Source: Acidimicrobiia bacterium (GTDB taxonomy: Bacteria > Actinomycetota > Acidimicrobiia > IMCC26256 > DASPTH01). Taken from it: DNA of 37,401 nucleotides. Location of the stretch: contig JBBDHW010000016.1 in the NCBI GenBank assembly GCA_040880805.1, positions 1 through 37,401 on the forward strand, in the 5' to 3' direction. The translations under genes were made by a program, and so were the position numbers. Below the pieces are notes generated by a model. The model searched no databases, was not told where the DNA came from, and was given only the letters and a program-made list of their open reading frames with translations. Shown here piece by piece: positions 1 to 37,401 of the stretch; the stretch's first letter is position 1, and every line of letters begins with the position of its first letter.

Positions 1-236
1 GTCACCCAGCGCGCGAGCACGTGGGCACCGGGCCGGACTCCGGGTCGCTCGACGACGCGGGCGTTCACGCCGTCGAACGGCGGCGAACCCGACGAGGTGT
101 GGCGCTCCGCGAGGACCGTCGCGAACAGGTCGACCTCACCGAGGCCGGAGAGCGCGGCGAGTGTGTTCTGGAGCCGAAGGGAGCCGCCTGAGCGCGCCGG
201 CCATTCCGCACGGTCAGCCAGGCACAATGTCCGCAT
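1..236 (-). CDS. Glycosyltransferase, N-terminal part (runs off the left edge)
   Basis: Reading leftward from an ATG at 236, an open frame continues to base 1 without a stop (78 codons). It begins MRTLCLADRAEWP, then has a Ser-Gly-Gly-Ser turn at about residues 15-18 and an N-T-L-A-A-L helix followed by E-V-D-L-F-A-T-V-L. That is the usual start of a GT-B glycosyltransferase (families 1/4): first beta strand, Gly-rich loop, helix, second strand. A purine-rich GGGAAGGGGG lies just upstream and decides the start. A TATACT box (260-265, complement) fits a promoter. The sugar donor and acceptor cannot be named, because the donor-binding C-terminal half is outside the window. The short complete ORFs here in other frames are shadows. 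Confidence 0.62.
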   Translation of the reverse strand, partial: MRTLCLADRAEWPARSGGSLRLQNTLAALSGLGEVDLFATVLAERHTSSGSPPFDGVNARVVERPGVRPGAHVLARWV

Positions 237-780
237 TTGCCCCCTTCCCCGGACCAATGAGTATACGACCTGCGTTTCGACCCACCTCGGGCCCAGCGCG
301 TCCTCCGGCCGCCATCGCCCTGTCCCACCCTGGTAACTCGGGTGAGGGAGCGCGCCGGCCTGAATGCACCTGCGCGATGCGCGGATCGGACTCATAGGTC
401 TCGCGTTCGGGTGGTGGAGACGGCCGCGTCATCTCCCAGTAGCGCGGGGTGCGGATGCCCTCGGCCTGCCCCATCAGTGCATGCAGGTGCGTCGACCCGG
501 TGCGCGGCAACCCGAGAATGAACACGGGAGCAACCACTTCCTCGTCGGCGATCGCCGGGAACCGCGTTCGATCGCGCACGAGTTGCAGTCGCTTGGTGAG
601 CAGGCCCACCAGCGTCGCCGCGGCGGCGCGTTCCCGGTCGCCCTCCAGACCTGCTTCCCGGTTGAGCGACTCGATCAGCACGTCGAGGGGCCCGATGAAC
701 GGGACGTCGCCGAAGTCGTCGAGCCCGGTCTCGGCGCGGGCCGTCTCGATGAGCTCGTCGCGATCCAGGTTTCCTCCCAC
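214..780 (-). pseudogene. Truncated sulfotransferase-family gene
   Basis: The frame starts at GTG 780 with AAGGAG 6 nt upstream and gives the N-terminal third of a PAPS-type sulfotransferase as found in actinobacteria and proteobacteria. A helical region (LDRDELIETA, T-G-L-D-D-F-G-D) is followed by the P-loop-like GLPRTGSTHL at about residues 90-99 and then YWEMTRPSPPPE. After the segment DPRIAQV (around base 360) the family pattern stops. The frame then runs through low-complexity Arg/Gly/Pro residues to a stop at 214, inside the next gene. Total length is 188 aa, where the family normally has about 350-400, so the 3'-phosphate-binding and acceptor regions are missing. It is most likely a decayed or deletion-truncated gene. 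A frameshift alone seems less likely, because I find no continuation in the other frames before the glycosyltransferase. Confidence 0.6.
260..265 (-). promoter_or_regulatory. Putative -10 box (TATACT) for the glycosyltransferase
   Basis: On the minus strand TATACT lies 23 nt upstream of the glycosyltransferase ATG at 236. That leaves room for a short leader carrying the GGGAAGGGGG ribosome-binding site. No good -35 hexamer is visible 16-18 nt further upstream, so the call rests on the -10 match and position only. Confidence 0.35.
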
Positions 781-919
781 AACTGCTCCTTGCGTGGCGG
801 CCGTGACGTTTGGAGACTCCCGTGGCGTGAGCCCGAGGTAGAGATTGACGCGGGGGGCCTTCCCGGCACTGCGACTTGTTGCTTCGAGCACGCCTTACAG
901 GGCCGATCTGCGAACCGCC

Positions 920-1009
920 CTACGTGTGAACGGCGTTGACCGCGCCGATTTCCTCGCCGATGTAGAGGTCGTTGCCGTCGAGATTGATCCGCAGGTAAGC
1001 GGCGGGCAT
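920..1009 (-). CDS. Possible 29-aa leaderless small protein
   Basis: ATG at 1009 opens a 29-codon frame (MPAAYLRINLDGNDLYIGEE...) ending at TAG 920. Codon choice is like that of real genes here (mostly C/G in third position: CTG, ATC, CTC, GAC, GGC). TACACT lies 6 nt before the ATG, the layout expected of a leaderless actinobacterial transcript. No Shine-Dalgarno is visible. I recognise no family. It could be a leader peptide for the downstream sulfotransferase remnant, a leftover gene tail, or chance. Confidence 0.25.
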   Translation of the reverse strand: MPAAYLRINLDGNDLYIGEEIGAVNAVHT

Positions 1010-1066
1010 GGCGGGAGTGTACGAGCGTCGGTCTGCGAGAATGCCGCCCGACACGGGGGAGGTTCT

Positions 1067-2620
1067 GTGAGGGACGCGCCGAGAGGTTTCTGGGTCGCGG
1101 CGCGCGCCGAGCCGGAGCGTATTGCCGTCATCGACGCGGCCGAGCATGCCTGGACCGCGGGCGAGATGTTGGCGGGCGCCAACCGGCTCGTCCACGCGTT
1201 GCGCGCGCGGGGCGTGCACGAGGGAGACCCCGTCGCGACGCTCGCGCCCAACCGCGCGGAGCTGCTGCAGACGCTGCTCGCCGTTTTCCAAGCGGGTTGG
1301 CAGTACGTGCCGATCAACACGCATCTGACCGCCGGGGAGGTCTCGTACATCCTCGCCGACTCGGGCGCGAAGGCGCTGGTCGCCGACGAGCAGTACGCGG
1401 CGGTCGCGACCACCGCGGCGGAGACCGCCGGCGTGCCCCGCGACGCGCGCATCGCAGTGGGCACGATCCCCGGCTTCGTCCCGATTGCCGACGCGCTCGC
1501 GGAGCAGCCCGACCGCACTCCCGAGGACCGGGTCGCGGGTGGGTTCATGCAGTACACGTCGGGGACTACGGGACGGCCGAAGGCCGTGCAGCGCGCGCCG
1601 TCGACCATGGACCCCGAGACGCAGGTGGCATTGTTCGGCGCGAACCTGACCCGCTACGACATCGAGCCGGACGGCGACGCCGTGCATCTCGTGACGTCGC
1701 CGATGTACCACATGTCGCCGTTGTCGTTCGGCTACTTCTCGATGCACTTCGAGCACACGGTCGTGCTGATGGAAAGGTGGGACGCCGAGCGCGCGCTCCA
1801 GCTGATCGACCGCTACCGCGTCACCGACGTCGCGATGGTGCCCACCCAGCTCCACCGGTTGATGCAGCTGCCCGAGGAGGTGCGGAAGCGGTACGACGTG
1901 TCGTCGTTGCGCCAGGTGATCCACGCCGCCGCGCCCTGTCCACTCGATCTCAAGCGGCGGCTGTTCGACTGGCTCGGGCCGGTGATCTACGAGTTCTACG
2001 GCGCGACCGAGGGCGGGGGAACGCTTGCGAAGCCGCACGACTGGCTCGCGCATCCCGGCACCGTCGGGAAGCCATGGCCCGGGGCGGACGTCAAGATCTT
2101 CGACGACGACGGCAAGGAGCTGCCGCCCCGGACGGTCGGCACGGTGTACCTGAAGCTCATGGGGGAGTTCGCGTACAAGGGCGATCCCGACAAGACCGCG
2201 GCGAACCGGCGCGGCGACTACTTCACCGTCGGCGACATCGGCGAGCTCGACGAGGACGGCTTCTTGTACCTGCGCGACCGGAAGATCGACATGATCATCT
2301 CGGGTGGCGTGAACATCTATCCCGCCGAGATCGAGGCCGCCTTGCTCTCACACCCCAAGGTCGGCGACGCTGCCGTCTTCGGGGTCCCGCACGACGACTG
2401 GGGTGAGGAGGTCAAGGCGGTCGTGGAGGCGGCACCGGGCGTCGAGCCGTCACCCGAAGTGACTGCCGAGTTGCTCGCGCACTGCGAGGCCAACCTGGCG
2501 CGTTACAAGTGCCCGCGCAGCATCGACTTCACCGACGCCATGCCGCGCGATCCCAACGGCAAGCTCTACAAGCGCACGCTCCGCGACCCCTACTGGGTCG
2601 GCCGCGAGCGCAGCATTTGA
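1067..2620 (+). CDS. Acyl-CoA synthetase (AMP-forming, ANL superfamily)
   Basis: This 517-aa cytosolic enzyme should activate a carboxylic acid with ATP and CoA to an acyl-CoA. The P-loop motif YTSGTTGRPK is at about residues 163-172, the FYGATEGGG adenine/acyl motif follows, and the hinge region has G-D-I-G-E-L-D-E-D-G-F then RKIDMIISGG. The catalytic Lys lies in PNGKLYKR near the C terminus. The GTG start at 1067 is chosen because GGGGGAGG precedes it; the open frame continues upstream to 845 but that part has no family character. It is first in a tight operon with a DUF35 protein, a thiolase-fold protein and a CMD-family protein, so its product probably feeds a CoA-ester degradation route. 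A close paralogue lies at 25826-27403. The acid substrate is unknown. Confidence 0.88.
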   Translation: MRDAPRGFWVAARAEPERIAVIDAAEHAWTAGEMLAGANRLVHALRARGVHEGDPVATLAPNRAELLQTLLAVFQAGWQYVPINTHLTAGEVSYILADSGAKALVADEQYAAVATTAAETAGVPRDARIAVGTIPGFVPIADALAEQPDRTPEDRVAGGFMQYTSGTTGRPKAVQRAPSTMDPETQVALFGANLTRYDIEPDGDAVHLVTSPMYHMSPLSFGYFSMHFEHTVVLMERWDAERALQLIDRYRVTDVAMVPTQLHRLMQLPEEVRKRYDVSSLRQVIHAAAPCPLDLKRRLFDWLGPVIYEFYGATEGGGTLAKPHDWLAHPGTVGKPWPGADVKIFDDDGKELPPRTVGTVYLKLMGEFAYKGDPDKTAANRRGDYFTVGDIGELDEDGFLYLRDRKIDMIISGGVNIYPAEIEAALLSHPKVGDAAVFGVPHDDWGEEVKAVVEAAPGVEPSPEVTAELLAHCEANLARYKCPRSIDFTDAMPRDPNGKLYKRTLRDPYWVGRERSI

Positions 2621-2642
2621 CGACCGTGCATCGAGGAGCGTG

Positions 2643-3077
2643 ATGGCCCGGATACCGATCGAGGAGGGGTTCTTCCGGATCCCCGACGACCCCGCGGAGC
2701 CACCGCGCCTGCTGGGCAGTCGCTGCCCGAGCTGCGGCGAGGTCTTCTTCCCGCGCCGTCTGGTGTGTGCGAAGTGCCTGCACGAAGGTTGTGAAGACGT
2801 CGACCTGTCGACGCGCGGCCGGCTCTGGACGTGGACGTACTGCCACGCGCCCCTGTTCGGGAAGAAGGACGCCGACGTACCCGGCTACGGCGTCGGGCAG
2901 GTCGACCTCGCGGAGGGGCCGCGGGTCCAGTCGATCCTCCTCGGTGGACCGGACGACTTCGAGATCGGCATGGAGCTCGAGATCGACCTCGAGACGCTGC
3001 GCGAGAACGAGGACGGCGACGAGATCGTGATCTACCGCTTCCGGCCCGCCGCCGAATACTTCAACGGGGTGGCGTGA
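2643..3077 (+). CDS. Zn-ribbon/OB-fold protein (DUF35 family)
   Basis: This 144-aa protein has an N-terminal rubredoxin-like zinc ribbon, with Cys pairs C-P-S-C and C-A-K-C at about residues 28-47, followed by an OB fold (WTWTYCHAP, G-Y-G-V-G-Q-V-D-L, V-Q-S-I-L-L). DUF35 proteins are small obligate partners of thiolase-fold enzymes. The DUF35 domain of ChsH2, for example, binds the aldolase Ltp2 in steroid side-chain breakdown. Here the gene sits directly before a thiolase-fold gene with which it overlaps by 1 nt (TGATG), which strongly suggests the two proteins form a complex. GAGGAG at 2632-2637 precedes GTG 2640 and ATG 2643; I chose the ATG. Confidence 0.87.
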   Translation: MARIPIEEGFFRIPDDPAEPPRLLGSRCPSCGEVFFPRRLVCAKCLHEGCEDVDLSTRGRLWTWTYCHAPLFGKKDADVPGYGVGQVDLAEGPRVQSILLGGPDDFEIGMELEIDLETLRENEDGDEIVIYRFRPAAEYFNGVA

Positions 3078-4258
3078 TGCGGCGCGGGTTGCGGTTCGAG
3101 GGGGTGGCCGTCGCCGGGGTGGGGATGGTGCCCTTCGGCATGCTTCCGGAGCGGCCGATCCTCCACCTCGCGCGCGACGCGGGCTTGCTCGCATTGCACG
3201 ACGCGGAGATGACACTCGCCGACGTCGACGAAGCGTTCGTCGGCTACATCCAGCTCGCATCGATGGTCGGCATCAAGGCCATGAAGGAGCTCGGGCTCAC
3301 CGGCTTGCCCGTCACGCACATCGAGAACGCGTCGGCCACGGGGCTCGTCGCGTTCCGCGAGGCGGCGTGGGCGGTGTCGTCGGGGCGCGCGGATGTCGCC
3401 ATGGCCCTGTGTTTCGACAAGTTCACCGACATGGCGGGCGGCGGCGGTCGGGCCGGGGGTGGACGCGGCGGCGGCCGCGACGTGATCGACGCTCCGATCC
3501 TGCCCGCGTCCTACTTCGCGCTGTGGGCGCAGCGACGCATGCACGACCGCGGCACGAAGCCGGAGCACTTCGCCGCCATCGCCGCGAAGAACTGGAATTA
3601 CGGAGCGGTGTGCCCGACCGCGCATCGACGGTCGGATCACACGGTCACCGTCGACGAGGTGCTCGGCTCGCGCATCGTCGCCGAGCCGCTCACCACGATG
3701 ATGTGCTGCCCGGCCGACGACGGCGCGGCGTGCGTCATCCTCGCTCGTGAGGATCTCGTGCGATCGCGCCAACCGGGCCGCGCGCTCGTGCGGCCACTCG
3801 CGTCGGCACTGCAGTCGGAGACGTACGCGCGCGGTCACACGTTCGTCGGACCGGTCGTGGGTCCGTCGACGATGACGCGCGACACCGCGCGCGAGTGTTA
3901 CGAGGCGGCGGGCTTAGGACCGGAAGACGTGAACGTCGCGTTCTGTCACGACGCGTTCGTGAACGAAGAGCTCGAGTATTACGAGCTGCTCGGGTTCTGC
4001 GCAGAGGGCGAAGGGGACAAGCTCGTGGAGGAAGGCCAGACCGGTCCCGGCGGGCGGATCCCGTTCAACACTGACGGCGGCCTCATCGCGCGCGGCCATC
4101 CGGGTGGGCCGACGGGTCTCGCGCAGATCCACGAGTCGGTGTTGCAGCTCCGCGGCGACGCCGACGGTCGTCAGGTCGACGGCGCGCGCATCGCGCTCGC
4201 GCACCTGGTCGGTGGCGGGAGCATCTGCACCGTGAACCTGCTCGAAAGGACTGACTGA
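3077..4258 (+). CDS. Thiolase-fold protein (lipid-transfer/Ltp type) without the nucleophilic Cys
   Basis: This 393-aa protein has the thiolase two-domain pattern: N-terminal V-A-V-A-G-V-G-M, the active-site region ENASATG at 83-89, C-H-D-A-F, and the C-terminal GHPGGPTG motif. In true thiolases the position held here by Ser86 is a Cys (C-x-S/T-G), so covalent acyl-Cys chemistry looks lost. The GHP histidine is kept. A Gly/Arg-rich stretch at 121-133 is unusual. Ltp2-type retro-aldolases of the SCP2-thiolase family also lack the Cys and need a DUF35 partner. The preceding gene is such a partner, so C-C cleavage by retro-aldol reaction is a reasonable inference and beta-ketothiolase activity is less likely. 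The ATG at 3077 overlaps the upstream stop. The open frame extends upstream to 2831 only as a shadow of the DUF35 gene. Confidence 0.83.
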   Translation: MRRGLRFEGVAVAGVGMVPFGMLPERPILHLARDAGLLALHDAEMTLADVDEAFVGYIQLASMVGIKAMKELGLTGLPVTHIENASATGLVAFREAAWAVSSGRADVAMALCFDKFTDMAGGGGRAGGGRGGGRDVIDAPILPASYFALWAQRRMHDRGTKPEHFAAIAAKNWNYGAVCPTAHRRSDHTVTVDEVLGSRIVAEPLTTMMCCPADDGAACVILAREDLVRSRQPGRALVRPLASALQSETYARGHTFVGPVVGPSTMTRDTARECYEAAGLGPEDVNVAFCHDAFVNEELEYYELLGFCAEGEGDKLVEEGQTGPGGRIPFNTDGGLIARGHPGGPTGLAQIHESVLQLRGDADGRQVDGARIALAHLVGGGSICTVNLLERTD

Positions 4259-4260
4259 CC

Positions 4261-4650
4261 ATGGCGACAACTGAGGAATTACGGGAGGCCGGGCGCGAGA
4301 TCCAGGGACAGTTGTGGCCCGCGACGCGCACGAGCGCGGGCGGGCAGTTCCCCGCGGCGAAGCTCGCGCCCGACTACTTCGACTACGTGCAGCAGACGGC
4401 CTTCGGGATGATCTGGTCGCGGCCGGGTCTGCCGGTTCGCGACCGGTCGATGATCACGGTCGCGATGCTGGCGTCGCTCGGACACCTCGAGGAGCTGCGC
4501 GCGCACCTGATGGGAGCGTTGAGCGTCGGACTGTCGCGCGACGAGCTGGTCGAGGTGCTCATGCAGGTCGCGGTGTACGCGGGCGTGCCCGCGGCGGTCG
4601 CCGCGCTGCGCGTCGCCGCCGACGTGGTCAGCGTCGACGAGAGCGGGTAG
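4261..4650 (+). CDS. Carboxymuconolactone decarboxylase (CMD) family protein
   Basis: This 129-aa, all-helical protein of the CMD/AhpD-like fold has the family core RDRSMITVAMLASLGHLEEL (about 59-78), then H-L-M-G-A-L-S-V-G and a C-terminal E-V-L-M-Q-V-A-V-Y-A-G-V-P. It lacks the CxxC of AhpD peroxidase-reductases, so a redox role is unlikely. True 4-carboxymuconolactone decarboxylases act in the protocatechuate pathway, but most CMD-family members have unknown substrates. The gene starts 2 nt after the thiolase-fold stop and closes the operon, so it probably acts on an intermediate of the same route. It converges with the next gene, with a single base between the stops. Confidence 0.85.
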   Translation: MATTEELREAGREIQGQLWPATRTSAGGQFPAAKLAPDYFDYVQQTAFGMIWSRPGLPVRDRSMITVAMLASLGHLEELRAHLMGALSVGLSRDELVEVLMQVAVYAGVPAAVAALRVAADVVSVDESG

Positions 4651-4651
4651 G

Positions 4652-5530
4652 TCAGTCGACGTTCCACCGGAGCGTGACGTCGCCCTGTCGCTCGGCGGCA
4701 GTCACGAGGTCGCTCCAGTCGTGGTCGCCGAGCCCCGCTGCCATCGCGCCGACGAGCACCTGGAGCAAGGCCGCGCCGGCCGGGGTGGGCACGGCGAGTG
4801 CGCGACCGGTGTCGACGATCAAGCCCATGTCCTTCGCAGCGAGCTCGAGCGCGAAGCTCGTGGGCCGGTCGCGCTGGTCGATCCCCTCGACCATCCGCTC
4901 GAGGTAGAAGTTCGTTGTCCCACCGGTGCGCAGCACCTCGACCGCCGTCTGCACCGGGATGCCAGCCTTCGCGCACAGCGAGAGTCCCTCGAGGCTCGCC
5001 CAGGTGGCGGCGTAGGCGAGGAGGCTGTTCACGAGCTTCATCGTGTTGCCGAGCCCGAGCGGGCCGAGGTGGAACGTGGCTCGACCGAGCGGATCGAGAA
5101 CGGGCCGCACACGCGCGACGGCGTCGTCGTCCCCGCCCACCATGAACATCAGCATGCGGTTCTCCGCGCCGGGTGCGCCGCCCGTGAGCGGCGCTTCGAC
5201 GAGGTGATGACCGGACGCCGTGAGTCGCGTGCCGAGCTCTTGCACCACCCCGGGGTTGTTCGTGGAGAGGTCGACGAGGATCGAGCCGGCGGCCGCAGTC
5301 GTCGTCCACTCGTCTGCCACCTGGCGGACCGCCGACGGCGAGGGCAGCGACAGCATGGTGATCTCGGATGCAGCTCCCACGGCCGCGACCGACGGTGCCG
5401 CCTCGGCGCCCTCGATTGCCTTCACGCGTTCGGCGTCCACGTCGTACACCGTCACCTCGTGACCGTCGGTGACGAGGTTGTTCGCGATGTGGCCGCCGAT
5501 GTTGCCGAGCCCGATCATTCCGACGCGCAT
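4652..5530 (-). CDS. NAD(P)-dependent dehydrogenase, 3-hydroxyisobutyrate dehydrogenase family
   Basis: This 292-aa beta-hydroxyacid dehydrogenase has the Rossmann motif MIGLGNIGGHIANNL at 5-19, a D-L-S-T-N-N-P segment, the substrate-binding EAPLTGGAPGAE, and a GLGNTMKLVNS helix carrying the catalytic Lys. The family oxidises beta-hydroxyacids such as 3-hydroxyisobutyrate or tartronate semialdehyde. Some members reduce succinic semialdehyde or imines, so the exact substrate is open. The ATG at 5530 is preceded by GGGAGGAAT. The open frame continues far upstream (to 6793), but that part is antisense to the amidohydrolase gene and not real. It is monocistronic and diverges from the 5603 gene. 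Confidence 0.88.
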   Translation of the reverse strand: MRVGMIGLGNIGGHIANNLVTDGHEVTVYDVDAERVKAIEGAEAAPSVAAVGAASEITMLSLPSPSAVRQVADEWTTTAAAGSILVDLSTNNPGVVQELGTRLTASGHHLVEAPLTGGAPGAENRMLMFMVGGDDDAVARVRPVLDPLGRATFHLGPLGLGNTMKLVNSLLAYAATWASLEGLSLCAKAGIPVQTAVEVLRTGGTTNFYLERMVEGIDQRDRPTSFALELAAKDMGLIVDTGRALAVPTPAGAALLQVLVGAMAAGLGDHDWSDLVTAAERQGDVTLRWNVD

Positions 5531-5602
5531 GATTCCTCCCGGCGACCTGATACTGGCGTTGAGAGTACGGTCGCGGGTGACGGCGTGCCAATGGAGGACA
5601 TG

Positions 5603-6775
5603 ATGGGCCTTCGCGACCATGTGATCTGCGACAGCGACCTGCACGTGATGGAACCGCCCGACCTGTGGGAGCGCTACATCGACCCCGCGTTCGCCCACGC
5701 GGCGCCCCGCGGCATGTCCGAGCTTCCTCGCGACATGCGGGTCAAGGTGAAGAACTCGGTGATGTTGCGCCTGGGCGCGGTACGGCCCGTCCGCAACACC
5801 GGGACCCGCGCGAGCGGCTGGCGACCGGAGCACGACGACGCGTACGCGGCGTCCGAAGCGCGCGGCTGGGACGCGCAATCGCAGGTGGACGCGATGGACG
5901 CCGAAGGTCTCGACCTCGCGGTGCTGTTCCCGTCGCGTGGCCTCTTCGTGCTCGGCCTCGACAGCGTCGAACAGATGGGGATGGACGGGCTCGAGCCCGA
6001 GTTCGCGAGCGCGATCGCTCGTGCGTACAACGACTGGATGAAGGACTTCTGCAACTTCGCTCCGCACCGCATGTTCGGCGCGGCGATGGTCGCGCCGCAC
6101 GACGTGCCCGGCGCGGTCGAAGAAGCGCGCCGCTCCGTGGAGGAGCTCGGCTTCAAAGCGATCTTCCTCGCGCCCTCCACCGTCAACCGCCGGCCCTGGC
6201 ACCACCCGGCGTACGACCCGCTGTGGGCGGAGATCGAGCGGCTCGACGTCCCCATCTCGTTCCACGGCGGCGGCCAGACGTATCTCACGCCCGACTTCAG
6301 CCTCGGAGTGCTCGACAAGCTGATGCTGTGGCACACCTTCAGCCAGCCACTCGGGATCCAGTTCGTCACGGTGTGCTTCTGCGGCGGCGGGATCCTCGAG
6401 CGGTTCCCGACCCTGCGTGTCGCGTTGCTCGAGGGCAACTGCTCGTGGGCGCCGTGGTTGCTCTACCGCCTCGACGAGCACTACGAGTGGACGGGAGGGC
6501 ACGAAGCTCCCGACCTCACGATGCCGCCGTCGGAGTACTTCAAGCGGAACTGCTGGGTTTCGGTCGAGGCCGACGAGGAACCCGTGCCCCACTTCGTCAG
6601 CACGTTCGGCGACGAGAAGCTGCTGTTCTCGACCGACTACCCGCACGGCGACTCGAAGTACCCGCACGCGGTCGACGCCTTCGACAAGCTCCCGATCTCC
6701 GACGAGAGCAAGGCGCGCATCGTGAGCACGAACTGGGCCGACCTCTACAAGATCCCGCTCACGAAGAACGTCTGA
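5603..6775 (+). CDS. Amidohydrolase_2 family metal-dependent hydrolase
   Basis: This 390-aa TIM-barrel enzyme is of the amidohydrolase_2 (PF04909) type, which includes ACMS decarboxylase, gamma-resorcylate decarboxylase and LigW/LigY-like enzymes. The metal-binding DSDLHVMEPPDLWERY lies at about residues 10-25. A middle histidine is in FHGGGQTYL, and the late Asp is in LFSTDYPHGDSKYP. The chemistry could be C-C hydrolysis, decarboxylation or lactone hydrolysis. I chose ATG 5603 because GGAGG (5593-5597) is 5 nt before it; ATG at 5591 and 5600 are in frame but badly placed. The long upstream open frame is antisense to the dehydrogenase. A paralogue with the same EPPDLWER signature lies at 13091-14251. 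It is followed after 16 nt by the GMC pair. Confidence 0.88.
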   Translation: MGLRDHVICDSDLHVMEPPDLWERYIDPAFAHAAPRGMSELPRDMRVKVKNSVMLRLGAVRPVRNTGTRASGWRPEHDDAYAASEARGWDAQSQVDAMDAEGLDLAVLFPSRGLFVLGLDSVEQMGMDGLEPEFASAIARAYNDWMKDFCNFAPHRMFGAAMVAPHDVPGAVEEARRSVEELGFKAIFLAPSTVNRRPWHHPAYDPLWAEIERLDVPISFHGGGQTYLTPDFSLGVLDKLMLWHTFSQPLGIQFVTVCFCGGGILERFPTLRVALLEGNCSWAPWLLYRLDEHYEWTGGHEAPDLTMPPSEYFKRNCWVSVEADEEPVPHFVSTFGDEKLLFSTDYPHGDSKYPHAVDAFDKLPISDESKARIVSTNWADLYKIPLTKNV

Positions 6776-6791
6776 CCGACCGTCGGAGCCC

Positions 6792-7358
6792 ATGGCGTTG
6801 CACTTCCTGACGGAGCACGAGTACGAGGTCGTCGCACGATGCGCCGATCGGCTCTTGCCGCCCCACGCTGCGTTCGTCGGTGGTGCAGCGGCGGGAGTCG
6901 CCGGCTACGTCGATCTGACGCTCGGCGGGTTCGAATTCGATCCGCCACGAATCTGGGCGGGGGGCCCGTTCTCGGGGCGCTTCGGCGGCGCCGCGACGTT
7001 CGACCAGTTCATCCCCTTGTCACGGGTCGAGGAACTCGCCTGGCGTACGCGCATCGAGGGATCGCGCGGCATCGCGGAACGCGAGTGGAACGGTCCGGTC
7101 CGCGGTTGGCAGGAGATCTACCGCGAGGGGATCGCGATGCTCGCGGACAACTTCCTCGATCTCGCGGGCGAGGAGCAGGAAGCGGCGCTCGATGCGCTCC
7201 CCGAGTTGAAGCAACTGCTGTTCGAGCACGCCTGCGAAGCGTGTTACGGGTCGCCCGAGTACGGCGGCAACCTGGACCTGAACGGTTGGCGCGCGATCGG
7301 ATACGCCGGCGACGTGCAGCCGCGCGGCTGGCGCGACGAAGAGGTCACCAGTGCCTGA
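6792..7358 (+). CDS. Gluconate 2-dehydrogenase subunit 3-like small subunit
   Basis: This 188-aa protein resembles the gamma/small subunit (PF13618) that accompanies GMC-type membrane dehydrogenases such as gluconate 2-dehydrogenase and FAD-glucose dehydrogenase. The evidence is the start TEHEYEVVARCADRLLPP and the C-terminal block YGSPEYGGNLDLNGWRAIGY. Classical members carry a twin-arginine signal and pull the catalytic subunit across the membrane. This one has no signal peptide and no RR motif, so the complex may stay in the cytoplasm. GGAG precedes ATG 6792. It overlaps the following GMC gene by 8 nt (7351-7358), which fits a stoichiometric pair. Confidence 0.8.
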   Translation: MALHFLTEHEYEVVARCADRLLPPHAAFVGGAAAGVAGYVDLTLGGFEFDPPRIWAGGPFSGRFGGAATFDQFIPLSRVEELAWRTRIEGSRGIAEREWNGPVRGWQEIYREGIAMLADNFLDLAGEEQEAALDALPELKQLLFEHACEACYGSPEYGGNLDLNGWRAIGYAGDVQPRGWRDEEVTSA

Positions 7359-9045
7359 CTTCGACGTCGTGATCGTCGGCTCCGGTCCGGGCGGCGCGAC
7401 CACGGCCGACGTGTTGACTGCGGCCGGGAAGTCGGTGTGCGTCCTCGAGAAGGGCCGGAACCATCTGTTGGCGCTGGAGCCACCGTTCGAGAGCCTTGGG
7501 CGCCTCTCGAACGACGAGATCAAGTTCAATCGTCGCCATTTCCTCGGTCCCGACCCGCTGCTCGAACCGCGGACCTACCGACGCGCGGTCGCCGACGGCG
7601 ACCGTATCTTCACGGGCGATGTCAACAACATGCCGTCCACGGTTGGCGGTGCCGGATACCACGCCGACGGCAAGTTGCCGCGCTACCGCGAGATCGACTT
7701 CCGCCTCGCCGGCGAGCTCGGACCGGTTGACGGCGCCGAAGTCGCCGACTGGCCGGTCGACTACGACGAGATCGAGCCGTACTACGCCGAGGCGGAGCGC
7801 GCCATCGGCGTCGCCGGTGACCACACGGGCAATCCGTTTGCGGCCTGGCGCAGCGGCCGGTACCCGATGCCACCCGGCGCCGACATGTTCCTCACGACGC
7901 TCACGGGTCCGGCCGCCGAGACGCTCGGCTATCACCCGTACCGCGCGCCGACCGGTGCCAACAGCGTCCCGTATGACGGCCGGCCGGCGTGCAACAACTG
8001 CGGCTTTTGCGCGTTCTACGGCTGCCCGATCGAAGCGAAGGGCGATCCGGTTGCGCTGCTACGACGCGCATTGCGCACCGGTAACTGCGAGATCCGCCCC
8101 GAGAGCATCGCACTCGAGATCCTGGTCGACAGTACGGGGAAGCAGAGTCGCGGAGTGCGCTACCTCGACGCGGACGGGACGCAACACGAGGTGACGTCGA
8201 ACGCGGCCGTGGTCGCGTGCGGCGCGTTCGAGACTCCACGGCTCCTGCTCCGGAGCGGCATCGGGAACTCTTCCGATCTCGTCGGGCGGTATCTCATGTT
8301 CCACCTGCAGACGATCGTGTTGGGGTACTTCCCGTTTCGACTCCACGCGTACAAGGGCCGCGATGTCACGCACCTCATGGACGATCCGATCGTCGGCGAC
8401 GCGGCGAGTGCAGCGGCTGCGAAGACGGCCGGCGTGCCGTACCTGCGCGGCGGAATCGTCGAACACGGCGGGAGCGGCCACCCGATCGGCGAGGCGCTGT
8501 ACACACCACCTGGGCAACAGCACAGCGCGCGCATGGCGGCGTCGGACCGCCGCGACCGGATGGTCGGCTTCACGATGCAGGGCGAAGATCTGCCGCAAGC
8601 AACCAACCGCGTCGATCTGGATCCCGCCGTCCGCGACGTGTGGGGTCTGCCGGCCGGACGCATCACCTACACGTCGCACGAGCACGATGTCGCGTGTGCG
8701 CACCACTGGGGGCCGCGGCTCGAGGAGGTCCTGCGCCAAGCGGGCGCGCACACCACGTCGTGGCTCACCTCCCCCGGAACTCCTGGTACGCGCGTGCCGG
8801 GCCTCCAGCCGATCTCACGGCACTGGATGGGTACCGCGCGGATGGGTGACGATCCTCGGCGGTCGGTGTGCGACCCGTGGCAACGTCTGTGGGACGTCGA
8901 CAACGTCGTGGTGACCGACTCGTCGGTGTTCCCGACCTCGACCGGATACGGCCCGACGTTGACGCTGGTGGCTCTCGCGGTGCGCGCCGCACGCGCGCTC
9001 GCGGGCATCGAACCGCTGACGTCGGACCGTGCGAACGCGATCTGA
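7351..9045 (+). CDS. GMC-family FAD oxidoreductase (catalytic subunit) with a Cys cluster
   Basis: This 564-aa flavoenzyme has the FAD-binding GSGPGG at 10-15, GGAGYHADGKLPRY (99-112), and the C-terminal GMC block HWMGTARMGDDP followed by T-D-S-S-V-F-P-T-S-T-G-Y-G-P-T-L-T. Four cysteines at 214, 217, 220 and 225 (CNNCGFCAFYGC) form a cluster-like motif. The alpha subunit of bacterial FAD-glucose dehydrogenase binds an iron-sulfur cluster with Cys in a comparable place, so a cluster here is plausible but unproven. It probably oxidises an alcohol or sugar-like hydroxyl and passes electrons to an acceptor. No cytochrome subunit is encoded next door. GTG 7351 is preceded by GAAGAGG inside the small-subunit gene. 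Confidence 0.87.
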   Translation: MPDFDVVIVGSGPGGATTADVLTAAGKSVCVLEKGRNHLLALEPPFESLGRLSNDEIKFNRRHFLGPDPLLEPRTYRRAVADGDRIFTGDVNNMPSTVGGAGYHADGKLPRYREIDFRLAGELGPVDGAEVADWPVDYDEIEPYYAEAERAIGVAGDHTGNPFAAWRSGRYPMPPGADMFLTTLTGPAAETLGYHPYRAPTGANSVPYDGRPACNNCGFCAFYGCPIEAKGDPVALLRRALRTGNCEIRPESIALEILVDSTGKQSRGVRYLDADGTQHEVTSNAAVVACGAFETPRLLLRSGIGNSSDLVGRYLMFHLQTIVLGYFPFRLHAYKGRDVTHLMDDPIVGDAASAAAAKTAGVPYLRGGIVEHGGSGHPIGEALYTPPGQQHSARMAASDRRDRMVGFTMQGEDLPQATNRVDLDPAVRDVWGLPAGRITYTSHEHDVACAHHWGPRLEEVLRQAGAHTTSWLTSPGTPGTRVPGLQPISRHWMGTARMGDDPRRSVCDPWQRLWDVDNVVVTDSSVFPTSTGYGPTLTLVALAVRAARALAGIEPLTSDRANAI

Positions 9046-9059
9046 GCGTCGGCGCCTCA

Positions 9060-9746
9060 ATGCTGGAAACTGCCGTGCGAGTCGTGCTGTACGCGCTCGT
9101 CGCCGCGACGAGCCCGATTGCCCTCGGGGCGACGCTCGCCGTACTCAAGAGCAATCGACCCCGGGTGAACGGCAGCGCGTTCGCAATCGGATTCCTGCTG
9201 GGCCAGTCGGCGGTCTGTCTCCTCGCGTTCGTCATCGGTGACGCGTCGATCGCCGAGCCCAAGAACAAGCATGAAACCTTCGAGTCGCTCCTCGCGCTCG
9301 CGGTCGGGATCGCGCTCCTCGCTACCGCCGCGCACGTGCGATCACGTCCTCGCGAGCCGCGACCGCACCGCCCCCTCGGACCGAGGACGAAGGCCATGCT
9401 CACGCGGCTCTCGCGGCTCTCACCGGGCGCGGCACTCGGTACCGGCATCGCGCTCGGCATCGGTGGTCCCAAGCGGCTCGGCCTCACGCTTATCGTCGCG
9501 GCCGCGATCTCTGCAGCCGCGCTGGGGGGTACCGCCGACCTCGGCCTCGTCGCCGTCTATGTGCTCGTCGCCACTGTTCTCGTCTGGGTGCCCGTGACCC
9601 TCTTTGTGCTGTTCGGAACGCGCGCGACGGACTGGATAGATCGCGCCCAGGCATGGGTGTCTCAGCACGAACAACCGTTGACGTTCTACCCAGCGCTCGT
9701 CGTCGGCGTGGGGCTCACCGCTGAATCGCTGATCCGGCTTCTCTGA
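9060..9746 (+). CDS. GAP-family (peptidoglycolipid addressing protein) membrane protein
   Basis: This 228-aa integral membrane protein has about six hydrophobic segments: near residues 4-25, 38-58, 75-93, 120-140, 143-170 and 207-228. A charged loop rich in Arg/Pro sits around 95-110. The start A-A-T-S-P-I-A-L-G-A-T-L and the G-G-P-K-R-L-G-L segment fit the actinobacterial GAP/Sap family, named for a mycobacterial protein needed for glycopeptidolipid transport to the cell surface. The molecular role of other members is not established. ATG 9060 follows the GMC stop by 14 nt, so it may be co-transcribed although functionally separate. No clear Shine-Dalgarno is visible. It converges with 9750-10016, 3 nt apart. 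Confidence 0.78.
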   Translation: MLETAVRVVLYALVAATSPIALGATLAVLKSNRPRVNGSAFAIGFLLGQSAVCLLAFVIGDASIAEPKNKHETFESLLALAVGIALLATAAHVRSRPREPRPHRPLGPRTKAMLTRLSRLSPGAALGTGIALGIGGPKRLGLTLIVAAAISAAALGGTADLGLVAVYVLVATVLVWVPVTLFVLFGTRATDWIDRAQAWVSQHEQPLTFYPALVVGVGLTAESLIRLL

Positions 9747-9749
9747 ACC

Positions 9750-10016
9750 TCATGCTGGAGTCGCGACAGCTCCGTCGGCGACGTCGCTGCGGTTCGCGAG
9801 CATGACGAGTACGGCATCGATGCTGGCAGCGAGTTCACGGAGTCGTTGCTCGATCGCGAGCAGGGCATGGACCTGCGCGACCGCGCAGGACTGCTCACGC
9901 GACAAGGCGGGGTGGTCTTGCGCGGAGCTGAGTGCCTGTTCGGCCGCGGTGCGATCCGCGTCGAGCAGCGCCCTCGCGTCTTGTCCTGTCGGGTCGCTAC
10001 TGGTGCTTGTCTCCAT
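9750..10016 (-). CDS. Small hypothetical protein, probably helical
   Basis: This 88-aa soluble protein has a Ser/Thr-rich start and then Ala/Leu/Glu-rich sequence: DARALLDADRTAAEQALSSA, QVHALLAIEQRLRELAAS. Two or three amphipathic helices, possibly a coiled coil, are suggested around residues 14-75. I do not recognise a family. The ATG at 10016 has no good ribosome-binding site. It lies 37 nt after the winged-helix regulator and could be its partner or simply the last gene of the operon. The longer open frame upstream (to 10361) overlaps the regulator in another frame and is not coding. Confidence 0.55.
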   Translation of the reverse strand: METSTSSDPTGQDARALLDADRTAAEQALSSAQDHPALSREQSCAVAQVHALLAIEQRLRELAASIDAVLVMLANRSDVADGAVATPA

Positions 10017-10053
10017 TGGTGTCACATCGATTCTCGTATGGATTCCAGGTTGG

Positions 10054-10413
10054 TCAGAGGGATACGGCACCGGCACGACTCGCCGCGCGCTTGGCGCGCG
10101 GTTGGCGACGCGTTCCGGTTTCGACGAGAAGGTCGAGCACCTCGCCGACGGTGCGCTCACCGTTCGTCGCTCCGAGCAGCGGAAGATGATCTTGGATCTG
10201 GTAGCGATTCCGGCGCCCGTCCCGCTCCTTGACGATATAACCGGCGGTCGCGAGGTCGGTGACGATTCTGTAGGCGCTGCGTTCGGTGATGTCAAGCGTT
10301 GTCGCGATATCGCGGAGCCGGATGCCCGGATCGTGGGCGATGCACACCAGGGCACGTGCATGGTTCGTCAGGAAGCTCCATGCCGGCATGGACCAGAACT
10401 CTACCATTTGCAT
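10054..10413 (-). CDS. Winged helix-turn-helix transcriptional regulator (ArsR/MarR-like)
   Basis: This 119-aa DNA-binding protein reads WSFLTNHARALVCIAHDPG, then RLRDIATTLDITERSAYRIV (recognition helix, about residues 31-50), DLATAGYIVKERDGRRNRYQI (the wing, about 53-73), with a basic, Arg-rich tail. This is a common small actinobacterial regulator type. No ligand domain and no metal-binding Cys pair are visible, so the signal is unknown. It lies 9 nt after the YHYH gene, which makes it a likely local regulator of the 14690-9750 operon. ATG 10413, 10407 and 10389 are all possible starts. I keep 10413, because TAGATT lies 6 nt before it, as in a leaderless start. Confidence 0.82.
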   Translation of the reverse strand: MQMVEFWSMPAWSFLTNHARALVCIAHDPGIRLRDIATTLDITERSAYRIVTDLATAGYIVKERDGRRNRYQIQDHLPLLGATNGERTVGEVLDLLVETGTRRQPRAKRAASRAGAVSL

Positions 10414-10422
10414 TCAAGAAAT

Positions 10423-11400
10423 CTATCGCTGGTGATCGCTCTCTCGCGGCGGCACTGCGGTGCCCCGGAAGCAGCTTGCGGAGTATGGGAAGTCTTGCGT
10501 CATCACGTAGTGGTAGGTGGTGACGGTCTTGCCGTCGAGTTGGATCTCGCTGGTGATCCCGTGACATTCGTCGAGGTCCTTGGTGGTGAGGATGTTGTGC
10601 TCCGCGACTTTCGGGCCGGTGATCGGGAAGCCATCCAGCGCGAAGCCGATCACGGTGTGGACCGACGCGTCCTGAATGCACTTGCTGAGCGTGTGGTAGT
10701 GGTACTCGTGGCTCATCTGCGGATGACCGTCACAGCCATCTTGTACTTCCCACGCACCCGCGTCGCGTCCACCCGCGTCGAACGCGTCGAAGAGCGCGAC
10801 GCCGGTGGTCATCACACCGACTTCGCCACTCACGCAGCTCGGAGCGCTCTGCACGGTCGGGTTCGCGTCGAGCGTGTAGGTCAACGACTGGCTCTCGATG
10901 CTGTTCGGGTTCCGGTCGTACTGGTAGGCGGGGTCCGACGGCTGCACGGGGAAGACGCCGGTCGTGTGGTCCCTCGGAAGGTCGTTGGTCGAGATGATGC
11001 GTGAGCTTCCAGTGATCGTGATCGTGTAGCTCGAGTCCCACTGCACATTGCCGGCAACTGCGACCTTCTCGTTGATGTCGTACTCCGTGTTGTCGTTCGC
11101 GAACCACGGGCCGCGCGTTTGCGCTCCGCCACCTCCGCCGGCGGGGACTCGGCACACGTACACGTATCCCTGCTCGGGTTGGTTCTGCCGGGTGTACTTG
11201 CCGTCGCCAACCGGCAGGATCCCGTCGGCGTACTCGTCGCCGTAGTTCTTGTTCGGGTCGAGGGTGAGGCCTGTACCCGACTTCGCGACTGTCGTCGACG
11301 TCGAAGCGGAATCGGAGGACGACGAGTCGCAACCGACGAGCCACAGCCCGTACGCGACGACGAACACCGCCACGAACGCCGCGCGCGCCGCGGCGTTCAC
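10423..11400 (-). CDS. YHYH-domain lipoprotein
   Basis: This 325-aa secreted protein has a hydrophobic signal (AAFVAVFVVAYGLWLVGC) with the lipobox cysteine at residue 24, then a Ser/Thr-rich linker, so it should be anchored to the outer face of the membrane. The C-terminal half has the YHYH-domain hallmarks: H-E-Y-H-Y-H-T-L-S, V-I-G-F-A-L-D-G-F-P-I-T-G-P, E-C-H-G and the closing FPYSASCFRGT. The YHYH family is widespread in marine and soil bacteria and has no assigned function; its His-rich motif suggests metal binding. The GTG start at 11400 overlaps the deacylase stop by 4 nt (GTGA), so it is translationally coupled to an enzyme that looks cytosolic. Confidence 0.82.
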   Translation of the reverse strand: MNAAARAAFVAVFVVAYGLWLVGCDSSSSDSASTSTTVAKSGTGLTLDPNKNYGDEYADGILPVGDGKYTRQNQPEQGYVYVCRVPAGGGGGAQTRGPWFANDNTEYDINEKVAVAGNVQWDSSYTITITGSSRIISTNDLPRDHTTGVFPVQPSDPAYQYDRNPNSIESQSLTYTLDANPTVQSAPSCVSGEVGVMTTGVALFDAFDAGGRDAGAWEVQDGCDGHPQMSHEYHYHTLSKCIQDASVHTVIGFALDGFPITGPKVAEHNILTTKDLDECHGITSEIQLDGKTVTTYHYVMTQDFPYSASCFRGTAVPPRESDHQR

Positions 11401-13094
11401 GCACCGGGCCGCAGGACGCGGCCGGGGCGTGCACCGGTGTCCACGCCGTCGCGGCGGACGAGCACACCGTTGACGACCAGCGCGAGGTAGCCCTCGGCGT
11501 CGACGACGAAGCGTCCGCCGCCTGCGGGGAAGTCTTCCACCCACCGCGTCGCGCCGGCGGCGAGGCGCTCCGGGTCCCACACCACGAGGTCGGCCACCGC
11601 GCCCGGCCGGATAACACCACGGTCGCGCAGCCCGTACAAGCTCGCCGGGATCGCGCTGAGGCGAGCGACTGCCCACTCGAGCGGGAGCGCGTCGGGGACG
11701 TACTCGGTGAGCAGACGCGTCGTGTAGTCGACACCGCAATACGACGACAGGTGCGCCCCGGCGTCGCTGCTGCCCGGGAGCGTGAGGGGGTGCGCCACGA
11801 TCGCCGCGGTTGCCGGGTTCGCGCCTCCACCACGTGATCCGGCGCCGCCCGAACCGGCGAGCGTGAAGACCAGCTCGAGGCCTTCGGCGAGTGACGCGTC
11901 GAGGAACGCGTCGAGCTCGTCGGTCGCTCCGAGGAGCGAGCGCAGCTCGGGAACGCGGAGCCCCACCCAGTCCGGATGGCTGTCGGCGCGCGCTACCTTG
12001 ATGTTGTTCCACCCGAACACGATGTTCCGGCTCTTCGTGTCGGCCCACTGCGCGCGCATCTCGTCGCGGACCGACGGGTCGGTCAAGCGTTGCGCGCGCT
12101 CGGTGGAGGGCAGGGTCAGCGTGTCGCGGAACGCGGGCATCTCGTCGAACAGGAACGTGTCGGCGAGGGCGAAGAACACCTGCAGCTGCTGCGTCGCCGA
12201 CTGTGGGTAGAGACGAGCTCCCGCACGTTGTGCCGCTTCCGCGAACTCGATGCCGGCGCGCCACGCGTCGGGCTGGGTCGGCAGCGGTTGGAGCGGGTTC
12301 ACGTTCATCGGCTTCCCGCTCGCCGCGCACATCGCGAGCATGAGCGCGCGATCGTCGTCCGAATGGCCTTCGAGGTTTGTACGCGAGATGAACTCGAGCG
12401 CACCGCTCGGGAAGTCGGCAAGGGCACCGGCCAACGCAACGAGCTCGTCGTGTGCCGCGAGGTTCGACGGCACGGGCCGGCCGTCGTGAGTGACGTGCAG
12501 GTCGAGCTGCGACGACGAGAAGCCGACCGCGCCGTCGCGCATCGCGTCGTGCACCAGTGCGACCATCGCCGCAACCTCATCGGATGTCGCGGCGCGCTCG
12601 ACCGCCGCGTCGCCGAGCACGTAGCGGCGGACGGCGGAGTGTCCGACCTGGAGCCCGACGTTCACGCCGAGTCCACCGCGTTCGAGATTCGCCGCGAAGT
12701 CAGCGCAATCACCACCACCGAATGTCGCGCCGGTCGCAAGCGTCTCGGGATGCATGCCCTCCACGCGGCTGAGCATCTGCAGGAGCCACGCCACGTCGGA
12801 CGGACGCGCGGGGAACAACGAGAACCCGCAGTTGCCCGTGATCACGGTGGTTACCCCGTGCCATGACGACGGCGACGCGGTTGGGTCCCAGTGCAGCTGC
12901 GCGTCGTAGTGCGTGTGGATGTCGACGAAACCGGGCGCGAGCACGCCACCGTCGGCGTCGAGCTCGACCTCACCGCGCTCGTCGACGCGGCCGACCTGGG
13001 TGATGTACCCGTCGCGAACCGCGACGTCGGCCGTATACGGCGGAAGCCCGCTGCCGTCGACGACCGTGGCGCCGCGCACGACGAGATCGCTCAT
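11397..13094 (-). CDS. N-acyl-D-amino-acid deacylase/D-aminoacylase-like amidohydrolase
   Basis: This 565-aa metal-dependent hydrolase has an N-terminal beta-sandwich start (DLVVRGATVVDGSG), then the metal motif HTHYD at 60-64, the GNCGF motif with Cys89, and the late PGSSDAGAH containing the catalytic Asp. The C-terminal sandwich reads ADLVVWDPERL and LVVNGVLVRR. That order (HxH, bridging Cys, late SDAGAH) is typical of N-acyl-D-amino acid deacylases and related imidase-like enzymes. Many uncharacterised homologues probably use other amides. ATG 13094 overlaps the upstream stop by 4 nt (ATGA). It shares an operon with an amidohydrolase_2, a VOC protein, a YHYH lipoprotein and a regulator. 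Confidence 0.87.
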   Translation of the reverse strand: MSDLVVRGATVVDGSGLPPYTADVAVRDGYITQVGRVDERGEVELDADGGVLAPGFVDIHTHYDAQLHWDPTASPSSWHGVTTVITGNCGFSLFPARPSDVAWLLQMLSRVEGMHPETLATGATFGGGDCADFAANLERGGLGVNVGLQVGHSAVRRYVLGDAAVERAATSDEVAAMVALVHDAMRDGAVGFSSSQLDLHVTHDGRPVPSNLAAHDELVALAGALADFPSGALEFISRTNLEGHSDDDRALMLAMCAASGKPMNVNPLQPLPTQPDAWRAGIEFAEAAQRAGARLYPQSATQQLQVFFALADTFLFDEMPAFRDTLTLPSTERAQRLTDPSVRDEMRAQWADTKSRNIVFGWNNIKVARADSHPDWVGLRVPELRSLLGATDELDAFLDASLAEGLELVFTLAGSGGAGSRGGGANPATAAIVAHPLTLPGSSDAGAHLSSYCGVDYTTRLLTEYVPDALPLEWAVARLSAIPASLYGLRDRGVIRPGAVADLVVWDPERLAAGATRWVEDFPAGGGRFVVDAEGYLALVVNGVLVRRDGVDTGARPGRVLRPGA

Positions 13095-14251
13095 GCCGGT
13101 GCGCGCGCCGCGACGAGCTCCTCGATCCCGTAGAGCCGAGCCGCGTTCTGGCCGAACAGCTTGGCCCGATCGGACGGCTCCATGTCTTCGGTGTGCTCGC
13201 GGAGCTCGTCGACCACACCGGGGTACTTGGCGTCGCTGTGCGGGAAGTCGGACGCCCAGATGAGGTTGTCGGCTCCGGCGAGTCGAGCCATCGCGCCCAT
13301 CGTGTGCTCGCCGGGGTCGAAGCTGACGACGCATTGCCGCTGGAAGTACTCCGTGGGCGAGAGCGAGAGCTTCGCGGTTGCCCACCCGTACGTTTCGAGG
13401 AACTCGTCCATGCGGTCCATCCAGTGCGCGATCCAGCCGCCCCCGCATTCGAGCACCGCGACCTCGAGCGTCGGGTGACGTTCGAGCACGCCCGAGTAGA
13501 CGAGGTTCGAGAGCGTCATGTACTGGTCGAAGAAGAGGATGACCGCGTGGTGCGTACCCGGTGCCATCAGGTCGACCATGCGCTTCGACGTGCCCTCCAT
13601 GTCGAACAGCCCCGCGCCGTGCAGACCGAGCGGGATGCGGTGCTCCTCGAGCGCGTCGTACATCGCGTCGAAGTCGGGATGCCACAGCGGGCGACCGAGC
13701 ACCGGGTTCGGTCGCACCACGCCGGCGCGCAGACCCATCCCGACGACGCGGTGCACCTCGGCCGCCGCCGCTGCCGGATCGTGGGCGGGGAGCACCGCGC
13801 TGCCGACCAGCCGGTCGGGCGCGGCCGACGTCCACTCCGCCATCCAGTCGTTCCAGACCTGGTGGCACGCGACCGCGAGTTGCGGGTCCTGGATCCCGCC
13901 GAGGGCCTGACCGAGTCCGCAATAGAGCACGGCGATGTCGATGCCCTCCTCGTCGAGCACGCGGATGCGCTCGTGGGGATCGAAGCCGGCCGGGTTGCCG
14001 TCCTCGTAGCGCATCGCGCTCGCGAAGTTCTCGTTGTTGTGCATGCCGGCGTTCGTGAGGCCCGCGAGTCCCATCGGGATCCCCACCCGGTCCTCGACCA
14101 GCACCTGCTGGGTCTGGATCTCGTCGTTCCACCGCACGCGCAGACCCTGGTCGCGCATCGAAGGCGGGAGGTTCCGTTCCCAGAGGTCGGGCGGCTCGCA
14201 GACGTGGCCGTCGGCGTCGACGACGATCGGGCGCTCGGTTTCGGTGCTCAC
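13091..14251 (-). CDS. Amidohydrolase_2 family metal-dependent hydrolase
   Basis: This 386-aa TIM-barrel enzyme is paralogous to 5603-6775. The metal motif is DADGHVCEPPDLWERN near residues 12-27. A middle His is in G-L-H-G-A-G, and the late Asp is in IWASDFPHSDAKYP. Like its paralogue it could be a decarboxylase or a C-C/C-O hydrolase of cyclic acids. The GTG start at 14251 has AAGGAG about 8 nt upstream, and the protein begins MSTETERP. It follows the VOC gene by 16 nt and overlaps the deacylase start by 4 nt, so it is inside the operon. Confidence 0.87.
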   Translation of the reverse strand: MSTETERPIVVDADGHVCEPPDLWERNLPPSMRDQGLRVRWNDEIQTQQVLVEDRVGIPMGLAGLTNAGMHNNENFASAMRYEDGNPAGFDPHERIRVLDEEGIDIAVLYCGLGQALGGIQDPQLAVACHQVWNDWMAEWTSAAPDRLVGSAVLPAHDPAAAAAEVHRVVGMGLRAGVVRPNPVLGRPLWHPDFDAMYDALEEHRIPLGLHGAGLFDMEGTSKRMVDLMAPGTHHAVILFFDQYMTLSNLVYSGVLERHPTLEVAVLECGGGWIAHWMDRMDEFLETYGWATAKLSLSPTEYFQRQCVVSFDPGEHTMGAMARLAGADNLIWASDFPHSDAKYPGVVDELREHTEDMEPSDRAKLFGQNAARLYGIEELVAARAPA

Positions 14252-14267
14252 GTGTGCCGCTCCTTGT

Positions 14268-14690
14268 TCACGAGCTCTGCTTCGGGTCCGGGACTTCCTC
14301 GGGCGTGCCCTCGTGGTATTCGACGAACTCGATCAGGTAGCCGTCGAAGTCCTTGATGAACGCCACCGTCACCGGCCAACGGTCCAGGCGCTGCGGCTCC
14401 GACACCGACTCGCAACCAGCGGCGATGGCCTTGTCGTAGACGGCCCGGCAGTCGCTCGTGTTCACGTAGAGCTTCCACATGGCGGTGCCCATGTCGATGG
14501 GACCGTCTTGATCGAGCTGTTGCGCGAGCTGCATCCGGGAGCCGCCCTCCTTCGCCTGGAGCACTGCTTCCCGTGCGGTGGGGATCTCGGTGCGGCTCTG
14601 CAACGGGATGCCGACGACCCCGTCCCAGAACTCGATCGCGCGGTCGATGTCGCTGACGTTGATGCAGTACTGCGAGAGGATCTGACCCAT
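14268..14690 (-). CDS. VOC-family (glyoxalase/dioxygenase-like) protein
   Basis: This 140-aa vicinal-oxygen-chelate fold protein has the beta-alpha-beta opening ILSQYCINVSDIDRAIEFW and the C-terminal strand VTVAFIKDFDGYLIEFVEYHE, where the Glu before the Y-H is a usual metal ligand position. VOC proteins act as lyases, epimerases, dioxygenases or binding proteins, and the substrate cannot be set from sequence. ATG 14690 is preceded by GGAGACGGAG. It is the first gene of the minus-strand operon ending at 9750, with a possible -35 TTGACA upstream. Confidence 0.84.
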   Translation of the reverse strand: MGQILSQYCINVSDIDRAIEFWDGVVGIPLQSRTEIPTAREAVLQAKEGGSRMQLAQQLDQDGPIDMGTAMWKLYVNTSDCRAVYDKAIAAGCESVSEPQRLDRWPVTVAFIKDFDGYLIEFVEYHEGTPEEVPDPKQSS

Positions 14691-14719
14691 CTCCGTCTCC
14701 GTGGTCGGCCGACGCGCGC

Positions 14720-14754
14720 GCAAGAGCTTCTGCGATACCCCACCCCCATGTCAA
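14720..14754 (-). promoter_or_regulatory. Putative promoter of the VOC-deacylase-YHYH operon
   Basis: On the minus strand a consensus TTGACA (14749-14754, complement) lies about 60 nt upstream of the VOC start codon. The -10 at the usual spacing (AGAAGC) is poor, and a TATCGC sits too close, so the call depends mainly on the perfect -35 and its position before a six-gene operon. Confidence 0.35.
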
Positions 14755-15266
14755 CGCCCGAACTTGGCCGACTTGCTCACGGTGACGGCGAGGCGTGCGC
14801 CCGACAATGATCTTTGGAGAGGGGTGTCCTCCCGGGGCTCACAGATCGCGTATATCTGTAGATCCGTATCGATCGCCCCTCGTGTTTCGGCGGGGCTCGA
14901 GCGAGCACCGAGCGATGCTGCCGGCTATGGATCAGGTCGGCGCGTGATTCTGTATTCGTGCCAGCGTCGTTCTCACATGCCGCCCCGCGTGGACATTCTG
15001 TACGTCAACTCGGCGCGCGGAGATCGACGCAACGGCGTGCTGCGAGCCTCGCGCAGACGTCCGCTATCGGGACTCCGGTGCGCCTGAATGGGCTGCGCTC
15101 GCGCCGCCAGCGTGTTCATCGCGACAGAACATCGGCCGCTCCTAGCGGCAGTTCGGTGTGCTGCGAATGCTCGATGACACCGAATGCTCGTTCTGGATCG
15201 GGCGCGCACGCCGAATAGCCACCACGTCGCCCGACACCGTCGTGACGGCACCGCCCGTGGGAGGTC
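14755..15266 (+). other. Gene-free stretch between two operons
   Basis: About 510 bases have no frame I can support in either direction. The ORFs present have Arg/Ser/Ala-rich shadow-like translations. It holds a small perfect inverted repeat (15135-15149, GCCGCT-CCT-AGCGGC), a 10-bp direct repeat CGAATGCTCG at 15164-15173 and 15181-15190, a 12-bp CCGTCGTGACGG element (15237-15248) and an AT-richer patch around 14845-14875. The last few hundred bases lie downstream of the amine oxidase stop and may contain its termination region, but no U-tract is visible. Confidence 0.5.
15135..15149. repeat. Small perfect inverted repeat (hairpin)
   Basis: GCCGCT, three bases, AGCGGC: a 6-bp stem with a 3-nt loop, 118 nt downstream of the copper amine oxidase stop. 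There is no run of T on either side, so it is not a classical intrinsic terminator. It could still end transcription or be chance in GC-rich DNA. Confidence 0.35.
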
Positions 15267-17171
15267 TCAGCTACCCGTGTGGCAGCTGCCGTCGGCGCTC
15301 GTGGGTGGCAGGTCGAGCGCGGGGTTCCGATCGAAGAAGCCGAACGGTGAGAGCAGGAACCCGGTGTACTCGACGGGCATGACCGGCCAGTCTTCGGGAC
15401 GCACGAAGTGCGTGACCCCGAACGTGTACCAGAGGACGACGTCGGTGTCGGTTATCGCACGGTCGGCCGCAGTCCAACGCGGGAGCCCGTCGCCTCCTGC
15501 GTGCTGGTTGGGATACTCGCCCGCAGCGCGCCGTTCGTCGCGCGCGTATGGCGTGACCCAGAGGTTGTGACGCGCGAAGCCGGCGCGTTGCCCGACGCTC
15601 GACTCGGGTGACGCGAGCATCGTGGGCGTCGACATCGTGGGGACGAGCTTGTAGCCGACCGGCTGCCCGAGCCGGTTCAGGCGCGATGGGTTGACGACCT
15701 TCCACACGCGGCTCGTCGCGGCATTGACCTCGCGCTGTGCGGCGAGCTCCGTGTCGAGGCGCGTCGACTGCTGCGCGAACGCGTTGCCCCAGGGATTCTC
15801 CGGACCCGTGGGGACCGGTCCCGCCTCGACTTCGTACACGGTGTTGCCGGCGCCGTCGACGTCGAGGTCGAGGCGAGCGGAGAACAAGTGCTGGTGGTGG
15901 GGCGCCGCGAGGCCGGGCGCGATCACGTTCGCAAACTCCGGTTGCTCACCGGGCGCGATCGCCATCGGCGAGACGATACCGGTGAGTTTCACCTCGAGCT
16001 GGATGTTGCCGTCGAGGTAGAAGTACCAGTAGAAGCCGTACTCGTAGTTCCCAACCGTTGAGATGAAGCTGACGACGAGCCGGCGCGAGCGGCGGACTTC
16101 GTTCGTGTTCCCGCGCTGGTCGACATGCTTCCAGAGGATCCCGTAGTCCTCTTCGTGCATGCAGATCGCGTGCTCGACGTTGTACGGCTCGCCCTGCTCG
16201 GTCGCGAGCACGGCGTCGAAGTAGTGGATCTCGCCGAGACAATCGCAACCGAGTTGCAGCGAGTTCGCCATCCGACCGAGGCCCCACTCGCCGGCGTCGA
16301 ACGCGTTCTTCCAGCCGTGCATCGCGCCCGGGTGCCCGTATGGCACCACCATCTCGCACACCGACGCTCGGTGGAGCACGGGCCGGACGCGGTCACCGTC
16401 GTGGTAGGCGACGGTGTGCAACACCAGGCCCTCGTAGGGATCGAAGCCGACGCGGAACGACCACCGCTGCCACCGCACGAGGTTCCCGTCGACGTGGAAG
16501 CTCGGACCCTCGGGCTGGACGATCGCGAGCGGCCTGAGGCCGTCGCGCAGTGGGCCGACGTCTTCGGGGAGGTACGAGCCGCGCTCGGGCGGCAGCGGCA
16601 CCACACCGAGGTCGACGACTTCGAGCACCTCGCCCGCGCCCTGGTCGAAGAAAGCGATGAGCCCTTCGATCGGGCGCGCGTACCCGTTGTCAGCGTCGGA
16701 CTCGCGCAGGTACGCGATGCACCGGCTGATGCGGCGGCCGTCCTCGTGAGCGACGCCGAACGAACCGGCAGGCCACGGGTCGATCTGGACGATCGCATCT
16801 TCGGCGATCCCGCGTCGCCGGAGCGCCGCCTGCCAGCCGGGGTGTGCGGTCACGCCGATGATCGCCGACAGTGACTCGCCGAAGAGCAACGCGGGTCGCA
16901 CACCTTCACACACCGTCCACGAACGGATCTCGCCCGACGTCACCGAGAGGACGACCTCGATGGCGTCGAGCCGGGCACCGGGTGGCACGAGCAGCGCCTC
17001 GATCTCCCGGTCGACGGTCGAGGCATCGGCGTTCTTCGCGGGCTCGTACAACCGCACGTGCACGAACACCGAGTTGGCCTCGAACCGCTGGTCGGCCCGG
17101 ACGATCTCGACCGCCCGGCGGATCTCGTCCGGAGTGACCATGGCCAGCGGGTGCACAGACGTGGTGGTCAT
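15267..17171 (-). CDS. Copper amine oxidase (primary-amine oxidase, topaquinone enzyme)
   Basis: This 634-aa enzyme oxidises primary amines to aldehydes with release of ammonia and H2O2. All active-site residues are visible: the topaquinone precursor Tyr376 in V-G-N-Y-E-Y-G, the catalytic base Asp292 in AFDAGEWGLG, and copper ligands His426 and His428 (H-x-H) and His588 (V-T-H-F-V-R-P-E-D-W-P). Spacing matches the Arthrobacter enzymes, whose length is close to 640. No signal peptide is seen, so it is likely cytosolic as in Arthrobacter. ATG 17171 overlaps the upstream ADH stop by 4 nt (ATGA). Its place after an alcohol dehydrogenase and an SDR suggests the aldehyde is processed further by these neighbours. 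Confidence 0.93.
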   Translation of the reverse strand: MTTTSVHPLAMVTPDEIRRAVEIVRADQRFEANSVFVHVRLYEPAKNADASTVDREIEALLVPPGARLDAIEVVLSVTSGEIRSWTVCEGVRPALLFGESLSAIIGVTAHPGWQAALRRRGIAEDAIVQIDPWPAGSFGVAHEDGRRISRCIAYLRESDADNGYARPIEGLIAFFDQGAGEVLEVVDLGVVPLPPERGSYLPEDVGPLRDGLRPLAIVQPEGPSFHVDGNLVRWQRWSFRVGFDPYEGLVLHTVAYHDGDRVRPVLHRASVCEMVVPYGHPGAMHGWKNAFDAGEWGLGRMANSLQLGCDCLGEIHYFDAVLATEQGEPYNVEHAICMHEEDYGILWKHVDQRGNTNEVRRSRRLVVSFISTVGNYEYGFYWYFYLDGNIQLEVKLTGIVSPMAIAPGEQPEFANVIAPGLAAPHHQHLFSARLDLDVDGAGNTVYEVEAGPVPTGPENPWGNAFAQQSTRLDTELAAQREVNAATSRVWKVVNPSRLNRLGQPVGYKLVPTMSTPTMLASPESSVGQRAGFARHNLWVTPYARDERRAAGEYPNQHAGGDGLPRWTAADRAITDTDVVLWYTFGVTHFVRPEDWPVMPVEYTGFLLSPFGFFDRNPALDLPPTSADGSCHTGS

Positions 17172-18400
17172 GCGCGCTGGTCGAACGCGACCTTGATCGC
17201 GCCGGACTCGTCCTGCGTGGCGAGCGCGGTGAACGCGGTACGCCAGTCGTCGAGCGCGAAGGTGTGCGTGAGCATGTCGGTGAGGTCCACACGGCCGGAG
17301 CTTGCGAGGTCGAGATAGTGGGCGATGCCGTGCTTGCGGACGCCGTCGACCTCTTCGAACCCGAACGCGTTGGAACCGACCCAGCTGATCTCCTTGAAGT
17401 ACAGCGGCGTCCACTCCCATGAAGTCGGTCCGTGCACACCGGCCTTCACGAGTGTGCCGTGCGCCTTGAGCAAGCACACCGATACCTCGAGGGTCTCCTT
17501 CTTCGAGATGGTGTCGTACACGATGTCGATCCCGCCCGGGTACGCCATCGGCAGATCGTGGTTGCCCCGGAGGACACCGCCCGACCAGTCGGCCGCGGCC
17601 TCGATCAGTTCCTTGACCGGCGAGTGGGCGAAGACCGCGCTCGCACCCAACTTGCGCGCGAGCTCACCCTGACTCTCGAAGCGCGCGACGACGCCGACCT
17701 CGACGTTCGGGTAGAGCGCGCGGAGAATGGCGACCGCGCAACTTCCGAGTGCGCCCGAGCCGTACACGAGCGCCTTGCCGTGCGGCGGCGGTGGGTGCCG
17801 CGTGATGCCGTGCAGCGACACCGCGAACGGGTCGGCGAACACCGCGATCTCGTCGCGCACGGAATCCGGCACCGGGAAGAGCATGGAGGGATGCGCGGGC
17901 ATGAGGGTCGCAAACCCCCCGCTCGCGTCCTTCGACGTGCCGGTGTGGATGCCGGGGGCAATCGGTGGGACGGTGAAGTTCCAGCACAGGCTGAGATCGC
18001 CGACCTCGCACGCCGGACAGATCGGTGACACGCCCCGCGGCACGCACGACAGCCAAGGGTTGAGCACGACGCGATCGCCGACCTCTATGCCTTCTGCCTC
18101 GGGTCCCAGCGCCACCACGTCGGCAACGACCTCGTGCCCGGGCACTTGGGGCATCGACGAGAAGTCGCGCATGGGGTTGTCCATGCTCATCTCGCCCCAG
18201 TCCATGAACACCTGCTTGGAGTCCGACCCGCAGACCCCGGTGAGCCTCGGGCGTGTGACCACCCAGTCGGGGAGCAGGAATCCGGGATCGTCCATCTCGA
18301 CGAGGTCCATCGGGGTGCGCGCGAGCGCGGCAATGAGTGGGTTGTCGGTCTCGGGCTGCGGCATCGGCGGGGGTTGAATTCCGTAGAGCAGTGCGCGCAC
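17168..18400 (-). CDS. Zinc-dependent alcohol dehydrogenase (MDR family)
   Basis: This 410-aa medium-chain dehydrogenase has catalytic zinc residues in GVCGSDSKQ (about residue 57) and PGHE, a Cys-rich structural-zinc-like loop (C-V-P-R-G-V-S-P-I-C-P-A-C-E then S-L-C), and the NAD(P) motif YGSGALGSCA. The N-terminal extension (YGIQPPPMPQPETDN) is longer than in classical ADH. It would interconvert an alcohol and an aldehyde or ketone. The GTG start at 18400 has AAGGAG about 9 nt upstream. It is the middle gene of the SDR-ADH-amine oxidase operon. Confidence 0.87.
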   Translation of the reverse strand: MRALLYGIQPPPMPQPETDNPLIAALARTPMDLVEMDDPGFLLPDWVVTRPRLTGVCGSDSKQVFMDWGEMSMDNPMRDFSSMPQVPGHEVVADVVALGPEAEGIEVGDRVVLNPWLSCVPRGVSPICPACEVGDLSLCWNFTVPPIAPGIHTGTSKDASGGFATLMPAHPSMLFPVPDSVRDEIAVFADPFAVSLHGITRHPPPPHGKALVYGSGALGSCAVAILRALYPNVEVGVVARFESQGELARKLGASAVFAHSPVKELIEAAADWSGGVLRGNHDLPMAYPGGIDIVYDTISKKETLEVSVCLLKAHGTLVKAGVHGPTSWEWTPLYFKEISWVGSNAFGFEEVDGVRKHGIAHYLDLASSGRVDLTDMLTHTFALDDWRTAFTALATQDESGAIKVAFDQRA

Positions 18401-18418
18401 GGTCTCGTCTCCTTGTGC

Positions 18419-19216
18419 TCAGGCCTTCGATGCTTGCTGCTGGCGGACGAACTCCGCGGTACCGGCGAGGAAGCCGGGGATGTCGTTGGCCTTCCCCACC
18501 GCGTAGTCCTTGAAGTGTGCGGGCGTGTACACCTCGAGCGCGTCGCGATCGAGCGCATCGAGGACGGCGTCGACGCACTCCGCGACCGTGATCGGTTCGA
18601 CGGGCACGTCGAGCGGGTCGTTGTCGGGGATCGAGAAGAGCTCGGTGTCGACGATGCCGGGGTAGACGACGAGCACGTTCACTCCCGTTCCCCACAGGTC
18701 GACCGACATGCACTCCGAGAACACCGAGAGCGCGGCCTTCGACGCGGCGTACGCGGTCTCACCCGGCGAGGACAGCGTGGCCGCGACCGACGACACGTTG
18801 ATGATGCGGCCCGAGTCGCGTTCGAGCATCTGCGGGAGCAGTGCGAGCGTGAGGTGGATCGGCGAGAGGTAGTTGATCCGGGTGACGGCGTCGACGGTCG
18901 CCGCGTCGGTGACGGTGACATGCCGGCGTTTCGGGATGCCGGCGTTGTTCACGAGGATGTCGACGCCGCCCATCTCGTCGACGGCGTTCCGTGCGAGCTG
19001 GTCGACCTGGTTCGGGTCGGTGAGATCGGTGGTCCATTGATGGACCTCGGCGCCGTGGGCCCGGCAGCGTTCCGCCACCTCCGTGAGCCGGTCGGTGCGC
19101 CGGGCACAGATACCAACCGCGGCCCCGGCGGCCGCGAACGCCTCCGCGAGCCCCGCCCCGATGCCCGACGACGCCCCCGTCACGAGCACCCGGCTTCCGC
19201 GCAACTCGAACCCCAT
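18419..19216 (-). CDS. Short-chain dehydrogenase/reductase
   Basis: This 265-aa classical SDR has the cofactor motif TGASSGIG (about 14-21), NNAG, the catalytic Ser in N-V-S-S-V-A-A-T and Y-A-A-S-K. Basic residues after the second strand (CARRTDR) hint at NADP(H). A C-terminal tail FVRQQQASKA extends past the core. ATG 19216 is preceded by a run of G (GGGGGGACC). It is the first gene of the amine oxidase operon and diverges from the LLM gene, with 69 nt between the starts. The substrate is unknown. Confidence 0.85.
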   Translation of the reverse strand: MGFELRGSRVLVTGASSGIGAGLAEAFAAAGAAVGICARRTDRLTEVAERCRAHGAEVHQWTTDLTDPNQVDQLARNAVDEMGGVDILVNNAGIPKRRHVTVTDAATVDAVTRINYLSPIHLTLALLPQMLERDSGRIINVSSVAATLSSPGETAYAASKAALSVFSECMSVDLWGTGVNVLVVYPGIVDTELFSIPDNDPLDVPVEPITVAECVDAVLDALDRDALEVYTPAHFKDYAVGKANDIPGFLAGTAEFVRQQQASKA

Positions 19217-19285
19217 GGTCCCCCCAGTGTCGGTACCGATCGTCGCCGTACCGTACGCGAGATCAGAGGGGATAGCTTCCCGGCA

Positions 19286-20203
19286 ATGAAGTTCATGGTC
19301 GAGTGCCCTGTGATGAGCGACGCCGACGGCGGCGCCTGGATCTCCCCCGACAACATTGCCGAGTTCGCCCGTACCGCCGAAGAGTCGGGAATCGACGCGG
19401 TCGCGTTCACCGACCATCCCGCGCCGTCGAAGAAGTGGCTGGAAGCGGGGGGCCACGAGACTTTCGACCCGTTCGTCGCCCTCGGCTTCTGTGCAGCCGT
19501 CACGAGCACGCTGAAGCTGATGACCAACCTCACGGTCGTCCCGTACCGGAACCCGCTGCTGATGGCCCGATCGATGACGTCCGTCGACGTCCTCTCCGGC
19601 GGCCGGACGATCTTCACGCTCGGCACCGGCTACTTGCGCTCCGAGTTCGCCGCGCTCGGCGTCGACTTCGACGAGCGCAACGCTCTCTTCGACGAAGCCG
19701 TCGAGGTGCTGCGCGGCGTCTGGTCGACCGACGATTTTTCGTACGAAGGGCGGCACTTCAAGGCGATCGGCCAGATCATCAAGCCGGGGCCGGTCCAGCG
19801 CCCGTACCCCCCGCTCTGGCTCGGCGGCAACGCGAAGGTCGTGCTCGACCGCGTCGCGCGTTGGGGCAACGGATGGGCGCCGCTCCTCGGTGGCGGCCCG
19901 ACGCTCGCGCGCACGACACGCACCGCGGTGATCGGGTCCGACGAGAAGCTGGCCGCGATGATCCGCGACCTCGGTACGCGCCTCGAGGCGAACGGCCGCA
20001 GCCTCACCGAGATCGACATCCTCGCGTCGAGCGTGGAGGCGCGGTACTCACCGGGCGCGCCCGAGGAACTCCTCGACGCGCTCGGCCGGCTCGCCGAGAC
20101 GGGTGTCACCTGGTCGTCGGGGTACTTCGCACGCGGATCGTTTCGCGCCGCGCTCGACGACCTGCGCCAGTTCGGTGAGGAAGTGATCGCGAGGTCCCGC
20201 TGA
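19286..20203 (+). CDS. LLM-class oxidoreductase (probably F420-dependent)
   Basis: This 305-aa luciferase-like TIM-barrel protein starts MKFMVECPVMS. It has F-T-D-H-P (about 44-48), T-N-L-T-V-V-P-Y-R-N-P, the G-T-G-Y-L-R-S-E-F region and W-L-G-G-N-A after the insertion. Actinobacterial members of this subgroup often use F420 to reduce or oxidise ketone/alcohol or enoyl groups; FMN-dependent oxygenases share the fold, so the cofactor is an inference. There is no clear Shine-Dalgarno. TAGCTT (19273-19278) ends 7 nt before the ATG, so translation may be leaderless. It heads an operon with a hydrolase and a P450. Confidence 0.85.
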   Translation: MKFMVECPVMSDADGGAWISPDNIAEFARTAEESGIDAVAFTDHPAPSKKWLEAGGHETFDPFVALGFCAAVTSTLKLMTNLTVVPYRNPLLMARSMTSVDVLSGGRTIFTLGTGYLRSEFAALGVDFDERNALFDEAVEVLRGVWSTDDFSYEGRHFKAIGQIIKPGPVQRPYPPLWLGGNAKVVLDRVARWGNGWAPLLGGGPTLARTTRTAVIGSDEKLAAMIRDLGTRLEANGRSLTEIDILASSVEARYSPGAPEELLDALGRLAETGVTWSSGYFARGSFRAALDDLRQFGEEVIARSR

Positions 20204-20214
20204 GCACGGAAACC

Positions 20215-20925
20215 GTGTTCGCCGACAACGCGGGCGTGCGCATCCACGCGCTCGACAACGAAGTCCGCGACACGACGCTCCCGCCGGTCGTCGTCGTGCC
20301 CGGGATGGGGGAGTCGGCCGAGGAGTACGCCTGGCTCCTCGCCGAGTTGGAGGACCGTCGCGTGGTTGCCATCGACGTGCGTGGCCGAGGGCGCAGCGAC
20401 GCGCCGGAACACGGCTACCGGTGGGAAGACCACATCGGCGACATTGCGGCGATGATCGCGACGCTTGCTCTCGACCGACCGGTGCTCGTCGCGTTCTCGC
20501 GTGGGTCGTCCTACGCGTTGGGGTACGCGCTCTCTGTACCGCGCCGCGTGCGTGGCCTCGTGATCGGCGACTACCACGCGCGGCATGTCGGCCTTCCACC
20601 GGAGTTCGCAGAGCGGCAACTCGCGGTCACGCTGCGCGGGATACCGATGAGCGAGCGGATGCCGGAGCACGCGGTGATCGGTGTCGTGGAGGACAGTCGG
20701 GAGGTTCCCCTCTGGGATCGCCTGCACGAGCTCGTGTGCCCGGTGCTCGTGATCCGCGGCGGCCGGCGCGGCGTCATCGTGGACGACGACGCGGCCGCGC
20801 GCTGGGAGGCAGCCTTGCCGGGCGTCGAGCTCGCGATGCTGCCGGACGCGGGCCACGATCTCTGGAGCCGTGATCCGGCTGCGTACCTCGCGGTGCTCCG
20901 TCCCTTCCTCGAACGTGTGAGGTAG
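20215..20925 (+). CDS. Alpha/beta hydrolase
   Basis: This 236-aa alpha/beta-fold hydrolase has V-V-P-G-M-G-E-S (oxyanion strand), the nucleophile elbow A-F-S-R-G with Ser95, and His214 in DAGHDLW. The acid is probably Asp190-192 after the CPVLVIRGG strand. It could cleave an ester, lactone or C-C bond. The GTG at 20215 is the conventional start. An in-frame CTG at 20200, overlapping the upstream TGA (CTGA) with GAGG 5 nt before it, would give an N terminus reading STETVFADN and may be the real start. It is co-transcribed with the LLM gene. Confidence 0.82.
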   Translation: MFADNAGVRIHALDNEVRDTTLPPVVVVPGMGESAEEYAWLLAELEDRRVVAIDVRGRGRSDAPEHGYRWEDHIGDIAAMIATLALDRPVLVAFSRGSSYALGYALSVPRRVRGLVIGDYHARHVGLPPEFAERQLAVTLRGIPMSERMPEHAVIGVVEDSREVPLWDRLHELVCPVLVIRGGRRGVIVDDDAAARWEAALPGVELAMLPDAGHDLWSRDPAAYLAVLRPFLERVR

Positions 20926-20993
20926 CGGCGGCCGGGCCGGCCGTCTGCAGGCCGTAGAGTCAAGGCGGATTTGCGACCAGTGGGAGATCGGCA

Positions 20994-22262
20994 ATGACGG
21001 ACACCACGCACGACCAGGCTCCGCACGACCAGGCTCCGGACGATCGGGCTTCGGACGATCGGGCCGAGGGCCGGTACAACCGGGGGCCGTTCGACTTCGC
21101 CGCCTTTGCGGTCGAGGAGCCCGGCCCCGTGTACCTCGAGGTGCAGGAGTCCAGCCCCTTCCGGGAAGACGGAGTGGTCGTCGTCACCAAGATGGCCGAC
21201 ATCCTCGCAGCCACCAAGCGTCGCGACGTCGTGAGCAGCATGGCCGCGACCAGCGGCCCCGATGACGAGAGCATGCTCGGGAACGAACGTCCGCTGATTC
21301 CGTTGCAGATCGACGGCGCCGAGCACACGAAGTTCCGCAAGCTGTTGGACCCTCTGTTCGCCCCGAGGGTGATGGCCCACCTCGAGCCGCACGTCACCGA
21401 TGTCGCCAACGAGTTGATCGACCGGTTCATCGACCAGCCCGAGATCGAGTTCTACGAGGCATTCTGCGTACCGCTGCCGTCGCGCATCTTCCTCGAACTG
21501 ATGGGGCTGCCCCAGGAGCAACTCGCAGACTTCCTCGAGTTCAAGGACGCCGCCATCCGACCCACGGGCGCGACGCCCGAGGAGCAGCGCACGTACCAGC
21601 GGCGGGTCATCGGGCGGATGAACGACTATCTGAACGCGGAGTTCGATCGGCGCCTCGCGGCCGACGAACCCGGCGACGATCTGATCGGCGGTTTCTTGAC
21701 CGTCGAGATCGACGGTGACCGCCTGAGTCGAGAGGACATCCTCGACATCATGTTCCTGCTGCTCATCGCCGGGCTCGACACGGTGTCGTCGGCGCTGTCG
21801 AACATGGTGGCCTATCTCGCGCGTCACCCGGAGCAGCGTCAACAGTTGGTCGACGATCCGTCGTTGGTGCCGTCGGCAATCGAGGAGTTGCTGCGCACGC
21901 TCACACCCGTCCCGTTCGGTGGGCGCTTCGCCACAGCCGACTTCGAGGTGAACGGCAAGCCGGTGAAGGAGGGTGACATGCTCGCCGTGCTATGGGCGGC
22001 CGCGAACGTCGACCCCGACACCTTCCCCGACCCGTTGAAGGTCGACTTCGAACGCCGGGCCAACCGCCACGTCGCGTTCGCGGCGGGCTTTCATCGTTGC
22101 CTCGGGTCGCACCTCGCGCGCATGGAGCTGCGTGCCGCGCTCGGCGCGTGGCACCAACGCGTGCCCGAGTACGCGATCGCGCCGGGCAAAGAGCCCGTGT
22201 TCAACAACGACGGCGTGCGCATCGTGAACCCGCTGCCGCTCGTCATCACCCCCGCGCGTTAG
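20994..22262 (+). CDS. Cytochrome P450
   Basis: This 422-aa soluble bacterial P450 has the I-helix motif AGLDT (259-263), the ExxR pair Glu298/Arg301, and the heme-binding FAAGFHRCLG with Cys369 as iron ligand. It hydroxylates an organic substrate using electrons from a ferredoxin; no ferredoxin gene is next to it. ATG 20994 has GGGAG 8 nt upstream. Residues 6-25 are an odd acidic pentapeptide repeat (HDQAP twice, then DDRAS, DDRAE) not typical of the family. It follows the alpha/beta hydrolase by 68 nt and is followed by a broken CoA-transferase gene. Confidence 0.93.
   Translation: MTDTTHDQAPHDQAPDDRASDDRAEGRYNRGPFDFAAFAVEEPGPVYLEVQESSPFREDGVVVVTKMADILAATKRRDVVSSMAATSGPDDESMLGNERPLIPLQIDGAEHTKFRKLLDPLFAPRVMAHLEPHVTDVANELIDRFIDQPEIEFYEAFCVPLPSRIFLELMGLPQEQLADFLEFKDAAIRPTGATPEEQRTYQRRVIGRMNDYLNAEFDRRLAADEPGDDLIGGFLTVEIDGDRLSREDILDIMFLLLIAGLDTVSSALSNMVAYLARHPEQRQQLVDDPSLVPSAIEELLRTLTPVPFGGRFATADFEVNGKPVKEGDMLAVLWAAANVDPDTFPDPLKVDFERRANRHVAFAAGFHRCLGSHLARMELRAALGAWHQRVPEYAIAPGKEPVFNNDGVRIVNPLPLVITPAR
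21009..21068 (+). repeat. Four 15-bp tandem units inside the P450 N terminus
   Basis: Units at 21009-21023 and 21024-21038 are identical (CACGACCAGGCTCCG). Units 21039-21053 and 21054-21068 are diverged copies beginning GACGATCGGGC. In frame they encode (H/D)D(Q/R)A(P/S/E), an acidic disordered N-terminal tail. Confidence 0.8.
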
Positions 22263-22283
22263 GTCGGCGGCGGGCGGAATCCG

Positions 22284-22400
22284 ATGGAGCGCCGCGCCGT
22301 CGACCACTCTGTCCGTCTCGCCGGGCTCGAGCTCCCCGACGACGTCCGCTGTGAGATCGTCGGCGAGGATCCGATTCTTCCCTCGCCCCACTATCTCGCA
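22284..22400 (+). pseudogene. CaiB/BaiF-type CoA-transferase, N-terminal fragment
   Basis: ATG 22284, 21 nt after the P450 stop, opens a frame whose first ~38 residues (LAGLELPDDVRCEIVGEDP, L-P-S-P-H-Y-L-A) resemble the N terminus of actinobacterial CaiB/BaiF CoA-transferases. The family usually continues with a long Ala-rich helix and the L-W-E-L-R-T-G segment over 400-plus residues. Here the match ends near 22400 and the frame drifts into Arg/Ala-rich sequence to a stop at 22526, over the end of the opposite-strand ribosomal protection gene. I read it as a gene cut off when the neighbouring segment was inserted or rearranged. Confidence 0.5.
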
Positions 22401-22467
22401 CGAACCGGTCTGGCTGGCGCGCGAGCACGAACCTTGTCCGCAGCGTCGTGGAGGTCCTGGCGTGCCA

Positions 22468-24438
22468 TCACGATCGGCGCTTCTCGACCACCCGCCGGAC
22501 GTGCAGCAGGTATTCCTTGCGGTTGAGCGGGTTGTGGTCTGTGCGCGGCCGTGTCGGGAAGGTGCCGCGGACCGGGTGGTAGGAGTCGAAGGCGCATTCG
22601 AGCAGACCTTCGCCGCGCGTCAGCGCCGGTAGCTGTCGTTGCAGCTCGTGTACCCGAGCCGCCGGGATCGCACCCTCGAGGATGCACGACGACCCCCGGA
22701 TCGTGGGTGGCTCAGGCACCGCGTGCAGCCGCGCCAGTGCCGGCAAGATCAGTCCGAGCGTGGCGGTCGGAAGCTCGAGGTGGAACCCGTGAATCGGCTC
22801 GCACACCACCGTTCCGGCCCTTTTCAGCGCGCTCATCAGCACCAGCGGCGTCAGGTTGCGGAAGTCTCCGGCAGCACTCCCCGGCCGTATCCAAAAGCCC
22901 GAATGCGTCATCGTGACCGTGCAGTCGGTGACCTGCCAGCCATAAGTGCCTTGGCGCAGCGTTCCCCGCACGGAGTCCTCGACCGCCTTGTGGAACGAGA
23001 GCGGAATCGACCCGAGCTCGACCTCGAGCCGGAACTCCACGCCGGAGTTGATGGGGGCCGGATCGATGCGCAGCCCGACCGTGGCGAGGAATGGATTGGG
23101 CGCCTTGCCGATTGTCTCGACGGCCGCACCGGTAGCGATGGGTCGTTCAATGCAGATCGTCGTCGTCTCGCGGAACTCGACGGCGATGTCGAAGTCGTTC
23201 GCCAGCGTTTCCTGGATGACCTCCTTCTGCACCTCTCCGTAGAGCGAGACGAACAGCTCCTGTCGAACATCGTCCTGTCGGAGGTTGATGAAGGGGTCCT
23301 GCTCAGTGAGCTGATCGAGCGCAACGCGTAGCGCACCTCTGTCGGCGGCGCGGCGGGCGACGATGACCGTCTCGAGTGTCGGCGGCGCGAAATGGTGACC
23401 CTCCGAGGTCGTTCGCGATGTGCCGATCGCGTCACCGATCTGGACATCGCCCAGACCCCAGAGCTTTCCGATCTGGCCGGCGGCGACCGCCGGATGCTGA
23501 ACGGCCGAGCCGCGGTCGAAAACGCTGATCGCGGTGACCTTCCGCTCGTCATCACCGCGGACTTGCATCCGATCTCGCGTTCGAACCGTCCCCGAGAACA
23601 TGCGGACGTACGCGATCCTCTCCCCGGCCCGCCCCCGTTCCACCTTGAAGACCGTGCCCGAAACCGGGCCATCGACGTCGCCTTCGGCAGCAGGCAGCAA
23701 CTCTGCGATGCCGGCAATCAGCGAATCCACGCCGGCACCCGTGATCGCCGAGCCGAAGAACACCGGATGCACCAGCGCCTGCTTGGTCTGCGCCGCAAGC
23801 TCGTCGCGGAGCTGGCCGTACGAGACGGTCGTCTCGTCGTCGACGTACGCGGCCAGGACCGCGTCGTCGTGGTCAGCGAGCACATCGGCCAGCCTGGCCG
23901 TAAAGGCAACGTCGGCCGCGCCGTACGGCATGAAATCAGGGGTGCGTGTGCCAAGACCGCGCGCCGATCCCATCGGAAGAATTGCCGGCGTCAGCTTTTC
24001 GGAGATGCCCTGCAATACGCGTTCATCGTGCGCGCCGCCGCGGTCGATCTTGTTCACGAAGATGAGGGTGGGAATGTGCAGCCGCTGCAACGTCCGCATC
24101 AACACGCGGGTTTGCGCCTGAACACCCTCCACGGCCGAGATCACCAGCACCGCGCCGTCGAGCACGCTCAACACCCGTTCCACCTCGGCAATGAAATCTG
24201 GATGGCCGGGCGTGTCGATCAGGTTGACCGTCACGTCGTCGATGACGAACGACACGACGGCAGACTTGATCGTGATGCCGCGCTGCCGTTCGAGCGCCAA
24301 GGAATCGGTCTGGGTACTGCCGTCATCGACGCTGCCGATCTCGTCGATGACACCGGCGGCGTAGAGCAGCCGCTCGGTCAGGGTTGTCTTACCGGCGTCT
24401 ACATGCGCCAAGATCCCCAAGTTCAACGTTCGCACCAC
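22468..24438 (-). CDS. Tetracycline-resistance-type ribosomal protection protein (Tet/Otr(A) family)
   Basis: This 656-aa EF-G-like translational GTPase is of the kind that removes tetracycline from the ribosome. G1 is AHVDAGKTTLTE, followed by the switch I region (ERQRGITIKS), G3 DTPGHPDF, G4 NKID and G5 GSA. Domain IV has TYGWQVTDCTVTMTHSGF, and the C-terminal domain has L-V-L-M-S-A-L-K-R-A-G-T. Length fits TetM (639) and Otr(A) (663). The GTG at 24438 (or the next GTG, 24435) is chosen because VRTLNLGILAHVDAGK is the family start; the TTG at 24465 is further upstream. Chromosomal homologues in actinobacteria do not always confer resistance, so the phenotype is unproven. It lies alone, with a structured leader. 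Confidence 0.88.
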   Translation of the reverse strand: MVRTLNLGILAHVDAGKTTLTERLLYAAGVIDEIGSVDDGSTQTDSLALERQRGITIKSAVVSFVIDDVTVNLIDTPGHPDFIAEVERVLSVLDGAVLVISAVEGVQAQTRVLMRTLQRLHIPTLIFVNKIDRGGAHDERVLQGISEKLTPAILPMGSARGLGTRTPDFMPYGAADVAFTARLADVLADHDDAVLAAYVDDETTVSYGQLRDELAAQTKQALVHPVFFGSAITGAGVDSLIAGIAELLPAAEGDVDGPVSGTVFKVERGRAGERIAYVRMFSGTVRTRDRMQVRGDDERKVTAISVFDRGSAVQHPAVAAGQIGKLWGLGDVQIGDAIGTSRTTSEGHHFAPPTLETVIVARRAADRGALRVALDQLTEQDPFINLRQDDVRQELFVSLYGEVQKEVIQETLANDFDIAVEFRETTTICIERPIATGAAVETIGKAPNPFLATVGLRIDPAPINSGVEFRLEVELGSIPLSFHKAVEDSVRGTLRQGTYGWQVTDCTVTMTHSGFWIRPGSAAGDFRNLTPLVLMSALKRAGTVVCEPIHGFHLELPTATLGLILPALARLHAVPEPPTIRGSSCILEGAIPAARVHELQRQLPALTRGEGLLECAFDSYHPVRGTFPTRPRTDHNPLNRKEYLLHVRRVVEKRRS

Positions 24439-24499
24439 GCGTCGTGTCCTCTCGAGAGGTGGCAATCCCCTTCTGGACGGACAAGAGCGCTCGGCGCAT
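24389..24499 (-). CDS. Putative leader ORF overlapping the start of the ribosomal protection gene
   Basis: The best ribosome-binding site in this leader, AAGGAGAGG (about 24502-24510, complement), precedes not the resistance gene but an ATG at 24499. That ATG opens a 36-codon frame starting MRRALLSVQKGIA. The frame runs across the resistance gene's GTG 24438 in a different reading frame and stops at 24389. Short leader peptides that sense stalled ribosomes are known for tet(M)-type and other ribosome-targeting resistance genes. This one is inferred only from its strong ribosome-binding site and position. Confidence 0.42.
   Translation of the reverse strand: MRRALLSVQKGIATSREDTTRGANVELGDLGACRRR
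24448..24459 (-). promoter_or_regulatory. Palindrome masking the ribosome-binding site of the ribosomal protection gene
   Basis: CCTCTCGAGAGG is a perfect 12-bp palindrome ending 9 nt upstream of GTG 24438. Its right half is the GAGAGG that would serve as Shine-Dalgarno. As RNA it can fold as a 4-bp stem with a UCGA loop, or pair between molecules. This could limit initiation until a ribosome moving on the leader ORF opens it. Confidence 0.4.
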
Positions 24500-24532
24500 T
24501 TCCCTCTCCTTGGTGGATCGGCGGTTGTCGGG

Positions 24533-24562
24533 AGTACAGCAGACGGCCACGCCGGAGGGCAA
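24533..24562 (-). promoter_or_regulatory. Putative promoter of the ribosomal protection gene
   Basis: On the minus strand TTGCCC (24557-24562) and an extended -10 TGC-TGTACT (24533-24538) are 18 nt apart. Transcription would start near 24526. That gives a leader of about 90 nt that includes the small ORF at 24499 and the palindrome at 24448-24459. Confidence 0.38.
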
Positions 24563-24600
24563 CCGATTTGTCGGGCGACTCAGCTCGGCCGGCTGATACT

Positions 24601-24626
24601 CCGACGAACCGGTACGTTTCCGTCGG
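24601..24626. promoter_or_regulatory. Inverted repeat between the divergent resistance and NTF2-like genes
   Basis: CCGACG (24601-24606) and CGTCGG (24621-24626) are perfect inverted arms. The inner AAC/GTT bases extend the symmetry with a 2-nt bulge. It lies 22 nt upstream of the NTF2-like ATG and upstream of the opposite promoter, a plausible operator for a dimeric regulator, or a hairpin in the NTF2 leader. Confidence 0.35.
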
Positions 24627-24648
24627 TAGAAGACAAAGGTGGGGCGCG

Positions 24649-25116
24649 ATGTACAAGGCAACGGTCCGCAGGTTGATCCGTCGCAGCATTCGGTTGCTCA
24701 ACGAGGGCCGCTATGAGGCATCGCTCGCGGTCGTTGCCCCAGACGCTGCGCTGAGTTTTCCGGGCGACAACTCCTGGTCCCGAGAGTTCCGTTCCCCTCA
24801 GCTCGGCCGCGAGCCCTTCGCGACGCATCGCGGGAAGGACGAGATCGAAGCCTTCCTCCGGCGCTACGTCGGTACCGGGATGCAGATGTCCGTCGAGGAC
24901 ATCTTGGTCAACGGTCCGCCCTGGAACACGCGTGTCGCGGTGCGGGTCAACCATGGAATCGTCGCCGAAGGCGTGACGATCTACACCAACCGAGCCGTCC
25001 TCATGGCCAAAATCGTCTGGGGCAAGATTCGCGCGCAGGAGGACTACGAGGACACCGAACGCGTCGCCGCCTTTGACCGAGACCACCCTGAGCGCGCCGG
25101 TCGACGGACCGACTGA
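24649..25116 (+). CDS. NTF2-like (SnoaL-type) protein
   Basis: This 155-aa cone-shaped alpha/beta barrel protein has a basic helical start ([20 protein letters not shown]), the [12 protein letters not shown] strand, [15 protein letters not shown] helix and a C-terminal R-V-N-H-G-I-V strand set. The family includes small isomerases, hydrolases and binding proteins, and no catalytic set can be assigned. ATG 24649 is preceded by AAAGGTGGGG. The long upstream open frame is antisense to the resistance gene and not real. It may be co-transcribed with the ABM gene or separate from it, since a promoter candidate lies between them. Confidence 0.72.
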
Positions 25117-25163
25117 CCGCATACAGAACTGCCGTTATACGGGTGATGTTGTCAAGCATCATC
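25113..25163 (+). promoter_or_regulatory. Putative promoter and operator upstream of the ABM gene
   Basis: A CTGACC -35 (25113-25118) and TTATAC -10 (25135-25140) are 16 nt apart. Four bases further begins a quasi-palindrome, GATG-T-TG-TCAAG-CA-T-CATC (25145-25163), with 6 of 7 positions of each arm matched. Its place at the expected transcription start is typical of a repressor site. No regulator gene is adjacent. Confidence 0.4.
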
Positions 25164-25207
25164 GTGGTCGACCTCAACCAACATGCCGTGAAGATCGGAG
25201 TTCGCCA

Positions 25208-25513
25208 ATGATCGTCGTCCGCTTCAAGATCAAGTGCCAGCCGGCGAAGAGCGAGCAGGTCAAGACCGCGCTCGACCAGGTCATCGCCCCGAGCCGAACG
25301 GTCGAAGGGGTCATCAGTTTCGACATTGCCCGCGACCTCGCCGACCCCGACTCGTTCATCGCCACCGAGGTGTTCGAGGATCGGGATGCGCTCGACCGTC
25401 AAGAGTCGTTGCCGGAGGTAGGGAATGTGATGTCGATCCTCCCGGACTCCCTCGCTGTCCCACCCGAGGCAACTCTGTTCCACGTCTCCTCGTCCGAACC
25501 GCTGGAGAGTTGA
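25208..25513 (+). CDS. Antibiotic biosynthesis monooxygenase (ABM/putative quinol monooxygenase) family protein
   Basis: This 101-aa ferredoxin-fold dimeric protein starts [22 protein letters not shown]. It has [10 protein letters not shown] and the F-I-A-T-E-V-F-E-D strand, matching the YgiN-like ABM pattern. Members oxidise quinols or polyketide intermediates without a cofactor, or degrade heme; the substrate here is unknown. ATG 25208 has GGAG 7 nt upstream. It stands 91 nt after the NTF2-like gene and just before a remnant SDR on the other strand. Confidence 0.78.
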
Positions 25514-25634
25514 GTACGCAGCCGCAGAAGGGTCGAGGCCGAGGGAGTCGGCGGGCAGACGGCGGCCAACCTTTCTGGCTCGACGACGCTCCGAGGGTCC
25601 AGGGCGGCCGAGTGCCCGATCGCTGTACGCGCCT

Positions 25635-25806
25635 GCGAGGACGAGCCGGCGGTGCTGACGTTGATGATCGAACCGCCGTCGCCCGCGAACATGCGACCTC
25701 CGAACAACGCCCCGCGACGGAACGGCCCGCGGGCGTTGAGCGGCGACACGCCGGCGTTGTCCACGAGCACGTCGCAACGGCCGAACTCGTCGTCAGCGAT
25801 CTGCAC
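25635..25806 (-). pseudogene. Short-chain dehydrogenase remnant
   Basis: The frame from about 25806 shows the middle of an SDR: F-G-R-C-D-V-L-V-D-N-A-G-V-S-P-L, then N-A-R-G-P-F-R and DGGSIINVSTAGS, the strand that carries the catalytic Ser. The N-terminal Rossmann motif is absent, and about 20 residues seem missing between N-A-G-V-S-P-L and N-A-R-G. The Y-x-x-x-K helix never appears. After S-T-A-G-S-S the frame loses SDR character and runs antisense into the ABM gene. It is a decayed fragment between the ABM gene and the end of the acyl-CoA synthetase. The rest of 25514-25825 shows no gene. Confidence 0.55.
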
Positions 25807-25825
25807 GAGCCGATCACCGTCCGTC

Positions 25826-27403
25826 TCAGATGGCGCGCTCGCGGCCTTCCCAGTAGGGGTCGCGCAGCTTGCGTTTGTAGAGCTTGCCGTTTGGGTCGCG
25901 GGGGAGCTCTTCGGTGAAGTCGATGGTGCGCGGCGTCTTGAACTTGGCGAGACGGGTTGCCGACCATTCGAGGATCTCGGCTTCGAGCTCGGGGCTGCCC
26001 TCGACTCCCTCGACCGGCTCGACGACGGCCTTCACCTCTTCACCCCAGTCGTCGTGCGGAATGCCGAACACCGCCACGTCGGCGACCTTCGGATGCATGA
26101 TCAGTTCGCTCTCGATCTCGGCGGGGTAGATGTTGGCCCCGCCCGAGATGATCATGTCGGTCTTGCGATCGGAGAGGAACAGCCAGCCGTCGTCGTCGAG
26201 GAAGCCGACGTCGCCAACGGTGAAGAACCTGCCACGACGGCTCTTCTCCGTCTTCTCCTTGTCCTTGTAGTACTCGAAGCTTCCCGCCATCATGTGCATG
26301 TAGACGGTGCCGATCTCGAAGGCCGGGAGCCCGTTGTCGTCGTCGTCGAGGATCACGATCTCCGCGCCCGGCCACGCGCGCCCGACGGTCCCGGGGTGCT
26401 CGAGCCAGTCCTTCGCGTACACGAGCGTGCCGCCACCCTCGCTGGCCGCGTAGTACTCGTCGATGACCGGACCCCACCACTCGATCATCTGACGCTTCAC
26501 GTCGGGAGGGCACGGCGCCGCCGCGTGCACCATGTGGCGCAGCGACGACACGTTGTACTTCGCGCGCACCTCGTCCGGCAGGCCGAGCAGTCGGACGAAC
26601 TGCGTCGGCACCATGTGCGTGTTCGTCACCTTGTACCGGTCGATCAAATGGAGCATCTGTTCGGGCGTCCACTTGTCCATCACGACGACGGTGTGGCCGG
26701 TGTGGATCGCGGAGCCCGCGAACACGAGCACCGCGGTGTGGTAGAGCGGCGAGCCGACGATGTGCACGTTGTCGTCGAACGGCTGGAGCCCGAACATGGT
26801 GAGCATCCCGCCGAATCCGCGACCGCCGGCCTCCGGCTCGGTGCCGGGTAACGAGCGGCGCACCCCCTTCGGACGGCCGGTGGTGCCCGACGTGTAGTTC
26901 ATGACGGTGCCCGTCGTGCGGTTGGCGGGCGTACCGGACGGTTGGCCGGTCTTCAGTTCGTCGTACGCGCGGAAGCCGGGGATGTCGCCGCCGACGGCGA
27001 AGCGACCGTTGGCCGGGAAGTCGATCTCGTCGGCCGCGGCCGTCGCATGCTCCGCGAAGCGCGCGTGCGCGATGAACACCTTCGCCTCGCAGTCGTCCAC
27101 GATGTACGCGATCTCCGGACCAACGAGGTGCCAGTTGATCGGGATGAGGTAGAAGCCCGCCTGGCTGATCGCGAGGTACAGCTCGAACACCTCGACCCCG
27201 TTCGGCAGCAGCATCGCGATCGCGTCGCCCGGCTGGAGCCCCATCGCACGGAGACCGTGGACGACCTGGTTGCACGAGCCGAGCAGCTCGCCCGCGGGCA
27301 CAAGGCGCTCCTCGGGGTCGACGAGCGCGAGGTGATCCGGATTGGCCTCCGCGATCATCCAGAAGCCTTGGGGAGCGGGCGCGTCGGTGGGCGCAGCGGT
27401 CAT
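25826..27403 (-). CDS. Acyl-CoA synthetase (AMP-forming, ANL superfamily)
   Basis: This 525-aa enzyme is closely related to 1067-2620. It has the P-loop YTSGTTGRPKGV, the motif YYAASEGGG, T-V-G-D-V-G-F-L-D-D-D-G, R-K-T-D-M-I-I-S-G-G-A-N-I-Y-P-A-E-I-E and C-terminal PNGKLYKRKLRDPYW containing the catalytic Lys. It should form an acyl-CoA from an unidentified carboxylic acid. ATG 27403 is preceded by an excellent AAAGGAGGG. The open frame upstream to 27850 is antisense to the epoxide hydrolase gene and not real. It is monocistronic and divergent from the epoxide hydrolase-dienoyl-CoA reductase operon, whose substrates it may supply. Confidence 0.9.
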   Translation of the reverse strand: MTAAPTDAPAPQGFWMIAEANPDHLALVDPEERLVPAGELLGSCNQVVHGLRAMGLQPGDAIAMLLPNGVEVFELYLAISQAGFYLIPINWHLVGPEIAYIVDDCEAKVFIAHARFAEHATAAADEIDFPANGRFAVGGDIPGFRAYDELKTGQPSGTPANRTTGTVMNYTSGTTGRPKGVRRSLPGTEPEAGGRGFGGMLTMFGLQPFDDNVHIVGSPLYHTAVLVFAGSAIHTGHTVVVMDKWTPEQMLHLIDRYKVTNTHMVPTQFVRLLGLPDEVRAKYNVSSLRHMVHAAAPCPPDVKRQMIEWWGPVIDEYYAASEGGGTLVYAKDWLEHPGTVGRAWPGAEIVILDDDDNGLPAFEIGTVYMHMMAGSFEYYKDKEKTEKSRRGRFFTVGDVGFLDDDGWLFLSDRKTDMIISGGANIYPAEIESELIMHPKVADVAVFGIPHDDWGEEVKAVVEPVEGVEGSPELEAEILEWSATRLAKFKTPRTIDFTEELPRDPNGKLYKRKLRDPYWEGRERAI

Positions 27404-27463
27404 CGTCCCTCCTTTCGGTGTCTGGTGGCGTGACTCTGAGCGCACCGGCCAACATGACGGCTC

Positions 27464-28453
27464 ATGGACGGTATCCGTCATCGGAATGTCTCCACCAACG
27501 GCATCACGATGCACATCGCCGAGGCGGGGCCCGACGACGGCCGCACGGTGGTCCTGTGCCACGGCTTCCCCGAGTGCTGGTACTCGTGGCGGCACCAACT
27601 GGTCGCGTTGGGGGAGGCCGGCTTCCATGCCGTGGCGCCCGATCAGCGTGGATACGGGCAGACCGAGATGCCGGCCGAAGTGAGCGAGTACACGCAGCTG
27701 CATCTCGTCGGCGACATCGTCGGGTTGCTCGACGCGCTCGACGCCGAACGCGCCACCGTCGTCGGTCACGACTGGGGCGCGCCGGTCGCGTGGCACTGTG
27801 CGCTGCTCCGTCCCGATCGTTTCGAAGCGGTCGCCGCGCTCAGTGTGCACTGGGGCGGGATCGCGCCGCGTCCGACGCCATTGATGAAGCCCACTGACGG
27901 AATGCGCGCGGCGCTCGGCGACAGCTTCCTCTACATCCTGTATTTCCAGGAACCGGGCGTTGCCGAGGGCGAGCTCGACGTCGATCTCCGTCGCTCATTG
28001 CGCGCCACGCTCTACACACTCTCGGGTGACATCCCGCGCGACGAGTACCGCTTCTTCGACCCAGCCGCGCAGCAGATGTTCGACATTCTCGCGGAGCCGC
28101 CCGGCGCGCTCGACTGGCTCTCCGACGACGACCTCGACGCGTTCGTCGACTCGTTCGCACATCACGGCACGTTCTTCGGGGGCTTGAACTGGTACCGGTG
28201 CATCGACCGTACAGCCGAGCTGTTGGCGCCGTTCGCCGGCCTTCCGATCATGCAGCCCGCGCTCTTCATCGGCGCGGAGTACGACTCGATCTTCGGTCAG
28301 ACACCCGAGTCGGTGCTCGCGACGCGCGCGCACATTCCCAATCTCCGCGAGCCGATCTGGGTGAAGGGATCGGGTCACTGGATCCAGCAGGAGGAACCGA
28401 CCGTGGTCAACGACGCACTCCTCGAGTTCTTGGCCGAGAGCGGGACGAAATGA
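27464..28453 (+). CDS. Alpha/beta-fold epoxide hydrolase
   Basis: This 329-aa enzyme has the oxyanion motif HGFPE (33-37), the nucleophile Asp103 in GHDWGAP, and a cap-domain Tyr in G-G-L-N-W-Y-R that would polarise the epoxide. The acid is probably in AEYDSIF, and His305 in GSGHWIQQ. This set is diagnostic for soluble epoxide hydrolases; dehalogenases share the Asp but not the H-G-F-P-E and cap Tyr. It opens an epoxide to a diol. The ATG at 27464 has no strong ribosome-binding site. It overlaps the next gene by 4 nt (ATGA). Confidence 0.9.
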   Translation: MDGIRHRNVSTNGITMHIAEAGPDDGRTVVLCHGFPECWYSWRHQLVALGEAGFHAVAPDQRGYGQTEMPAEVSEYTQLHLVGDIVGLLDALDAERATVVGHDWGAPVAWHCALLRPDRFEAVAALSVHWGGIAPRPTPLMKPTDGMRAALGDSFLYILYFQEPGVAEGELDVDLRRSLRATLYTLSGDIPRDEYRFFDPAAQQMFDILAEPPGALDWLSDDDLDAFVDSFAHHGTFFGGLNWYRCIDRTAELLAPFAGLPIMQPALFIGAEYDSIFGQTPESVLATRAHIPNLREPIWVKGSGHWIQQEEPTVVNDALLEFLAESGTK

Positions 28454-29265
28454 GCGAACTGCCGCAGTCTCCGTTCCGCCCCGATGTCTTGTCGGGCTCG
28501 GTAGCGTTCGTGACCGGTGGCGCGACCGGGATCGGCAAGGAGATCTGTCGAGTCCTCGGCCACCACGGCGCGCGTGTCGCGATCGCCAGCCGCAACACCG
28601 AACGGCTCGAGCAGGCGACGGCCGAGCTACGCGGCGAGGACATCGAGACGCACTTCGACGTCGGAGACGTGCGCGACGCCGCAGCCGTGCAACGGATCGT
28701 CGGTGGGATCGTCGATCGGTTCGGGCAGCTCGACATCGTCGTGAACAACGCGGCCGGCAACTTCCCTGCGCCGATGACGAAGATCTCCCCCAACGGTTTC
28801 AAGGCCGTCGTCGACATCGACCTCCTCGGCACCTACAACGTGTCGAAGGCCGCGTTCGACGCGTGGCTCGGTGAACACGGCGGCAATATCGTCAATATCA
28901 CCGCGCCGTTCGAGTTGAAGGGCGTGGCGTTGCAGTCTCATGTCGCCGCGGCGAAGGCGGGTGTCGATTCGCTGACGCGTACGTGTGCGGTGGAGTGGGG
29001 CCCCTATGGGATTCGCGTGAACGCGATCGCGCCTGGAGCCATCGGCGATACGGAAGGCATGCGCCGGTTCGCCGACGTCGTGCCCAGCACCGAAGAGTCT
29101 CGACCCACGAACCCCGTCGGCCTGCTCGGCCACGGATCCGACATCGCGTACATGGTGTTGTTCCTGTGCTCGCCGGTCGCGCGGTTCATCTCCGGGCAGG
29201 TGATCGCGGTGGACGGCGCCGCGAGCATCGATCAGCTGAAGCTGGGCCTCGGCCGAGCCGATTAG
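28450..29265 (+). CDS. 2,4-dienoyl-CoA reductase (DECR/peroxisomal type SDR)
   Basis: This 271-aa SDR has TGGATGIG (22-29) and the family signature NNAAGNF (99-105). V-D-I-D-L-L-G-T-Y-N-V-S, H-G-G-N-I-V-N-I-T-A and V-E-W-G-P-Y-G-I-R-V-N-A-I-A-P-G-A-I are close to the animal peroxisomal enzyme. As in that family the Tyr of Y-x-x-x-K is absent (the position reads H-V-A-A-A-K with Lys169). It would reduce a 2,4-dienoyl-CoA with NADPH, needed for unsaturated acyl chains. Its start overlaps the epoxide hydrolase stop by 4 nt. Together with the divergent acyl-CoA synthetase it makes a coherent CoA-ester pathway. Confidence 0.88.
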   Translation: MSELPQSPFRPDVLSGSVAFVTGGATGIGKEICRVLGHHGARVAIASRNTERLEQATAELRGEDIETHFDVGDVRDAAAVQRIVGGIVDRFGQLDIVVNNAAGNFPAPMTKISPNGFKAVVDIDLLGTYNVSKAAFDAWLGEHGGNIVNITAPFELKGVALQSHVAAAKAGVDSLTRTCAVEWGPYGIRVNAIAPGAIGDTEGMRRFADVVPSTEESRPTNPVGLLGHGSDIAYMVLFLCSPVARFISGQVIAVDGAASIDQLKLGLGRAD

Positions 29266-29352
29266 CGGTACCACACCAACCGGCGTCGCAAGACACGCGT
29301 AATCCATGCCGAACGACGCCAGTTCGAGCAGTTCGTACCGATGGGAGCGGAC

Positions 29353-30114
29353 ATGGAGTTGACGGATCGGCGCATCATCGTCGTGGGCGCGTCGTCGGGC
29401 ATCGGGGAAGCGGTGGCGGTGCAGGCCGCCGGGGCCGGAGCGCGCGTCGTGGTCGCTGCCCGCAGGCTCGATCGGCTGGAGGCAGTGGTCGAGCGGTGTG
29501 GCGACCGCGCGCACGCGGTGCGGTGCGACGTTCGTGATCCGACGAGCTGTGAGGAGTTGATCGCGCGCGCCGTCGAGCACCTCGGTGGTCTCGATGCGGT
29601 GATCTACTCGACTGCTATCGATCCGCTCGCGCGGCTCGTCGACACCGATGCCGAGTTGTGGGCCGATGTGCTCGCGACCAATGTGGTGGGCGCGTCACTC
29701 GTGTGCCGCGCCGCGGTTCCGCACCTCGCGAAGACGACGGGCCGGTACGTGTTCGTGTCGGCCACATCAGTTGGTCGTCCGCTACCGGGAATGGGTGCCT
29801 ACGAGACCAGCAAGGCGGCGCTCGAGGAGCTGGCACGCGCGTGGCGGGGCGAGCATCCCGAGGTCGGGTTCTCGACCGTCGCCGTCGGCAACACGCTCGG
29901 TACCGAGGTCACCGCGCGCTGGGATCCAGAGTTGCTGGGGGAGCTCGGCGCGGTATGGGCGCAACGGGGGTACATCGACGACAACGGGCCGGGCGCGATG
30001 ACCGTCGACGCGGCCGCGGCCGCGGTGTTGAGCGTGCTCAGCGCGGCCGCCGAGCTGCGGTTCGTGCTCGCGCTCCCGCCGCCCGGCAGCACGATGGAGC
30101 ACCCCGGCGGGTAG
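29353..30114 (+). CDS. Short-chain dehydrogenase/reductase with altered NNAG motif
   Basis: This 253-aa SDR has VGASSGIG (11-18), A-A-R-R-L-D-R after the second strand (NADP preference likely), a serine strand F-V-S-A-T-S and Y-E-T-S-K. The NNAG structural motif is replaced by I-Y-S-T-A-I-D, so the usual Asn is a Ser. The late region is shorter than in most SDRs. ATG 29353 is preferred to ATG 29341, because GGGAG (29343-29347) stands 5 nt before it. It follows the dienoyl-CoA reductase after 87 nt and may be in the same transcript. Confidence 0.82.
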   Translation: MELTDRRIIVVGASSGIGEAVAVQAAGAGARVVVAARRLDRLEAVVERCGDRAHAVRCDVRDPTSCEELIARAVEHLGGLDAVIYSTAIDPLARLVDTDAELWADVLATNVVGASLVCRAAVPHLAKTTGRYVFVSATSVGRPLPGMGAYETSKAALEELARAWRGEHPEVGFSTVAVGNTLGTEVTARWDPELLGELGAVWAQRGYIDDNGPGAMTVDAAAAAVLSVLSAAAELRFVLALPPPGSTMEHPGG

Positions 30115-30147
30115 AGAGCGATCTACTCGTCCTTCCCGCTCTGTGCA

Positions 30148-30215
30148 GCTTCGCTGCCGGGCCGCTCAGGCCACGCTTCGCTGCTCGGCGGGATGCCCGC
30201 CTCGCGGCCGCTCAG
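30148..30215. repeat. Short direct repeats at the end of the NTF2-like gene
   Basis: GCTTCGCTGC occurs at 30148-30157 and 30175-30184, and GCCGCTCAG at 30161-30169 and 30207-30215, interleaved. The second pair overlaps the stop of the minus-strand NTF2-like gene. It lies between two converging genes; a degenerate internal duplication is the simplest reading. Confidence 0.45.
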
Positions 30216-30733
30216 CTCGGGGGCTGCGGACCTCTCGCGTAGAGGGCGTCGCCGGCACCGCGTTGACCGAGCCGATGATGCTCGGGGAGCGGCCACCAGT
30301 CGTCGGGTCGGTGCCGGAGCGACCAGTCGGGCACCGCCACGCGCTGCGCGATCCGCCACTCGCCACCTCGACGCTCGAAACGGTCGATGAACCGGAACCC
30401 GGTGCTGAGGTTCAGGTGCGGGGCGTCCGACGCGCTGCGGTGCACCGACATCCCGTACGTCTCGACCCACGCGGTGTCGGCGTCGTCGAACTCGACGAGT
30501 TGGTTCCCGATGAAGTGCATCGTCGCGTCGTACTTCGCGAGCAACGGCCGTACCCATTCGAGGTAGGCATCGACCGTGCCGGAGAACGATCCGTGCTCGT
30601 CGTGCGCGTCGTCGTGATAGCAGCTACGAACGAGATCGAGGTCCATGCGGTCGATGCCGCGGCAGTAGCGCGCGACGACACGACGGATCTCGGCTTCTGC
30701 GATCAGTCGTTCGAGTTGCTCCGAGTCGGTCAC
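30212..30733 (-). CDS. NTF2-like (SnoaL-like) protein
   Basis: This 173-aa protein of the SnoaL_4/NTF2 type has I-R-R-V-V-A-R-Y-C-R-G-I-D-R-M-D, then S-C-Y-H-D-D-A-H-D-E-H-G and H-F-I-G-N-Q-L-V-E, ending with R-F-E-R-R-G-G-E-W-R-I. The R-x-x-D-R-x-D pattern followed by Y-H-D-D-A is common in ring-hydroxylating-dioxygenase-beta-like and dehydratase-like members. GTG 30733 is preceded by GGAGGAGGG 5-6 nt upstream, and this decides the start. It diverges from the 30797 amidohydrolase with 63 nt between them. A Gly/Pro-rich tail follows the core. Confidence 0.83.
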   Translation of the reverse strand: MTDSEQLERLIAEAEIRRVVARYCRGIDRMDLDLVRSCYHDDAHDEHGSFSGTVDAYLEWVRPLLAKYDATMHFIGNQLVEFDDADTAWVETYGMSVHRSASDAPHLNLSTGFRFIDRFERRGGEWRIAQRVAVPDWSLRHRPDDWWPLPEHHRLGQRGAGDALYARGPQPPS

Positions 30734-30796
30734 CGAGCCCTCCTCCCGTGCGGGAGCTTAGGATTGACCCGAGCCACCAGGGAAGGGAGCCGCCAG

Positions 30797-32053
30797 ATGT
30801 CGACTGAGCCGCTCGTCGTGGTGTCGTCGGACACCCATATCGGGCCGCTCCTGAAGGAGCAGCTGCGCGACTACTGCCCTCCCGCATACCTCGACGACTT
30901 CGACGCGTTCGTCACTGCGCGCGAGGACTCTGCACAGGGGAGAGGCGGGCTGCCGTTCGGCGGCCACCCCAACTCGCTCACCGCCGGACATCACGACGTC
31001 GACGCGCGGTTGCGCGACATGAATCGCGACGGCATCGCCGCCGAGGTGATCTTCCACGGGAGCCAGAACGGTGAGCCGATGCCGTTCCTCCCACAGCTGT
31101 TGGGAAACAACGCGAGCTTCGAGCTCGATCCGGAACTGGCTCCGGTCGGGGAGCGCATCTACAACCGTTGGCTGGCTGATTTCTGCTCGGTCGAGCCCGA
31201 ACGTCATGTGGGCTTGGCCCACGTACCCATGTGGGACATCGACGCGGCGGTGGGTGAGCTCGAGTGGGCGGCCGACGTCGGCTTGCGCGGTGTGAACTTC
31301 CCCGCCCCTCGCCACGGCGTGTACCTCGAGTACAACGACCGCGCGTGGGAGCCGTTCTGGTCGGCGTGCGAGGCGTGCAACATGGCATTGGCAACGCACG
31401 TCGGTGTGGCGAGCCCCGGCCGCGCGTCGGGCCCCGAATCGCTCGCGCTCACCTCGATCGAAGACGGCGGCTACTTCGCGCGACGCGCGATCTGGTGGAT
31501 GATCTTCGGCGGCGTGTTCGAACGGCACCCCAACCTGAAATTGGTGATCACCGAGTCGCCGGGGGAGTGGTGGTCGCACACGATGGTCGAGCTCGACTCC
31601 ACGTGGTTGTCGCAGGCCGACTGGAACGCCGCGCTGCGCGAACAGGTGCCGCGCCGGCCGAGCGAGTACTGCGAGTCGAACGTGTTCGTCGGCGCAAGCT
31701 TCCTCGCGTCCTTCGAAGCCGCGCGTGCCGTCGACGAGGGCTACGCGTCGCAGCTCCTCTGGGGTTCTGACTACCCGCACATCGAGGGAACGTGGCAGCA
31801 CACCAGTCACGACGACGCGGAGCCGGTCACGCGGGCCGCGCAGCGCAACACGTTCTGCGAGATCCGGCCCGACGCCACTCGGGCGATGCTCGGTGAGAAC
31901 GCGGTGGCCGTGTACGGCCTCGACGCGCAGAAGCTCGGCGAGGTCGCGGCGAGGATCGACGCGCCCACGCTGGCCGAGCTCGCCGTGCCAATCGAGTCCA
32001 TCCCACCGGGCGCGAGCCCCACCGCCTTCCGCACTTTCGGTGCCTGGAAGTAA
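30797..32053 (+). CDS. Amidohydrolase_2 family protein
   Basis: This 418-aa TIM-barrel metal hydrolase is more distant from the other two in the window. The metal-binding start is VVSSDTHIGP (residues 8-17), a middle His is in A-L-A-T-H-V-G-V, and the late Asp is in LLWGSDYPHIEGTWQH. The amidohydrolase_2 family includes decarboxylases and hydrolases of aromatic or cyclic acids. ATG 30797 has GGAAGGGAG 7 nt upstream. The C-terminal ~30 residues (IPPGASPTAFRTFGAWK) are an extra tail. It is followed after 13 nt by an NTF2-like gene, and another NTF2-like gene diverges from it, so the three are probably functionally linked. Confidence 0.85.
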   Translation: MSTEPLVVVSSDTHIGPLLKEQLRDYCPPAYLDDFDAFVTAREDSAQGRGGLPFGGHPNSLTAGHHDVDARLRDMNRDGIAAEVIFHGSQNGEPMPFLPQLLGNNASFELDPELAPVGERIYNRWLADFCSVEPERHVGLAHVPMWDIDAAVGELEWAADVGLRGVNFPAPRHGVYLEYNDRAWEPFWSACEACNMALATHVGVASPGRASGPESLALTSIEDGGYFARRAIWWMIFGGVFERHPNLKLVITESPGEWWSHTMVELDSTWLSQADWNAALREQVPRRPSEYCESNVFVGASFLASFEAARAVDEGYASQLLWGSDYPHIEGTWQHTSHDDAEPVTRAAQRNTFCEIRPDATRAMLGENAVAVYGLDAQKLGEVAARIDAPTLAELAVPIESIPPGASPTAFRTFGAWK

Positions 32054-32066
32054 GGAAACCAAACCT

Positions 32067-32486
32067 ATGGACGACCGCGCGCAAACCCTCGCCGACAAGG
32101 CCGAGATCGTGGAGCTCATGACCCGTTACTGCTTCGCGGTCGATTTCCGTGAGTTCGACGAGTTGCGCGACGTGTTCGCCACCGACGCCGACGCCACCTA
32201 CGTGCTCACGCCGCTCGGTCTCGGGCTCGAAGACGTGCACCTCTCGGGCGCCGACGCCATCGTCGAATGGCTGAGCTCCGTGCTCGGGAACCTCGGTGAA
32301 CCCGGTCCGCGCCACGCGATGACGAACTTCCTCATCGAGGTTCACGGCGACCACGCGCACTCGCGCAACTACCTCGCGGGTGGCGGTGGCCTCTACACCG
32401 TCGACCACGTGCGCACACCAAACGGGTGGCGCGCGGCGCGGTTCGAGATGCGTAACTTCGCGCGCCCGGCTACTCCGCCTGGCTGA
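32067..32486 (+). CDS. NTF2-like (SnoaL-like) protein
   Basis: This 139-aa protein reads DKAEIVELMTRYCFAVDFRE, F-A-T-D-A-D-A-T-Y, G-P-R-H-A-M-T-N-F-L-I-E-V and W-R-A-A-R-F-E-M-R-N-F-A, a SnoaL_4-like fold. The family's usual catalytic Asp/His positions appear as R-Y-C-F-A-V-D and R-H-A-M-T-N. AAGGAAA lies about 10 nt before ATG 32067. It is in an operon with the amidohydrolase. Its last 17 nt overlap the tail of the GH15 gene on the other strand. Confidence 0.82.
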   Translation: MDDRAQTLADKAEIVELMTRYCFAVDFREFDELRDVFATDADATYVLTPLGLGLEDVHLSGADAIVEWLSSVLGNLGEPGPRHAMTNFLIEVHGDHAHSRNYLAGGGGLYTVDHVRTPNGWRAARFEMRNFARPATPPG

Positions 32487-34275
32487 TCGCCCACGCCGCG
32501 TTGATCAAACCGATGTGGCTGAACGCCTGCGGGAAGTTGCCGAGCAGTTCGCCCGTTTCGGCGTCGACTTCTTCTGCGAGCAGACCCACGTCGTTCACGT
32601 AGACAATCGCGCGCTCGAACGTCTCCCGGGCTCGCTCCACTTCTCCGGCCAGCGCGAGCGCCTGCGCGAGCCAGAAGGTGCAGAGGAGGAATGTGCCTTC
32701 TTCGCCCTCGAGGCCGTCGTGGGCGAGGTAGCGGTATACGAGTCCGTGTTTGTCCGTAAGTCGCTCAGCGGTCGCGTTGATCGTCGCGAGCATGCGCGGG
32801 TCGCTCGCGGGGATGAAGCCGACGATCGGCATCATCAAGTTGGACGCGTCGAGGTCAACGGATCCGAACGATTGCGTGAACGCGCCCGCCGCCTCGTTCC
32901 AGCCGCGCGTGAGGATGGCGTCGGCGATCTCGCCGCGCATGCGCGTCCAATCGTCGACGCGATCGGCCGTGCCGAACCGGTCGGCAAGCAGGATCGCCCG
33001 GTCGAGCGCGACCCAGCACATGAGCTTGGAGTACAGGAAGTCGCGCGGCGCGCCCCGCACTTCCCAGATTCCCTGGTCCTGCTCGTACCAGCGTGCCGCG
33101 GCGGTGTCGGCCAGATCGGCGAGGAACTGCCGAGTGGACGGCGCCAAGCGATCGAGCTGCTCCGGCAACCGGTACACCGCGTCGAGCAGCTCGCCGTAGA
33201 CGTCGAGCTGACGCTGATTCCAGGCACCGTTCCCCACGCGCACCGGCGCGCTGTTGCGCCAACCCGCGAGATGTGGCAACTCGCGCTCGGTGAGGTCGCG
33301 CTCGCCGCCGATGCCGAACATGATCTGCAGGTCGCCACCGCGACGCACGAGTGACGCGGCCGCCCCCGACATGAAGTCGAAGAACTTGTCGGCCTCGTCG
33401 GGACACGCCGCCACCCAGAGGGCTTGGATGGTGAAGCTCGCGTCGCGCACCCATGCGTAGCGGTAGTCCCAATTTCGCGAGCCGCCCGGTGTCTCCGGCA
33501 GCGAGGTGGTGGGCGCCGCACAGATCGCGCCGGTCGGGAAGTAGGTGAGCGCGTAGAGCACGCGCCCGCTGTGGTGCACGAGATCGTGCCACGGTCCCTC
33601 GTAGGCCTGGTGGAGCTCCGACCATGTGTGCCACGCGGCGGCGGTGTCGGCGAGGCGCTCGGCGATCTCGTCGCTCGGCCAGAGACGAGGAGGGTCCTCA
33701 GAGGTGGTCTTGTGCTCGAGTGCGAACAGCACCGTCTCGTCCTCGCGGACGGTGAACGTCGCTCGGGCAGAGCTCTCGTCGACCGCGAGGGGAACTGACG
33801 AGCCCAGCGCGAGCACATCCGCCCCACCGCGCGCGGTGACACCACCGTCGACCAGGTCGAGCAGCGGGTGGATCAACCCGTACTCCGGTCGCGGCGCGTA
33901 CGTCATCGCGACTTCGGTCTCGCCGCTCACGCCGGTGATTCGCCGCAGGAGCGCGGAAGGCGCGTCGGCACCGAGCTCATGGCCGCGTTCGTTCCGTCCG
34001 ACGGCAAGCGCATCCACGAGCGTCACGGTGCCCGTCGCCGTGCGAAACGTGGTCTCGAGCACCATCGTGTCGTCGACGTAGCGCCGACTCACCTCGGAGT
34101 CGGCGGTCGGGTGGATCGACCAGTGGCCGGCGCGCTCGTCGAGGATCCGCCCGAACACCGACGGGCTGTCGAACCGCGGGAAGCACAACCAGTCGACGGA
34201 GCCGTCGCGGCTCACGAGGGCAGCAGAATGGCAATCCGACAGCAGCGCGTAGTCCGCGATCGGCGGTTGGCTCAC
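32470..34275 (-). CDS. Glycoside hydrolase family 15 (glucoamylase/trehalase type)
   Basis: This 601-aa enzyme has the N-terminal beta-sandwich start PPIADYALLSDCHSAALVSRDG then W-L-C-F-P-R-F-D-S-P. The (alpha/alpha)6 barrel carries SRNWDYRYAWVRDASFTI, W-E-V-R-G (a candidate catalytic Glu), Y-S-K-L-M-C-W-V-A-L-D-R-A, F-L-L-C-T-F-W-L-A-Q-A-L and G-N-F-P-Q-A-F-S-H-I-G-L. Actinobacterial members include trehalases (acting on intracellular trehalose) as well as glucoamylases. The lack of a signal peptide fits an intracellular enzyme. GTG 34275 overlaps the upstream aminotransferase stop by 4 nt (GTGA), with AAGGAG about 11 nt before; ATG 34296 is an alternative. Its pairing with an aminotransferase is not explained. 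Confidence 0.88.
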   Translation of the reverse strand: MSQPPIADYALLSDCHSAALVSRDGSVDWLCFPRFDSPSVFGRILDERAGHWSIHPTADSEVSRRYVDDTMVLETTFRTATGTVTLVDALAVGRNERGHELGADAPSALLRRITGVSGETEVAMTYAPRPEYGLIHPLLDLVDGGVTARGGADVLALGSSVPLAVDESSARATFTVREDETVLFALEHKTTSEDPPRLWPSDEIAERLADTAAAWHTWSELHQAYEGPWHDLVHHSGRVLYALTYFPTGAICAAPTTSLPETPGGSRNWDYRYAWVRDASFTIQALWVAACPDEADKFFDFMSGAAASLVRRGGDLQIMFGIGGERDLTERELPHLAGWRNSAPVRVGNGAWNQRQLDVYGELLDAVYRLPEQLDRLAPSTRQFLADLADTAAARWYEQDQGIWEVRGAPRDFLYSKLMCWVALDRAILLADRFGTADRVDDWTRMRGEIADAILTRGWNEAAGAFTQSFGSVDLDASNLMMPIVGFIPASDPRMLATINATAERLTDKHGLVYRYLAHDGLEGEEGTFLLCTFWLAQALALAGEVERARETFERAIVYVNDVGLLAEEVDAETGELLGNFPQAFSHIGLINAAWAISQAE

Positions 34276-35660
34276 GAGGGGCCCATCTCCTTCCATGCGT
34301 CGGTGAGCACGGTTCGCAGCGTGGCTTCGATGAAGTCGAATTCAGCCGGTCCCGCGATGAGCGGCGGCGCGAGCTGCACGATCGGGTGACCGCGGTCGTC
34401 GGTGCGACAGATCAGGCCGGCCTCGTAGAAACGCGGTGCCAGGTAGCCCCGAAGCAAGCGTTCGCGCTCGTCCTTGGGGAACGTCTCCTTCGTGGCCTGG
34501 TCGCGCACGAGCTCGATTGCCCAGAAGTAGCCGCCACCGCGTACATCACCGACGATCGGGATGTCGCGAAGACGCTCGAGCCGCGCCTGGAGCTCGGGTT
34601 CGTGCGTACGCACGTTGTCGAGCACGCGCTCCTGTTCGAACACGTCGAGGTTCGCGAGAGCGACCGCGCAGCTCACCGGATGGCCCGCAAAGGTGATGCC
34701 GTGCAGGAACGAGGAGTCGGGCTCGGCGAGGAACGGCTCGGCGAGCGCGTCGCGACAGATCACCGCGCCCAACGGCGAGTAGCCGCTGGTGAGGCCCTTC
34801 GCGCAGGTGATCATGTCGGGCAGGTAGTCGTAACGCTCGCAGCCGAACATCTCACCGAGCCGACCGAACGCACAGATCACCTCGTCGGAGACGAGCAGCA
34901 CCCCGTACTTGTCGCAGATCTCACGTACCCGCTGGAAGTAGCCCTCGGGAGGGACGAAGCAGCCCCCACCGTTCTGCAGGGGCTCGAGGAACACCGCGGC
35001 GACCGTGTCGGGACCTTCGAAGAGGATGCGCGCTTCGATCGCGTCAGTCACATCGAGCATGAAGGCTTTCTCGTCGTCGCCGTGCGGATGCCGGTACCGG
35101 TTGGTGTTGGGAACGTGCGACGCACCAGGGGTGAGCGGCTCGAACGGGGTGCGCAATGCCGGGATGCCGGTGATCGCGAGCGCGCCGAGGGTTGTGCCGT
35201 GGTACGCGATCTCGCGCGCGATCACCTTGTGGCGTTGTCCTTGCCCGATGGCGCGGAAGTACTGCCGTGCGAGCTTCCAGGCCGACTCGACTGCCTCGGA
35301 CCCGCCGCTCGTGAAGAAGACGCGATTGAGGTCGCCCGGCGCGAGCTCAGCGACCCGCGCCGCGAGCTCGATCGCGGGCGGGTGCGCGTAGTTCCAGATC
35401 GGGAAGTACGCGAGCTGTTCCGCCTGCCGGCGGGCCGCTTCCGCAAGGTCGGCACGACCGTGTCCTACCTGCACGGCGAACAGGCCGGACAACCCGTCGA
35501 AGAGACGCTTCCCCGTCGCGTCCCACACGTAGCAGCCCTCGCCGCGCGTGATGATGTTGACGGGATGGTTGTCGTCGTACGCGCCGAGTCGCGCGAAGTG
35601 CATCCAGAGATGACGACGTGCAAGCTCGCCGAGCTCGTCCGGGGTGCGCGCGCTGGTCAA
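34272..35660 (-). CDS. Class III (omega) aminotransferase, PLP-dependent
   Basis: This 462-aa fold-type I aminotransferase reads G-L-S-G-L-F-A-V-Q-V-G-H-G, F-T-S-G-G-S-E-A-V-E-S (phosphate loop, 116-126), Y-H-G-T-T-L-G-A, L-V-S-D-E-V-I-C-A-F-G-R with Asp259, and the PLP lysine Lys288 in I-T-C-A-K-G-L-T-S-G. Homologues act as beta-alanine/pyruvate, putrescine/pyruvate or taurine/pyruvate aminotransferases, so an amine or omega-amino acid is the likely donor. The start is TTG 35660, since the conserved D-E-L-G-E-L-A-R-R-H-L-W region needs it. TAGAAT ends 7 nt upstream, so this start looks leaderless. The last codons carry the ribosome-binding site of the GH15 gene. Confidence 0.88.
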   Translation of the reverse strand: MTSARTPDELGELARRHLWMHFARLGAYDDNHPVNIITRGEGCYVWDATGKRLFDGLSGLFAVQVGHGRADLAEAARRQAEQLAYFPIWNYAHPPAIELAARVAELAPGDLNRVFFTSGGSEAVESAWKLARQYFRAIGQGQRHKVIAREIAYHGTTLGALAITGIPALRTPFEPLTPGASHVPNTNRYRHPHGDDEKAFMLDVTDAIEARILFEGPDTVAAVFLEPLQNGGGCFVPPEGYFQRVREICDKYGVLLVSDEVICAFGRLGEMFGCERYDYLPDMITCAKGLTSGYSPLGAVICRDALAEPFLAEPDSSFLHGITFAGHPVSCAVALANLDVFEQERVLDNVRTHEPELQARLERLRDIPIVGDVRGGGYFWAIELVRDQATKETFPKDERERLLRGYLAPRFYEAGLICRTDDRGHPIVQLAPPLIAGPAEFDFIEATLRTVLTDAWKEMGPS

Positions 35661-35667
35661 GCTGGGG

Positions 35668-35673
35668 ATTCTA
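35668..35673 (-). promoter_or_regulatory. TAGAAT -10 box of a leaderless aminotransferase transcript
   Basis: On the minus strand TAGAAT is followed by 7 nt and then TTG 35660, with no Shine-Dalgarno between. That spacing places the first transcribed base at or next to the start codon. The opposite-strand -10 for 35708 is 21 nt away, giving back-to-back promoters in a 47-nt gap. Confidence 0.5.
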
Positions 35674-35694
35674 CGGCTCGAGTTCAGATGCGCG

Positions 35695-35700
35695 TAGGGT
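35695..35700 (+). promoter_or_regulatory. TAGGGT -10 box of a leaderless small-protein transcript
   Basis: TAGGGT is followed by 7 nt and then GTG 35708, with no Shine-Dalgarno sequence. This is the same arrangement as the aminotransferase promoter on the other strand. Confidence 0.45.
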
Positions 35701-35707
35701 GTGCGCC

Positions 35708-35809
35708 GTGTACTACGGAATCGGGATCTTCGCCTTTGTCGCCATCCTCTGCATCGTCGCCTACTTCGTCATGATGAAGCGGCGCCGCGAGTACGAGAAG
35801 GGCGAGTAG
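35708..35809 (+). CDS. Small single-pass membrane protein (33 aa)
   Basis: GTG 35708 opens 33 codons. The protein has one hydrophobic helix (G-I-F-A-F-V-A-I-L-C-I-V-A-Y-F-V-M-M, residues 5-22) followed by a strongly charged tail, KRRREYEKGE. The positive-inside rule puts the C terminus in the cytoplasm. Small membrane proteins of this shape often bind and tune larger membrane complexes, but I recognise no family. The longer open frame upstream (to 35618) overlaps the aminotransferase gene and its promoter and is not coding. It ends 6 nt from the converging DUF4230 gene. Confidence 0.68.
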   Translation: MYYGIGIFAFVAILCIVAYFVMMKRRREYEKGE

Positions 35810-35815
35810 CGAGGG

Positions 35816-36580
35816 CTACCCGGCCGACCTCGCTGCCGCAGTCGGGCTCGTGTACACCACGTTCACGTCGGTGTAACCGAGCCGGCCAAGGAACCCCTGC
35901 AGCATCTTCGTCGTGTTGCGTTCCGCGCGCTGGACGAGGTGACTGTGCCTCGCGGCTGTACCCAGCTTGTCCTGCGCGAGCACATAGAAGCGCTGCTCAC
36001 TGGTGGGGTTGTCGCTGAAGATTCCGCCCAAGCGGTTCACGATGCCGCGTTCGCGACCGACGACGCGACTGGTCTTGGGGTCGATGACCGCAGGATTGAC
36101 TCGCGGTTCGGGCAGTGTGATCGTGACGGCGCCGTCGCCGCGCGGCTGCACCGCACCGGTCGAGAGCGCCGAGAAGTCGACCGTGGCGTCGACCGTCCCG
36201 TTCGCGAGGAACGTGGTGCGCTCGCCGGCGATGAACGAGGGCAGGATCGACACGTCGTCCTCGACGTCGATCGTCTGCTGGAAACGTGCCTGAGCAGCCG
36301 AGTACGACGACAGGTTGTTGAGCTCTTTGAGCAAGGCGGGGGACGAACGGTCGACGCTCGACGTGGCGAAGGGATTGCCGATGTCGAGGATTCCGGTGAG
36401 CACTCCGGCGATCGCCAGCACGCCGACGGCCAGGGCACCGACGACCACGAGCGACACGATGGAGCTGAGGCGGGGTCGGCGGCGGCGGCCACCGTCCGCC
36501 ACGACCCGCACGGTGACCTCTTGATTCGATTGATCGGGGCCGGCGGACGGGTGAGTGCTGTCCTTGAGCAGGGTGGGCAT
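35816..36580 (-). CDS. DUF4230 family membrane-anchored protein
   Basis: This 254-aa protein has a ~40-residue cytoplasmic start rich in Arg (GGRRRRPRLSS), one transmembrane helix (about 41-65, S-I-V-S-L-V-V-V-G-A-L-A-V-G-V-L-A-I-A-G-V-L) and an extracytoplasmic domain. That domain has L-L-K-E-L-N-N-L-S-S-Y-S-A-A, the D-V-E-D-D-V-S-I-L-P-S-F block, V-D-F-S-A-L and A-V-T-I-T-L-P-E-P. This matches the DUF4230 architecture, a family of unknown function. ATG 36580 is preceded by AGGAG 5 nt upstream. No partner gene is obvious. Confidence 0.77.
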   Translation of the reverse strand: MPTLLKDSTHPSAGPDQSNQEVTVRVVADGGRRRRPRLSSIVSLVVVGALAVGVLAIAGVLTGILDIGNPFATSSVDRSSPALLKELNNLSSYSAAQARFQQTIDVEDDVSILPSFIAGERTTFLANGTVDATVDFSALSTGAVQPRGDGAVTITLPEPRVNPAVIDPKTSRVVGRERGIVNRLGGIFSDNPTSEQRFYVLAQDKLGTAARHSHLVQRAERNTTKMLQGFLGRLGYTDVNVVYTSPTAAARSAG

Positions 36581-36673
36581 GGTTCTCCTGGGGTCGAGGC
36601 GCGACACGATGCGCGCTGCGTTCGGATGACTAACGATCCCCGACCCCTGGTCAGTTCCACAGTCGAAGAGCCG

Positions 36674-36702
36674 CTTGAAATCTCTGCATGCTGGTGTGTC
36701 AA
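36674..36702 (-). promoter_or_regulatory. Putative promoter of the DUF4230 gene
   Basis: On the minus strand a consensus TTGACA (36697-36702) and TTCAAG (36674-36679) are 17 nt apart, giving a leader of about 85 nt before ATG 36580. The -35 is perfect and the -10 is weak. Confidence 0.35.
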
Positions 36703-36795
36703 GAAAAATCAATGGCGCTCTTGACGATTGAGGCCCAAGTCGTGATCACACAGGTGTAGTTCTCACGGAGCATGCGCGCGCTACGTGGTATTTGC

Positions 36796-36825
36796 TTGAC
36801 CTGGCGAGGTATCCTGCTATCGAAT
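36796..36825 (+). promoter_or_regulatory. Putative promoter for the 36874-37401 genes
   Basis: TTGACC (36796-36801) is followed after 16-18 nt by TATCGAAT (36818-36825), a fair match to a sigma-70-like promoter on the plus strand. It stands about 50 nt upstream of the small ORF at 36874. The rest of 36581-36873 has no gene I can support; GTGATCAC (36743-36750) is an 8-bp palindrome in it. Confidence 0.4.
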
Positions 36826-36873
36826 GCGTCGAGACCGTCGTCAAGCGCACCCCCGAGACTCGGAGACGCGACT

Positions 36874-36990
36874 GTGACCCAAGCACTCTTCTTCGACTTC
36901 GTCGAAAAGCGCGTGATTGTGCCCCAGCCGCAGATCCCGGCCAACGACGAGCGACCCGCACCCATGCCAGAGGTGTCAACAAACCCTTAG
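36874..36990 (+). CDS. Small hypothetical protein (38 aa)
   Basis: GTG 36874 has GGAG 8 nt upstream and opens a frame starting MTQALFFDFVEKRVIVPQPQ. A Pro/Glu-rich end follows and the stop is TAG 36988-36990. It has no transmembrane segment or recognisable domain. A short hydrophobic/charged start followed by a disordered tail would fit a small partner protein or a leader peptide. It ends 10 nt before the DUF6941-like gene, so the two may be linked. The frame is open upstream to 36772 without coding character. Confidence 0.45.
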   Translation: MTQALFFDFVEKRVIVPQPQIPANDERPAPMPEVSTNP

Positions 36991-37000
36991 CATTGTCCCC

Positions 37001-37401
37001 GTGCGGGTAGATTGGGCAACAACCTGTCGGTACGCGGGGGTAAATGCCGGTCTCGCCACAATCGTCGGCGCGGGTATCGACACGTACTGGCCTTCTGCCT
37101 TCCCGGCTGAAGTCACGGGAACCATCCTTGCTCGGGTCGTGGGTCGGCCCGAAGAAACCGAGCAGATGCACACGCTCGTGGTCCGCGTTCTCGGACCGGA
37201 CATGACACCGTCGGCTGATCCCCTTGAAGCCCAGTTTCAGACTGATCTGTCACCCGCTCACTATCCAGGTTGGGAACAGCAGGTCCTACTGCCAATCGGC
37301 TTCCGCTTTCGAGCCTCAGAAGCAGGCATCTTCACAATCGAGATCGGAGAAGTAGTCAAGACTTGTGGATCGGGTTTGTTGGTCACGCGGCGACCTCGTT
37401 C
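37001..37401 (+). CDS. DUF6941-like protein, N-terminal part (runs off the right edge)
   Basis: GTG 37001 opens a frame to the end of the window without a stop (133 codons). It begins MRVDWATTCRYAGVNAGLAT, then IVGAGIDTYW and a strand-rich region (V-T-G-T-I-L-A-R-V-V-G, L-V-V-R-V-L-G-P-D, V-L-L-P-I-G-F-R-F). This resembles the small beta-rich DUF6941 family as I remember it; function is unknown. No Shine-Dalgarno is present. TAGCAT (36988-36993) ends 7 nt before the GTG, so the start may be leaderless. Codon use includes more A/T-ending codons than most of the window. The 3' end is not in the window. Confidence 0.6.
   Translation, partial: MRVDWATTCRYAGVNAGLATIVGAGIDTYWPSAFPAEVTGTILARVVGRPEETEQMHTLVVRVLGPDMTPSADPLEAQFQTDLSPAHYPGWEQQVLLPIGFRFRASEAGIFTIEIGEVVKTCGSGLLVTRRPR

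What the first reader, a model, noticed from the sequence alone, without database searches (positions are those of the whole stretch)
2643..4258. Thiolase-fold protein with Ser in place of the catalytic Cys, paired with a DUF35 protein
Seen: Ser86 stands where thiolases have the nucleophilic Cys, GHPGGPTG is kept, a Gly/Arg-rich insert lies at 121-133, and the gene overlaps a Zn-ribbon/OB-fold DUF35 gene by 1 nt. Known: the Ltp2-ChsH2(DUF35) complex is a retro-aldolase built from such a pair in steroid breakdown. Inference: this operon (synthetase, DUF35, thiolase-fold, CMD) encodes a retro-aldol C-C cleavage of a non-steroid CoA ester, possibly a route not yet described.
Basis: partly seen in the sequence, partly recalled or inferred. 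Interest (0 to 1): 0.62.

Follow-up and report, generated by a model that had tools for sequence, protein, structure and literature searches.

The report
Serine-site thiolase-fold carbon-bond cleaver
A bacterium known only from environmental DNA carries a thiolase-like enzyme whose key cysteine has been replaced by serine throughout a conserved branch of the family, next to a gene for an oxygen-using enzyme that may prepare its substrate, which points to an uncharacterised way of cutting carbon chains.

Summary
Ser86 sits exactly where SCP2-thiolases and benzoylsuccinyl-CoA thiolase have the catalytic Cys, and the gene overlaps a four-Cys DUF35 gene by 1 nt. Ser86 is invariant in 36 of 36 clade members from four phyla and is fixed together with E297, Y301, R339 and P345; the clade is monophyletic (97/90).

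Ltp2 and Sal aldolases have Tyr (YDHF, YDCY) and Gly where this protein has His291 (HDAF) and Ser86, and they form a separate clade (100/100). This protein comes from the Cys-bearing SCP2/BbsB side: an independent loss of the Cys.

A retro-aldol reaction still fits best. A conserved module (acyl-CoA synthetase, DUF35, this protein, CMD, HIBADH) includes a PF04909 protein that looks like a PtmU3-type dinuclear oxygenase: all six metal ligands are kept in 11 of 11 sequences, and an oxygenase-type gene lies within 6 kb in 15 of 21 loci. PtmU3 beta-hydroxylates a CoA ester. The main rival, a Ser-nucleophile thiolase, is not excluded: distant relatives sit in beta-oxidation-like operons. No activity or substrate is known.

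The parts
1067..2620 (+). Acyl-CoA synthetase (AMP-binding; FadD4/PRK12406-like); start GTG 1067 is the likely one
   Evidence: Pfam PF00501/PF13193 and NCBIfam; orthologue syntenic in L002 at 77%
2643..3077 (+). DUF35 partner (ChsH2/BbsA-like): Zn-ribbon with Cys28, 31, 42, 45 plus OB-fold
   Evidence: Pfam PF12172/PF01796; PDB 6esq_E, 7pxp_A (BbsA), 6ok1_B; four Cys invariant in 17 aligned sequences
3077..4258 (+). Thiolase-fold protein: Ser86 at the nucleophile site, His291 (HDAF), His341 (GHPGGPTG); clade-specific E297, Y301, R339, P345
3434..3478 (+). Gly/Arg-rich loop (residues 120-134), predicted flexible
   Evidence: (pLDDT<50 at 122-142)
4261..4650 (+). Carboxymuconolactone-decarboxylase-family protein (PcaC-like), 2 nt after the thiolase-fold gene
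   Evidence: PF02627; in 12/21 close loci, 0/95 paralogue loci
4652..5530 (-). 3-hydroxyisobutyrate-dehydrogenase-family oxidoreductase
   Evidence: PF03446/PF14833; in 11/21 close loci, 0/95 paralogue loci
5591..6775 (+). PF04909 'amidohydrolase' that is a predicted dinuclear (diiron or Mn/Fe) oxygenase of the PtmU3/AibH2 type
   Evidence: best PDB hit PtmU3 6omp E=1.8e-37, next four hits are also dinuclear oxygenases; ligands DxH, H, E, DYPH in 11/11 sequences

Best explanation
A DUF35-partnered carbon-carbon lyase that evolved from an SCP2-thiolase-like ancestor by losing its nucleophilic Cys, and most likely works as a retro-aldolase on a beta-hydroxyacyl-CoA. Proposed sequence: the synthetase makes a CoA ester (inferred from family); the PtmU3-like oxygenase hydroxylates its beta carbon, or in some relatives a MaoC hydratase adds water (inferred); the DUF35/thiolase-fold pair then splits the alpha-beta bond, giving an aldehyde or ketone and a shorter acyl-CoA (inferred). 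His291 and His341, kept from thiolases, would stabilise the acyl-CoA enolate. Ser86, with the clade-specific polar residues, would handle proton transfer to and from the beta-hydroxyl without forming an acyl-enzyme. Shown: the Ser substitution and its invariance, the co-fixed residues, the monophyly, the DUF35 pairing, the fold prediction, and the conserved oxygenase-type neighbour with all metal ligands.
For: Ser86, E297, Y301, R339, P345 fixed 36/36 and rare or absent in Cys relatives. Single Ser clade, 97/90 support. Oxyanion-hole His pair kept. The PF04909 neighbour has the six dinuclear-oxygenase ligands in 11/11 sequences, and oxygenase-type genes lie within 6 kb in 15/21 loci. PtmU3 is described as a monooxygenase hydroxylating C-5 of diterpenoid-CoA intermediates and as a beta-hydroxylase. 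Across six genomes PF04909 genes lie near 20/57 Cys-less Tyr-motif (aldolase-type) thiolase-fold genes but only 3/38 Cys-bearing ones (p=0.003 pooled, 0.014 stratified). A MaoC hydratase is in 6/21 loci; an MFE-2-like dehydrogenase in only 2/21. Cys to Ser abolishes acyl transfer in the DUF35-partnered PhlC.
Against: The Tyr base of known retro-aldolases is absent. The phylogeny is on the thiolase side. Distant Ser-clade members sit in operons with a MaoC hydratase and an MFE-2-like dehydrogenase that could make a beta-keto substrate. The oxygenase is missing next to 6/21 close relatives, and the window's oxygenase family also occurs without this enzyme. No structure of a complex and no assay.
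Confidence: 0.45

Rival explanations
1. Ser-nucleophile thiolase: it still performs retro-Claisen cleavage of a (branched) beta-ketoacyl-CoA, with Ser86 forming an oxygen-ester acyl-enzyme activated by His341.
For: Nested with SCP2-thiolase/BbsB; both His kept. Clade-B operons combine MaoC, MFE-2-like SDR, acyl-CoA dehydrogenase and CoA-transferase, as in branched-chain beta-oxidation.
Against: C88S abolishes PhlC activity. The second catalytic Cys (HDCF) is also gone. MFE-2-like SDR occurs in only 2/21 close loci, and its presence does not separate Cys from Cys-less paralogues.
Confidence: 0.28
2. Another CoA-ester reaction on the same fold: C-acylation, decarboxylation, or hydrolytic beta-diketone cleavage.
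For: DUF35/thiolase-fold complexes include Friedel-Crafts acylases (PhlABC), and PDB entry 9skm pairs an ATase C88S variant with C-formylation. A PcaC-like CMD is the next gene.
Against: No PhlA/HMG-CoA-synthase-like third subunit was recognised in the module.
Confidence: 0.17
3. Catalytically dead homologue kept as a CoA-ester binder or subunit.
For: Both catalytic Cys are lost.
Against: His291, His341, Ser86 and several polar residues are invariant across phyla; a dead site would drift.
Confidence: 0.1

Closest known systems
SCP2-thiolase (zebrafish type 1, PDB 6hsj/6hrv)
   Same: Closest solved relative by sequence (E about 2e-59) and by predicted fold (rank 1, TM about 0.85); HD motif and GHP His
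   Different: Has the nucleophilic Cys and the HDCF Cys; here Ser and Ala
Benzoylsuccinyl-CoA thiolase BbsAB (PDB 7pxp)
   Same: DUF35 partner, HDAF motif, HxxGGG C-terminus
   Different: Cys nucleophile; Ala instead of Glu297; long branch outside the Ser clade
Ltp2-ChsH2(DUF35) and Sal-Shy(DUF35) steroid retro-aldolases (6ok1, 9myr)
   Same: Cys-less thiolase fold with a DUF35 partner; a hydratase neighbour in some loci
   Different: Tyr base (YDHF/YDCY) and Gly at the Cys site; separate clade with 100/100 support
PtmU3 and related PF04909 dinuclear oxygenases (for the neighbour at 5591-6775)
   Same: Best PDB hit; the same six ligand positions
   Different: Substrate and metal unknown here

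Membership tests
SCP2-thiolase / thiolase | Thiolase fold | tested here: met
SCP2-thiolase / thiolase | Nucleophilic Cys (CxS/CxT motif) | tested here: not met
   Ser in 36/36
SCP2-thiolase / thiolase | Second catalytic Cys (HDCF or CxG) | tested here: not met
   HDAF; HLVGGG
SCP2-thiolase / thiolase | Oxyanion-hole His of HD and GHP motifs | tested here: met
   His291 and His341 invariant
SCP2-thiolase / thiolase | Thiolytic activity | not testable with these tools
   needs assay
Ltp2/Sal retro-aldolase | No nucleophilic Cys | tested here: met
Ltp2/Sal retro-aldolase | Catalytic Tyr of YDxF/Y | tested here: not met
   His291 in every Ser-clade member; Tyr essential in Sal
Ltp2/Sal retro-aldolase | Phylogenetic placement in the Ltp2/Sal clade | tested here: not met
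   aldolase-like clade 100/100 excludes it
Ltp2/Sal retro-aldolase | DUF35 partner | tested here: met
   adjacent gene; 20/21 close loci; physical complex not tested
Ltp2/Sal retro-aldolase | Retro-aldol activity | not testable with these tools
   needs assay
PtmU3-type dinuclear oxygenase (gene 5591-6775) | Ligands DxH, H, E, DxxH | tested here: met
   11/11 sequences
PtmU3-type dinuclear oxygenase (gene 5591-6775) | Dinuclear metal site and O2-dependent hydroxylation of a CoA ester | not testable with these tools
   needs protein

The most novel reading that the evidence does not exclude
A third, independently evolved Cys-less branch of DUF35-partnered thiolase-fold enzymes that uses Ser and His instead of Tyr. 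It is coupled to a dinuclear oxygenase, so that O2-dependent beta-hydroxylation of a CoA ester replaces dehydrogenation and hydration before retro-aldol chain cleavage. This would be a general oxygenase-lyase route for substrates blocked against beta-oxidation.
Probability: 0.35. Interest if true: 0.72.

Novelty: new variant of a known kind. Interest (0 to 1): 0.5.

Why it matters
Thiolase-fold genes without the Cys are abundant in the environmental Actinomycetota and Myxococcota examined here, and automatic annotation calls them thiolases or lipid-transfer proteins. A conserved Ser-based clade with its own residue signature means that some of those annotations are probably wrong. The pairing with PtmU3-like oxygenases suggests a testable way of degrading branched or cyclic acids that ordinary beta-oxidation cannot handle.

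Tried and rejected
(1) Direct kinship with Ltp2/Sal: rejected by motif and tree. (2) Reading the PF04909 neighbour as an amidohydrolase or decarboxylase: rejected because dinuclear oxygenases are its top hits and all six ligands are present; my first translation of it (5602 start) was out of frame and was redone from 5591. (3) Using an MFE-2-like dehydrogenase neighbour to decide between Claisen and aldol: it does not discriminate (1/38 vs 3/57). (4) A MaoC hydratase elsewhere in the same genome: only split, order-swapped halves at 44-50% identity on another contig, not the module's orthologue. (5) Phylogenetic profile of the window's oxygenase family: found with the Ser enzyme in three Myxococcota genomes but also without it in others, so the link is by synteny, not strict co-occurrence. 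(6) Papers on DitZ and on the PtmU3 structure: not held or not found. (8) Distances between active-site residues: model coordinates are not readable here.

Full report
OBSERVATION. DUF35 is 2643-3077 and the thiolase-fold protein 3077-4258, both on +, sharing one nucleotide. The synthetase ends at 2620 and the CMD gene starts at 4261, so synthetase, DUF35, thiolase-fold and CMD look like one transcript. Residue 86 is Ser in HIENASATG. It aligns with the catalytic Cys of zebrafish SCP2-thiolase and of benzoylsuccinyl-CoA thiolase BbsB, and the HDCF/HDAF and GHP motifs align in register. The Gly/Arg stretch is residues 120-134, inside a loop with pLDDT below 50 (122-142). It varies in length among orthologues and is unlikely to carry the chemistry.

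IS SER86 REAL AND MEANINGFUL? A scan of bacterial genomes returned 30 loci, and genome searches and plasmid records added more. In 36 sequences of the clade (Acidimicrobiia, Myxococcota and other 'Deltaproteobacteria', Sphingomonadales, Paraburkholderia, Gammaproteobacteria, Dehalococcoidia) Ser86 is invariant. E297, Y301, R339 and P345 are also fixed in 36/36 and occur in at most one of nine Cys-bearing comparison sequences, while R154 is 35/36. More distant Ser-type proteins from Pseudosulfitobacter and Rhodococcus plasmids keep S86 and E297, and keep the other signature residues only in part. Fixation of several polar positions along with the Cys-to-Ser change argues for changed chemistry, not decay.

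WHERE IT BELONGS. A maximum-likelihood tree of 52 rows gives one Ser clade (97/90) on the side of SCP2-thiolase and BbsB. The Ltp2/Sal/4u4e group, with seven paralogues from the same genome, forms its own clade (100/100). The Ser column was left in the tree, but it is one of 394 columns. BbsB, Sal and two paralogues have long branches, so their exact place is uncertain. The known aldolases have Gly at the Cys site and an essential Tyr in YDHF (Ltp2) or YDCY (Sal). The window protein has Ser and His. The AlphaFold model (mean pLDDT 85.7) matches SCP2-thiolase first, then BbsB; Ltp2 and Sal rank 30 and 33. The DUF35 partner keeps four Zn-ribbon Cys in all 17 aligned sequences.

SURROUNDINGS. Close relatives (62-84% identity, with L020 at 49% over a frame-broken copy) share a module: DUF35 in 20/21 loci (the other is a contig end), CMD 12/21, HIBADH-family oxidoreductase 11/21, acyl-CoA synthetase 9/21, MaoC hydratase 6/21. 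CMD and HIBADH of this type lie near none of 95 other thiolase-fold genes in six genomes. The most telling neighbour is the PF04909 gene at 5591-6775. Its best solved relative is PtmU3 (E=1.8e-37), and the next four hits are also dinuclear oxygenases, ahead of decarboxylases. Its six ligands (DxH, H, E, DYPH) are intact in all 11 aligned sequences of this subfamily, matching the ligand set described for AibH2 and PtmU3 (PMC7782822). That 8SM7-8SM9 and AibH2 are dinuclear oxygenases is from PMC10811679. An orthologue lies in 11/21 loci; with other oxygenase-type PF04909 genes the figure is 15/21. In L014 and L023 a different oxygenase subfamily takes the same place, in L014 directly upstream of DUF35.

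WHY A RETRO-ALDOL. PtmU3 hydroxylates C-5 of diterpenoid-CoA intermediates (PMC10127204) and is called a beta-hydroxylase (PMC7782822). That this sets up A-ring cleavage is from my own recollection of the PtmU3 paper, which is not held. A tertiary beta-hydroxyacyl-CoA made this way cannot be oxidised to a ketone and would have to be cleaved by retro-aldol. As a control, PF04909 genes lie within 5 kb of 20/57 Cys-less Tyr-motif (aldolase-type) thiolase-fold genes but only 3/38 Cys-bearing ones in six genomes (p=0.003 pooled; 0.014 when shuffled within genomes). With a strict ligand pattern the counts are 9/57 and 1/38 (p=0.038). The signal comes mainly from the window's own genome. So these oxygenase-type genes tend to accompany Cys-less members, and the window's close relatives follow that tendency. 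In PhlC, another DUF35-partnered member, Cys-to-Ser abolishes activity (PMC6392133). That is hard to reconcile with Ser simply doing the Cys job.

WHAT SPEAKS AGAINST. A more distant Ser group (43-56% identity; L019, L021, L022, L073-L077, and Diaphorobacter sp. HDW4B) sits in operons with MaoC, an MFE-2-like dehydrogenase, acyl-CoA dehydrogenases and CoA-transferases, with an oxygenase-type gene in only 1/11. That looks like branched-chain beta-oxidation, which would call for thiolysis. The dehydrogenase is not a reliable marker, since it does not separate Cys from Cys-less paralogues, but the rival remains open. The window's oxygenase family also occurs in genomes without this enzyme.

STATUS OF EACH STEP. 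Shown by sequence: Ser substitution, signature, monophyly, DUF35 pairing in the genome, conserved module, oxygenase ligands. Inferred: CoA-ester activation, beta-hydroxylation, retro-aldol cleavage, roles of individual residues, the physical complex. Unknown: substrate; steroid versus other cannot be decided. The genome holds 21 thiolase-fold hits, including Ltp2-like ones.

VERDICT. A real, conserved subfamily for which I found no published characterisation in the papers searched. The evolutionary route (Cys lost independently on the thiolase side) and the oxygenase neighbour are the new points.

Noticed in passing
13091-14251 (-) and 11397-13094 (-): A second PF04909 gene with the same dinuclear-oxygenase ligands (DxH, H, E, DFPH) sits next to an Amidohydro_3 gene; the pair is also conserved in L001 and L008 beside the Ser-type module.
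   Followed up: partly
G000 whole genome: 87 first-look candidates for PF04909-type proteins and 21 thiolase-fold hits in a 3.5 Mb genome: an unusual expansion of possible oxygenases and thiolase-like enzymes.
   Followed up: partly
L078 8574-9500 (G000 contig C47): A MaoC double-hotdog protein split into two genes in swapped order, near a Cys-less thiolase-like gene, an enoyl-CoA hydratase and a P450; resembles a ChsH1-ChsH2-Ltp2 style locus.
   Followed up: no
L027 8001-9129: In Diaphorobacter aerolatus the clade-B Ser-type gene matches in three pieces in different frames, so this copy looks broken.
   Followed up: no
L014 6251-7558: A different PF04909 oxygenase subfamily lies about 15 nt upstream of DUF35 in the same orientation, an apparent replacement of the window's oxygenase.
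   Followed up: partly
6792-9045: Gluconate-2-dehydrogenase subunit 3-like gene overlapping a GMC oxidoreductase, directly after the oxygenase; not found at the other loci, so probably a local addition.
   Followed up: no
15267-22262: Copper amine oxidase, SDR, luciferase-like monooxygenase, alpha/beta hydrolase and P450 genes further along the window.
   Followed up: no
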